The notes below the pieces were generated by a model. That model was given only the letters and a program-made list of their open reading frames with translations, made no database searches and was not told the DNA's origin. 64,000 nt of DNA from Ianthella basta (taxonomy: Eukaryota; Porifera; Demospongiae; Verongiida; Ianthellidae): positions 8,287,214 to 8,351,213 of the forward strand of contig OZ025869.1 of assembly GCA_964019415.1 (NCBI GenBank), read 5' to 3'. Positions 1-64,000 of the stretch are shown here, piece after piece (position 1 is the first letter of the stretch; each line of letters begins with the position of its first letter). The translations under genes and the position numbers were made by a program.

Positions 1-576
1 TATTGGTATGGCACTTCAGGAATGTAATTACTCGTGAGTATCCATCAATTCCACCATGAACCACCAAGCACCACTTAATCAGCTTGTAATTACCATCTAT
101 GTGCCGGACATCATTTGGGCGAGGGACATGATAAACCCTTCTTCTGATAGCTTTATTCTTCCTTTCCGCTACTCCCTCTGGATCCACCCTGTGAATACTG
201 GCACGAACATGATGCGGTGGCACACAGATGCCTTTGTGCAACAAGTGACCTGTGATCATTACCTCTCCATCATTTGGGTGACTCTCCTTAATGGTTGAAA
301 AAGCAGAATCAAGTTGCATGTCATCAGTGTCAGTGTATTTAGATGTCACACCAGACTGTCCTACTGTCTTGTTGTACAGTGTTTTCCTGCTGATGCCCAA
401 GATCTCGGCAATTTTGTTTTGCTAAAACCCATTGCTGTCAGTTGGTTTACCTCAGAGTCTGCTAAGTTCACATCTACTTTAGGTCTTCCGCATGATGCAC
501 CATTTGTGATTTCTGGCAGTTCAGCCATTTTAACTGGAAGCATGTGCTCATCACATCTCAATGTACTTATTTGCAT
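1..576 (-). pseudogene. integrase-fold (DDE/rve) transposase fragment, 5' part
   Basis: On the minus strand the translation starts with a basic GRPK motif followed by a helix-turn-helix stretch (about 380-500). It then runs into an integrase-type core: an RRRVYHVP motif, then HIDGNYKL, where D is the likely first catalytic acid, then [11 protein letters not shown], reaching the window edge at position 1. This order (HTH, then HxDGN-K, then IDGxSR) is that of integrase-core transposases common in fish, corals and sponges; the superfamily name is uncertain. The N-terminal and core parts lie in different frames, separated by a 1-nt shift around 405-420, so this copy is broken. It is a different family from the transposons at 49-62 kb. 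The rest of the core lies outside the window. Confidence 0.75.
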
Positions 577-599
577 ATCAGCTGTTCCTCACATGACAT

Positions 600-1000
600 C
601 ATGTGACATACTGACCCCATGGCTGTGTAATATACATCTGGATGTATATTATAGATCTGGATCTATACTATAGATCCGGATGTATAATATATATCCGGAT
701 GTATAATATACATCTGGATCTATAGTATACATTCGGATATATAATTTATATATCCGGATGTATAATATAGATCTGGATCTATAATATACATCCGGATCTA
801 TATTATACATCCGGATATATAATATACATCCAGATGTATACTATAGATCTGGATCTATAATTATACATCCGGATCTATAGTATACATCCGGATATATAAT
901 ATACATCTGGATGTATACTATAGATCTGGATCTATAATTATACATCCGGATGTATATTGTATACATCTGGATATATAATATATATCCAGATTTTTATAGA
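600..1000. repeat. AT-rich palindromic tandem repeat
   Basis: About 400 bp are built from short self-complementary blocks (ATCCGGAT, ATCTGGAT, AGATCT, TATA) every 20-25 bp. A higher-order unit of about 81 bp is visible twice (about 809-883 and 884-964). Almost every block can pair with its neighbours, so the stretch can extrude cruciforms or form long hairpins. It contains no gene. It separates the transposase fragment on the left from mTOR exons on the right and may mark a rearrangement point. Confidence 0.85.
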
Positions 1001-2082
1001 TCCCATTTTCAAGATGTGTTTTTACCCAGACGGCGCCCCATACTCTCCCTGAAACCACATCACAACTGTGCACACTAGAGCTTCAAGAAGAGTTTCTCCC
1101 TCCCAACCAGCACACTACATGTGAGTGTAGCTATAGTTCTGTGTGTGTGTGTGTGACAGACAAAACTGGAAATGGGAACAAGAGCACCAAACTGTGTCCT
1201 TAAACACACTCCGTACCACACACAAACATGTACACATACATAAACACACAGTGCACACCACACACACACCTCCCTCCCACCTGATGAGGGACTCCATGAT
1301 CTTGGTGTTGGGTCCCTTGTGGAACTCCGCTTCCTTGCAGTGGAGGGCCTTGGCATACACTCGGCAGTTCTAGGGACACTCCCCCAGGAGGGTGGGGTTC
1401 AGTGTCAGGTGACCCTGGGGGAGGGGCTACAATCAGTGGACATGCTCTATAGTAACGCTACTAATATAGGCCCACTGCCTATAGTTAAAGCACACCAAAG
1501 CCAACACAATAAGAGCACACCCAATAAGAGCACACTCAGTAAGAGCCCAGCTTACAGAGGCCACCTTGGAGTGTTCCATAACTCTGCAAGGTTAAGGAGT
1601 GTCGGTGACCTCAGGGATGTTGGGGACAGAGAGAGACAGCTTCAGATTGACCACCAAGTCCTCCTTCTGAGCCATCCCCAGCTCCATCCAGCAGGAGACA
1701 AAGGACACATTCAACAGCTCACTGCAGGGGAGGAGTGGAGACAGACAACACATACAATAGAGTGGGTGGATTGGAAACCAAACATGTACAATTCACATAA
1801 TGTATTACTAGGTGAATGTATGGCATTGTGGGGGGAGCCTGAGTCCAGTCACATACATGTCACTGAGTGTGCCTGACAAACAGGCAATGGAGGTGTGGCA
1901 GTTTGAAGACGGGTTGAGGAGAACGGAAAGAACTTGGAAGTGTGGACAGGCCTGGTGGTGTGGAATGTGCACACATTGCTACCTTCATGTACACACAACA
2001 CACACATTGCTATGTACACAGTGTGGTGCTTACAAACACATGCACATACACACACAATGATACACACAGCCACTGCAAGACG

Positions 2083-2352
2083 ATGCAGGACAGACTTGGA
2101 CAAGATGTGTCACAATTAGCACAATTTGAACACTACATTAGAGCCTATTGCTAGGTGAATCACAAATGAAACAAACATACAGTTAGAGGTTTACATCCCA
2201 GATAGAAAGCTGTTCACTGCCAACAATGCCCCACAAATGGTATAGCCTGTGCATACTCTCCCACTAATCCACCACATTCCAGCGTCCGCAGGATTGAATC
2301 ACTGACAAAGAACGGAAAGTATGGACCAGCCACACCCTGGGCCATTCTGTTC
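2083..2352 (+). repeat. segmental duplication block, copy 1a
   Basis: This is nearly identical to 20,002-20,271 in the same orientation, starting at GCAGGACAGACTTGG and ending near CACCCTGGGCC. In copy 1 it lies in the intron between mTOR fragment-A exons. In copy 2 it directly abuts the right arm of the Penelope palindrome. No reading frame in it resembles a known protein. Confidence 0.9.
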
Positions 2353-3757
2353 ATTGTTCCACAGTGTATCCGTAGCATACGGCCACACACTGTGCAAATG
2401 TAAAGATGCTCTGATTCTTTGCCTGTGAAGACACCCAATTCTGGTGTCCTAAAGTGAATCCGTGACACGAACTTTGGATGTGGGCAGTCCCATCGGCCAT
2501 CTTGTGGTGTGGCCAAGAAACAGACCTCGATGAGCCTCAAACCCTGCCCATGTATGCAGCCACTGATGCCTAACTGATAGCTAGGTAGATAGCCGGCTGA
2601 CCCCAAGCACAGACTACACACTAGAGTGGGGCTTGCTCAGGCTCACCCAATAATACATGCACACATGTGTAGTCACCATATGGGACAGTGACTTGCACTA
2701 CACACCACACCATTGGGTGCATGGGATAGTTTGAGGGACACAAACCTCTCCACACTACACTAAACACCACTAATAGTATACTTAGCTTGAGGAGGTCCTC
2801 CCACTGTACACAACACACCATCAGGGGGAGCTGTGTCCAGGGTATGGACTTGGATCTTACAAATTATGTGTTCACAGTAAACTCTACTCTTTGAGTGTGT
2901 GAATGACTACTTTAAAAGGGACCAAAATGATGTTCACACAAATAAACAGGATTCAATTTAGAAGACACAAACAACAAATTAACTGGTTAGCTGATAAGCA
3001 TTAATCTAACATGCCCAAACACACAGTGCATGAGTCGGCCTGTCATCAACAGTTTCAGTGTCTGGTGCTCTGTGTAGCTAGTCTGATGTATTTAGCGAAG
3101 ATAATACAGGCCAAGTACAGATAGACTGGCATGGTATCAATATAAATTCTGCCTATGTACACTGTAGATACATGTGTGTGTGTACACTTTGTGACTGTGC
3201 AGTGTGTGTGTATGTGTGTTGTACGTGTGTTCACTCCTTGACAAGAACAGAAAGACATCCTAAACAGATTGCTCAGTGCAGTCACTTCCTGGCCCAATGG
3301 GACCCATACGGCAGGCATGCCGGCAGTGTTACAAACCACAGGTAGTCAGTGCTACCTCTTCAAGGACACCAAACTGTGCTCCGTCCACGCTCACCAAGAT
3401 GGCACTTAACATCACACCCAAATGCAACCAGCTAATCATACAAAGCAAGAGCTGTGGCAGGTTTAAGTGTAAGGCCATGTACTGAGCTCTGGTCAATATA
3501 TAGAACAGGCTGCACAGGACAGCACAGCAGTCTTAACAGTGCACTCACACACAGAATCCTCACCTGTTGGGCCAGCAGGTACCTCTCCCCTGCACTGCTG
3601 TCACTGACCGGTAGAACACCACTCAACACTGTCCTTTGGGATCATCTGCACGTACTCACTCATCATAGCCCACTCCACCCGGCCCCCGGCCAAGGCTGCT
3701 GTCACACCAGATGTCGTCATCCACAATCCACCAGTTCTCATCAGACAGCTTGAACGG
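2353..3757. other. intronic stretch without recognised gene
   Basis: This lies inside the mTOR fragment-A intron and is absent from the second duplication copy, which has unrelated sequence at 20,272-20,891. Minus-strand exon-like pieces bounded by AG/GT are visible (about 3,662-3,766 encoding SDENWWIVDDDIW, and about 3,572-3,620), but I do not recognise the product and they are not clearly coding. A TG/CA-rich patch occurs around 3,170-3,240. Confidence 0.4.
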
Positions 3758-4330
3758 CTTCTCCCTGCAACAACCAAGTCACATGACAGTCATGTGACTT
3801 GGCTGTGAGTCAAAGATGCAATTATATCATTGATTCACATCACTGTCATATGCTCATTACCACAGTGACAAACACTGCATGCAATTTTATCAAAGTTTTG
3901 CAAAAAAAATTCACAATTTACTACAATGGAACAATTCGTCACAAATTTCTGAAATTTTCACACACCTAATGGAAACACAAACATTTCATTGTCAAATTGG
4001 CCTTATTCAGAAAACAGTAATTCTAATATTTCAACACTTAAAATACAAAAATAATACAACTAGTAATTTGTGATTTACAGTCCCAAAACAGTCTCAGTAT
4101 AGAGTACTGCCACTGTCACTCACTCAAGCACCTCACCAGTCACTCTCACCCATGCACACTCACTCACTCCACTCACTGAGGAAGTGACTTATACATTTGA
4201 GCAAGAGCCCAACTGGAATGCAGGATGGGGCTAGGGGACTTCTTCAGCAGCTCTACTCCAAACTGACACAACCACTCTACTCAGTCATTCTTGGAAATCC
4301 TCCCTGTGGAGACCAACGAAGACACCCGTA
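3758..4330 (+). repeat. segmental duplication block, copy 1b
   Basis: This matches 20,892-21,430 in the same orientation, with small indels, and includes the mTOR WEWL exon in both copies. It leads directly into the 21-bp minisatellite, as does copy 2. The two copies carry different inactivating changes in that exon, so they diverged after duplication. Confidence 0.9.
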
Positions 4331-4339
4331 GTACGTAAA

Positions 4340-6085
4340 GCAATTTAGGACGCACTGGACCCCATATAGAATGCACTGGACCCCATATAGGACGCACTGG
4401 ACCCCATATAGAATGTACTGGACCCCATATAGGATGCACTGGACACCATATAGAATGCTCTGTACCCCATAAAGGACGCACTGGACCCCATAAAGGTGGT
4501 AGTGGACCCCATATAGAATGCACAGGACCTAATATAGGACACACTGGACCCCATATAGGATGCACTGGACCCTATATAGAATGCACTTGACCCCATATAG
4601 GACGCACTGGACCCCATATAGAATGCATTGGACCCCATACAGAATGCACTGGTCCTAATATAGGATGCACTAGACCTCATATAGGACGCACTGGACCCCA
4701 TATAAGACACACTGGACCCCATACAGAATGCACTGGTCCTATTATAGGACACACTGGACCCCATATAGAATGCGCAGGACCCCATATAGGATGCACTGGA
4801 CCCCATATAAAACTCACTGGACCCCTATTAGGACGCAATGTACCCCCCATAGGACTCACTATACACCATATAGGACGCACTGGACCCCATATAGAACGCA
4901 CTGGACCCCCCATAGGATGCACTGGACCCCATATAGGATGCACAGGACCCCCCACAGGATGCACAGGACCTCCATAAAGGACTCACTGGACCCCATAGAG
5001 GATGCATTGGACCCCCCATAGGATGCACTGGACCCCCCATAGGACACACTGAACTCCATAAAGGATGCACTGGACCCCATATAGGATGCATTGGACCCCA
5101 TATAGGACGCACTGGACCCCCCATAGGATGCACTGGACCCCATATAGGACGCACTGGACTCCCCATAGGATGCATTGGACCCCCCATAGGACGCACTGGA
5201 CCCCCCATAGGACACACTGGACTCCATAAAGGATGCACTGGACCCCATACAGGACGTATTGGACCCTCATATAGAAAGCACTGGACCCCAAATAGGATGC
5301 ACTGGACCCCAAATAGGATGCACTGGATCCCATATAGAACGCAATGGACCCGTATAGGACACACTGGACCCCATATAGGATGCACTGGACCCCATATAGA
5401 ACGCACTGGATCCCATATAGGATGCACTGGACCCCAAATAGGATGCACTGGATCCCATATAGGATGCACTGGACCCCATATAGAACGCACTGGACCCCAC
5501 ACAGGATGCACTGGATCCCATATAGGATGCACTGGACCCCAAATAGGATGCACTGGACCCCATATAGAACGCACTGGACCCCATATAGGATGCACTGGAC
5601 CCCATATAGAACGCACTGGACCCCATATAGGATGCACTGGACCCCATATAGAACGCACTGGACCCCATATAGGATGCATTGGACCCCATATAGAATGCAC
5701 TGGACCCCACACAGGATGCATTGGATCCCATATAGGACGCACTGGACCCCATATAGGATGCACTGGACCCCATATAGGACGCACTGGACCCCATATAGAA
5801 CGCACTGGACCCCACATAGGATGCACTGGACCCCACACAGGATGCACTGGATCCCATATAGGACGCACTGGACCCCATATAGGATGCACTGGACCCCATA
5901 TAGGACGCACTGGACCCCATATAGAACGCACTGGACCCCATATAGGACGCACTGGACCCCATACAGAACGCACTGGATCCCATATAGAACAAACTGGACC
6001 CCATATAGGACGCAATGGACCCCATATAGAACGCACTGGACCCCACATACGTAGGATGCACTGGATCCCATATAGGACGTACTGA
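4340..6085. repeat. 21-bp minisatellite array 1
   Basis: About 80 tandem copies of a 21-bp unit with consensus near GCACTGGACCCCATATAGGAY. The unit is a multiple of three and almost stop-free in several frames on both strands. It therefore yields long artefactual open frames (up to about 500 codons) with heptapeptide periodicity. Variants (ATAGAA, ATAGGA, CCCCCC, ACACAGG) are interspersed. There is no sign of coding constraint. Confidence 0.95.
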
Positions 6086-6358
6086 ACCCCGTAAGTAGGA
6101 CAGGTGAGGGAGACAGGTGAGGGGGACAGGTGAGGGGGACGGGTGAGAGGGACAGTTAGGGGGGACAGGTGAGGGGGACGGGTGAGGGGGACAGGTGAGG
6201 GGGACAGGTGAGGGGGACAGGTGAGGGGGGAAGGTAAGTGGGACAGGTGAGGGGGGAAGGTAAGGGGGACAGGTGAGGGGGACAGGTAAGTGGGACAGGT
6301 GAGGGGGACGGGTGAGGGGGACAGGTGAGGGGGACAGGTGAGAGGGACGGGTGGTGGA
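6086..6358. repeat. 13-bp G-rich minisatellite
   Basis: About 20 copies of a unit near GACAGGTGAGGGG directly abut the 21-bp array. The block is purine-rich on the plus strand and contains repeated GTGAG, so it could present many cryptic splice donors if transcribed. Confidence 0.9.
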
Positions 6359-6695
6359 ATAGTGGAGGACAGGGGGCAAAATTTTTGGGTCACAAAAATT
6401 TGTAATACACAGTAGATTAAGGGAATATGTAATTTTAAGGGAAGTGATAGTTCTTTATGAAACAAGTACAAGTATACACAAGGAGCTCAAGGGAGAAACA
6501 CAGACTAAATTGTTAGGTCCAATTCTAACTATCACCACGTGAATCGATGTAGGCATCCCCTAAAAACATAGGCAATGGTACCAGTACCTCTCAGTGAATA
6601 TCACACTCTCTGGTCCCCATATCCAAATCTCCACCCCACTGGTCCCCACACCCAAATCTTCACCCCACTGGTCCCCACACCCACATCTCCCATAC

Positions 6696-6855
6696 CTTTA
6701 TCCAACTTGACGAAGTCCTGCCTCTTGACCCTCTCTCCTGAGAGCAAGTTGTGGCTTCACTCAATTGTGTAGGACCTCTCACCGAGGTGGTGTCCGACAG
6801 CCATCTTCTTCACACCTGACTCACTGTGGTACAGCCTCTTCCTTGACTCCTTCAC
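6696..6855 (-). pseudogene. MLF-like: myeloid leukemia factor (MLF) family exon, interrupted
   Basis: The minus-strand exon is bounded by an AG acceptor (above 6855) and a GTATGG donor (below 6696). It encodes KESRKRLYHSESGVKKMAVG, then HHLGERSYTIE, a TGA stop, and a remnant ending DFVKLDK. This follows the MLF1/MLF2 core pattern, in which (R/K)ET(R/K)K...GxxxMxIGHH...R.H.IE leads to QEFINLDE. MLF proteins are small nucleo-cytoplasmic adaptors. The internal stop and the lack of a recognisable next exon (the DDEW-containing part) suggest a decayed copy. Only this exon was found. Confidence 0.7.
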
Positions 6856-8426
6856 CTGTACACAGCGTGAGGGGAGTCTGGTGGTAGGACACAACACACT
6901 ACTACATTACATTACTAACATACCAACTGGGATGTGTACACATTGGTAACAGACATGCATGCAATCACATGTCATATTAATGGACATGAATAAGGTTAAC
7001 ACAACCAGAAGGACTGGGACAGGCTGGACAAAAGGGAAAACCCCTGGAATGTACACACGACACTCAGTAATCAATACAGGTAATGACAGCAATTAAGGCA
7101 GGGGGGGAGGGCTGGCCGGGCACCAGCCTAGTAAGGGGGTGCAGTGTGTGGTGACCACAGAAAGGAGTGTTGAAGGACTGACACACACACACACAAATAT
7201 ATACAGGTTGTCTGGACCAGACTACCACGTGTCTACAGTTACAGGTGTACCTCAGCCAGAACAACCAGCAAAGGGTGCAGCTGACCCTTGGAGAGTGGCT
7301 TTGCGCAAGACCACCCTCCACTGGGGATTACAACACCTTTAAGGTGACAGGAGAGTGACCCCAGCTCACCTCATGTCACACCACATACCAGATGGACACA
7401 GTTACAGTGGGCTCGGGGTATCTTGGCCACGACTGCACAACACACAACACACCTACATGAGGCTAGCAGAGTTCTGATTGGTCAGTGGCTCAGAGGCATG
7501 TCATTGCCACAGGTCAATTGATCTATGGACCAATCAGAACTCTCATTGACACTCTGGCATGTGTGCATTGGGGATTGTGCAATTGTGGACAACACACCCC
7601 AAACCACTGGAAACTGCACACACACACTCAGTGTCTATGATTACAGCACAGCTGCTCCAAACTACACAGCATGGAGTGGACATGGGGAGAGGAGACATTA
7701 CAGTGTCGGAGGAACTAGCACTGACCACCACCTCAAGGTAAAGGAGACACGCACCTCTTCACTAATTCTCAAATGCTATATATCTCACTACAGGTAGGAC
7801 TTGACACTACAACAAAGCTAGCTACACATTACAATAAACGCCTCCTTTCCCTCCACATCCTAGTTACTCTCCTCTATGTATTACACATCAAGACTTGAAG
7901 GGGGCGCTAATACTTGGTGAGAAAACTGGTGCATTCCGCCCACAACTCACTCTCCCGCCCGCTCGAGGTCTACAGCCCTCCAGAGCGCGTCCATCAGAGA
8001 CGGTCAAGTGGTCCGGGAAGACTATGAACGACTGGGGACGACTCAGTGAAGGAGGGAGACGTCCGCTGCAGAACCAAACGCTAGCTCGTTCCTTATAATT
8101 CCCCGCATGTGCCGTCACGGGATGTGGTCTTCACCTGAGCAGAACATACTTTGGGCGCAGAGTGAAGTCCAGCGTTCGGAAAACAGATCCATTCCGAAAA
8201 CTCCTCCGATCCAGTCCTCGAACACGTAGAATACTTTGCAGCTGTGCAGAATTTAGTGCATGCACGTGACGAATTATATTAGCTTGCGTGTGGATCATGA
8301 ATATCATTATAGAGGACAGTGGCAACAAAACGATTAAGATACAAGTGAACACACCAACACAATATACTAGTACTGTGTGTGTATAGTTACAATGTACTGT
8401 GAGTTCTGCACTGCTGGGGTCTAAGT
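6856..8426. other. non-coding stretch, with CpG-rich patch
   Basis: No recognisable gene was seen. It holds a 16-bp inverted repeat (7468-7483 with 7528-7543, arms AGAGTTCTGATTGGTC), short CA runs, and a CpG-rich patch at about 7,890-8,100 that could be a promoter or the 5' end of an unidentified minus-strand transcript. The 3' side (8,280-8,426) follows the stop codon of the ankyrin-ROCO gene and should contain its 3' UTR. No clear AATAAA was found on the minus strand close to the stop. Confidence 0.4.
7468..7543. repeat. perfect 16-bp inverted repeat hairpin
   Basis: Arms 7468-7483 and 7528-7543 are perfectly complementary, with a 44-bp loop. The right size for the terminal part of a small miniature transposon, but no target duplication was identified. 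Confidence 0.6.
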
Positions 8427-9651
8427 TCACTGGAGACTGAACAGCTTCGTCTTGAGTTGCTGTGAGAAGGCCTTGTGCCCAGCACCCTCCACTGCAGACA
8501 ACACAGTGCGCCAAGTTCTCCCCTTCTCTCCTGTGCCTGCTTCCTCTGACAACCACCGCTCTAAGATGTTTGCACACGCATGCTCACATCGGTTTGCTGT
8601 AGCCATTCTCACAACAGAGGCCTCCACACCCAGATGGATGGCTATCAGGCTCCAATCTCTGGCCACTTCAACATCACGGACAATGAACTGCTTCATGGCT
8701 TGTAAGGTGGGGGCAGAGTCCATGTTGAAGAGGGCGTGTCCATCTGTATGGGACCAGAGTAGGTGTTATGAACCACTCTCTTGTCTGCTGCTGTAGCCAA
8801 ATTTAGTGTAAAGAGGGTGTGCCAATCCCTCCAAACACACATGCACACACAAGCACACACCCATACAATGTGAGGTGCACTCCAGTCTAGCTAGCTAGAC
8901 CCTTCCACTAAGGTGCTTAGACAGTGGACACAGCAAACAGCCTCACACGGGGAACAGAGGGTCTAGTGGGTTAGTGGGATCCACAGACAGTAGTGACAGT
9001 AGGGACACACCTCCCACACTTGGTACACTGTGAGGTGCACGCGTGTGTAGTAACACTGTATGGAGCATACCTTGCTGTGTTGTAGTCAGCAGCTCCACCT
9101 CTGGGGAGGGTCCCTTGTCAGCAGTGGTAGCTCTACTTTGGGAGCTGGAGGATGATGGTATTGAGGGCAGGTCTGAAGAGAGTGGAGAGTAGCACATGTG
9201 TGTATGAGGGCGAAGCCATACATTGTCCAACCCTCGGGCTAGTCAACAGCAAACGAGACATGCTCAGTTGGGACCAACCGACAGTGGACACATTAGATAT
9301 ACACACCTTTGAGGAGTTCCTCCTTCAGTGATGTAATGTGCTGTACTCCAATATTGGCATAATGCATTGCTCCCAAGAGCACTGCCCAGGTTGGGTTGGC
9401 CCCTTCGCCGTCCCTCCACCTGTTCAAGCCAGACTGCACAGCCTCTTCCTCGTCATGGGGGGAGTTGGAGTAACACATGTCAATGGCTTCAGAGGATAGC
9501 CCCACCCCCTCCAGCACTGCCCGCCCCCTGCCTGCTGCATTCCGGCTCACAAACCTTCTGAACAGCATGGCACACTGCCTGTGACCTGAGTGGGAGAGGG
9601 GGGAAGGGGGATTGGGTGTGACAAAATAGGCAAATAGCAATAGTGTGCAAT

Positions 9652-9719
<68 letters not shown>

Positions 9720-12700
9720 CTGTCTCTGCCAGCCCACCCCACGAGGTGCCCTCACAGTGAGGTAGCCCACGCCCTCAGAGACCCATGCTGAGAATGGAGA
9801 GACTTACCCACAGAGTGCACTGGCTGTGTGTGGACAGATCTGCGTCCCCGATCACTTGAGGAGGCTGCTCCTGTAGGGTAGAGCAAGGACACAAAGGGGA
9901 CACCCACAGCAGTCCATGACACAATGTACACTCACACACAAGTACATCAAATGGTCCCTCCCACACTCGGTACACTGTGAGGTGCACTCGTGTGTAGTAC
10001 TGCATGGAGCATTGAAGCTGAGTGATGTGGACCAATTGCATATGCAGAGTCGTCAAACTATGCTTATTGATTGATCCAAGCATGTGACTGTCACATGACT
10101 GACAGGTTTTCTGCTGCAACATCAGGGAAAGTCCCTGTACACAAACCTGACAACAGGCTAAGCAGTTGTAGGGGGAATTCCCCATTCTCCAATTAGCATT
10201 ACCACAAAATCTGAATGTCACTGGCTAACTGAGCCACACACTAAACCTCCTCTGTGCACTAAGGGGTCACCACATGACACTTGGGGTTAGTGGATTGCAT
10301 GAAACTCAGAGACAGTAGGGACACACCTCCCACACTCGGTACACTGTGAGGTGCACTCGTGTGTAGCGACATTGCATGGAGCATACCTTGCTGTGCTGTA
10401 GGCAGTGCCTCCACCTCTGGGGAGGGTCCCTTGTCAGCAGTGGTAGCTCCACTTTGGGAGCTGGAGGATGACGGTAGTGAGGGCAGGTCTGAAGAGAGTG
10501 GAGCTGCAGGTACAAGGGAGGAGGAAGCAAGTGTCCAACCTTTAGGCTAGTCAACACCACATCATACTAGTTGAATGGGTGGCCATTACATGTATATGAG
10601 GGTACAATAAGGAGGTACACTGAAGGAATGGCTTCATCAAACAGGGAGAGGAAAAACACACTCACCACTCTGTGGCTCCCTCTTAAAGTCCATGTCTTGT
10701 ACAACTGATAGAGAAGGAGACCAGCCTCCAAACAACTCAATGAGACTCGTCTGGTTGGGAAGATGGCCAGCTGGCTTTCGGGATGGAACATGGTCGCCTC
10801 CATCACTGATGCAACGAATGATACTGGAAACAGGATATAAGGAATCAGGGGGAGGGGCTTTGGTGTTTTTCCACCTAGCAGGTGTGTATGGGTGGACAAT
10901 GTAGGATGTGGCCTTCAGCTTCGGTGACAGTTGGGTAGTTGTTTTGATGACATCTCGAACAATGGTTGACACACATTGGAGCAGTTTCTCTGGTCCTACC
11001 TTGCTGTGTCCAACAACCTGGACCACACTGCTGTCATTTATCTGGACCACTACCTCCACACCAGTGATGGACATCCAGGAAAGGCCATTTGTCCAGACAC
11101 TGCAACAATGCTCCCTCACACTGGGTAACTCATGGGTGAACACGTGATTGGCTGCAAGATGGAGGATGATGGATTGGAGGAGATGTGCTGAGATGAGGTG
11201 CTTCTCCTCTGTCCTCAGTTGCCAGCACACCCACTGGAGGTGGTGTGGGTCTGCATTCTTTGGGAAGACCTCAGGAGGTTGGGCAGACACCAGAGCAGGG
11301 AAGTATAGCCATCCCTCTCCCTCAGTACCGGCAGTTAGCTTCACAAGATCTTCTCGTAGCATCCTTGTATCCACCTGGATGCAGAACTCAAGGCTGATAA
11401 GGACCTCTTGGATCATTGTCGGATCCAACTTGGGAAACAGCTCAGCCAGCTGACTACAGTGGAGGAGACCAAACTGGTTGACCTTGTCCTTGGACCCACT
11501 GAACAGGGTGCCATACACGTTGTGGAGAACAGCTTGGAGGTCCAAGATTAGCCAACTTTGGGAGGCGTCCAGCTTGTTGGGGAGAAAGAGGGCGTGCCCA
11601 ACTGCTGTTAGGTCACGACACACTTCCACAGCTGGAGGTAAGTTCCTGGAGAGCAGCTCAGCATTCTTCAATAGCCATGACTGGAAGGTGTGGAGTGTGA
11701 TGGCCGGAACAGAGAACGCTTTCTGCACTTGCACTAGGACCCACCGAAGGTTGTACGAGAGACCATCAGAGTTCAACTGGAGAGGTTGGATCTCCTGCAA
11801 GAAGGTGCATATCTGATTGATACCCTCAGATTCAGGCTTGCGGCAGTCCAGGAGACAGGGACCCTGGATGTTGAAAGGTAACTCCTGCACTGACTGAGTG
11901 CATCGTAGCAGCTTCTCGGGTGCTTCCTCTTTGGACTTTACCCGGTCAAGGAAACTGCCAACAAGGATCACTTGTGGAGTGGATGGGGCTGAAGTAAGAG
12001 CTTGAGGTTGCAGCCAGCGAGTGATTTGCTGTGAGATGATGTCTTCCTCGTCGGTTGTCTTTACCAGAAGTAACAGGGTCACTGACACTCCTGGCTTGCT
12101 CAGCATGGCCTCCAAGAAGGACTGATGAGGGCCGTGGTAATCAGCCTGACCAGCAAAGTCATAGAACAATGTCTGTCCATACTTACGACTGGAGAACTGG
12201 ACTGCTTCAATTCCAGCTGTGCGTTGTCTGATGTCCTCCACTTGTGCAAACCTGTTGATGAATCTCTTGAAGATGCTTTTGCCCTCGGCTTGCAGAGCTG
12301 CTATCAGTGTACTCTTCCCGTGTTCAGCATTGCCAATTACTGCTACAATGCGCTTTGTAGAGAAAGACTGTGCCTGTCGAATAGTTTGTAAGAAATCACC
12401 TAGTGCAAGGCCTAAGGGAGATCTGGATTCTTTGTTCCTTGTTGTCATATCTGCTCCTGCCTCCACAAGTAGAACCCCGCATTTAATATGATTGTATTCA
12501 GCAGCATAATGCAGGGCTGTTGAGCCAGCAGCTAGCCCCCGCCACTCACTAGTGACAACATTCACACTAGCACCCGCTCTAATCAGTTCACGCACTATTT
12601 CATCCCTACCCAACACAGCTGCCCTCATCAAAGGGGTCTTTCCCCAGTGATCTTGTACATTGGTGTCTGCACCAGCTGCACACAGTGTTTTCATAACACT

Positions 12701-12934
12701 GCAATGACCCCTACAGCTGGCCCAGTCAAGGGCAGTTCGTTGAGTATTGTCCTTTACATTCACACGAGCTCCTTCTCTAATGAGCTCCTCCACCACTTGG
12801 TTGTAACCCCACATAGCTGCCTTTATTAAAGGTGTTGTGCCATACTCACCTCTGGTGTTCACATCACAGCCCTCTTTAATTAACTGCCTCACTTTGAACA
12901 AGTCACCCATTTCACAAGCACTCCAAAGAGCCAT
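8427..12934 (-). CDS. ankyrin-ROC/COR-Death domain protein (ROCO family), 6 exons, 1,043 aa
   Basis: Exons on the minus strand: 10666-12934, 10387-10488, 9808-9870, 9307-9585, 9071-9172, 8427-8743. All join in phase 1 with GT-AG borders, giving exactly 1,044 codons including the stop. The first ATG is at 12934; the frame is open a few codons further upstream. Residues 1-175 hold about five ankyrin repeats (TPLIKAA, TALDWAS, TPLMRAA, TALHYAA). A ROC GTPase has its P-loop GNAEHGKST at 201-209, G3 DFAGQ at 259-263 and a G4-like VGSFLDR at 325-331. A COR-like region follows to about 650. The tail carries two Death-like folds, one in exon 4 (residues 812-904) and one in exon 6 (939-1043), each preceded by a Ser-rich linker (exons 2 and 5). 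Proteins of this type couple a GTPase switch to Death-domain signalling, as in DAPK1-like and other ROCO kinase-less proteins. No kinase domain is present. No inactivating change was seen, so this is the one host gene in the window that looks functional. Confidence 0.88.
8982..10503 (-). repeat. intragenic tandem duplication of linker exon plus intron
   Basis: The segments at about 8,985-9,192 and 10,312-10,503 are about 90% alike. Each contains a 102-bp exon (9071-9172 and 10387-10488) encoding LPS(I/L)PSSSSSQS, then TTADKGPSPEVE. A third, partial copy of the intron part (about 9,950-10,012: CACACTCGGTACACTGTGAG) has lost its exon. This suggests the linker-plus-Death module was made by internal duplication. 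Confidence 0.85.
9656..9716. repeat. (CA)n microsatellite
   Basis: An uninterrupted CA run of about 58 bp in the intron between exons 3 and 4 of the ankyrin-ROCO gene. Confidence 0.97.
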
Positions 12935-14470
12935 CTCCAATTCTTTCTAGCAGAAGTACAAGTGAAGGTGTGCCCTACAGAAGACACAATGGACCACTTG
13001 TTGGATCAACAACTTCACACACAGAGAGACAAAATGCCTCACAAAATGCCTGACTACTAAACAATATGGTTCATTACTAGAGCTGCCTACAATTTACTGC
13101 TAATGACTGGAAATGACTCAACATGTGCTACAAGCCATCTTAACTTGCTCCATCTATACCAATAGGCTAAGGAAGGAGGGGCCTGAGGCCAATAGTAGCC
13201 CCTGCTAGATCCACCTTGAGTACAGCCCCTTCATATGCAGGCTACTAGCTACCATTCAAAGCTCCAGCTGGGGCACAGGTTCACCCACCTACAGCACCAC
13301 GTGTGTTGGATGCACTACTGCAATACAGTATAAGAGCACTCACCAGTTGAAGAGGTGTTGGGCTGAGGTGCTAGGGAGGGAGGAGTGAAGAGGTGTTGGC
13401 TGCTACTGTCGGCCGTCGCGTGAGGAAGGAGCGGAGAGTTGTAGCTAATGGTAGTCGGCGGAGGAGGCGCGGCGGTAAGGAGGGAGGAGTGTGAAGGTGT
13501 TGAGCGGGACGGTGAACGGGGGAAACCAGACGTTGCTAATGGACGGAGTGTTGGAGGAGCGAATACGTCGAGGAGTCAGTTGGATGCGGGAGGCTAGTGG
13601 CGCGAGACTGAGCCGTAGGGGTGTGGGTTGGATGTGTTGGTCGCGGAGGAGGCGAGCCGTTAAGGAGGAAGGAGTGTTGTGGTGTTCAGCTGGACGGCGC
13701 TGCTGGTGACGGTGGAACGAACAGTGTGAATTTCGAGCGAGGCTGCTATCAACTGTTAACTGAGTGCTGAAGAGACGCAGCGCTTCCTCTGTAGCTGGAG
13801 TGCGTACAGGAAGGTGTAAGTTGCGAGGCTGCTGTTAACTGTTAACCTGGTGTTGAAGGGGCGCAATGCTTCCTCTGTCGGAGAAGTGTGCACGGGAAGG
13901 TGTCAGTTGGCTGAGCTGGTACAAGAGAGACTGGGCAGTCAGTGGTTGGGCGCTATTAAAAGGCGGTGGAGAGAGAGTGACCTGCATGAAAGATGGGGAA
14001 AGGTTTGTAGCTAAATGAGCAGTTGAAGCAGCTAGAAACTACGGGACTTAGCTAACTACTTGACAGCCATTAGCTAGCTAGTGAACTGTAGCTAGATTTG
14101 GACACTTGAACGCTTCCTAAACAGCAAACAAGCCACTCCACACAAACCACTTGCAAAAGGACTTACCTCCACTACACACCTGGCAGGCCCAGGGCTGCCC
14201 GGCCGGTAGAGAACAACTCAAACAAACTCGACTATAACTCTATCTCTAGCACTGACTGTGACAACTGAACAACTCAAAGAAACTCCACTAAACTCTTGTA
14301 TTCTTGGGCGTGTACCGCTGACTACTATAGCAACGAAAAACGCGCCACACCCATATGGCCATATCCGGCAACGCGCGAATGACGTCACCATCACCAGTGC
14401 ACATGAATGTACAGCAGTGACTGCAGTGTCCTTCAGTGGTACACACAACAGTGTCACAGGTTGAAAATAC
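12935..14470. promoter_or_regulatory. upstream region of ankyrin-ROCO gene, GC-rich patch
   Basis: No coding exon was recognised. An acceptor-like CTGCTAG lies 12-14 nt upstream of the ATG (about 12,947-12,953), so a 5' UTR intron is possible. The patch 13,380-13,930 is CpG- and purine-rich compared with its flanks, as expected of a promoter on either strand. It contains an 86-bp tandem duplication at 13,738-13,915 (unit starting CGAGGCTGCT, with CTGTTAAC). Assignment as promoter is by position only. Confidence 0.4.
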
Positions 14471-14545
14471 CGGAGTTCATTCTGAGTGCTCTCCAGTGTG
14501 TGCTCAAACACCTCCACCTTCTGCAGCAGAGACAAGTGGTCGTAG
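14471..14545 (-). pseudogene. mTOR-like: isolated mTOR kinase-domain exon
   Basis: A 75-bp minus-strand exon with a TAG acceptor (at 14546) and a GTATTT donor encodes YDHLSLLQKVEVFEHTLEST. This matches the TOR kinase-domain stretch YDHLTLMQKVEVFEH, just before the catalytic core. It has no internal stop. No neighbouring kinase exons (glycine-rich loop, DRHPSN or DFG segments) were found around it. It also lies downstream of the C-terminal exons at 16.4-17.2 kb in minus orientation, so its order is wrong for a continuous gene. It is treated as a dispersed remnant. Confidence 0.8.
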
Positions 14546-15252
14546 CTAGTCAGCCAACATCTGCATGAGGGTGGGCAGGACAGCCAACATCTTAGGGTGG
14601 GCAGGACAGGATGGGGAGTAGCCTTGCCCACTAGACCGTCCTGTAAGTGCCCGCTAGCTATAGCCTACAGTACTGTACTAGCAGGCCAGACTAGATGGAG
14701 TGTGTACATGTGTAGGATGAAATAGCTACTCTTGTGTTAGATAGAGGTCCCCTTAACTCTGAAGCTATGAAAAGTGACAGTCATGGGTTGTTACGAGATA
14801 TTATATGCACGACAATTGATTCAGTGACAGCCACGTCCACATTAATGGACAAGCATGGGGACTTTCCCTGATGTTGCACCATAATTATCAAAAAGCAAAG
14901 TCTGTACATGTAAGCCATACATGTGCACAGTCATGTGGACCAAACATACTTTGGTGACTCTACACTTAGTGACTGGTCCATGTCACTGTGACTGTCACCT
15001 GCATGGTTTAGGGAGTCCAACATACTTTGGTGCAATGTCATACGTAGAAGTCCCTCTTTAGTCTAGAGCTCAGTACCAGACATTCCTGCATTATGGGCAC
15101 TCCCTCCTCTTGGGGTTCACCTTCCAACATGGTCTGGCCCGCTAGACCCAACTCCTCATTATCGAGTGGTGGTGGAAGAGGAGATGTGAAGTTGGGTCTA
15201 GCAAGCCAGACTACTTTCAACATGGTCTCCTTCCTCATCTGTCTCCACAGCT

Positions 15253-15595
15253 CATGGGCGGATTTAGGGGGGGGTCCAGGGGGTCATGTGACCCCCCCCT
15301 TAGCCTAGACCCTAGGATTTTTTCAAAGCAGAAAATGGCAGTAAGCAGTATTTATGGCATAGAAAGGGCTATGAATCAACTATGACACAATCATTTTTAC
15401 CATAAACCTGCCCGATGTGATTGTACAGTAGTCCAATATGCCAAAATTGCCTTTTTCTTCAATGCCACCCGCTGGCGGCCATTTTTATGACGTCACAAGC
15501 GTTATTTTATTGCAATAAAGATGGCCGCTCAGACGTGTGAAGTTTGAAAAATTACTTTGTGACCCCCCCTTTACAAAATCCTGGATCCGCCCCTG
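15253..15595. mobile_element. non-autonomous TIR element (MITE)
   Basis: The ends are CATGGGCGGAT... and ...ATCCGCCCCTG, imperfect inverted termini. Direct repeats of CAGCT flank both sides (15248-15252 and 15596-15600). The length is 343 bp and there is no coding potential. Internal G/C runs (GGGGGGGG and CCCCCCC) lie near each end. Termini of the GGGGCGGATCCAGG kind are widespread in invertebrate miniature transposons; the superfamily is not assigned. Confidence 0.75.
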
Positions 15596-15777
15596 CAGCT
15601 AACAGACACAACACATTGAGGTACAATCTGAAGGCCTAAACATTGTAGAATATACCATTATTTCCAAAGAGTGTGCATTATAAACTGCTCAGTACAGTCT
15701 GAGGGCTTACACTGTAAATTCAATTTTAAAAGAGTTTGAACTATACACCGTTCAGGATTTCACCAAAAGGGACACCT

Positions 15778-15805
15778 GTGTGTGTGTATGTGTGTGTGTG
15801 TGTGT

Positions 15806-15857
<52 letters not shown>
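15778..15857. repeat. (GT)n microsatellite
   Basis: A GT-rich run with two TATG interruptions, ending in a short GCGCGCACGC alternating stretch that favours Z-DNA. Confidence 0.95.
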
Positions 15858-15860
<3 letters not shown>

Positions 15861-15979
15861 CGCACAAAGAGACAGGTGAGAAAGAGATATTTCACTCCAT
15901 TAACTAAGTCACCAAGTCAGTGAGTGACTTGTACAGCATGCATGAAGAGGAGTACTGTAACACACACTACACTAACAGC

Positions 15980-16278
15980 AGCTGGAGAAAAGAGAGGGAG
16001 GGGCAGAGGGGAGTGGGAGGGGCAGAGGGGAGAGGTGGGAGGGGCAGAGGGGAGAGGAGGTAGGGGGAGAGGGGAGGGGTGGGAGGGGCAGAGGGGAAAG
16101 GTGAGAGGGGGAGAGGGGCAGATGGGGAGGGTGGGATGGGCAAAAGGGGAAGGGTAGAAGGGGCACTGGGGAGAGGTAAGAGGGGCAGAGGTGGAGGGGT
16201 GGGAGGGACAATGGGGGAAAGAGTAGGAGTGGCTAAGGCGAGGGGTGGGAGAGGCAAAGGGGTGAGAGGGGTGGGAAG
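15980..16278. repeat. G/A-rich polypurine minisatellite
   Basis: Irregular repeats of GGGGCAGAGGGGAGAGG-like units span about 300 bp with strong purine/pyrimidine strand asymmetry. It lies in the 3' flank of the mTOR FATC remnant. The long frames it produces on both strands are compositional artefacts. Confidence 0.85.
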
Positions 16279-16406
16279 AAGGTGTAACACACACTACACC
16301 AACTACATGGCACCAGCTAATGACCAACTACCCACTGTACACTCAGTGTACATCTCCCTTCTCCCCCTCACACACACATCAACACACAAGGGGACCACAC
16401 ACTCAC

Positions 16407-16984
16407 CATCCGATGTAGCACTGGCAGAGGTGGCTTGATCAATCAGCAGCTGCACTTGACGACACACATCAATGCCCTTCTCATGGGGGAAGTCGTTAAC
16501 TAAGGAACAGGAAACAGGTCATGTGATGAGGACAGGTCACCATGACAACATCTAAATCCCCCTCTCCTTGCCGCCCATCCCCTCTCCCCTTCCCTGTCTC
16601 ATCCTACCTGTGAGCTTGTCCCGAACTCGCTGAATGATCTGCAGTGCTTTCTTGTTCAGCTCCTCGGGTTTGGTGCCGTCCACTGTCCCCTCGTGTGCTG
16701 CCCCGTTGCTGGGCTCCACCTCAATGCTACCAGCTGGGTACAGCTTGCCCTTCTTGGACTTGTTGGTGTCTGGACAGACAAACAGCAAACACTCACTCTA
16801 CATATACACAAGAGTACACAGTACAAGACACAACACCATCACAGTCTGCATGGGAGTTATGTTGTGACAGGGTTTCCATAGCAACAGATACTGTGAACAA
16901 CAGAGCTCGCCAAAATGAGAATCTCACATTTAACAAAAAGTCTCTTCATCGAATAATATGAACACCCACGGACACATGCACACA

Positions 16985-17018
<34 letters not shown>

Positions 17019-17174
17019 CCCCCCACACATCCCCCTCACCGTGCACCAGCCGTCAGTTGAGGGAGGGTCGTACACAAAGGCCTCCAGTACAGCCATCAGG
17101 CTGTCCTTGTTCTGTCTCAGCACTCTCATCACCACGTTGCAGGTCACACGGAAGTTGCCTTCAATGCCAGTCAC
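16407..17174 (-). pseudogene. mTOR-like: mTOR pseudogene fragment B, kinase tail and FATC exons
   Basis: Three minus-strand exons follow the order of the TOR C-terminus. Exon 17040-17174 encodes [15 protein letters not shown] and LEAFVYDP. Exon 16608-16769 encodes KPEELNKKALQIIQRVRDKL. Exon 16407-16499 encodes the FATC start (VQLLIDQAT) and, in another frame, LCQCYIGW. Between QAT and LCQC about 13 nt of the invariant FATC are missing, shifting the frame and inactivating the copy. At 17174/17175 the mTOR exon is joined directly to Penelope-element sequence, so everything N-terminal of VTG is gone. The FATC end is normally CQCYIGWCPFW; here the last residues would need another exon after a GTGAGT donor. 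Confidence 0.88.
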
Positions 17175-18480
17175 CCTTCGCAGTCTGTCACGAATGACCT
17201 GAACTGCCTCGTCGATGGGCACGTTGGCGAACAGGGAGGGTACGTCAAAGCTGACCAGCATCTCGTCACCTCCACAAAGTGCTTGGAGTTCTTCACATGT
17301 GAGTCCGTCTTGCCTGCCAAGGGAGAGATGAGAGAGGCGATGTGTTTGGAGAGTTGGTAAGAAGGGGCCCCAATGCATGAGACAATGGGTCTGAAAGGAA
17401 CTTCTGCCTTGTGGATCTTTGGGAGGCCGTAGATCCTGGGAGGTTGGCTGCCGGATGGCCTGAGCTGGTGGTATAGATGCCCTGTGATCTCTCCATCCTT
17501 CTCCAGTCCTTTCAGTCTTCGACTCAGCCTTCCCTCCTGGGTAGCAGTAGGGTCCTTCTTCAGTCGTTTGTAGGTGGCTGTATCCAACATCCCTCTCATC
17601 TTCCTGTCGTAGTCCTCTCTCGTTATCATCACTGTGGCGTTACCCTTGTCAGCCGGCAGGATCACTTCATCCTCCAGGCTTCTTAGCTCCTTCAGGGCCT
17701 TCCTCTGCTCCTTGGTCAGGTTGTCCTTCGGAGGCTTGGCATGCCTAAGGATCCCACATACCCTTCCCCGGAGATCCTCAGCATCTTCTTCACTCAGCTG
17801 CCTTGCTCCTTCCTCTACTGCAGCTATGGTGTCTACCACCGGAAGCTTGGTTGGAGCTGGTGCAAAGTTCAGTCCCAGCTTCAGTACGTCCTCCTGTGGT
17901 TTGGAAAGTGAACGATCCGTTAGGTTGACCACCCACCTTTCCAGCCCCTGGGGGCGCAGTCCGCGATGTTTGTCCCGCCTGTCCATGAGCTTCTCCAGTT
18001 TTTTAGTCTGGTTCAACTTGGCCTTGGCATGGGTGTCCTCGGCTGCTGCGTAGCTGAGCCTGGTCACCTTCTGGTAGTCTTCCATCAGGAGTTCAGACTG
18101 CAGTTGGGATTGAAGGGCACGAATCTTTGAGCTAAGTTCGCACCTGCTCCGGTAGGTCTCGCGTATGCGAGCCGACAGGAAGGCCCTGCCTGCTCGCTCC
18201 GCGATCCTGTAACCTTCTCTGGTCTTCACGGGTGGCTTGATCCTAAGGCTTGACGGGATTACTCCTTCGTCACGGCACCTCATGTTGAAGATGTGGTGGT
18301 TGCCACAGCGCGCTCTTCTGTGTAGGCTCCTCTCGTGCTCTCGCACTAGCTTCTGGGTGCTACTTCCGTAGCGTTCACGTAGGTATGAATGAAGTGAGGG
18401 CTTCTCAGCTGGCTCAGGCATCAGAAAGGGTTGGTTCTCTAATACCAGCTTCACAACAGGGTTGAAAACCTTGCCGACGT
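17175..18480 (-). pseudogene. Penelope-like element reverse transcriptase, truncated
   Basis: The minus-strand frame is open from about 18454 (first in-frame ATG at 18421) and runs through a basic N-terminal region. It then shows the PLE RT signatures [23 protein letters not shown] and [13 protein letters not shown]. At about 17,260-17,275 the frame shifts, and motif A continues as [21 protein letters not shown] motifs B to E, including the catalytic YxDD-type motif, are absent because the element ends abruptly at the mTOR exon. It sits downstream of the GIY-YIG domain of an adjoining copy, as in the partial-tandem (pseudo-LTR) layout of PLEs. Confidence 0.88.
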
Positions 18481-18515
18481 TTCGACCAGATGCTCTGGTC
18501 TTCTTCAGGGCGAAG
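18469..18515 (-). ncRNA. hammerhead ribozyme motif of PLE (left arm)
   Basis: Mirror copy of 19873-19919. The core CUGAAGA and GAAA flank a 7-bp stem II, then the cleavage triplet GUC. It lies between the endonuclease stop codon and the next RT start, which is the pseudo-LTR position where PLE hammerheads are known. Confidence 0.75.
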
Positions 18516-18560
18516 ATAGGCTAGCGCGAGCATGGATCATATTTATAGCCTAGCATCTCA

Positions 18561-19189
18561 TCATGCGCTGTCACCGGAAGCCACATCAAGGGGTGTCACT
18601 GGAAGTTGCGGGGTTACCTTCCTCAAGGCGGCCATCCAACATCCAGGCAGCTCCAGCCCACCATCCCTGTTGAGGGAGGGGTGGTTCAGCCTGATGTGGA
18701 TTGCCTCCTTGAGCATCAGTTCTTTGGAGGTCCTGGCTTGGTCGATCACTGTTGTCTCCTCCCATTTGATTGGATGGTGGTTCTCCCACGCATGTTCTGC
18801 AAGGGCTGACTTCTCCAGTGTCCCCTTCTGACAGGCATCCTGGTGCTCTTTCATTCTTGTCTCAAGCCTCCTCAGTGTCTCCCCAATGTAGATCTCGCCA
18901 CAGCTGCATGGGACTTGATACACCACCTTGGACTTCTTCTCCAGCGCCAGTGTGTCCTTCACCTTGGTTAGCATGGAACGTAGAGACAGTCCAGACTTGA
19001 AGACAACCTTCATGCCGAACTTCCTACAGACCCGTCTGATGTCCTCACTGACTCCTTCTGTGTAGGGAAGCATCACCAGTGGGGGTCTGCGTCCCTCCTC
19101 CGGCAGTGGCTCCTCAGTGGTCTCCACATCTTGCCTGGAAGGAATGGATGAGGAGCGGATGAAGTTACTGGGGTAACCATTCTGTCTCA
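18561..19189 (-). pseudogene. Penelope-like element GIY-YIG endonuclease domain (left arm)
   Basis: A C-terminal 209-residue open segment without its own ATG. The GIY-YIG endonuclease is recognised by VYQVPCSCGEIYIGETLRRL, then TRMKEHQ and a conserved His/Asn-rich segment (AEHAWENHHPI). In intact PLEs this domain follows the RT and nicks target DNA for primed reverse transcription. Here the RT that should precede it is replaced by the inverted second copy, so it is a fragment. Confidence 0.88.
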
Positions 19190-19198
19190 CCGAGGTGC

Positions 19199-19827
19199 TG
19201 AGACAGAATGGTTACCCCAGTAACTTCATCCGCTCCTCATCCATTCCTTCCAGGCAAGATGTGGAGACCACTGAGGAGCCACTGCCGGAGGAGGGACGCA
19301 GACCCCCACTGGTGATGCTTCCCTACACAGAAGGAGTCAGTGAGGACATCAGACGGGTCTGTAGGAAGTTCGGCATGAAGGTTGTCTTCAAGTCTGGACT
19401 GTCTCTACGTTCCATGCTAACCAAGGTGAAGGACACACTGGCGCTGGAGAAGAAGTCCAAGGTGGTGTATCAAGTCCCATGCAGCTGTGGCGAGATCTAC
19501 ATTGGGGAGACACTGAGGAGGCTTGAGACAAGAATGAAAGAGCACCAGGATGCCTGTCAGAAGGGGACACTGGAGAAGTCAGCCCTTGCAGAACATGCGT
19601 GGGAGAACCACCATCCAATCAAATGGGAGGAGACAACAGTGATCGACCAAGCCAGGACCTCCAAAGAACTGATGCTCAAGGAGGCAATCCACATCAGGCT
19701 GAACCACCCCTCCCTCAACAGGGATGGTGGGCTGGAGCTGCCTGGATGTTGGATGGCCGCCTTGAGGAAGGTAACCCCGCAACTTCCAGTGACACCCCTT
19801 GATGTGGCTTCCGGTGACAGCGCATGA
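19199..19827 (+). pseudogene. Penelope-like element GIY-YIG endonuclease domain (right arm)
   Basis: An exact inverted copy of the 18561-19189 segment, with identical translation including IYIGETLRRL and the C-terminal SGDSA before the stop. It is partial, with no RT upstream. Confidence 0.88.
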
Positions 19828-19872
19828 TGAGATGCTAGGCTATAAATATGATCCATGCTCGCGCTAGCCTAT

Positions 19873-19919
19873 CTTCGCCCTGAAGAAGACCAGAGCATCT
19901 GGTCGAAACGTCGGCAAGG
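19873..19919 (+). ncRNA. hammerhead ribozyme motif of PLE (right arm)
   Basis: Elements in order: stem I 5' strand GCC (19877-19879), core CTGAAGA (19880-19886), stem II GACCAGA/TCTGGTC with loop GCA (19888-19904), GAAA (19905-19908), minimal stem III ACGT, cleavage after GTC at 19912, and stem I 3' strand GGC (19913-19915). One extra A separates CTGAAGA from stem II. The two-base-pair, loopless stem III is expected to work mainly as a dimer, as described for PLE hammerheads. Confidence 0.75.
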
Positions 19920-20001
19920 TTTTCAACCCTGTTGTGAAGCTGGTATTAGAGAACCAACCCTTTCTGATGCCTGAGCCAGCTGAGAAGCCCTCACTTCAAT
20001 G

Positions 20002-20271
20002 CAGGACAGACTTGGACAAGATGTGTCACAATTAGCACAATTTGAACACTGCATTAGAGCCTATTGCTAGGTGAATCACAAATGAAACAAACATACAGTT
20101 AGAGGTTTACATCCCAGATAGAAAGCTGTTCACTGCCAACAATGCCCCACAAATGGTATAGCCTGTGCATACTCTCCCACTAATCCACCACATTCCAGTG
20201 TCCACAGGATTGAATCACTGACAAAGAATGGAAAGTATGGACCAGCCACACCCTGGGCCGTTCTGTTCTGT
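20002..20271 (+). repeat. segmental duplication block, copy 2a
   Basis: Near-identical to 2083-2352. The PLE palindrome ends four bases before it. Confidence 0.9.
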
Positions 20272-20891
20272 TCTGTTCAGACATATTAACATTTAGCAAG
20301 AGCACTGAGGTTTACTTTCTTTCGGGGATAGCTTGAACTGAATCACATATAAAGAGCAACATTCTATCACACTAACTTTGCTGATGGAGAATGAACAACA
20401 GTTAGACAGCAAAACAATTCTCCCTCACCTTCTCTCTCTCCTGGAATGACGAGATGTTGTACAGAGGAGTGTATTCATCACTACCTACACAAGAAGAGAT
20501 TGGTATACTCCGCATTCGTGAGCACCTTAAACTACAATGTCGTTCACAATTGCAAGGGGTTTTGCAAGCTCACCTCTCACCACCAGTGTTGTCAGTTGAT
20601 CCCTCTTCACTACCAAAAAGAACTCCCTTGTATTCCTTTGTATCAAGCAACTGCTGAGCCTTTGCAAGTGTTTCATGCAACACCAAACTGTTCACATAAG
20701 CACGCCGGAACAACTTCATTTCTTCATGAAGCAACTATAATATGCTTAACAGCCAAAAGGTCTGCATGGACAAATAGCAATTACACAGACACAAACATTA
20801 TTATACAGTCTTGTAGGACCTTGGTACCATGCAACCCACGTTCAGGTAAAATATTGGATAAAATAGGGAAAGATGTAACAGTGGTCAACAG
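20272..20891. other. insert between duplication blocks, no recognised gene
   Basis: Unique to copy 2; copy 1 has different sequence at 2,353-3,757. Two overlapping frames of 67 and 161 codons are open here, but neither resembles a known protein and the longer one runs into the duplicated block. Confidence 0.4.
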
Positions 20892-21430
20892 CTTCTCCCT
20901 GCAACAACCAAGTCACATGACTGTCATGTGAGGGTCAAAGGTCATGTGTGGGTCAAAGATGCAATTATATCATTGATTCACATCACTGTCATATGCTCAT
21001 TACCACAGTGACAAACTCTGCATGCATTTTATCAAAGTGCATTTTTCTGGCCAAAATTTCATGCAATTTTCTGGCCAAAATTTTCACAAATTACCTCATC
21101 CTGGAATCATTTTTATCATCAAAGTGGCCTTATTTAGAAAATAGAATTTTTAATATTTCAACACTTAAAATACAAACATTTGTGATTTACAGCTCCCAAA
21201 CAGTCTCAGTATAGAGTACTGCCACTGCCACTCACTCAAGCACTCACCAGTCACTCTCACCCATGCACACTCACACACTCCACTCACTGAGGAAGTGACT
21301 TGTACACTTGAGCAAGAGCAGGGTGGGGCTAGGGGACTCCTTCAGCAGCTCCACTCCAAGCTGACACAACCACTCAACCCAGTCATTCTTGGAGATCCTC
21401 CCTGTGGAGACCAAGAGAGACCAACGAAGA
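20892..21430 (+). repeat. segmental duplication block, copy 2b
   Basis: Matches 3758-4330, starting CTTCTCCCTGCAACAACC, with several small indels. It runs into the second 21-bp minisatellite. Confidence 0.9.
21306..21401 (-). pseudogene. mTOR-like: mTOR FAT-region exon, duplicate copy
   Basis: Encodes RISKNDWVEWLCQLGVELLK, with the Trp codon intact where the copy at 4195-4303 has TGA. It has lost 13 nt just after PSPTL, which removes the SSWA codons and shifts the frame. The splice borders (acceptor above 21401, donor GTACAAGT) match the other copy. The two copies are therefore dead by independent lesions. Confidence 0.85.
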
Positions 21431-21439
21431 CGCCATGAA

Positions 21440-24400
21440 AGCAAGACCCTATAGGACGCACTGGACCTGATATAGAATGCACTGAACCTCCCATAGGACG
21501 CACTGGTACCCCCAATAGGATACACCGGACCCTATATAAGATACAAAAGATCCCCAATAAGACACACTGGACCCCATATAGGACACACTGGACCCCATAT
21601 ACAATGCACTGGATCCCCCATGGATGCACTGAACCCCCCTACAATGCACCAGACCAGTATAGAATGCACTGGACCTACCATAGGACACACTGGATCCCAT
21701 ATACAATGCACTGGACCCCCATATAACGCACCAGACCCATATAAAATGCACTGGACCCCATATAGGACGCACTGAACACCCCATAGAACGCACTGGACCC
21801 ACCATAGAATGCACTGGACCCACCATGGGCGCAATGGACCCCCATAAAATGCACTGGACCCCCCATACGACGAGCTGGACCCCATATGACGCGCTGGACC
21901 CTCCATAGGAAGCATTGGACCCCACATAAAACACACTGGACACCCATAGGACACAATGGACCCCATATAGAATGCACAGGACCCACCAAAGACCGCACTT
22001 GACCCCTTATAGAATGCACTGGACCTACCATAAGACACACTGGACCCCATATAGGATGCACTCAACCTTTATAGGACGCAGTAGACCCGATAAAGGACGC
22101 ACTGGACCCCATATAGGACACACTGGACCCCATACATGCCGCACTTGACCCCATAGGACGCACTGGACTCCGTATAGAATGCACTAGACCCCACTTAGGA
22201 TGCACTGGACCCCATATAGAACCCACTGGACCCCATATAAGACGCACTGGACCCCATATAGGACACACCAGACCCCATATAGGATGCACTGGACCCCATA
22301 AAAGATGCACGAGACCCCATATAAGACGCACTGGACCCCTCATAGGATGCACTGGACGCCATATAGAACGCACTGGACCCCATATAAGACGCATTAGACC
22401 CCATATAAGACACATTGGACCCCACATAGGACGCACTGGACCCCCCATAAGACGCACTGGACCCCCCATAGAACACACTGGACTTCATATAAGACGCACT
22501 GGACCCCACATAGGATGCACTGGACCCCATATAGGACGCACTGGACCCCATATAGGACGCACTGGACTCCCAATAGGATGCACTGGACCACATATAGGAC
22601 GCACTGGACCCCTCATAGGATGCACTGGATGCCATATAGAACACACTGGACCCCATATAAGACGCACTGGACCCCATATAAGACACATTGGACCCCACAT
22701 AGGACGCACTGGACCCCACATAGGACACACTGGACCTCCCATAGAACTCACTGGACTTCATATAAGACGCACTGGACCCCATATAGGACGCACTGGACTC
22801 CATATAGGACGCACTGGACCCCATATAAGACGCACTGGACCCCATACAGGACGCACTGGACCCCCCATAGGATGCACTGAACGCCATATAAGATGCACTG
22901 GACCCCATATAGGATGCACTGGACCCCATATAAGACGCACTGGACCCCATATAGGACGCACTGGACCCCATATAGAATGCACTAGACCCCACTTAGGATG
23001 CACTGGACCCACCATACGACGCACTGGACCCCATATAGGACGCACTGGACCCCATATAGAATGCACTAGACCCCACTTAGGATGCACTGGACCCACCATA
23101 TGATGCACTGGACCCCATATGGGATGCACTAGACCTCATATAGGACGCACTGGACCCCATATAGGACACACTGGACCCCATATAAGACGCACTGGACCCC
23201 ATACAGGACGCACTGGACCCCTCATAGGATGCACTGGACCCCACATAAGACGTACTGGACCCCATATAGGATGCACTGAATGCCATATAGAAAACACTAG
23301 ACCCCCATATAGGACGCACTGGACACCATACAGAATGCACAAGACCCCACTTTGGATGCACTGGACCCCCCATAGGATGCACTGGACACCATATAGAACG
23401 CACTGGACCCCCCCTCCCCCACCCCACCCCACGCACTGGACCTTATATAGGACGCACTGGACCCCCCATAGGACGCACTGGACTCCGTACAGAATGCACT
23501 AGACCAACTTAGGATGCACTGGACCCACCTTAGGACGCACTGGACCCCATATAGGACGCACTGGACCCCCATAGGATGCACTGGACACCATATAGAACAC
23601 ACTGGACCCCCCCATAGGACACACTGGACTCCCCATAGGACACACTGGACCCCCCATAGGACGCACTGGACCCCCATAGAACACACTGGACTCCGTATAG
23701 AATGCTCTAGACCACCCATAGTATGCACTGGACACCATATAAGATGCACTGCCCCCCCCCCCCCCCCATAGGACGCACTGGACCCACCATAGGACGCACT
23801 GGACCCCATATAGAACGCACTGGACCCTCATAGGACGCACTGGACTCCGTATAGAATGCTCTGGACCCCATATAGGATGCACTGGACACCATATAGAACG
23901 CACTGGACCCCACATAGGATGCATTGGACCCCCCATAAGACGCACTGGACCCCCATAGGATGCACTGGACCCCATATAGGACGTACTAGACCCCATATAG
24001 GACGCACAGGACCCCATATAGGATGCACTGGACCCCCCATAGGATGCACTGGACACCATACAGAATGCACTAGACCCCACTTTGGATACACTGGACCCCA
24101 TATAGGACGCACTGGACCCCCCATAGGACGCATTGGATACCATACAGAATGCACTAGACCCCACTTTGGATGCACTGGACCCCATATAGGACGCACTGGA
24201 CCCCCATAGGATGCACTGGACACCGTATAAAAGACACTGGGCCCCATATACGACGCACTGGACTTGTACAGAATGCACTGGACCCACTTAGGATGCACTG
24301 GACCCACCATAGGACGCACTGGACCCCCCATAGGACACACTGGACCCCCCATAGGATGCACTGGACACCATATAGAACGCACTGGACCCCCCATAGGACG

Positions 24401-24665
24401 CACTGGACTCCGTACAGAATGCACTAGACCCACTTAGGATGCACTGGACCCACCATAGTACGCACTGGACCCCATTTAGGACGCACTGGACCCCATATAG
24501 GATGCACTGGACCCCCCATAGGATGCACTGGACACCATATAGAACACACTGGACCACCCATAGGACGCACTGGACTCCCCATAAGACACACTGGACCCCC
24601 CATAGGATGCACTGGACCCCCATAGGACGCACTGGACTGCGTATAGAATGCACTAGACCCCCATC
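21440..24665. repeat. 21-bp minisatellite array 2
   Basis: About 150 copies of the same 21-bp unit as array 1 (GCACTGGACCCCATATAGGAY), but more divergent and with more indels. It includes poly-C runs (23,410 and 23,752-23,767) and patches of higher-order repetition around 23.3-24.6 kb. Long open frames on both strands are artefacts of the 3n period. Confidence 0.95.
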
Positions 24666-26235
24666 ATGGCTGTTTCGCAATGTAAATTTGGTTTGAAATG
24701 GAAATTGGGATCATATTATTGCGTAATCGAGTCCTCAATTTGCAGCCTATTCTCCATATGTATTCTTCTCTTCTTTCAGGTGCAAGCTGCAACTAAGCTT
24801 TAGTTCGCTACAGACGGGAATGGTAGGAATGGGCAGACCTGTCATCCAGCTTCACATTCCTTAGTTACACTTTATCACACAATTTTTGCTACGTTCATAA
24901 TTATTCTTGATTGATGTTGTGTTTCTACGCTAGCGGGCACATGCAGTAATTTTACGTAATTTTGGCGCGGCTTAACTAACCAATGAGCTGCTCGGAATCG
25001 ATGCTTAAATTTTCTTTGGAGGACGTACGTCAGTTGTTTCGATATCCTTTACCTGTATTCGTACAAGCCCGCGCTGTGCTCTATTGCTATACGTATATAC
25101 GCGTGTAGTTAGCTAGCTGCACACTTGATCAGGTAAGTATAGGAATGCATGCAGTTGTAGTGTTCGTGCAATCACCTCATGCATTATTATTATGCATCTG
25201 CTTACGGACGATGAGGGCTAGCGTTATTATTACAGCAGCTGTTGCACAGCACTGTTATGCAAACAGGAGTAGCTATTATAAAACAAACACCAAGCACATA
25301 ATTACCAAAATTAAGACACACAATGCATATATGTGTATAAAGCAAAATGTATCATTAATGCAATAGAAAATACATAGTATGAAGATATAAAACACAAGTA
25401 TTTTGAGTTAAAAACTCATGGGGCTGCCGCCCCAACTCGAAATACTTGCTCCCTTCGGTCGCAGCTCTGTCACTCACAATAGGCAAACATGACATCGTTT
25501 CTTAATACCTCAGTAACCTCAGCAAACACACACACACACACACACACGCACACACACACACACACACACCACTATCACCAGACACATGAGACACACACAC
25601 ACACACACACGCACACACACACGCACACACACGCACACACACATGCACAGAGAAATCTCCAGCAAAGACAGACACATGACTGCCTATATCACATGCATTT
25701 ACAGTGAGTAATTACAGAAACATAATGTACCAAGGAACTCACAGTCGCCAGAGTAGCTAGTGGTCTGTGATGGCAAAAGCTACGTACGTTTGCTACAGCG
25801 CAGTACGCGTGGGCCAGGTTCTGAAGAGCATTCAGAAGGGCAACGGTGCGAGTTAAGCTTTTCAACGCTACAAACGGTTGAAGAATGTTAGCGTCTACAT
25901 ATCACGGCGTTCACCAGTTTCTACGTTGCTCCTGTCATGTGTTCCAGGCGGCGGAGTGAAGTCCTCTGAGGGGAGCGCGGCCATTATCGAAGAAGGCGCG
26001 GGGCGAAGTCGATGACCTGTTGGGCGCTGTCTCGAAGCTGTGTCTTTGCCCGTCGGCCAGAAGTGCTGTAAGAGTCTGTTCCAGGATCAGAGGTGGAAGA
26101 AAACGTTCAAAGTTCGCTAAGACGTCGCTTAGAAGCCGGTTTTCAAAGTCCCTTGGCCTCGCACACGGTCCACTTCCGGCCGAATAAAATGGCCGACAAT
26201 ATAAATTCCCTAGACCCAATACTTGCGAATGGTGC
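24666..26235. other. no recognised gene; hairpin and (CA)n
   Basis: Nothing gene-like was recognised. It contains a hairpin at about 25,397-25,447 (arms AAGTATTTTGAGTT and AACTCGAAATACTT around GGGGCTGCCGCCCC), a CA/GCAC microsatellite at 25,525-25,648, and a CpG-rich patch at 25,930-26,200. That patch has a minus-strand frame of about 75 codons (NRLLSDVLANFERF) which might be an exon of an unknown gene. Confidence 0.4.
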
Positions 26236-26790
26236 TGGTGCCACTGTAACTTGCACTGGTGGTCTTTTTCTATGACCAACTAGCGCAGATACTCTACTGA
26301 CACATGTGGTGGTGGCTACTGTAACTTGCACTGGTGTGGGTCTTTTTCTATGACCACTGGCACAGATACTCTACTGGCACATGTGGTGGTGGTTACTGTA
26401 ACTTGCACTGGTGGTGCTTTTTTTCTATGACCAACTAGCACAGATACTCTACTGGCACAGGTGGTGGTGGCTGCGATATTGTAACTTGCACTGTGTGGTG
26501 GTGGTGGTGGTGGTTTTTCTAGAGCAATGGCGCATATACTGAATGCATGCATTGTACTGGCACCATGTGGTGGTGGTGGTGGTGGTCATTTTCATCTAGG
26601 AATGCATGTGGTGGCCGTAATATTGTAACTTGCACTGTGTGGTGGTGGTGGTAGTAGTATGTGGTAGCAGCGCCTGATGTGGTGGTCTGTTTTCTTGCAG
26701 CTCTAGCACATAATATTATACTGGTGTGCTCATTGCAACTTCCACTGTGGTGGTGGTGATGGTGGTTGTATTTATCTATGTGGTGGTGTA
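26236..26790. repeat. ~75-bp tandem repeat rich in TGGTGG
   Basis: At least five diverged units, each with GTAACTTGCACTG followed by TTTTTCTATGACC and CAGATACTCTACTGGCAC, then GTGGTGGTGG. Units start near 26,243, 26,318, 26,394, 26,477 and 26,624. The GGT runs expand within the array. Confidence 0.85.
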
Positions 26791-26879
26791 GTAGCTGGAT
26801 ATTGTGGCTGGATAGTTGTGAGCAAGTGTACATGTTGGTGCTGCTCCGCTCCAACATAGCGGCAAATGCCTAAAAATTG

Positions 26880-26994
26880 GTGTCAAAATGTGATTGTTCA
26901 AAACATCACCTCCATTTTGTGACTAATTAAGCAATACTGCTAATGACATGAGGAAATTGGTCATCTAACTACATCCACTTAGTATCATGACTTA
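26880..26994 (+). repeat. ~128-bp tandem repeat unit, left of Harbinger
   Basis: The sequence around CCATTTTGTGACTAATTAAG and GCTAATGACATGAGG matches two further units at 29,791-30,060. The Harbinger element has inserted into this unit at TTA (26992-26994), and the unit resumes on the other side. Confidence 0.8.
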
Positions 26995-27112
26995 GGGGCG
27001 GGTCACACTACGGCAGAAACGACGGCGACGGCGACGGTAACGTTTACGGTGACGGCAAAAAACGTGGTGAATCGGTCACACACAATAATATTGTTCGGTG
27101 AACAAAGAGAAG

Positions 27113-28441
27113 ATGGCGTCTATCGTGTTGTTGTGGATCTATCTGTTCTCGCTGCTTCGGCATCGCGTTGCCCTTGGACATCGCAGTAATCGTCTTCGCG
27201 GCAGTTCGTTTGCTGTTCGTCGCCAGCAGGCTTGGCGCAGGAGTCGTCGTGCACGGTTGCGCTTGCAATCCCAGTTCGCGTTGGTTCTCCCCCCGTTCCA
27301 GGACGCAGCGCGCTCCATTCGAGCCCCGCGCCGTTTCTGGGCAGCACCAAGGCAGCAAGGCTTGTGGGAGAAAGACGTGTGCCTCCTCTGGAGAAGTATG
27401 GGGAGGAACTATCCTGACTGGGAGGACAGCCAGTACTTGCAGCACTTTCGCGTGTCGAAGGATACGTTTTGGTTCCTTTCCCAAACATATGGCAAGCATT
27501 TCAAGAAAGAAGACACTCGTCTGAGGCGTGCAATACCTGCTGCCAAGAGATTAGCCATTGTCCTACACTGGCTAGCCCATGCGTCTAGCTTCTCTCAACT
27601 TGCTGCATTGTATGCCATTGGTAAATCAACAGTTGTGTCTATCGTGCACCAAGGCATAGACATTCTGCGTGAGAAGCTAACTCCAAATGCCATCCTGTTC
27701 CCAACAGCATCTGAGCTTGAGCAGGTAATGGTTGATTTTGAGGCACTGTGTGGGCTGCCATTCTGCGCTGGAGCTCTGGATGGCACGTTCATGCTGATTA
27801 AGAAGCCGGAGGAGTTTGGAGACACCTACTTTTGTTATAAGAAGTTTTGTTCAATTATAGTATTGGGATGTGTGGATGCCAGGGGGATTTTTACATATGT
27901 AAATGCCGGAAGACCTGGATCAGTTGGCGATTCATACGCTTTTCGCCACAGCCTTTTATACGAGAAGATCAGTTCTGGAGAGTGGCTTGCACATTCTTCT
28001 CGGCTTATTGAAGGAGTGCATGTGAAGCCGTTTCTGGTGGCTGACTCAGCATTCCCCCTGGACTCTACCTGTATGAAATGCTATGACTACACAGGTACCA
28101 TGGCCAACTACAAACGTAGCTTTAACTACAGTCTCATTCGGACGAGGCGAGTGGTGGAGCAGGCTTTTGGCAGGTTGAAAGGCCGATGGCGCATAATGGA
28201 TGGCCCATGTAAAATCAACGACCCAGTGCTTGTGAGGAACGTGGCAATGGTGTGTTGTGCCCTGCACAACATCTGTGAGAGGCATCAGTGCCCTTTTGAA
28301 CCTGGTTGGTTGCCAGACAAAAGTGCTTTTGTTCAAACAACACCAGCAAATTTGCAGGCAACTACGGTAATTGGAGCAGCTTCCACTGTGAGAGACGCAT
28401 TGGCAAGACATGTCCATCATCACAGACCAGCTCCTCATTAA
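27113..28441 (+). CDS. Harbinger transposase (HARBI1-like, DDE_4), 442 aa
   Basis: The first ATG is at 27113; the frame is open from a GTG at 27098. A basic Arg-rich N-terminus is followed by a helix-turn-helix-like segment (SQLAALYAIGKSTV) and the DDE core. The likely catalytic residues are Asp in GALDGTF, Asp in PGSVGDSYAF and Glu in VEQAFGRLKGRWR. No stop or frameshift interrupts it, and its length is in the family range. It cuts and pastes the element at TWA sites and needs the Myb-like partner for nuclear import and end binding. The next gene is convergent, 240 bp away. Confidence 0.95.
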   Translation: MASIVLLWIYLFSLLRHRVALGHRSNRLRGSSFAVRRQQAWRRSRRARLRLQSQFALVLPPFQDAARSIRAPRRFWAAPRQQGLWEKDVCLLWRSMGRNYPDWEDSQYLQHFRVSKDTFWFLSQTYGKHFKKEDTRLRRAIPAAKRLAIVLHWLAHASSFSQLAALYAIGKSTVVSIVHQGIDILREKLTPNAILFPTASELEQVMVDFEALCGLPFCAGALDGTFMLIKKPEEFGDTYFCYKKFCSIIVLGCVDARGIFTYVNAGRPGSVGDSYAFRHSLLYEKISSGEWLAHSSRLIEGVHVKPFLVADSAFPLDSTCMKCYDYTGTMANYKRSFNYSLIRTRRVVEQAFGRLKGRWRIMDGPCKINDPVLVRNVAMVCCALHNICERHQCPFEPGWLPDKSAFVQTTPANLQATTVIGAASTVRDALARHVHHHRPAPH

Positions 28442-28678
28442 TCCACTGCTGAACCCTTCTATCTACATTTCAGATAACAATCATCACCTCAACTGATGAT
28501 GAACTTTCATTAGTACTTCATCAGAGCTAATGTACTTTCATGACTTCAGCAATCACATTATAATAATGTACTTCAATGAGCATTTCAACATGTACTGCAA
28601 ATGCAAAGAATAATGTTACAGTAATAACATAATAATGACATGATCAAGTTCTAACAATATAATAGTACTAGTAATGTT

Positions 28679-29581
28679 TCACTGGTTGCCCTGCTTGTCC
28701 TGCTTCTCAAACAGTTTCTTAAACAGCTCTGCTTGAAAAAGCTGGTTCTGCTGCATCATCTCCATCTGAAATTGGCTGCTCAGCTGCTGCAGCCTTGTGG
28801 ATAGATCAGCTTCAAACTTAATCCTATCTTGCTCCATCTTGGCCTGGAATTTCATTGCGTCCTCCTGCAGCTTGCTGTCATGCTCCATCTATCTCAGCTG
28901 TGACTGTTCCTGCATGTCTGCATACGCAAGCAGAAACTGTGCTGATGCTGTCCCTTTTCCCTTTTTCTTGCCAACTCTGGCAACAAGTGGTGTCTCGCTC
29001 TTCTTGGACTTCTTGCTTGCTGGCAATCCATCGTCTTCCTCCTCTTCCTCTTCCTCCTCATTGCTGTCACCCACACTCCCCACTGCAGCTCTGCTTGGTG
29101 GTCTAGAGCTGTCAGGGGTGCCAACATCTTCCTGTTCAGTCCCTGCCAGACCACTGGAACCAGGACCTTCACCAGACTCCTCCACTGCACCTGGACCCAA
29201 GGCTGGATGGTCCTTAAATCTGTCGAAGAACGTCCTGAAGTTTGGCCAGGACTCTGCAGCTGCTTCGACGTCAATGTTCATATCGTCTTCGCTATATTCT
29301 TTGCCTGTTTCGCCTTTTCTTTGGTAGTTTACGTACATTACCGTCACCTTCTTTATTACCGAGTCCAACTTGTTGCTGACTTCATTCTCACTGTACTTCC
29401 CAGGTCTGCCAAGCTCCTCTGAAACGTACTCGTTGAGGCGCGTGGTGGCTATGGCCTCTTTCTTCTTCCTCTTCAGCATTTTGCCACCGAATTCCTCAAG
29501 GATGTCTGCCCAAACATCTATGAGCCTTTTCTCCGTCTCAGAATCCCACTTCGCTCTCGGTTTCTTGCCCTTGGTCGCCAT
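28679..29581 (-). pseudogene. Harbinger Myb/SANT-like DNA-binding protein with one in-frame TAG
   Basis: The ATG is at 29581. Residues 1-110 form a trihelix/Myb-like domain (KWDSETEKRLIDVWADIL...YVNYQRKGE). An acidic, Glu-rich linker and a Lys-rich patch (SKKSKKSE, GKKKGKG) follow. After residue 230 a single TAG (28889-28891) interrupts the frame, which then continues for 69 codons of Gln/Met/Phe-rich coiled coil (KFQAKMEQDRIKFEADL) typical of the C-terminus. The element is therefore either one nonsense mutation from intact, relies on readthrough, or is host to a polymorphic stop. All other codons are open. Confidence 0.88.
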
Positions 29582-29790
29582 CGTTCATCACTTCGCTCGT
29601 GCAGATCCGAAATAACACTTTCGACTACCGTCGACGTGATCGTTGCCGTGGCAGCCATTGTCACGTCGACGTTCGCGTCACGTCAGGGTCACGTTCACGT
29701 TCACGTTACGTAACGTGTAGTGTGACCGATAAAACGTCGCCGTACCGTCGCCGCCGCCGTCGTTTCTGCCGTAGTGTGATCGGGGCCTTA

Positions 29791-30060
29791 GCAGGGCTGG
29801 GTCGGTAAGATATGCAATGAACCTCATTTTTCTCGGCCATTTTGCAACTAATTAATAAATCCTGCTAATGACATGAACAGTTGGATTATCTGGCTAGGTC
29901 CATCAAGTGTCATGACTGAGCGGGCCGGGCTGGTGTAATACATCATACACCTCACATATGTCGGCCATTTTGAGACTAATTAAGAAATCCCGCTAATAAC
30001 ATAGGAAGGTGGACCACTTGGATGTGTCCACCAAGTTTCACGTCTCAACGAGCCCAATTG
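29791..30060 (+). repeat. ~128-bp tandem repeat units, right of Harbinger
   Basis: One split unit and one full unit with CGGCCATTTTG, GACTAATTAA, ATCC(T/C)GCTAAT and GGTCCA/TGTCCA..CAAG blocks. Aligning the full unit with the split unit shows that the transposon entered without other change. Confidence 0.8.
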
Positions 30061-30271
30061 CATTCATATACAAGATACCACTATGCATCAATATAAATGC
30101 ACCATACATTAAGTGTTATGCTATGCACATTTATATTAGGATTTTGCGGGCTGCTTGTAGAACGAAGGCCTAATTAAAAATTCTGCCTCATTTAAAGTCT
30201 TAAAATCTCCCATACATACTTCAAAGGCACACCTATCACATGTTCGTGAGGGGTGCCTAACCCCCCGGGAA

Positions 30272-30306
30272 TTATATTATATTATATTATATTATATTAT
30301 ATTATT
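30272..30306. repeat. (ATATT)n microsatellite
   Basis: Seven consecutive ATATT units. Confidence 0.95.
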
Positions 30307-30393
30307 TACTTTAGATTAGTGGTGTATATTGTAACTTGCACTGTATATATCTGTAACATGAAGCCATATGAAAACGTCAATTTGAAAACAATA

Positions 30394-30418
30394 TAGGGGC
30401 TGCCTGCGGCAGCCCCTA
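30394..30418. repeat. perfect 11-bp hairpin upstream of N-RAG-like gene
   Basis: TAGGGGCTGCC, loop TGC, GGCAGCCCCTA. It lies 59 bp before the first recognised exon. A related GGGGCTGCCGCCCC occurs at 25,424. It may be part of a terminal or subterminal element. Confidence 0.6.
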
Positions 30419-32809
30419 ATAATGCTGAAAGTTCAAACAGTAAATTAAAGGTAACCTAATTGACCTATATCCACAGGAACATGGAGGAGCATGTGAAATG
30501 CCTGCAGCACCTGTGTAGGGTGTGTAGGAGAAGGGCATCACACACCACACGACAACCGTATCAGTGCACATTGTACTCTGCACAACTACGTGAAGCATTT
30601 GGAATTGACATAGATCAAGACAATGCTTCAACCCACCCACCATCATTTTGCACCAGCTGCTATGCTGTAATGTGGCACCATGAGGAACGCTTGAGGAGTG
30701 GTTCCCACTATTACTGCACCTTAACACCTGCCCAGTGGTTGCCACACACAGACGACCAGTGCACCACTTGCTCAGAGCATGATACTCAGGCCAAAGGAGG
30801 CCGGCCATCCAAGAAGGGGAAACATAGAGGTAGGCCCCCAAAATCAGGTGTTGCCCCATCATCTGGGTCTAGTGCACTAATTCATGAAGTGCGCCTTAGA
30901 ATGGCCAGGAGTAATTGCCCACGAGTTCATGCCAAGTTGCTCCCATCGCAGTTTCTGCCACCTCCCCCACCTCTGCAATTAACCCAATTCACGTGTGGCA
31001 TCTGCAATGGGATATTTGACAGTCCTATACAGCTTGGCTGTGGCCACACGTTTTGCAGTGAACGCTGCATCACATCATTAAGATCTGGGAAGTCCTCTTG
31101 CCCTGAGCCAAACTGCAGTAGCACCATCACAGTGGATGGCATCCAGAAACCATCAGATTTGATGATTTCTACGCTAGCATCCCTGCAATGCAAATGCCAC
31201 AATGGCAGGTGTAATGCTACCTTACCATTGTAAAATTTGATAGCACATTCGACACAATGCACTGGGTGTCCACTTCAAATGTTCTGCACTCCATCAAGGA
31301 TTCCTCTGAGGGTCATTCTGGCTGCATCCATAGACAACCACCCACCACCATAGAAAGAAGGGCAATGGGCCACCTTGCAAAGAGATTGATGACATCTTCC
31401 AGTGAACATGGTACATGCATTACCATTACAGTACCTACTGGAGGACAGGTACGTATGTATTAAACAGCTGCAGTTGCAGAGTCTTTGTGATGTGCATATT
31501 CCTATATTTGCAGCCCTTGCTATATATAATATTCCAGCAATTGCCAAGGCCTCGAATTGCAACAACAGATGCTAGTCAGCGCACGATCCGCAATCGAACT
31601 AAAACCCTGCAGGAAGCAAGGGAGAAGATCAGCAAGGGTGGCGAGTCAGCAGCAGCACAGATGCAAGATGAACTGCAGAGTAGTACAAAAGCAGAACGAG
31701 AGGAGCTACTAAAGGCAGCTGGCTTAGCACCGGGTGAGATTGAAGCAGGGGCTGGACTAGCCATGAAGGCTGAGTTGGGCATACCATGGAGTAAACTGCG
31801 AAGGAGAAGGTGTATACCACCTTTATCACTTCTACGGACTCATGCATATTGATATACTTTACAGAACATGCATGCATGCTCTATTCCTAAAAGGTGGTTG
31901 AAGAAATGGGGTGTGACAATGTCCAGCGAGAAACAACAAAGGGAGATGGCTCAGCAGTGGTCACCAGACTGCATCGAAGCTGAATATGTGCCATTCAGCT
32001 TTCCTCTGAGTAATGAGGGAGAGGAGATGAGGACAGTTCCGTTTGTCTGTATCCCTGACCTGTGGACAAGGTTTATCCAATTACTGGATGATATGGACAG
32101 GTAAGCAAGCATGTAAAGTTTGATTGTTGTCTGTGAAATCCAGCTGATCAATGGTGGTGACTGAATGGTGGTTGAACTACATATAAATATATATAGAGCC
32201 AAGATGCTGACATGGCACAAAGGAATGATACTGGAAGATGAAATATGGGTGAAGATAGCCGGAGACAAGGGTCAGGGTTCCTTCAAGATGGCCCTGCAAG
32301 TTTGCAACACTCACATGTCCAATGCCAGCAGGAACACCTATGTGTTCAGCCTATTTCAAGCTGGAGACAGTCCAACAAACCTTCACATTGCCCTCGACAG
32401 GCACAGGCATCAATTTCAGGAGATCAGTGCCACAGTCTGGAAGTGCGTAAACAAACACATTACTTAATCAAACACATGCATACACTGAGGTGCAATATTA
32501 TAATTACATAAATATATTGTCATTGCAGTGGCAAGAAGATTCGACTATTTCTGTTTGGCAACTACATGTTCCTGAGCTACACACATGGAATCTCAGGTCC
32601 AAATGGTGAGTACTTTCTATCAACTGACATACATCAGTGCTATCCAATCTTGCTATCAAAGGGGTCAAAGGAGTTGAATGATTAAAAAATAACACCAACC
32701 CTTAACACTACCACACTAAAGGCGAAAGATTACATTTTATCTTGGTAACACTCTGGTTCTAGTATGAAATTGGGATGGTTGGTGGAAGACCGGGCATGCA
32801 TATGTATAC

Positions 32810-33239
32810 TGTGAGGGACTGGACCCTTTGTTTGTGTGTGTGTGGGCATGTTGTGTTTGTGTTCTTCTTATTTGCTGCCTGTACCTGTCATCCTGATTGC
32901 TGTGTGTATCATGTCACTTGATTAGCTGTTTGTACCCCTCTTTTACCTTATATTATTGGATATGTGTTGCGTCATTTTGGTTGGTAGTGGTTGCCTGTAT
33001 CTGGTCACGTCTTGTTTGTTGGTAGTGGTTGCCTGTATCTGGTCATGTCTTGTTTGAACCGGTTTTGTAGTTCCCTCCCTATTTAAGTGCAGGATTCATT
33101 TTGTACTGGCCTTTTCCCTGTGTTTGATGGTGATAATTATTGGCTCCCTGAATGTTATTTGAGCTCCTGACGGTGTGCACTTTGTTATTGTTTGGTGTGT
33201 GCGTAAGCTGGTTGCTCCCGGTCGACGGGGTCTACAACA
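32810..33239 (+). repeat. 5' LTR of Ty3/gypsy (Gmr1-like) element
   Basis: Starts TGTGAGGGAC and ends CTACAACA. It includes a TATTTAAG box at about 33,080 and is followed at once by an 18-bp primer-binding site. No matching 3' LTR was found in the window. Confidence 0.75.
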
Positions 33240-33240
33240 G

Positions 33241-33258
33241 TGGTGTCAGAAGCGGGAT
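33241..33258 (+). other. retrotransposon primer-binding site
   Basis: TGGTGTCAGAAGCGGGAT lies 1 nt after the LTR. It starts with the TGG complementary to tRNA CCA ends, and its body resembles primer sites proposed to pair with a tRNA-Leu 3' end. Confidence 0.7.
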
Positions 33259-33361
33259 CTACGTCGGAGACGGCTGCGGACGGGACCTGCGGTGGATCCA
33301 GTATATGACGACGCAGTCGGGCCGGTATTATTGGAGAACAGAAGTCACGAGTGCCGCGGAC

Positions 33362-33605
33362 ATGGGCGAATCCCAGGGGACGGGAGCGACGCTGGAGCAG
33401 ATGCTGCAGGTGCTGCTGGAGGACCGCCAGCAGCGAGAGCAGGAACTAAGGGAGGAGCGTGAGTGACACGCTGCCGAGCTGCGCGGGGAGCGGGAGCAAC
33501 AGGAGAGGGAAATGGCCGAGGAGCGGCGGAGGCACGATGACGAGATGAAGTTGCTGCGTGGCTTAATAGAGAAGAAGGATGAGCGTCCCAGCTGCTGGTG
33601 GAGGT
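33362..33605 (+). pseudogene. gag-like N-terminal fragment (coiled coil)
   Basis: The ATG at 33362 opens a frame of 34 codons up to a TGA (33464-33466). The frame continues past it with heptad-like Glu/Arg/Gln-rich coiled coil (QQREQELREERE, EMAEERRRH). It ends where it is fused to integrase sequence at about 33,605, marking an internal deletion of gag and protease. Confidence 0.6.
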
Positions 33606-34120
33606 GTACAACCTCCTTCACATAGAACCAATCGGCACTAGCCCCTATCACCCCAAACTGATGGGTTAGTGGAAAGATTTAACCAAACCCTCAAGGCCAT
33701 GCTCTAGATGGCTGCCTCGAAGGACGGAAAGGACTGGGATAATCTGATTCCCTACTTGCTGTTTGCATATAGGGAGGTGCCCCAGTCTTCCACGGGCTTC
33801 TCTCCCTTTGAGCTACTCTATGGGAGACAGGTACAAGGGCCGAGCACAGAGAGTGTTGTGTCGTATGTGCTTGCCATGAGGAAGATATTATCAAGGATGC
33901 AGGAGTTGGTAAAGCCAGGCTGAGCAGAAGGTTTGGTACGACCGCAGTGCCAGATCCAGGGAGTTCCAGTCCGGGGAGGAGGTGCTGGTCCCGCTCCCAA
34001 GTTCTGCTAGTAAGCTGCTTGCTCAATGGCAAGGGCCCTACAAGATCGTGAAGAAGGTTGGGCGGGTGAATTACGAAGTGGACATGAGTGATAAGAAGAA
34101 GAGAAAACGAGTATTCCATG
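33606..34120 (+). pseudogene. integrase C-terminal half of Gmr1-like element
   Basis: Conserved pieces are TSPYHP, then DGLVERFNQT in a shifted frame, then LPYLLFAYREVPQSSTGFSP and LLYGRQV. A chromatin-binding-type C-terminus follows (WQGPYKIVKKVG, VFHVNLLRKWH). It is damaged by a 1-nt loss near 33,655, a TAG before MAASKDGK, and another frame change near 33,915. Only the third catalytic acid region is present. Confidence 0.82.
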
Positions 34121-34708
34121 TCAATCTCCTTCGGAAGTGGCACACCCCCATGGGGGCATTTGTAGCCCTGGAGGACGACATTGCCGACTGGGACAGTGAA
34201 GTACCAGCCTATGACAGCGGGGCTGGGAAGGTGGATGGTCAAGCGCCAAACAATAGTGACCGTCTGACACTGGACCAGAAGGCGGAGTTGGGTAAGGTAC
34301 TGGAGTGTTTCCCAGAGGTGTTGTGCAATGAACCCGGCAAGACAACCCTGATCGAACATTACATTGAGACTGGGTTGGCTAGCCCTCTGCGCCAACCACC
34401 ATACCGGGTGCCATACGCACAGAGAGATGCAGTATTGAAGGAGTTACAGGAGATGGAGGCACGTGGAATAATTGAGCCTTCATTAAGTGAGTGGTCTGCC
34501 CCAATCGTTGCTGTGGGTAAGAAGGATGGAACATTGCGGCTGTGTGTCGACTACAGACGGTTAAACAGCGTCACGCGGGCCAACCCTTATCCGATGCTGA
34601 GAATCGATGAGCTCCTAGATGGGATCGGACAGGCACAGTATATTACCACCCTAGATTTAACTTGGGGTTATTGGCAGGTGCCTGTCGCAGAAGAGTCATG
34701 ACCGAAGA

Positions 34709-35430
34709 TAGCCTCGTCCCCAGGCCCTTCGCGTTAATTACGGGGGAGAAGAAGGGCCTGGGAGCCACTGTTCCGTGACGTCATACTTCCGTACCAAAAT
34801 GGCACGTCGGCGGATTGCATAAGGTTCGGTGGACGGCCACGAGCGCGGCCTTCGTAAGGCTTTGCACATGGAGAGTTTGCTCGTCAGACGTGTCTCCAAT
34901 CCGATCATCCTTGTTGTTCAGCCGAAAGGGGCTGAAGGAAGACCTTCCCGGGCGCCTTAGTCGGCTACTGTTGGTGCCAATCGAGGATGGCGACGGTCTG
35001 CCGCAGTATGTGTGCAAGCCTAGCAACAGCTCAGTCCATCGAAGAGCAATGCTGCCATACGTACTTTCAGCAAAGTCGAAAAGGAATGGCAACACCTCGT
35101 AGCAGACCGACTTCCCGAAACCAGTCGGTAGCCACAGAAGTACGTCCTTCCGTTGGTAGAGATAACGAATAGCAGTCAGCTGTTCTTGATTGAGCACGAT
35201 ACTAGAAAATCCAACGTGAGAAAGAGCGTACGACAGAGTGACAGTGAATAGCTGTCCTCTGTAACCTGCGCAGTAGCCAGTACCTTAGTTGACTTTTACG
35301 GATAATATACGGACGTGTCAGTTTCCGTTCCCCTACTTTTGGGGTAAAGTTTGCGCATGCGACAACAGTGTATACCAGGCCGTCTTTCCCGCCCACGCTA
35401 ATTATCGCGGACAGCCTGGGGACGAGGCTA
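34709..35430. mobile_element. 722-bp TIR element carrying a helicase fragment
   Basis: Perfect 17-bp inverted termini TAGCCTCGTCCCCAGGC (34709-34725 and 35414-35430) extend imperfectly to about 34 bp. The flanks are a 9-bp target duplication (GACCGAAGA / GGCCGAAGA, one mismatch) inside RT codons. The 8-9 bp duplication suggests a MULE-, hAT- or KDZ-like mechanism, but the termini do not settle the superfamily. Confidence 0.85.
35017..35290 (-). pseudogene. RecQ/DEAD-type helicase N-terminal fragment inside TIR element
   Basis: The minus-strand frame reads LSYALSHVGF, then LNQEQLTAIRYLYQRKDVLL, then the Walker A segment LPTGFGKSVCYEVLPFLFD. This is the start of a superfamily 2 helicase of the type found in several invertebrate transposons. 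The DExH box and later motifs are absent, since sequence after about 35,017 no longer matches. It is either a captured exon or a deletion derivative of an autonomous helicase-encoding element. Confidence 0.7.
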
Positions 35431-36486
35431 GGCCGAAGACAGCATTCACAACACCCATGGGGCTGTATCAGTTCACAGTGGTGCCCTTTGGGCTGTGTGG
35501 GGCCCCCGCTACATTTCAATGCTTAATGGATCAGCTCTTGCGTGGGCTGGAAAGCAACGTGGCGGCATACTTGGATGACATCGTCATTTTCAGCAACTCA
35601 TGGGAGGAGCACCGTGACCATATCCGAACGGTACTGAACTGGCTGAAGGAGGCTGGCTTGACCCTGAAGCCACACAAATGCCACTTCGCCATGGCCGAAT
35701 GTGTTTACCTGGGGCATGTTGTTGGTAACGGGGTAGTACACCCTGAAGTGACCAAGCTGAATAAGGAAGATATCAACCAACTTGGTAAATTAGTACGCAT
35801 AAACACAGGCATAAGCACACAAATTCTTTCAACTTGATCTTAAAATCTTTCTATCATACATAGACCACAACATTCAAGCATTCCTGGCATTCTACTGAAA
35901 GTCTTTCCCAGGAGCCACGATCACGCCAAAAATGCATATGCTAGAGGACCACGCAGTCCCTTGGATTAAGCAGTGGCACTGTGGGCTTAGATTTCATGGA
36001 GAGCAAGGGCTGGAATCTATTCATGCAGAATTCAACTCTCTAAAAGTAACAAATGTAACATTAGAGATCCAGCAGAGAAATTGAAGCACATACTGAAAGA
36101 GCACCATTTACGAATGAGCCCACAGGCAGCTGACTTCATTCCACCAAAGCAAAAGAGAAAACATGTTTCATAAACCTTTGAACAAGGTCAACTATATTTC
36201 AAATGGCTCTTTTACAAACACAGATGTTCCCTTTCCTTATTTCTGTAACTTCATTAATTTATAATTGTGTGCCCAATTATACAGGCATTCATTAGCTATA
36301 TATACCAGCTATATGAAATCAAAGTACATAATGCTATATATATATAGAATGATTATTAGAGTGACCGCAGCATGAGAATCAGAGGCTGCTCAGCCAAGGT
36401 TGGCTTACTGGTCACTGAAAAAATTTTTTTACAAAAATTAGCTTGCAGGTGAAAGTGGATAGGTGAGTATACATAGTGACTATACA

Positions 36487-37266
36487 CTAATTGATGCATA
36501 AAAGTGATTGCCTTAAATGGTACATTTGAAGAATAAGGGATATGGTTGTATTATCAGTATTCGTTAAGAGGAACTTACATTTGTCATAAGAAGAAAGATT
36601 TGTAAATGAGTTTGATAGAGTTAGGCAATGAGAAAATAATTTTTGTCTAACAGAGCTAAGAGTGTGGCAGATGATTAAAAAGTGATGCTGATCCTCCACC
36701 TCCCCACAATTACACAGTCTACACACCCTATCACTACAGGGTGTCCCAGTGTACCTCCCCACCTCCACCGCCAGGGGCAGGCATCCCGCTCGGAGGCCCG
36801 CCATAACTCTCCTACCCCCCAGTGATCTCATAGTGAATAGATAGTCCTCTGTACCTGGACCATGTTTAATTTGCCTATATAACACTAGTCTACCACCTGA
36901 ATCAGAGCCTACTGGAATTTCGCTAACCTCTGACTTCCATTTATCTATTGAGCATCTGATTAGATATTCCCTATAATATTGTAGACTTTGATTGATGCAT
37001 AATGTTGGTGCTGAATATTCATTGGAGTGGTTGTTTTTAAAAATGTCATGGATATGGGCAATCCAATTCTTATACCCTTTATCAGATGCTAAATTACTTG
37101 CTTCAATAAATATCTGCTTATTTAATCTACCTTCAGCCATTTTGCTTAATCTGAACCAGAATCCTATGCATGAGATCTTAGTGATTGTCGTAATGGGGAG
37201 CCAGCCTAAATCACCTAGAAGAGCTACAATCGGGGCATTTCTGCCTACACCTAGGAAGCTTCTCAT
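36487..37266 (-). pseudogene. non-LTR retrotransposon (LINE) 3' end
   Basis: A 259-codon open segment resembles the region after the RT domain of invertebrate LINEs. It has GVGRNAPIVALLGDLGWLPI near the start and a CCHC-like knuckle CRLCNCGEVEDQHHFLIIC near the end. The RT core and endonuclease are absent, so it is a typical 5'-truncated insertion. The 5' break lies near two copies of a CTATATATACACAATCATTT repeat (about 37,270-37,312). Confidence 0.8.
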
Positions 37267-37312
37267 TAATATATATACACAATCATTTCGCTATATATAC
37301 ACAATCATTTCT

Positions 37313-39061
37313 GGTCCGTTCATTCGTCTTTTTGTGCACACATGCCTCTAGAACATGCATCTGATCAGTTGACAGAAGCACAAGATCAACTAAGTGACCA
37401 AGTTAATTGGGTTACTGCCTTAAAGTATAATACCTTAGAGTTCAAATGATTTTGTAACATCTGCTCCATTCATTAATGGCTGTTACAAGTTAACCCAGCA
37501 CTAAAAATACAGGATAAACAATTACTTCGACTGTTAGTTGCACAATTCAGTAATCGAAAAGAAGCCCACAAGGTAAGTTTCAATGGTATGTTCAAAACTG
37601 TACATAAAAAAATGTGCAGAGAAATACCTACAACCAGCCTGTACTATACTACATAGAGTCCACAACCGAAGTCAGGACTCCGAGAAAACTCGGGCTAAGT
37701 AGTTACTAACAATTTGGGGTCAAGCAAAATATGCATAAAATAGCTGGGAGAAAGGCAGTAGAAAACATCTGGTCATTTCAAACGCACTTTATGTAGTTTA
37801 TACAACTATTTAATGGCAATATGCACTTTCATTTCTTACCAACTGATGGTCCAGGCCCATCTGCGTACCTTCCACGCGCGGGCCAGCGTTCAAGCGCTAG
37901 CGCTGCCCGATTCCCATTCCAAACTTAAATTCCAATAACGTAGGTTTGAAACACCCGTGCTAGTGAATGCAAAGCATTGTCGGGCGAGCCTGAGTAAGTG
38001 CGCTACGCAGTGACTGTTTCAGTGATGCATGCATTAAACAGTAAGCAGAATAATCCCCTTCTATTCACTTGTGCTGTCGTCTCTTCTGTGCACTCTTGCT
38101 TCTACTAACTGCGTCAGTGTGGCGACCTTCCTCTGTTCCTGGTTCTGCTCCCTCCTGTGCAGCCACCTTCGTATGTTGTATTCTACTGTGCGCTGATCTA
38201 AGGAGAAATTCCCGCGACGTCCGTGCTTTGGGCAGCCCGCCTGGCCCTGTCATACTCTCTCCGCACTCCACACCGTTCTTTCCTCTGTTCTGGCGTTTCT
38301 TAGGCACGCCGAGCCCGTTCTCTCTCTCTTCTCCTGCGCAGGTGGTCCTCTCTGTCGTTGGGCAAGTTTGACGGTCTACGGTCCGTAGAATTGTCGGTGG
38401 TGTGATCCATGGCTGTAGCATGCCATGGGTCGACTCACATTGTATTGTCTCTAACCCAATTGATTGTGTGGGCCCACAGTGCAGGTATAACGATATGCAT
38501 GATAGTGCGACCACAGTGCTTATGAGATGTAAAATGGCTGGTATAATTGGGGCGAGCCTGAGCGAGCCCCACTTAGTGCGTAGTGTAGCTGGAAGCGCCA
38601 ACAGGATGTGTTTAACATCTACCTCTCCTGCTCAAATCTAGGAGACCCCTTAGCTGCACTAATGCATTGTGAGCTAGGGTTCCCTGGCCAGCTACCTATC
38701 CAATTGTCTACCTAGCCCTGTAACTAGAAGCAGCATGGTACCATATTGGAACCCTGCTTGGTGTTAAAGGTGTGGTACCCCCGATGTGCCCTTTGACCTT
38801 TGACCTTTGACCCCTGTGCTGGCGCCACATAGTGATTAATATAACTTAGAGGCCACACCTGGGGGAGACCCATCCCTACAGGGACCCCCAGGTGGGAGGA
38901 AACTATCCTGACTGCAGTTCTAACTATGTCCACCTATTCCCCCTTATTATTGAAAACACGCCCATTATGGTCATGTGACTCAAGAATTCTGCCCCAAAAA
39001 GACTCACAAAAAATGGAGACACGTATATAGTCCAGTAAGGTGCGCGTATGCAGTGTATTAG
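37313..39061. other. no recognised gene; probable flank of DIRS-like element
   Basis: A minus-strand frame of 178 codons (38,065-38,601) is open but of unknown and compositionally odd sequence. The segment 38,488-38,545 is an inverted, diverged match to 43,016-43,075 (ATGAGATGC, GATAGTGC, CCACA blocks), so these two pieces may be remnants of inverted termini around the tyrosine-recombinase retroelement, or copies of one miniature repeat. Confidence 0.4.
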
Positions 39062-39990
39062 TCACCTAGGTAACTTTTCCGCAACTTGGGCCAGCTCTTC
39101 TGATGAAGGTTGGATGTATTGCTGATACGCCATGCTTTGCCATTGTCCAAGGACCTTAATTGTTGTCTCAGCTACCCCGGCCTGACTGGCTGATGTTGCA
39201 GCTCCAATATGAAAACTGTGGCCATTGAATTTGGCCCCCTGGAGGCCGGCTGTCGTCAGCGTATGTTGGATGCAGCTGACAAATTTGCGACGGCATAGTG
39301 GAGAGTGGTCCTCGTTGATAAACAGAGGTCCTGGAGCACCGCCTCGCTTGTTCAGGTACTCCAACAAGGCATCAACTGGGCAAATGCCTGCTCCGGTGCT
39401 CCCTAGTACCACGGATAACCCCGCACGAAACTGGTCAGTCTTTGATGCCTTTATCCGCAGATGAATTCTGCGTTTAGACTTATCCTCCACTATAGTGACG
39501 TCCGAGAGGCAGAGATGGACTTGTGGATCAAACCGGATGTCATCGGGACAAAGGAATTCCCCGCAGTGCAGAAACCCAAAAACGCTTGTGCAACAGGCAG
39601 CCCAGATGAGGACATTGCTGAACTCTAATGGGTTGGCTGCCAATGTGTCTTTTATCTTTGCCATGATGCTGATGGTGATTGGGAGCCTAATTAAAGAGGG
39701 CTGCTTCTGCGTATTGGCCCTTCTGATACCCCAAAGGACAAGCTTGATGTACGGGGACATTAGTGAGGGGAATATATCCGATGGGTTCCCCAAGAGATTG
39801 TGGTATCTTAAGCCGGAAAGATAAGACTCAATTGTGGATATTGAGAGTCCTTGTTGCCCGAGATAAGCCACGAACAAGGCTACCTTCTCGTGGGAGATGG
39901 GGTGGAGGGGGAGGGAGAATGCGTCAGCAAATGCCTGGTACTTGCGCCAGCCTGAGGCATACACCTTCCTGGTGGTTTGCGCAATTTCTC
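39062..39990 (-). pseudogene. tyrosine recombinase of DIRS/Ngaro-like retroelement
   Basis: The minus-strand frame enters from about 40,000 (IAQTTRKVYASGWRKYQ). It contains a SAM-like core-binding domain, then the catalytic domain with GHSFHIGAATSA and LGQWQSMAYQQYI, the last Tyr being the likely nucleophile. In this family the first motif reads HxxR and the earlier box reads FLRxGE. Here they read HSFHI and FLHCGE, so both Arg positions are His. Both changes are CG to CA on the coding strand, consistent with decay of methylated CpG. The protein length (about 300 aa) is normal. Confidence 0.85.
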
Positions 39991-41785
39991 CCTCCAGAAA
40001 TTGTTGAAGAGCTCCCTCCAGGAAGCAGATGTCGCTGGCGTGGCCTGCGAACAGAGCAGCATAATTAATGCTGGGGACAAAGGTGAAGGGAAAGGATAAT
40101 TCCCCGGGTGTGTGCTACGAAAATCCAAAGCTTGGTTCCGGGACAGGAGGTCTGCTCCAATGTTGTCTGTGCCTGAGATGTGTACTGCCCTGAGGCGGAA
40201 ATCAAAGAGAGTCTGGAAAAGGGCCAGGCACTTCAGGAGATGGGCTGCCAGAGGATTCTGGGCATGCAGAGAGTTAACCTGGGTCACTGCTGGGGCGTTG
40301 TCTGAGTGGCATAGGATAAGCTTGCCTGCCCAGTATCTACCCCAGACACCTGCAGCCGCCACAATAGGGAATAACTCCTTAAGGGCAGTAGAGGAGAGAG
40401 GGGTGTCCCTAAGCCAAGGGAATTGGAACCAGAATGGGGGGGCCCAGGCGCCACAGCCCCAGGACCCTGATGCGTCGCAGAACAGCAGCTGATCAGGTTG
40501 GTGTAGGATGATGAACTGCTGCACTGATAGGCCTTGCCATTTATCAAGGAACAAAGCCCACCATGCCAGCTCTGCCCTGGTGTCTGTGCTGATACGTCTA
40601 GCCTGGCCTGGCTTCAGGGAGGACCTCAGAGTGAACAGTGATTTAGGAATGCCCTGCCTAGGGGGCATACTGTGGCTGCATGGACCAGGTGGACCAGGAA
40701 TGAGTTGAAGAAGTGCGAGTCCCTGATTACCTGCGGGCTGTAGAGTGATTCCACCGTTGCCCGACTTTTCCCCACCCTCTCGGCTGTTAAAGAGGTGGTC
40801 ATGTTTGCTGAGTCTAGTTGGATGCCTAAGAATGTGAGTGAGTGAGTCGGTCCCTCTGTCTTCTCGGGCGCGATTGGGACCCCAAGCTCTTGGCAGGCCT
40901 GGAGGGTAGTGGAGAGGTATTGCTGGCATTCGCCAGAGTCCGGTGCACAAGGTGGACAAGGAAGTCGTCCAGGTAGTGGATCACTGCCTTAACCCCCCTC
41001 TGGCGCAAAATCCACTCCAGAGCCTCCCCCAGGGCACTGAAGATGGCTGGGGCTGATGCCAGGCCAAATGTCAGCTGGCAATCAATGAAGATTTGACCCC
41101 GCCAGCATACTCCCAGAAATCTCAGGTCGTCTGGGTGGATAGGCACCATCCTGTATGCCTCTTTGATGTCTAATTTTGCCATGATGCAATTGGTTCCAAA
41201 GAAATGCATCAGGTGGGCGGCATCCTCTACTGAGGAGTAAGCCACATGAGTGGCCTCTCGTCTCAGATGGTCATTCATGTTGCTGCCTGACGGGCGCGAG
41301 AGGTCAACTACCACCCGCCATTTCCCTGGAGTTTTCTTCGGGACCGCTGCGATGCTATTCGTGACCACTGCCCTGCATTGCTGAGGTTCATACGCGCCGG
41401 CCATGTACCCCTTTTCCAACTGGTCATGAATAAAGCCGTCAATTACCTGTGCATTACCCTGAGCAGTTGGGGAGTTCTTGCACACTGGTCTTGGGGGTGG
41501 AGTTCCCCTGAGGCCAATTCGAAAGCCCTGTTCAATGCCGCTTGCAACCATTTCTGCAGGCGCTGGCAGCCCATCCCAGTCGGGATGGGCTGACAGCACC
41601 TGCCTCCATGCTGTGGATATCAGGGGGGTAGAGACGGTCGTCAAACGGGTTGTAGAGGGGGCACCATCCTGGGGCACCTGCTGAAATAGAGGTGCCTGTA
41701 GCTTGGCAAACTGACATGCCAGGATCGAGGCCATCATGGCGGATGTTGAAGTTGGCATTTCCGAAGTACCTGCAGCCACCAACAA
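39990..41785 (-). pseudogene. reverse transcriptase/RNase H of DIRS/Ngaro-like retroelement
   Basis: Upstream of the recombinase on the same strand. The RT reads KKTPGKWRVVVDLSRPSG, then MAKLDIKEAYRMVPIH (motif A), TFGLASAPAIFS and VIHYLDDFLV (catalytic YLDD). RNase H reads LLFCDASGSWGCGAW, then LCHSDNAPAVTQVNS, then HISGTDNIGADLLSR. RT and RNase H are in different frames, with the linking segment (GVPIAPEKTEGPTHSLTFLG) in a third frame, so two frameshifts lie around 40,700-40,960. The RT, RNase H, tyrosine recombinase order is diagnostic of DIRS-type elements. No methyltransferase was seen, which favours Ngaro. Confidence 0.88.
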
Positions 41786-41821
41786 ATGGGGGTGGGGTGG
41801 GTACTGAGGGGTGCACCGGTT

Positions 41822-43837
41822 ATGCTAGGTTTATTGAGCCTAGCTATCATGTGCAGTTAATACTCAGTCTGTTAATAGTGCCATTCTGGGTGGGCATGGC
41901 AATCCTTCCCCATGCATTGCCATAACCCCTACGCTTGGAGACTGAGTAGCATGGTAGTGAGTTGTGCGCATGGCCTCATGGCCAGGAGATACACTATAGG
42001 GTTGCCCCTATATACATATAATTGTGTGTATCGGTGCGGCCTGCAAAAGGCCTGCGTACCACTGAGTTGTGCTTACGTATCCTCATATAATAACACAACA
42101 GAAGCAACAACTACAGAAAGAAGTGGGGGGTCACAATGACACTAGCATCAGATCTAGATTCAGAGCTTCTAGATTGGGTCAGTCTCTCGGGTTGACTACC
42201 TCCTATAGCTAGCTGTGTGTTGCAGGTTCCTTAGCTACGATGCCGAAGACGGCATTGTTCACGAGGGGGCGCGCTACCTCATTCCTTGGTAGTGCTGTTC
42301 CCTTGCTAGGGGGCATATGGGAGGCTGCTCCCAGGTGTCCCTGGCTGCCTGTTTGGGCTGCTCTCGTGCTCGCCCCGCTGGGGGCTTGCCGGGCCTGCTC
42401 TGCGCGCTCTACCTCGGCCCCGCTGGGGGTTGTGTTCTACCGCACTGCTGGCGGATACGCTCTTTCTCGTTCCGCTGGGAACGTGAGTCCAAACGCCTTG
42501 GGCGCCCTCGCCCAACGCTTGGCGGCCATTACGGGGGGCCGGGTACGTTGGTGCGTGGCGTGTGCATGGTCTGCTGTGAGCCGTGAGCTACGCGGAGGTG
42601 CAACTTACCGGACGTGAAAGTCTGTGGTTGTTCGGCCATCTCCTTAACTGACGAATCGCCTGAATACGCTGCACACGTGCGGGAAAAATGCCCAACGACC
42701 GGGAGACAGAAAAAAATCCTGTCGATGCACCAAGGGAGCACGAGGCAAGTGCTGCACATGCACAGAGCCCTGCGACATAGTCTGATGTGCCTCACGTGCA
42801 CAACGAACCTAGCCATGACGTATATACTGGCAAAGCTCCTTTGTTACGCTGTTAACTACGTTCAACTAGGGTTAAACTACATATAAATTGTTCCGGCAGT
42901 CAGTTTGGGTCACGGGGTAAAGTTTTGGCGTAATAATATGTTGGACTCATCGGGGGACTGCAACACATTTTGGGCACAGGGGACTGCTTACACCGTATAC
43001 TTCTATTCTGAATCAGTTTTATACTGGCCATTTTGCATGTTACAAACATTGTGGTTGCACTATCGTGCATCTCATTAGGCGTGGCATATAATAGTACAGG
43101 TATCGCCGGATGTGACGTCACTAGATTCCACCAGTACTGTCGCTGCGGAAAGCTGGGCGAGGTAGAGTCTAAGACTACACGAACGAACTTTGGCTGCTTA
43201 CCGCCCGTACTCTAGCTCAACACTATCTGAAGAGACATGGGAGTATCCAGACGATTTCTCTCCCTACAGCTTCAAAAAGGTTATCCTGCCACACCTGATC
43301 GATGCCCAAGGCATCCTGCTGAGTCTTTACAACTTTAAGCATCAACAGTGTAGCTGTCAGTCATTAACTCTTCATTTCTTGCAACACACCCACTTGTACG
43401 ATTTCTATGCAAGCTAGGCACGTTTTGCCTGCACAGTAAATAATGCTTACCAAACATTCAAGCTATATTTATATTTTACTGTGTTGTGTTTGCACATTAA
43501 TTCACTGTGCTAGCTAGACACAATGTGTGCTGGCGTTCTTGATTCCAGTCGCTTGCTGGTGATTGCAGCCATAGAATTTGCACATGCACTGCTCAGGCTT
43601 GCCCCACAATGCTCTGCATTCGTCTAGTTTGGTAATGGTGTTCGGACTAAACGGTGTAAACACGTACACCTACTGCGAGTTGCAGGCCCCTGGCCAAAAT
43701 GTTACGTAGACTGCTGACCAATACATTACACCAAAACTTTCCCCCGTGGCCCAAACAGACGTACGACAGAAACAGACAGAGCTACCGTACTACTCGTAAG
43801 GGAAGGGGCTCGATCAGGCTCGCCCCAATTACCAAGT
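41822..43837. other. GC-rich block and flanks; possible gag remnant
   Basis: The block 42,240-42,620 is much more GC-rich than its surroundings. On the minus strand it gives Arg/Pro/Ser-rich low-complexity frames (RGRGRARRAGP) of the kind seen in DIRS gag genes. A 125-codon plus-strand frame is also open, but Cys/Ala-rich and unconvincing. The rest shows no recognised gene. Confidence 0.35.
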
Positions 43838-44173
43838 TTACTAGTGTATAAAAATTCCTTTAGAATTAAAAGAGATTTAGGAATGGCCAGCAGAAAAAGC
43901 ATAGAAACAAGCAACAGTAACTCGACACCATGATGAACTACATTGCCATGGAGGTCGTTATGCATTCCTAATTTCCTTGTAGCTACATGGGACTAGCTAG
44001 CTAGACATTTGGGACCATGTAGCTAGCTCTACAAGGGAATTAGGAATGCGTAGCGAACTTCATGGCAATGTGGTTCATCATGGTGTTGAGTTACTGTTGC
44101 TTGTTTCTATGCTTTTTCTGCTGGCCATTCCGAAATCCCTTTTAATTCTAAAGGAATTTTATACACTAGTTGG
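43838..44173. repeat. fold-back inverted repeat, ~160-bp arms
   Basis: Arms of about 43,838-43,999 and 44,012-44,173 are about 90% complementary around a short AGCTAGCTAG-rich centre. The arms read GGAATTTTATACACTAGT at the outer ends and contain TTCTGCTGGCCATTCC. There are no coding features, and no flanking duplication was resolved. It is a miniature fold-back transposon or a palindromic duplication. Confidence 0.85.
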
Positions 44174-44179
44174 TACAGT

Positions 44180-47160
44180 TTTTGCACATCCAAAGGTCTA
44201 TGGTTACATCAGATTAATACCAGCGCTGACTACAATACCCCTTCCTTAAATTAGCTGAAGATTGTGTAGAGCATTGAGCACAGCTATGCCCCTTCTAAAT
44301 GAAGCAGCTGCTGTGTACCGTACGGTATACCAGCGCAACAAAATGGTGGCATTGGGGTATTTTTAATACACGGGGAGGACAAATTTCCTGCCCACTCTAG
44401 CGCTGTACTTATTGGATTGCCACAGGCGCTCAGATCCTAGTCCTTGACCTAGGTATGTAAGTCCTCATACACGATTTGGGTCCGTAGGTGCCCTGTGTCG
44501 TGCGCTAGGAGCGCACAAATATTCAGTGGGAAGGAGAACAAGAATAATATGAAAAGACAAAATGGGGTACGAGCAGCCTATTATGCTTTTCTATTATGAG
44601 CACTCCAAGTTGCCTTTGGGTACGCTGCCGTCGTCAATACATCAAAAGAAGCCTATCCATGGCCTTTAATTGTTCTTTGCCACTGCCATTTGGCTAGTTT
44701 CACTGAAGCGCCCAAATACATTAAGATAGGGACGCCATTTTGAACCGGGCACATTCCTAAATAGACATCACGAGCGTGATGTCTGATAATGAGGGTATAT
44801 AAGTATATATTTGTAGCTACTTGCATGGATGCAAGCATGCATGCATTTTAAATCTGCATATATATTGTAACTCTGCTATCTTCATTGATTCTATCTTACA
44901 CGCAGGAGTCCTAGGCACTGAAGGTGGTGCACTTAGTGAGCTGCAGTTCCGACCACAGACAATGCAGAACCTAGGTAAACCACGTAAATCTGTCTATGTT
45001 AGAGGCAGCGTAATAGGGGGTGCAGGAGAGGCTGGAGCCCCCCACCTTGCATGGTGTAGGGGCAAAGCCCCCATTTGGAAACTACCACTCCTTTTTACAA
45101 TAGCTTACTAAAGGCACAGCTAAATGTATTGCCATTTAGTTTGATATTATAACTTAACATAATTTCAAGCTCACATTCATAGTTCTTTAAAGATTCCTCC
45201 TAATCTTCCTCTTCAACTGGTGGCCATTTTAGTCTGAGATAATTAATTAGCAACAACTACAGCTGCTACATGTGTACAGTCAAGTGGCAGAAAAGTACAG
45301 GCCTTCTGTTCATGATTAGCCAACAGTAATGAACATTTTTGCAAGAAACTAAGAATGAATGTGCTGCAAGAGTTGGAGGTGAGCAAAATGAGGACACAGT
45401 AGTTTCTGAAGTATGCATGCGGATGACTCTAGTGTAAGATCAGAAAAGTGTGACTCGGCTGTTACAGTGTACTAGTGGAAATGAACCAGGATCAGGATGA
45501 TTTACCTAGTGTTTGTGAATGCGAAGGTTGTACTGCTGAGGTTAAAGCCTACCAGCCTACTGATAAGTCTACTTTGCAGAAACTCCTCAAGCTTGCAGCT
45601 TATAATAGTGTGAAGTACAGAAATAAGAAGCAATGTAGTGTCCACAACTATTTATTGCACTTTGAGGCACCAATTTGCAGAAGTTTCCACTGCCTGTGCA
45701 TATCCAGAATCACACTCTATGAACACCAAGGGTCGACAAAAACACTTATTTAGCATGTTTGATTCCTGGCTGTGCAGCTAATTCCCCTCTCAGTCCTCAG
45801 CCCCTATTGAGCTGTATTAGAGAACATCCCTTAGCCATACAATGAACACAATAGCTATCTAACTCCATCAATGTAAATCTATGCTGAGGCATTCATGTTA
45901 AGGCTTTGAATGCAGCTCACAAGTTATATTTTTCTTTCCTAGGTAAGCAGATTACCAGGCACTGCGAAGAAGGAATCTGTGCTAATAAGGAAGCCACACA
46001 CTAGCTACAATGTAGTTCTTGCCTCATGTGGCACCACTGTGTGTGTGCTGATGTGGAACCAAAGAAGGCTAAAAGAAAAGATTTTTGTTTGCTGATTTTT
46101 CTGTTGCTAAACTTAATTTCTGTTGAGCTTTTGAATGATTCACCTGCGAGTGGCTGAAAATGGCATCTGACAGTGCATTGTCTCTATAGGCAAACTAGCC
46201 TATAGCTATACGCCTGAACTGTAGCATGATATGTACAAACTGACTCAGCACCGAGCATGGCTTAGCCTTGCATACAGGAGAGGATCCTGGCTAACACAAC
46301 TTGGCTGATCAGGTTTAAATTACCCGCCAAAACAATTGCGTGGGCACTCGGCATCAGTGCTGGGGACCACTGGCCTGCTGCCTGGTCAGGACTTCCTTTT
46401 TTAACTAGCTAACTAGCCAACAGTGAAGCATGACCATTACTTTATTATTCATGTTATAATTTTAGAAATTTATCAAAACTTGATTGTACAAAATAATGTA
46501 CAAAATCTCAATTGCGTGGGTGTCCGTTATTTGATCAGTGTACATCATGCTATTAGAGGACCTGTAGCTTCGTGACCGGTCGACGTCAGACTGCGATTCC
46601 AGGTGTGTGTGGTAATGAATAGTGTACCTTTGTACTACAGTAGCTACGACTGTAATCGCCTCTCCTAGGCAGAGTACAAGTCGATGTCCATTAATAGATA
46701 TTTTTGGCCGCTAATCAATATTTTCAGATTGCGTGGTTTCAGCCCTCTTGCTGGGGAACACAATAGGGGGCCCAGCTTGTTTCAACATATTTTACTCAGT
46801 ATAGTCCGTACTACAAATTCGTGCTGTATTGAGTCAATTCGCCCGGTGGTTAAGAAGATCGAGTGGCCGCTAATACATTGTGCCTGCTAATTGATATCCT
46901 ACTCTACGTACAATGCACACAAGAACACCTGGTTTAAGGAAGAGCTGGAAAGACAACAACCATACACGTACACAGATAGCGCACATATGCACACGCATGC
47001 ACACGCAGACCCAACGCATCCGTTTTCCACGCACTCACAAGCTTCCAGATTATGTTCAACGTTGTTGAACAGGCAGAGTTGCTATGTGATGGCCTGGTAA
47101 CACTTGAAGCCAAGAGTTGCACTGTCCAGGTTAGGGGTTGAGCTCTTGCACAAGGGCAAG
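44180..47160. other. no recognised gene
   Basis: A low-information stretch. Two short open frames stand out: 44,888-45,110 (GTEGGALSELQFRPQTMQNL after an AG acceptor) and 45,475-45,753 (MEMNQDQDDLPSVCECEGCT). Neither is recognised and both may be chance or exon remnants. A GGCTGGAGCCCCCCACC block near 45,030 resembles the G/C-run ends of miniature elements. Confidence 0.35.
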
Positions 47161-47652
47161 AGAGCTAAGCGCCGTGACCCAGATGCCACAGAAGCACCTC
47201 TCCGGCAGACCCGAATTTGGTACAAAACAAGGAGGCTCGTGGTCCCTTCCATTTTGTCACTATACACTGATTTCTCAATTCTACAGCCATTGCAAATTGA
47301 ACTGGGAACGCAATCATTCGTTTTTCAATTTTAGAAAAATTGAATGGCCAAAAGGTACACGGACCATCCACGGACCCCTAAGGTCTGTGTACAGTTCGTC
47401 CATTCCAATTTCCATTTCATTGATGACAAAGAAATGGGACTGGAGGGTCCGTGGATCTTTCATTCATTTGATTTTCTACAAATTGAAAACATGGAAAATC
47501 ACGTTCCCATTTCTCTTATTAATGACAGTGGAATTGGAAATCACCGTAATACCTCATTTAATGGAAGCAAAGCCAGCCCTCTCGCTCTTCACCAAATTCA
47601 GGTCTGCAGAAGAGGCGCTTCTGTGGTACCTAGGCCACGGCGCTTAGTTCTC
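47161..47652. repeat. inverted-repeat element, ~210-bp arms
   Basis: Arms at about 47,161-47,382 and 47,445-47,652 are diverged inverted copies. Each contains CTAAGCGCCGTG at the outer end, CCACAGAAGC, GAATTTGGT and TTTTCAATTT. The central unique part (CCATTCCAATTTCCATTTC) is repeated at 55,055-55,140, so this is a dispersed fold-back family. Confidence 0.8.
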
Positions 47653-48029
47653 GTTTGGCGCCTAGTTCTCGTAACAGCCTAGCCCTAACCCTGACAGCAC
47701 AGATCTTTGGCTGACTTCCAAGTATGCCTATTCCGGTGCCATCGTGTTGCAGGGTCAGTATGTATGAGGTGGTGCGTGTGGAGCACTCTGTCTGTGACAG
47801 TGTACACGTGCTGGCCTGTCGACAAACATTCTGCTAACAGGTGGTGTGGTACAGTGTGTCAGTGTAGTTGAGGACTTTGAAAAAGATGCAGCAGATGACG
47901 ATCGCCCCCTTGTGCACCAGATTGTACCACTCTTCCTGGTAGGTGAATCGTCTTTTCCATACAGCCAGATCCCTTGGTGCCAATGTGTGTGAGAAGGTTG
48001 TGGGTGTATTAATGTGTTTGTATGTGTAC

Positions 48030-48036
48030 ATACGTA

Positions 48037-48070
<34 letters not shown>

Positions 48071-48082
48071 CGTGTGTGTGTG

Positions 48083-48150
<68 letters not shown>
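48030..48150. repeat. (GT)n microsatellite next to hammerhead repeat
   Basis: A long GT run with GCGCGCGC interruptions. GT/CA-rich tracts also adjoin the other hammerhead copies (53.3-54.1, 55.6-56.3, 63.0-63.7 kb), so the tract seems to be part of the repeat family. Confidence 0.95.
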
Positions 48151-48151
<1 letters not shown>

Positions 48152-48469
48152 ATGTTGTGTGTTTGTTGCCGATATGTGACCATTTTTGTCCTATGTTCGC
48201 TAGGTGAAGTCAGCAGTGTTGTGGGCATTAAGGGAGCCATGTGATCCCATCCACATATACTGGCTGGCTTTGCATGGCAGTATGGGCAATATCAACAATC
48301 ACGTGTGTGTGTGTTGTGTGTGTGTGTTCCGTACGTGTGTGTGTGTTGTGTGTGTTTATGTGTCAGGACTCCAATTTGTATGGTCTCAAACCCAACTTTG
48401 ACCATGTCTAGCCAGTGACACAATCTCTCACTCTCTGTCTGTATCTCCCTGCGTTCCTAGGAGGGATAC

Positions 48470-48563
48470 GTCGCACTGATGAAGGCCAACAGCCAGAAAC
48501 AGCTGACCTCACTCTACGTACATTTGTGTTAAAGTATGTAGGGTAATGTCAGCTGTCTGCAAC
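48470..48563 (+). ncRNA. type I hammerhead ribozyme motif HH1
   Basis: Stem I GTCGCA (48470-48475) pairs 5 of 6 with TGCAAC (48558-48563). Core CTGATGA at 48476-48482. Stem II is GGC/GCC closed by an A-A mismatch. GAAA lies at 48496-48499. Stem III is a perfect 9-bp ACAGCTGAC/GTCAGCTGT with a 40-nt loop. Cleavage is predicted after C48557. Confidence 0.82.
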
Positions 48564-49260
48564 TCCCTGTGTGGCATGTCTTTGTTGTCCTAGCTTGCCA
48601 CCAAGTGCTCCTGTCCCTCCAGCTGCATGATGGAATGGCTGTGCCGCCTCATCAGCTTTGCCCTGCTACGCTTAGCTACTGCAACCATTCAATAGCCTGT
48701 TCACACCATGGCCACCCAACTGGACAAGGAAGCTCATCTGCTGAACTGGCAGCCAGCTGCATGGGGCAGGATCCCTATATTTTGACCTTCAAAGTACTGG
48801 TGTAATAGAATGCAGTTGTGTGGTTGGTCTGTGTGTATCATGTTGTCAATTTATTATCGCATAGTGAAGCTTGCTATATTAAAGCAGAGCTTGTGCATAT
48901 GTTTTGTTTTATTGCATTACCATGACATTGTGTATATATCCACAAGACTGACAACTCCTGCAGTAGACATTGCTTTTACCGTCGGCATTGCAACAGTCCA
49001 AATTACATCCTGACCAACTCGGCTAGCTACAAAGTGAGATGAATAGAAAAAATAAAACATTTCAGGATGACTGGTGGCAGATGTACACTGTATGACCTCT
49101 TAGTATTGCCCTAATTGAGACATGGTAACACACAGCTGACAGTTTTACTACATACGTAGTTCCTGTTTGATTCATGTCCATGGGTATACAGGTGGTATTC
49201 TTAAATTTTGGCGCCAAAGCGTGTGCAAACTAGTACTGATTTAACCTTAAACAGGTAGAA
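48564..49260. other. no recognised gene
   Basis: AT-rich spacer between the hammerhead repeat and the decayed integrase-type transposon; nothing else was seen. Confidence 0.5.
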
Positions 49261-49280
49261 TTATTCCTGACCTGTTCATA

Positions 49281-50493
49281 TTGCAAACTGGACTGAAGAG
49301 TGTCTACGGTCAGATGGAGTCACTGTCTCTCAGTATTTCCAGCACGGTTACCTTGACCTGTGATACCAAGGAAATGGAAGTGAACGCTTCCCAAGTCACT
49401 ACCTCTGCAATAGCTCTAATCTTTCATCTAAATCCAGACACTATATGGCTGCAGGAAACAATTGGTAGCCCTATACACATGCCTAATGAAGATGGCTCTT
49501 TCTCACTGGAAAGGTCCGCAATTGCATACGGACTTACAGTCAACGGTGTACCTCAAAGTCAACCGCAGCAAGTCTGCTCCCCGTCTAGTGCCTCCAGTCC
49601 AACTGTGACAACACAAGCGAATACAAGTGGAACTTGCAATGGGAGACCAGCTTTCATCTCCGTGACCAGCAGGAAGACAAAGGTGAAGATTGTTAGAGCG
49701 CACTTGACATATGTGCACAACGGAAAACCCAACTTTGAGAACATCGACGTCATCTTTATCGACATCCACGAAGACAGTGCCGACATTGGGTGCATTCTAA
49801 GAGCTGTGCAGGAGCAGTTTGGACCACACTGCGCAATTGTTTCAAACAATAGCCTTGAAATAAATCATGGACCTGGAACAAGAGGTACGCTACTCGTTGC
49901 TTGTGTTGTATTCCCATGGCTAGACTGTGAATTGATCATGATTCTTAAATAATTGACATTGTTGCATTTTATTTGTAGGTGCCAAGTTTTGGAAAATCCC
50001 CAGCAGGAAACTTTATGCTGTAGACAAAGGGGAACTACGGGGGAAAGCCAAATCAGTACCAAACACTGCAGGGGGCACCTACCGAGGATCACCAGGGGTC
50101 ACACATTTGTCTACTGAAATGAAAGAAGTATTGGATGAATTGAAAGTCCTAAAAAGGCATAGAAAACATTGAATTATCCAGGTGGGCTAATGGCTGGATT
50201 CCAACAACTTTCCAAGATGGATTGATGGATGCAGAATTTGCCAAAACACCCCTTTTGTGCCACCAATCATTCTTGCAAAGTGCTGCACAAACATAATAGG
50301 ATGCCAGACTTGTGTGAACAGATGGTTTTCAGGGCCCAATGCTCTCCAGAGAAACTGTCCAATATGCCAGCAAGAGCGTGGATATGCTCAAACTGTCAGG
50401 CTGCATGCCCTGGACGAGTTAAACAAAGAGGTTAGAAAACTAGTCTCAGTTGCAGATCCTGATTCCAAACAAGCTGCTGACGGTAGGGAGTAG
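49281..50493 (+). pseudogene. RING-domain accessory protein of integrase-type transposon, decayed copy
   Basis: Exon about 49281-49884 is open (NPDTIWLQE, FISVTSRKTKVKIVRAHLTY) and spliced in phase to the exon starting 49979 (GAKFWKIPSRKLY). In the latter, two in-frame stops follow RHRKH. The RING-like C-terminus (CRICQNTPF...CCTNIIGCQTCVNRWF...CPICQQE) then continues in the same frame to 50493. Structure and exon phase match the intact copy at 59,094-60,472. Confidence 0.82.
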
Positions 50494-50886
50494 CTTGATT
50501 TTACTTTACACTACTTGCTTTCCTATTGTGTTCTTGACTGTGTAGATGTACTGCTATGTTGCTGCATCTTACATACTTTGACTTTATTTAGACAAGGTCA
50601 ACTTCTTTTTCTTGAGCTATACTAATTAGTTATGCACTATCTACTTGTTGAACACCTTGAAGCATTTTCGCTTGCTTTGTTGAGTTGTACTATTTGATTG
50701 GCACACTGAAAAAAGTAGAATCTCCCTTCAACTTCAAGTGTTTATAGATGGATGTTACATACTATTGGGTACTATTAGGTACAATATCATAAGTTTGCAC
50801 ACTTTGGTTGAGAATATCTGAATATTCCATGAAGGGTGAAAATTGCAGATGAAAGGTGGAGTTTCCTACCACCAGTGGCGCGCATA

Positions 50887-53354
50887 ATGGTGACCATGAG
50901 CGAGAACCTTGGATTGGAAGAGCTTATTTTGAAGAGAAGAGCGAAGGGCTGCACATATGCTGAGATAAGCGACGAGCTTTGAAGGAAGTTTCCAGAGCAG
51001 AGAGGTTATAACAGTCGCAGTGTTCGACGCTTCTGTGAAGAGCATGCCATTCGATAAAGCTCATGCTTGAGCCAGAGTAGTCTAGAACAGGTTGTTGCCA
51101 CAGCCGTTAGCCAAGTAAGAGAATTGGATGAGTTCAGTACTTTGTCACTATCACCGGTGTCGGTCTGCAATCCAGCAAGCACTTCCTTGTTCACTTTCAT
51201 CCTGGAGGCTCCAATAGATAAGACTGTCGCTATAGGCTACAATTCGTTACCTTATTTAGCTGCAACCACCATCAAGGTGGAGGCCATTTTCTTCACTTGC
51301 CCCCCCCCCGTCATAAGAGCCCATAGGCTACTGTTACGTGAAATAGTATTGTTGCTAAGTACAAAATTTACTACCAAAATCAGTGCAAGGAAGGATTTAG
51401 GTGATAGAGCATCACATCTAGGTACTTCGTCATATCCAGCTGATCCCATAGCAACTACCTGTGAGGCAAAGTCACAATTAGCTCATGGCTAGCTAGCTAC
51501 AAGATCGAGCACATAGTTAGCCAATGCATAGTGAATACAAATGGAAAGATGTACTCCTTCCATTTATACTTGTGCATCTTGTTATATCAAATTACCATGG
51601 TAACCATTTTTTTTACCGTGATATTATGTACCTCCTATAATGGTGATCATACTATATAATTATATATATATATCCCTAACCCAATGATATCTCTTACACA
51701 TAGGTAGGTCCAACATATGGGCGAAAAACTGTGAAGGGTTTACTCCAATTGCAAGGTATAATAGTAGGCGAGAAGCAGGTTGGCCATGCTCTGGCTGAAG
51801 TACAACCACAGTATCATTACCAGCGGTTGACACGAACAGACAGTGAAACAAATCCTCACCCATACTTTGCTAAATATTTTGGTCATAAGGTCCATGTCAA
51901 CCAAAATGAGAAGCTTGTTATGTTTGGAGTTACCCACATAGTGGCAATAGATGGATATAGCAGCAAAATTGTTGGTTTAATTTCCATGCCAGTCAAGAAC
52001 AATGCTGAAATCTACACACATCTGTTCAGATAAGTTATCATCAAATGATTCACATGATTATATGGAATGTACACTGTACTATTCTGACATGTACCTGAGC
52101 ATGTATACATACATGTGAGATATATATTCCATGATATGTACATGCATGTATGCATTCTTGTAAGTAAGGCATTGCATATGTATTTTAAATGAAGCATACA
52201 GAAAATGCAGACTATTGCTCTTCTTATACACCTTAATTTCATGCAGGCCAATTATCCTAGAGTATGGACTATGGGATGAAGTGAGAGTTGACCAAGGGAA
52301 AGAATGGGTCTTGTCTTTGTATGTACAAGAACAACTGGCTCACCTGCGAACAAACAGAGCCAGATCACCCCATTTACAGAGTACGTCTAAGAAGGTAATA
52401 CTGTAATACTGTGACAGATGCACAATTACACTCGAGCTGTGGAGATACAACCTGTCATCTTCATGCTGATAGGTTGCTTCCATATCCACCCCAAGTTCTA
52501 CACTTGTGGTCTGAACAAAATTAGATAAGAGCTCTATAGTCAGTGTTCTCTATAGGCAATTTTGGAGGGTGCTACACCCCCTATTGTGCAAACGTACTCC
52601 CCATCAATGTTTCAGTGGCTGCTGCACCCCCATAATGAACCATGCCTGTATCTTTCACTTCTTCGCCTTTGGCGGAACAACGTACAGATTCTGAAGACGA
52701 TCAAAGGGTGCAAGTTTTATACCATGTGTAACTGTACGTTTTCACATTAGTGCTTTGGACGTGACCCCCTGCAGCCCCCCTTGTTCCCAGTTTTGGTGAG
52801 AACACTGACTATAGTATAGCAGGCCAGGAGGTGTACTGCCTAGTGACTGACATCTATCAATGTGAGCTACTTTGACTTTTCAGAATCACAAAACTGAACA
52901 TTTTTGGGTGGAGATTAATAAGAGGGTAAACTACCCCATCAAGAATGTTCTTGTGGAAATGCAAAACAACCATAGCATTAGAACAGAAGACCAGAGAGAC
53001 AGCGTACACTGCTTTTGTGTTTCATGGTTTACCTTAAGAGTGGCTGCAGTGGGGACAAGACTGGCTGTGCAAGCCTGGAATGAACATCCTATACCAGGTA
53101 CAGTATGACATCTTTGCAAAAACGTGACTAAGGGCACTATATGCTTATGGCAATACTATTATACACAATGTCATGCAGCAGTAGTATAGATACAGTGCAT
53201 AACATAATGGAATAATTTCAGAAAGGATGTCTTTATTTCCATATCACTGTAGGTCAGGGAATACCTAATCAACGAGCACAAACTAGCAGAGCAGCAAGGG
53301 TGAACCCAGTGTTGGTTCCAACCCCCAATGAGGCAGTGTCAGACTTTCAGCACG
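50887..53354 (+). pseudogene. integrase-fold transposase, decayed copy
   Basis: Exons: 50887-51114, 51704-52029, 52247-52394, 52884-53097 and 53253 to about 53354, homologous exon by exon to the intact copy at 56,673-58,727. Lesions: TGA after ISDEL and TAA after HAIR in exon 1; the first catalytic Asp is Asn (HVNQNEKL); the donor after exon 2 is AT instead of GT (52030); the last exon is cut off by CA-rich hammerhead-repeat sequence. The second Asp (VRVDQGKEW) and the Glu (NHKTEHFW) remain. Confidence 0.88.
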
Positions 53355-53541
53355 TGTGTGTGCATGCGTTGTGTGTTTGTTCTGCATGTATACACCCCAT
53401 ATACGGCACACACAGCATGCACACACAACACAATTTGCCACATCCTGCAGCAAATGTTCGATGAGGGCTGGCCCTCTCCCTTCCTACATATTATCCCTTC
53501 TCCCTAGCACACATTCTCTTCCCCTCCTTCAATCTTGGCAA

Positions 53542-53597
53542 ACTGCAGACATCCATAAAGATGGTTGTTTCGGGCTGTTGGCCCTCATCAGTGCAGT
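53542..53597 (-). ncRNA. canonical hammerhead ribozyme HH2
   Basis: Every element of a type I hammerhead is present in 56 nt. Stem I ACTGCA/TGCAGT is a perfect 6 bp. Core CTGATGA is at plus 53585-53591. Stem II GGGC-CAACA-GCCC has the expected G-C closing pair. GAAA is at plus 53568-53571. Stem III is ACA.CCAT with loop CTTT and ATGG.TGT, with one A-A mismatch. The cleavage triplet is GTC, predicted cut between plus 53548 and 53547. This is the best-formed copy in the window. Confidence 0.9.
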
Positions 53598-53959
53598 GCA
53601 GCCAAGCAAAACGGCTACCAGACGACACGATACTATTCACAGGCACCCACTGGACCATCCAACTGGACATGGACTGCCTGCCAACAACAACACTGCCCAC
53701 ACATACCCACACATCAAGAGCAGGTCAATTATACCCAAAAATACCCCCAGGCCTACCAACACACATTCCCACATTAGGTGCAATTTGCGCAACCATAAAC
53801 CTATGTAATTGCACACACGCGACACACACAAGCACTCACAACAATTAACAAAATGGAACCCAAACACAGAATCCCACATGGAAACACACATACAAACGTA
53901 TTGTACATATGCACACATACTCTCACATGTGCGCACACAACACACCTTTGGACACTTGA

Positions 53960-54180
53960 GGAATGCAGGGACATCTGGCTGCAGGCCTTCATCAGTGCAA
54001 TGTATCCCTCCTAGGAATGCAGGGAGATACAGACAGAGAGTGAGAGATTGTGTCACTAACTAGACATGGTCAAAGTTGGGTTTGAGACCATACAAATTGG
54101 AGTCCTGACACGTAAACACACATGACACACGCACACGTATGTTTCTGGCTGTTGGCCTTCGTCAGTACAACGTATCCCTC
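53960..54180 (-). ncRNA. two degenerate hammerhead cores HH3 and HH4 in tandem
   Basis: HH4 (about 54,140-54,176) has CTGACGA, GGC-CAACA-GCC and GAAA, but no matching stem I 3' strand. HH3 (about 53,975-53,996) has CTGATGA and the GGC/GCC stem but has lost GAAA and stem III. The spacing between the two cores is about 180 nt, and the sequence between them matches 48,361-48,470 in inverse orientation, so they are units of the same repeat. Confidence 0.65.
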
Positions 54181-54432
54181 CTAGGTAGTGATGTAACAGG
54201 AAGTGAGAGGGAGGAAGGCCCATATACCATGCTCTGGCGTGAACTGTGGCCTGAACTGTGAACGTAGGTGAGTGCTCGTCCCTGGGAAATAAGGTTAGTT
54301 ATGTGCACTGTTCAGTCCCCGCTTCCTCATGAGAAGTTTTGTTTGCCAGTTTTTGTCCCTATTCAGGAGTAGCGTGAGTTTTGTTTGTATTACAGCATAC
54401 AAACAACCACTGCCATCCCTACATAGACAGCA

Positions 54433-55040
54433 CTACCATGCTGTCTGATATACAAGATGCTGCAAGCGCATCCTCGGATGCCAGTCCTGTGTAGATTCGT
54501 GGCATGCCGGTGAAGAAGGAATGACAAAGAAGTGACCAATCTGCCGAGATGAACGGGTATATGCTGACACAGCCAAGTTGAAGGAATTGGATGATTTTCT
54601 TGAGGTGATAACCCCCATCCTACACAGGGAGGTGACCAAGATTGAAGCAGCTGCAGTCAACAGAGAGGAAGAAGCACCATGATTGACCATGACGAGGACC
54701 ATTATAGCCAGGACCTGCTCTATTTAACTGTGGCATCGTGCACACTGCTGTTGAGCTATTGTTTTATCCATTCATTAACTTAATATAATCTTGTAACAAG
54801 ATATTTATGCTGGCTACATTCATTGTTTGTAACAATAACAAAACGTATCGTAAACGATCCAAAGCGTCTTCAACTTGTTTCAATATCGAAAGGTTTTGGC
54901 TGTAATATCACTAGTCTAGCTGACTAAACTATAATATCACTAGTACTGGCGTCGAAAATCTAATTTTTGGCGGTTCTATCTGTGATGGAGAAGATTCCAG
55001 GACTGTATGCTCAAGTTCAGCATGACATGTTACAAAGGAC
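54433..55040 (+). pseudogene. fragment of integrase-type transposon, third copy
   Basis: Inverse orientation to the intact copy. It matches 59,330-58,675: the end of the RING gene (CASSDASPV, stops, frameshifts), the intergenic part, and the start of the transposase exon 1 (ATGGAGAAGATTCC at about 54,984). It stops at about 55,040, where a copy of the 47.4-kb inverted-repeat centre begins. It lacks the roughly 70-bp hairpin insertion seen at 58,787-58,858 in the intact copy. Confidence 0.85.
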
Positions 55041-55300
55041 CCACGCGGTCCGTGTATATTCCGTCCATTCCAATTTCCATTTCTTTGACGGCCAAAAAAT
55101 GGAACTGGAGCAGTATTTTTCCATTTCCTTGAAATGAAAATTGAATTTCACCATGCAAAATTCAATATTCAATCTTTTTTCTGAAATGAATATTGGATTG
55201 TGATGATAGAAAGCGATGTTCGATCCTCAATCATAATTGAATATTGAATATTGAAATCGAGATTGAATATTTCCATTTTCAATTTTTCGATCGGTCAGAA
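55041..55300. repeat. dispersed repeat shared with 47.2-47.65 kb, then AT-rich stretch
   Basis: GTCCATTCCAATTTCCATTTC and GGAACTGGAG match the centre of the inverted-repeat element at 47,161-47,652. It is followed by an AT-rich, partly palindromic stretch (GAATATTGAATATTG) up to the start of the large palindrome. Confidence 0.7.
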
Positions 55301-55887
55301 TCGTACCGCAAAACGCATAATGACGTAACAGTAAGCGAGCACGAGGATTGCGACATCGCCAGAGAGGGGGAAGACCCGTATACCAGGCTCTGGCATGAAC
55401 TGTGGCCTGAACTGTGAACGTAGGCGAGTGCTCGTCTCTAGCCAGTGCCAGGACGGTTGCCAGGAGGACATGCTTTCCGTAGAAGGGCGGTACGGCTCGT
55501 TTAGACGTCAGCACGCGTGCATACGGTAGGCGACTGCTCGAGTCATCGAAGACAGTAGTAAATGATCGTCGGTTTTTGTGTGCGTGTTTGTTTGTCGCTG
55601 TTCTGTGTAAGTGTGAGTGTCGGGGGGTGCGTGCGTGCGTGCGTGCGTGCGTGTATGTGTGTCTGTGCGCTTGTGATGTGTGCGTGTGTGTTGTGTGCAT
55701 GTGTTGCATGTGTGCTTAATGATTGCATGTATGTACACGCTTGAGTTGGTGTGCGTTGTTTTTCTGTTCAGCCATAGAAGTAACTTTGCTAAAGCATATT
55801 CGAAAGCATGTGTGTTAGTGCTTATCTTTGTGCCTATGTGCATTTGTGTACCCGAGAGTGCTGTCTGTAGCTATAGGGTTAGGGTGT

Positions 55888-55971
55888 GTTGCACTGATGA
55901 AGGCCAACCAGCCAGAAACAGCTGACAGCACCCTGCATGTGCCCACTAGAGTGATGTCAGCTGTCTGCAAC
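55888..55971 (+). ncRNA. type I hammerhead ribozyme HH5
   Basis: Stem I GTTGCA/TGCAAC is a perfect 6 bp (55888-55893, 55966-55971). Core CTGATGA at 55894-55900. Stem II GGC/GCC with an A-A closing mismatch. GAAA at 55915-55918. Stem III is a 10-bp perfect ACAGCTGACA/TGTCAGCTGT (55918-55927, 55955-55964). Cleavage is predicted after C55965. Confidence 0.88.
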
Positions 55972-56397
55972 TCCTTGTGGTTTACTTATGCGGGTGAGTG
56001 GATGTGAATGCTATGTGCCAGTGGCTGGGCGCCAATGAGGTCATAATACGGTAATGGCTGTCAGGTGAAATGTGTAGGAACTGCTGAATTTGATTTGACA
56101 ATGTCTTTTGTTTGCATGACACTACATGGAGTGGTTATTGTAGGAAAATGTACTTCAATTGACCAATGACCTCATGTTGATCACTGTAAATGTGTGTGGG
56201 TGTGGGTGGGTGTGGGTGTGTCTGTGTGTGTGACTGTGTGGTTGGTGTGTGCACATGCATGTGTTAGAATAAGTCTGTCTTTTAGTGTTTCGGTCACTTC
56301 ACTTTTGTATGCCCAACTCTGGAGTCTGTCCCTGTCTAGGAAGGGTGCGTTGCACTGATGACGGCCAAGTAGCCAGAAACAGCTGACAGCAGCTGTC
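55966..56397 (+). other. 432-nt retrozyme-like monomer bounded by two hammerhead cleavage sites
   Basis: The stretch from the predicted cleavage site of HH5 to that of HH6 would be released as a linear 432-nt RNA with 5'-OH and 2',3'-cyclic phosphate ends from any plus-strand transcript, ready for circularisation. It begins TGCAACTCC and ends CAGCTGTC, and is largely non-coding, with a GTGGGTGTGGGTG-rich tract. It is mirrored at 62,904-63,335 on the minus strand. Confidence 0.75.
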
Positions 56398-56403
56398 TGC
56401 AAC
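56349..56403 (+). ncRNA. compact type I hammerhead ribozyme HH6
   Basis: Stem I GTTGCA/TGCAAC, perfect. Core CTGATGA at 56355-56361. Stem II GGC-CAAGTA-GCC. GAAA at 56376-56379. Stem III is a perfect 7-bp ACAGCTG/CAGCTGT with loop ACAG. Cleavage is predicted after C56397. The whole motif is 55 nt. Confidence 0.88.
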
Positions 56404-56672
56404 TCCCTGTGTGTTGTATGATCGTACTGCATACATGCCACACTGTGTGTATATATATATGTGTTAGGTGCATATACGTAGGATCTGTTGTGTGATATAC
56501 TGATTACAAGTCAATCACATGCTACAGTGTTCCCCGTCATGTGGCATTCATGTGGACCAATCGCTGAACAGATTTTGACGATTTGCTCCTTGTGTCATGC
56601 ACTGATAATATGCATGATGTCAGCATGTATACACAAAAGTCTGCATTCATATTATGATACCAATTAAAAGCA

Positions 56673-58727
56673 TCATTTGGACAGAGACAATCTGTGGGTT
56701 ACATCTGTGAAGAACAACAAAGCTGTTTCAAATGATTCTCCATTGTCATTTACAACACTGTCAAATATGCTTTCCAGTGAAAACTTCCTTTCGAATGCTT
56801 CTTCTCTCATAGCTTTTTTCTGCTGGTCATCACTCAATGGGTCCATCCCATAAGCCTTCGGTGCAGTGATATGTCCTCCACTGCTCTCATAGCTTGCAAC
56901 TGCATCCGAAGGTAATGGCAATAATGCAGATGGGATATCCTTTGTTCGATTGTCTCGTAGTTGTAGTTCATTTGGTATGCCTCGTGGCATACTGTCCTTG
57001 TGCCCTAAGCACGTGTATGCGTTGATGAACAAAAGAGCCAGGGTAAAAGCATACAATGATCTTATGGTTGTGTAATTATGTCTCAATTGTATATCTAGCT
57101 TGTATAAGATGTATAGCAACACTGCATGTTTAAAGTAAAGCTAACAGCACTAGGTGTGTTTCATGATATTACAATAAATGTACATACCTGGAATGCGGTG
57201 ACTGTTCCAGGCTGCAATGAAACGAGATAATCCAACATTGGCAACCTGTATTACAAGCCAGGAGCAGCAGTACTGGTGCAGTGGATGGTCGGTGATTTTT
57301 CCAGCTTCTAGCATCTTGACGAGCACTGCCTTAATTGGGTAGTTCACCCTCTGATTTACCTCCACCCACATTCTCTCGACAGTGTGATTCTATGTATGAA
57401 GTGTGCAGATGCAAATATAAACAAATGTATAAGTTGTGCACAGTCAATGTGCATTTAATGGCTACACTAACATTACTCTTCAGTAGATTCCAAATATAAT
57501 TATAATAATTATTATACATCCATTTGCAGGTATAGCTAGCTGTTACAGTACTGTACTTCAGCATTACATTTACATAATATATAGTACGAAAGTAATAATA
57601 TACCTTTTTTGATGATGAAGCAATAAAGGACGGCTTGTCAGTGCAGTTCCTGTGGTCAGCCAAGCCTTCATGCACATGGAGCATCAAGACCCATTCACTT
57701 CCATGGTCAACCCGCACCTGGTCCCACAGTCCATACTGCATTACCATACTTCTACAAAGACAAAATGAAGCATATATATATAAACTATATTAGAGTGTAC
57801 ATCAGTGTGCATCATCATTATTATAGGGCTGTGCTTGTATATGCTCACCTGTATAGATGATCATAAATAATGACACAGTTCTTTATTGGCATTGATACAA
57901 ACCCGACAATTTTTCCACTGAATCCATCAATTGCACAGACATGGGTGCATCCAAACATTACGAGCTTTTCATTCTGGTCAATATGCACCTTTTCACCAAA
58001 GTAGTCTGCCCTGTAGGGAACTGGATTGGTGTGTTGCAAAGTACGGGTCTGGCGCACTGCATGGTGAGATGGATCAACCCTTTTCAGAGCAGCTCCAATG
58101 CGTATCTCTGAAACTCGGTAACCCTGAGCTGCTAAAAAGCCTGCCATCATCTTCCTCCCATAGCTGGGACCAACCTGGGTGATGTACAATAGTAGTGATA
58201 TCAGTTCAGGTATTTCATGTAGGTTAAGGGATGGGAACTATGGATGTCTGCAAATCCCAGCATAGGATAAGACACTGCATGCATTTTCCTGTGATGTCAC
58301 AGGTTGAAGGTTATTATTTAGGACATAGGCCACACACACAAGCTTAAAGCACGACGTCATTCACTGCAGAGTGTTAGATCATTATGCCAATCAGAACACA
58401 GGGCACGGTGAGACAAACAAGCACGCACGGGGATGAGAAACTACGAATTTATTTTGCCTGGCCTAATTATAAGGTGACTCCGTGCGTTAACTAGCTCTAG
58501 CTAACCTTAGCAATCCCAGATGCAACAACTTTATCGAGGTGAAGGTCCGACAGACCAGACGATGAAGTAATACCATGGCTGGCGCAGAATCGTCGGACAC
58601 TCCTTTCACTAAACCCTCGCTCCCCTGGATACCTCGCCTGTAGCTCCACGGCTATTTGAGCGTGGGTCATTCCCCTTTGTAATATGTCATGCTGAACTTG
58701 CGCGTACAGTCCTGGAACCTTCTCCAT
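56673..58727 (-). CDS. integrase-fold (DDE) transposase, intact, 5 exons, 409 aa
   Basis: Minus-strand exons 58506-58727, 57849-58174, 57604-57751, 57188-57389 and 56673-57004 join with GT-AG borders into 410 codons with no stop. Residues 1-74 form a helix-turn-helix-like region (MTHAQIAVELQARYPGERGF, SERSVRRF). The core has D140 in HIDQNEKLVMFG, D198 in VRVDHGSEW and E237 in NHTVERMW, giving a D-57-D-38-E spacing as in integrase/IS3-like enzymes. The C-terminal exon starts GHKDSMPRGIPNE. The start ATG (58727) follows the RING gene on the same strand by 366 bp. This family resembles the IS3EU/Ginger-related eukaryotic transposons; the exact superfamily is not certain. The last three exons are copied in the palindrome's right arm. 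Confidence 0.9.
58175..58505 (-). other. intron 1 of transposase gene
   Basis: Contains no other feature. The donor is GTTAGC and the acceptor CACCCAG. Confidence 0.7.
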
Positions 58728-58786
58728 CACAGATAGAACCGCCAAAATTAGATTTTCGACGCCAGTACTAGCGATATCATAGTTTG

Positions 58787-58858
58787 GCCAGCTAGACCAT
58801 CGCATCAGGCGCCAGGGGCCCCTCGGCGCTTGTTGGGACGGTCTAGCTAGCCAGACTA
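58787..58858. repeat. short hairpin insertion between RING and transposase genes
   Basis: Inverted ends GGCCAGCTAGACC and GGTCTAGCTAGCC surround a GGCGCC/GGCGC-rich loop. It is absent from the third transposon copy at 54.9 kb, so it was inserted (or lost) after the copies separated. Confidence 0.65.
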
Positions 58859-59093
58859 GTGATATCACGGCCAAAAACTTTCGATATCGGAACAAGTCGA
58901 AGGCGCTTCAGATCGTTCACGATACCTTTCGTTATTGTTACGAACCATGAATGAAGTCAGCATAAATAACTTGTTACAAGATTATATCAAGTTAATGAAT
59001 GGATAAAACAGTAACTCAATGGCAGTGAACATGATGCCACAGTACTAGTTAAATAGAGCAGGTCCTGGCTATCATGGTCCTCATCATGGTCAA

Positions 59094-60472
59094 TCATGGT
59101 GCTTCTTCCTCTCCGTTGACTGCAGCTGCTTCAATCTCGGTCACCTCCCCATGTAGGATGGGGGTTATCGCCTCAAGAAAATCATCCAATCCCTTCAACT
59201 GGGCTGTGTCAGCATATGCTCGTTCAGCTCGGCAGATTGGGCACTTCTTTGTCATTCCTTCTTCACCAGCATACCATGAATCTACACAGGACTGGCATCC
59301 GAGGATGCGCTTGCAGCATCTTGTATATATTATGGGAGGTGCCATGGGTGTCGAAATGCATATGTTGCAGCGGAAAGTGTCGAACAGAACTTGCTTAAGC
59401 CCAAGAGGCACCTTGCTCTCTGGAGTCAACTTCAGAACGGTCTGAAGGTCACGATGGATGCTTCTCACGTCCTCCATTATGGATGCAATTTCTGCCGAAC
59501 CACAATCACCCTTCTTTCTTTTTGCTGCCGGTGTCAAAGGACTGTCCTCATCATCGTCCTCATAGTCAGAAAGCACTGGCATCTTCCTTCCTTTTCCCTT
59601 TCCCCGCTTCTTCATAATCTCATCTTCTTTCACGCCAAAGAGCTTACGGCTACCCGTCTTCCAGAACTTGAAACCTAAAAATTAATTATTAAATTATTTA
59701 AAATCCAAGAATTTTGCTCATGATCAGTGCACACACTCATTCATAAATTTCTTGTATAATGTCATGTTTCTTGACACCAAAGCACTCACCTTGTGTGCCT
59801 GATGAATCTTCAAGTTCTAGACCATCCAGAGTAACCAGTGTATACTCTGCACCCCACCTCTGCCTCATGATATGCTTCACGTAAGAAACACTTGCTGTTG
59901 CATCTGTGACATCGATGTACGTTTGGCCTATTTTGTTGAAGGTAGGCTTTCCAGACGCCAGTCTGGACATGGTGGCTTGCACCACCTTTACACTCACCAA
60001 TGGCACACTTCTTCTTGCGATAAAAGGTGGCCTGGACGATGGCCCACTACTAGGGCCAGGTGTTGCAACTGTTGTCATATTCGAAGTGTTTGGTGCTTGG
60101 TTAGGCTGTCCCTGCACAACCATTGATGGCATGGTTAAGCCTACTTCAAGCGGCAAATCAAAGCTGGTTCCACTGGTGTCAGGGAAGTAAGCCCTGTTCC
60201 CGAATTCTTCTTGCAACCACACACTAGAAGGATCAAGCTACATGAGTAAGACAGAATAATGAAAGACTCGTTAGTACGATTTTGGACATTGTATATACGT
60301 ACGGAGCCCAGTGTCCTGGTCCCGAAACGTGCGAACACGCACTTCAACTATAGTGTAGACTAACCGAAAAAATTCTGGAGACTCTCTGTGGGGTGATCTG
60401 CTGAACAAGAAGGTCAACGGGTTCCTTCCCCTCGCGTACAAGCCTGACAATGTCTTCGCCGAACATAGACAT
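59094..60472 (-). CDS. RING-type accessory protein of integrase-type transposon, intact, 378 aa
   Basis: Exons 60365-60472, 59790-60237 and 59094-59674 with GT-AG borders give 379 codons with no lesion. The start ATG is at 60472. Residues 1-185 are a novel N-terminal region (WLQEEFGNRAYF; PTFNKIGQTYIDVTD) also found in the decayed copy. Then come a basic/acidic linker (KKRGKGKGRK, DYEDDDED) and a C4-rich RING/U-box-like domain at residues 288-334 (CNICISTP, CCKRILGCQSCVDSW, CPICRAE). The tandem arrangement with the transposase on the same strand is preserved in two copies, so it is an element gene rather than a captured host gene. Its role is unknown; ubiquitin ligation or transposase folding are guesses. 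Confidence 0.85.
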
Positions 60473-61487
60473 TCCGCATCCAGTAGCTAGCTAGCTAGTA
60501 CTCGCGCCGGCGGGAACTCTTTGAGGCAATTGTGCGCATGCGTACGAACTTGAAAACGAGCGCGCTGGATAAGTTTGTGGCAAATTCAAATTGAACGCCG
60601 ATGCATTTTCAACGATTTCTATAATTGCATCTATTCTGTCTTAGTCTTGTCCCCAGCTCACTTCCGGCCTCCATTTTACCATGGCCATGATAAAATGGAG
60701 GCCGGAAGTGGGCTAGGGACAGGGTACCATTTTAGGTCGTAACACCTCAGCGCCTGACCGGAAGTCTTACAAAGTGGCCATGTGGGGTCAACAATAATAT
60801 ACACACAACGAACACCGTGAGCACAGCTGTAAGTGTTGTCATGCAGTCTATCTAGATCTAGCCCTAAACTTTCTTCAACCAGCTTCCTCTGCAGCTGATT
60901 GTCCAGAGCATAGGACAAAACAGAAGACAGCAAACAATGAATGAATGCCAATGCATTCTGCCTCACACACACTGAATGAGACATACTGAACAGATGGACA
61001 CTGTGGTCTCTGCAGTAGAGAACACAGGCCAAGGAAGAACCATACTATATACAAACACAGACAGAGAGAGAAACACCAAACCTGAACTGCACACATGCTG
61101 TATGATACATTACACAATGTATAGAAAGTTAAAGTGGTTCATTATCACTATCAAGTGCATTAAAATTGGTATGGACAACTTGTACACTGACCAGGTCGGC
61201 ACCTGCTTCAAAGTACATGCAGGGACTTCAGAATTCTGCATTGCTGCAGAGTAAATTGAAAACTGCATGCCCATGTGACTGCACCATGGACCAATCACTA
61301 AGGAGCAAGTCGTCAAAATCTGTTCAGCGATTGGTCCACATGAATGCCACATGACGGGGAACACTGTAGCATGTGATTGACTTGTAATCAGTATATCACA
61401 CAACAGATCCTACGTATATGCACCTAACACACATGTATATACACACAGTGTGGCATGTATGCAGTACGATCTCACAACACACAGGGA
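60473..61487. other. palindrome spacer: hairpin and unrecognised sequence
   Basis: It holds the 5' flank of the RING gene, including an AGCTAGCTAG block and GCGCATGCG, and a 72-bp near-perfect hairpin at 60,649-60,720 (arms CACTTCCGGCCTCCATTTTA and complement). At about 61,290-61,487 comes the start of a hammerhead repeat that is a direct repeat of 62,711-62,897. No gene was seen. Confidence 0.5.
60649..60720. repeat. 72-bp hairpin repeat
   Basis: GTCCC..GCTCACTTCCGGCC is mirrored by GGCCGGAAGTGGGCTAGGGAC around CATGGCCATG. Arms of about 31 bp carry two mismatches. It looks like a solo miniature inverted repeat. Confidence 0.75.
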
Positions 61488-61542
61488 GTTGTAGACAGCT
61501 GCTGTCAGCTGTTTCTGGCTACTTGGCCGTCATCAGTGCAAC
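61488..61542 (-). ncRNA. type I hammerhead ribozyme HH7
   Basis: The same compact fold as HH6 (CTGATGA, GGC/GCC, GAAA, stem III ACAGCTG/CAGCTGT), with one stem I mismatch (TACAAC instead of TGCAAC). It lies 20 bp outside the inner end of the right palindrome arm. Confidence 0.82.
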
Positions 61543-61562
61543 GCACCCTTCCTAGACAGGGA

Positions 61563-62628
61563 CAGTATGGACTGTGGGACCAGGTGCGGGTTGACCATGG
61601 AAGTGAATGGGTCTTGATGCTCCATGTGCATGAAGGCTTGGCTGACCACAGGAACTGCACTGACAAGCCGTCCTTTATTGCTTCATCATCAAAAAAGGTA
61701 TATTATTACTTTCGTACTATATATTATGTAAATGTAATGCTGAAGTACAGTACTGTAACAGCTAGCTATACCTGCAAATGGATGTATAATAATTATTATA
61801 ATTATATTTGGAATCTACTGAAGAGTAATGTTAGTGTAGCCATTAAATGCACATTGACTGTGCACAACTTATACATTTGTTTATATTTGCATCTGCACAC
61901 TTCATACATAGAATCACACTGTCGAGAGAATGTGGGTGGAGGTAAATCAGAGGGTGAACTACCCAATTAAGGCAGTGCTAGTCAAGATGCTAGAAGCTGG
62001 AAAAATCACCGACCATCCACTGCACCAGTACTGCTGCTCCTGGCTTGTAATACAGGTTGCCAATGTTGGATTATCTCGTTTCATTGCAGCCTGGAACAGT
62101 CACCGCATTCCAGGTATGTACATTTATTGTAATATCATGAAACACACCTAGTGCTGTTAGCTTTACTTTAAACATGCAGTGTTGCTATACATCTTATACA
62201 AGCTAGATATACAATTGAGACATAATTACACAACCATAAGATCATTGTATGCTTTTACCCTGGCTCTTTTGTTCATCAACGCATACACGTGCTTAGGGCA
62301 CAAGGACAGTATGCCACGAGGCATACCAAATGAACTACAACTACGAGACAATCGAACAAAGGATATCCCATCTGCATTATTGCCATTACCTTCGGATGCA
62401 GTTGCAAGCTATGAGAGCAGTGGAGGACATATCACTGCACCGAAGGCTTATGGGATGGACCCATTGAGTGATGACCAGCAGAAAAAAGCTATGAGAGAAG
62501 AAGCATTCGAAAGGAAGTTTTCACTGGAAAGCATATTTGACAGTGTTGTAAATGACAATGGAGAATCATTTGAAACAGCTTTGTTGTTCTTCACAGATGT
62601 AACCCACAGATTGTCTCTGTCCAAATGA
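61563..62628 (+). pseudogene. duplicated 3' half of integrase-fold transposase gene
   Basis: Carries part of exon 3 (61563-61697), exon 4 (61912-62113) and exon 5 (62297-62628) of the transposase, identical in translation to the left arm, including D in VRVDHGSEW and E in NHTVERMW. Exons 1 and 2 with the first Asp are absent, so it cannot make a working enzyme. Confidence 0.92.
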
Positions 62629-62897
62629 TGCTTTTAATTGGTATCATAATATGAATGCAGACTTTTGTGTATACATGCTGACATCATGCATATTATCAGT
62701 GCATGACACAAGGAGCAAATCGTCAAAATCTGTTCAGCGATTGGTCCACATGAATGCCACATGACGGGGAACACTGTAGCATGTGATTGACTTGTAATCA
62801 GTATATCACACAACAGATCCTACGTATATGCACCTAACACATATATATATACACACAGTGTGGCATGTATGCAGTACGATCATACAACACACAGGGA

Positions 62898-62952
62898 GTT
62901 GCAGACAGCTGCTGTCAGCTGTTTCTGGCTACTTGGCCGTCATCAGTGCAAC
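62898..62952 (-). ncRNA. hammerhead ribozyme HH8 (mirror of HH6)
   Basis: Identical to 56349-56403 by palindrome symmetry. Confidence 0.88.
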
Positions 62953-63329
62953 GCACCCTTCCTAGACAGGGACAGACTCCAGAGTTGGGCATACAAAAGT
63001 GAAGTGACCGAAACACTAAAAGACAGACTTATTCTAACACATGCATGTGCACACACCAACCACACAGTCACACACACAGACACACCCACACCCACCCACA
63101 CCCACACACATTTACAGTGATCAACATGAGGTCATTGGTCAATTGAAGTACATTTTCCTACAATAACCACTCCATGTAGTGTCATGCAAACAAAAGACAT
63201 TGTCAAATCAAATTCAGCAGTTCCTACACATTTCACCTGACAGCCATTACCGTATTATGACCTCATTGGCGCCCAGCCACTGGCACATAGCATTCACATC
63301 CACTCACCCGCATAAGTAAACCACAAGGA

Positions 63330-63413
63330 GTTGCAGACAGCTGACATCACTCTAGTGGGCACATGCAGGGTGCTGTCAGCTGTTTCTGGCTGGTTGGCCT
63401 TCATCAGTGCAAC
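63330..63413 (-). ncRNA. hammerhead ribozyme HH9 (mirror of HH5)
   Basis: Identical to 55888-55971 by palindrome symmetry. With HH8 it bounds the mirrored 432-nt monomer at 62,904-63,335 on the minus strand. Confidence 0.88.
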
Positions 63414-64000
63414 ACACCCTAACCCTATAGCTACAGACAGCACTCTCGGGTACACAAATGCACATAGGCACAAAGATAAGCACTAACACACATGCTTTCG
63501 AATATGCTTTAGCAAAGTTACTTCTATGGCTGAACAGAAAAACAACGCACACCAACTCAAGCGTGTACATACATGCAATCATTAAGCACACATGCAACAC
63601 ATGCACACAACACACACGCACACATCACAAGCGCACAGACACACATACACGCACGCACGCACGCACGCACGCACCCCCCGACACTCACACTTACACAGAA
63701 CAGCGACAAACAAACACGCACACAAAAACCGACGATCATTTACTACTGTCTTCGATGACTCGAGCAGTCGCCTACCGTATGCACGCGTGCTGACGTCTAA
63801 ACGAGCCGTACCGCCCTTCTACGGAAAGCATGTCCTCCTGGCAACCGTCCTGGCACTGGCTAGAGACGAGCACTCGCCTACGTTCACAGTTCAGGCCACA
63901 GTTCATGCCAGAGCCTGGTATACGGGTCTTCCCCCTCTCTGGCGATGTCGCAATCCTCGTGCTCGCTTACTGTTACGTCATTATGCGTTTTGCGGTACGA

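Follow-up and report, generated by a model that had tools for sequence, protein, structure and literature searches.

Type I hammerhead motifs in the terminal inverted repeats of rva_4-related DNA transposons in the sponge Ianthella basta

Mobile elements and hammerhead motifs in the window

The window (the whole 64-kb stretch of DNA that was analysed) was scanned on both strands with a relaxed hammerhead core pattern, which returned exactly nine sites, at 48476, 55894 and 56355 on the plus strand and at 53591, 53995, 54165, 61536, 62946 and 63407 on the minus strand; these are the nine places at which an earlier note on this DNA had reported hammerhead-like motifs. The sites of the recurring block described in that note were all found, while one part of the block, ACAGCTG, proved to be absent from 53591, 53995 and 54165. 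A narrower hammerhead pattern gave 8 matches in the window (7 inside the cluster) against 0.84 expected, with none of 100 shuffles reaching 8, and a chance origin of the motifs was excluded by the shuffles together with genome pattern controls. A covariance model (R1) was built from 12 copies and recovered all nine motifs with E values from 6.5e-30 to 1.1e-8 (the next among the 36 matches listed was at E 0.49), a recovery that is partly circular since four of the nine were in the training set and three further motifs are duplicates of these.

The motifs lie in two elements, E1 and E2, and in an adjoining fragment, with the following features (TIR, terminal inverted repeat; ORF, open reading frame):

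47446..53956, plus strand: element E1, a T3-like DNA transposon remnant (left terminus GGTCCGTGGATC, no outer right end; blastn pieces to L008 at 66-87% identity)
48458..48573, plus strand: E1 left-end hammerhead of T5 type, inward, A.A at 10.1:11.1 (R1 71.2 bits, E 8.8e-21; training-set member)
49251..49949, plus strand: first ORF of E1, accessory protein (from the ORF list; similar ORF in L009)
50191..50490, plus strand: E1 RING-like accessory ORF (matched by the L001 RING-like protein, 42% identity)
51704..52030, plus strand: E1 transposase core exon, with Asn at the inferred first catalytic Asp (HVNQNEK)
53532..53609, minus strand: E1 right-end hammerhead, inward, the window's one canonical copy (G-C at 10.1:11.1; R1 99.0 bits, training-set member; Rfam HH9 26.8 bits, under its cut-off; hammerhead fold at minimum energy); predicted cut on the minus strand after 53548 (manual count)
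53974..55038, minus strand: fragment of a further T5-like element, holding two decayed hammerheads (matches 48332-48497 and parts of 58674-59328 in inverted orientation)
53953..54013, minus strand: decayed hammerhead, GAAA and stem III gone (R1 34.5 bits)
54107..54183, minus strand: decayed hammerhead, CTGACGA, stem I unpaired (R1 40.3 bits)
55041..55046, no strand: E2 target-site duplication CCACGC (the same 6 bases lie directly past 64254)
55047..64000, genes on the minus strand: element E2, a T5 DNA transposon of 9208 bp with its true end at 64254, beyond the window (GGTCCGTGTATA at either terminus, flanked by the 6-bp duplication)
55047..57738, plus strand: E2 left TIR, 2692 bp (99.9% identity with the right TIR; 2438 bp at 100%)
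55876..55981, plus strand: E2 left-end hammerhead, inward, 848 bp from the terminus (R1 73.2 bits; training-set member)
56337..56413, plus strand: E2 left-end hammerhead, inward, 1309 bp from the terminus (R1 79.5 bits; training-set member; minimum-energy fold is the hammerhead)
56676..58237, minus strand: E2 transposase exons (first Asp 57848-58237, second Asp 57334-57789, Glu 57153-57389, C-terminus 56676-57140; a related L031 exon matches PF24764 rva_4)
58500..58907, minus strand: E2 helix-turn-helix-like ORF upstream of the transposase core (likeness by eye to L001 and L009 ORFs)
59097..59681, minus strand: E2 RING-like accessory ORF (zf-C3HC4_3 E 0.0022, zf-RING_2 E 0.0054, both below cut-off)
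61478..61554, minus strand: E2 extra hammerhead just within the inner edge of the right TIR (R1 73.5 bits; part of the 98% copy 61300-61565)
61563..64000, minus strand, continuing to 64254: E2 right TIR
62888..62964, minus strand: E2 right-end hammerhead, inward (R1 79.5 bits)
63320..63425, minus strand: E2 right-end hammerhead, inward (R1 73.2 bits)

Structure, pairing and conservation of the motifs

The type I core (CUGANGA, GAA, the A15.1-U16.1 pair and H17) was present by R1 in seven of the nine window copies, and the earlier statement that seven copies have stem I, stem III and a GTC triplet was confirmed; 54165 and 53995 are broken. By their sequence the window motifs are type I hammerhead ribozymes, seven of them well formed, for which self-cleavage is predicted. 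The G10.1-C11.1 pair that closes stem II is important for the type I hammerhead. This usual pair is missing from six of the seven well-formed copies, which have A.A or C.A at 10.1:11.1, and within the window it occurs at 53532-53609 only; across 17 variants the position is G-C in 11 and A-U in one.

In the 12-copy alignment and in the table of 17 variants the letters of stems I and III vary with pairing kept. The exchange of AC-TGCA for GT-TGCA in stem I, which had been put forward as compensatory change and not mere repetition, was found to be true compensation; the nine copies are, however, not independent, since the stretch 61563-64000, which holds 62946 and 63407, is an inverted duplicate of 55301-57738, and the stretch 61300-61565 around 61536 is a 98% copy of 62710-62975. 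Standard pairs account for 95.6% of stem pairs in the 17 variants versus 83.1% (largest 88.6%) over 2000 strand shuffles, and the first six positions of helix III are all paired in 13 of the 17. The table is no test of the core letters (CUGANGA, GAA, A15.1-U16.1, H17), as these were required by the script. Three of five covariation measures in the 12-copy alignment exceeded all 500 shuffles, and the other two fell within them (both-side pair changes, reached by 60 of 500; further pair types, reached by 427 of 500).

No Rfam family reached its gathering score in the 64-kb window. The best hammerhead match (positions 44000-64000 scanned) was to Hammerhead_HH9 at 53525-53609, with 26.8 bits against a cut-off of 52 (E 0.0059), and 26.8 bits, again under the cut-off, was the top hammerhead match on eight element loci. 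The earlier note had named the lack of a hammerhead model hit above threshold as a result that would speak against its proposal and, taken literally, this is what Rfam gave. The window copies share their fold, core letters and GTC site with Hammerhead_HH9 (RF02275) and Hammerhead_1 (RF00163) but score under the curated cut-offs; the covariation and conservation were judged to outweigh these sub-threshold scores. Folding energy by itself is weak evidence for hammerheads: the z scores of seven sequences ranged from -5.1 to 0.0, and in W55894, L001 and W48476 stem I is wholly or partly broken in the minimum-energy fold.

Ribozyme identity in nine diverged copies was 88.5% with the 25 pattern letters excluded, versus 16-56% in flanking 53-nt windows. 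The unpaired core letters are constant throughout the copies, which counts for little because the search that gave most copies relied on them. When TIRs were compared between T1 and T3 and between T3 and T5, nearly all of the remaining match consisted of the motif and the terminal 24-31 bp, as might also be expected had the motif been kept as a palindromic site for transposase binding or cleavage, acting as DNA and not as RNA. Such a DNA-level signal is considered very improbable indeed, given that stem I and III letters change with pairing kept, that loop III past the first six pairs measures anywhere between 4 and 63 nt (17 variants) and that the distance to the element end ranges from 848 to 2217 bp.

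The host transposons and their distribution in the genome

Ten two-ended elements were selected in the genome for their hammerheads. All ten have GGTC..GACC termini, seven have a perfect 6-bp target duplication, and their TIRs are 1.0-2.7 kb long and 98.4-100% identical; element sizes are 3.8-10.6 kb. Complete copies of these hammerhead-selected elements carry at least one inward hammerhead per end, 848 to 2217 bp from the terminus. One extra hammerhead copy in L020 faces outward, and in L007 both ribozymes sit further in than the 99% identical arms, within inner arms of just 86% identity.

While L001-L008 have one pattern-matching ribozyme per end, two same-direction ribozymes are found in the left end of E2 and L020 and in the right end of E2, and further tandem hammerheads occur in L040, in L037, where one member of the pair has decayed, and at 54165/53995. 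Two such ribozymes within a single TIR (461 nt apart in T5) could release a linear RNA to be ligated into a circle, as in retrozymes, so that the elements would serve as a source of circular or small RNA. The same-direction pairs and further tandem copies are in keeping with this, which is nevertheless improbable in view of the single ribozyme per end in L001-L008 and of T5, where only the ribozyme region is repeated and not a whole unit.

The larger elements contain integrase-type transposase exons, with the D, D and E residues assigned by eye. PF24764 (rva_4) matched L031:3703-3936 with 28.3 bits, over the cut-off of 26, and an L001 exon with 23.1 bits, under it, while the remaining core exons gave 14 bits or were unmatched; in a whole-genome rva_4 scan T2 copies passed only with neighbours in frame. 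No Pfam match to a reverse transcriptase with GIY-YIG was obtained in the 20 ORFs scanned, one of them from E1 and the others a selection of the ORFs of L001, L007, L009, L031 and E2. The motif-bearing elements are integrase-type (rva_4-related) DNA transposons. Four stretches of viral contigs fit a peptide pattern, none of them encoding anything related to the transposase core, and the canonical core was unmatched in viral contigs.

Genome hammerheads were located by letter patterns, which miss variants, and the two patterns gave 42 and 64 matches, with none for the reversed control. In a test with loci chosen independently of the ribozyme pattern, 26 loci were taken from the transposase core alone and hammerheads were called with the 64-match pattern within 10 kb: an own inward hammerhead was present at 18 of the 26 (a facing pair at 11, a single one at 7), and among canonical rva_4 loci (>100 bits) a hammerhead lay within 10 kb at 1 of 45. 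The 8 loci without an own hammerhead by pattern comprise four of one related subfamily, two at which the nearest hammerhead belongs to a neighbouring element and two canonical rva_4 loci; L039, the one examined of the four, has only a decayed copy. Such a transposase was absent within 10 kb of 32 of the 64 hammerhead matches, some of which mark the ends of copies that are truncated or non-autonomous (L010, L020). The hammerheads of T6, T7, T8 and T10 lie in other repeats, and no GGTC-type termini were seen at the expected places around T7-T10.

A TIR might have captured an ancestral hammerhead, of the retrozyme or Penelope type, and merely carried it since, and the genome does contain other hammerhead families, one of them, with a minimal stem III, passing Rfam; the decayed copy in L039 would also fit a passenger. 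This origin is nonetheless distinctly improbable, as the conservation peak sits on the ribozyme, which is present across subfamilies that share 57-79% identity with T1 in the transposase core. Inward hammerheads in TIRs, kept alike amid diverging DNA, suggest ribozyme use by a DNA-only mobile element.

Proposed role and relation to known systems

It is considered probable that type I hammerheads are built into the ends of an rva_4-related DNA transposon lineage and cut inward transcripts; cleavage in the cell, and a benefit to the element, we infer from sequence features. A transcript starting in or crossing a TIR towards the genes would fold its ribozyme and cut itself after GTC, giving coding RNA with a 5'-hydroxyl end, parted from the outer 5' repeat. 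Read-through RNA would be less able to snap back into long double strand, and less prone to silencing, because it would no longer have both full repeat arms, and element RNA would gain a uniform 5' end. This combined outcome is judged the most likely effect of the cut. The inner repeat predicted to stay on the coding RNA after the cut, which by subtraction amounts to none in L007 and up to about 1.3-1.8 kb in E2, was counted against double-strand avoidance. That selection keeps the ribozyme as a standard module of a class II (cut-and-paste) transposon, with an inward hammerhead at both ends cutting transcripts on their way in and perhaps preventing TIR-TIR double-stranded RNA and the resulting silencing, is proposed tentatively and falls a little short of probable. 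Counted against built-in, transcript-cutting hammerheads were the 10.1:11.1 pair lacking in six of seven copies, the Rfam scores, the 8 of 26 loci without a hammerhead, the 32 of 64 matches without a transposase, the outward copy of L020 and the inner-arm placement in L007.

In T1 (L001), T3 (L009), E1 and E2 the genes are read away from one TIR, so that the ribozyme of that TIR is sense and upstream of the first ORF. This arrangement would suit 5'-end maturation, in which a transcript that starts in or crosses the TIR would be cut by the ribozyme to give the transposase mRNA its 5' end, perhaps to the benefit of cap-independent translation. The 5' ribozyme of R2 is a precedent (PMC3414825, in the part available), and 5'-end processing and translation start are given as the likely role of retroelement ribozymes in the available part of a review (PMC7761336). 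Such maturation is nevertheless thought unlikely here, as T2 (L007) has its RING-like ORF and its transposase exons in divergent orientation and an exact RNA 5' end is unneeded for transposition at the DNA level.

If hammerheads cutting inward transcripts are indeed a conserved part of DNA-transposon ends, they would have a host without RNA passage, in which the job of the ribozyme must concern the transcript itself, and ribozyme use would be separate from retrotransposition and rolling-circle RNA replication. A testable question is then whether cutting of TIR transcripts protects from RNA silencing or sets up the mRNA. For repeat annotators, a genomic hammerhead would not imply a retroelement. 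No earlier report of ribozymes in DNA-transposon TIRs was found in the papers that were searched, in which animal hammerheads were those of retroelements, satellites and viroid-like RNAs. Other hosts of hammerheads are also known.

The earlier note had proposed a self-cleaving RNA family of the animal retrozyme kind, of which the type I hammerhead family, with pairing kept and conservation beyond that of the surroundings, stands, while the retrozyme assignment gives way to DNA transposons with long TIRs, the larger ones with integrase-type transposase exons. Animal retrozymes, in the portion of PMC7229834 available, are tandem repeats of 150-450 bp that contain a type I hammerhead; they share with the present elements that ribozyme type and many genome copies but are gene-less tandem units, whereas here the motifs lie in kb-sized element ends, mostly with transposase, and with 6-bp duplications. 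A retrozyme was rejected, only the ribozyme region being repeated (42 bp, spaced by 170, and 88 bp, spaced by 461), 0.85-2.2 kb inside TIR elements of 3.8-10.6 kb. Penelope-like elements and Terminons likewise have hammerheads in the terminal repeats of an autonomous mobile element but, as far as the available parts of PMC6431247 and PMC7761336 describe them, are retroelements with a minimal helix III, whereas the present hosts are DNA transposons and helix III is mostly paired. IS3EU and GingerRoot share an integrase-like transposase and 6-bp target duplications with the present family; their termini are TA..TA (occasionally TG..CA in GingerRoot) in the part of PMC10045372 available, whereas those described here are GGTC..GACC, in elements that, unlike IS3EU and GingerRoot as covered there, have TIRs of 1.0-2.7 kb, a RING-like accessory ORF and hammerheads.

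Hammerhead motifs and stem pairing

The cluster of nine claimed in the earlier note was found as nine hammerhead-like motifs at 48.46-63.43 kb on both strands, and seven of the nine, as it had also stated, carry a GTC triplet and all three stems; the broken ones are those at 54165(-) and 53995(-). Its proposed covariance-model check gave a divided result. R1, a model of the family built from 12 copies, detected all nine motifs in the 64 kb (E = 6.5e-30 to 1.1e-8; next match E = 0.49), a detection which is not independent because four of the nine were in the training set and three more duplicate those, but no Rfam family reached its gathering score in the window. At a relaxed threshold the sole hammerhead match in 44000-64000 was to Hammerhead_HH9 at 53525-53609(-) (26.8 of 52 bits, E 0.0059). 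A partial independent check was made on 13 other genome sites chosen by RF00163 (Hammerhead_1; 12 above its cut-off and one below): R1 recovered 13/13, at 28-60 bits, and RF00163 itself passed 11/13 at its cut-off when the same sites were rescanned.

In the 12-copy alignment, standard pairs made up 96.1% of pair cells (shuffled mean 87.1), 23 cells were changed on both sides (shuffled mean 7.0) and the covariation score was 0.307 compared to 0.157 for shuffles, each value being reached by 0/500 shuffles. Neither the number of pairs in which both sides change (6; reached by 60/500) nor that of further pair types (12; 427/500) went beyond shuffles. Across 17 variants of this genome, 95.6% of stem pairs were standard, compared to 83.1% in strand shuffles (maximum 88.6% among 2000); since the script demanded CTGATGA, GAAA and the C preceding the cut, the constancy of these core letters in this table proves nothing. 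At locus L051, which was found by the model, stem II differs at two of its four pairs (GACC/GGTC) and stem III at several, with pairing retained. The hammerhead motif is real and structured. Pair 10.1:11.1 is important for the hammerhead; it is G-C in 11 of the 17 variants and A.A or C.A in copies of subfamily T5, to which six of the window's seven well-formed motifs belong, and these T5 copies may be weak ribozymes.

Elements carrying the hammerheads

Across the assembly (209 Mb, 96 contigs; the window is C2:8287214-8351213) many motif matches occur as inverted pairs, five of them with a spacing of 7248 bp. Three elements or fragments lie in the window:

Transposon copies in the window
47446 to about 53956: E1, a damaged T3-like element
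53974-55038: fragment of a third element
55047-64254: E2, a T5 element which ends beyond the window

Ten two-ended elements were measured (L001-L008, L020 and E2), L009 being left out as its outer left end is missing. All ten end in GGTC[A/C]GTG and have inverted arms 98.4-100% identical across 1.0-2.7 kb, with the nearest inward-facing hammerhead 848-2217 bp from the terminus at each end; as the elements were selected by their hammerheads, presence at both ends is in them no test. One additional hammerhead was seen in L020 (outward-facing) and in E2 (at 2719 bp), and the ribozymes of L007 lie within inner arms of 86% identity. A perfect 6-bp target duplication surrounds seven of the ten:

Target duplications of measured elements
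L001: AACTCC
L004: AGGAAA
L006: AAACAG
L007: GGGAAG
L008: ATACAA
L020: GACCCC
E2: CCACGC

No matching duplication was found around L002, L003 or L005, three near-identical 9.2-kb copies of subfamily T1 with intact ends. Transposon termini are crowded at window positions 47365, 47382 and 47446, and also at 64254-64480 (L002), from a few to about 220 bases apart, as though copies insert beside the ends of older copies.

Other repeats were observed in the window. Two large minisatellites (4346-6090 and 21450-24661) have related 21-bp units, TAGGATGCACTGGACCCCATA and TATAGGACGCACTGGACCCCA. A DDE_Tnp_4 (PF13359) transposase ORF at 27089-29584 adjoins an opposed 231-aa ORF with no Pfam match, an arrangement which we take to be that of Harbinger elements. 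A near-perfect palindrome of about 70 bp (60648-60721) gave matches to several models of microRNAs, all below cut-off; it resembles a small palindromic repeat more than a microRNA.

Conservation of the ribozyme and association with a transposase

When nine diverged copies were aligned with the ribozyme as anchor, mean pairwise identity in the hammerhead was 0.908; without the 25 search-pattern letters it was 0.885, compared to 0.16-0.56 in flanking windows of 53 nt on both sides, flank values which are lowered by the scoring of gaps as differences. Terminal inverted repeats (TIRs) were also compared between subfamilies, with low-complexity filtering. T1 and T3 matched nowhere except in their outermost 24 bp and in 35 bp of the hammerhead, 26 of these 35 being covered by the search pattern. 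Between T3 and T5 the matches were the outermost 31 bp, the hammerhead and a single further piece of 28 bp. Those between T1 and T2 were the outermost 26 bp and a stretch of 375 bp, 62% identical, which includes the hammerhead; T2 and T5 matched over the hammerhead and in two additional stretches. More was shared in the T1-T5 and T2-T3 comparisons.

The elements share a set of ORFs: a first accessory ORF, RING-like and helix-turn-helix-like ORFs, and exons of an integrase-type transposase. Searched with nothing but the transposase core, the genome gave 27 rows, a lower bound because only the best candidates were scored; one row was dropped as it covered another part of a gene already listed, leaving 26 loci. 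A facing hammerhead pair was found within 10 kb at 11 of the 26 and a single inward hammerhead at seven (six of them T2 copies, each established at one end, five of these loci being read with stretches of sequence missing), while at two the sole match belongs to a neighbouring element. The remaining six had no hammerhead by pattern within 10 kb; two are canonical rva_4 loci and four form one subfamily, whose member L039, when read, contained a decayed hammerhead (25.6 bits). Canonical rva_4 loci above 100 bits had a hammerhead within 10 kb at 1/45. Conversely, 32/64 hammerhead matches had no such transposase within 10 kb. One hammerhead (L046:452-539; C2:7817069) has a decayed canonical rva_4 integrase 4.1 kb away, a hint that the association may predate the RING-bearing lineage.

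Further hammerheads were observed elsewhere. Those of family T6 (L040, 637-753 and 1455-1571; L051:2970-3052; contigs C18, C7, C11, C2, C4, C19 and C74) lie for the most part no more than about 0.25 Mb from a contig end, and by our count face a second hammerhead-like match, below the Rfam cut-off and 1.7-4.3 kb off, in nine places; in the partner read, in L051, stem letters are partly different with pairing retained. T7, T8 and T10 hammerheads lie in repeats (L043, L044, L047, L048, L045) in which no GGTC termini, and within 10 kb of which no such transposase, were found; in T7 and T10, CTGATGA and stem II are separated by one additional base.

Possible role and relation to known elements

The hammerhead belongs to a DNA transposon as one of its modules, and the earlier reading of a retrozyme was abandoned. 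RNA coming into an element from either end would have that end's ribozyme in sense, and the predicted cut after GTC would split the outer TIR arm from the genes, each ending up on a fragment of its own. The favoured role is to separate the two TIR arms. Maturation of 5' ends is a close rival: in T1, T3, E1 and E2 the genes are oriented away from one TIR, so that the first ORF has one of the two ribozymes upstream of it, and in T2 the genes are divergent. T5 elements, with two ribozymes 461 bp apart, could possibly also produce circular RNA. E1 itself is probably dead, as it has Asn at the inferred first catalytic Asp.

No report of hammerheads in DNA-transposon TIRs was found in the open-access literature searched, nor are they placed there in the available text of the hammerhead papers checked (PMC6431247, PMC8490949, PMC7761336, PMC7229834). 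Within that literature the combination of hammerhead and class II TIR appears new; the element itself may already have a name.

A dispersed family with minimal stem III, mostly GAAACAGCTGTC (L059-L064, L066-L068 and L071; all ten loci pass RF00163), resembles the hammerheads of minimal type that have been described in Penelope-like elements. Pieces of such an element lie in the window at 16857-19827 as two inverted copies (GIY-YIG domain, PF01541, in the minus-strand copy scanned), beside which R1 detected no hammerhead.

The first core exon of the hammerhead elements is 57-79% identical to that of T1 across subfamilies, the RING-like ORF matches zf-RING models, all below cut-off, and the exon carrying the final catalytic residue scored 28.3 bits against Pfam rva_4 in T2 and 23.1 bits in T1 (cut-off 26). 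IS3EU and GingerRoot, as described in PMC10045372, have TA..TA termini (occasionally TG..CA) and 6-bp duplications; the termini of the hammerhead elements differ from these, and the elements were therefore named rva_4-related rather than IS3EU.
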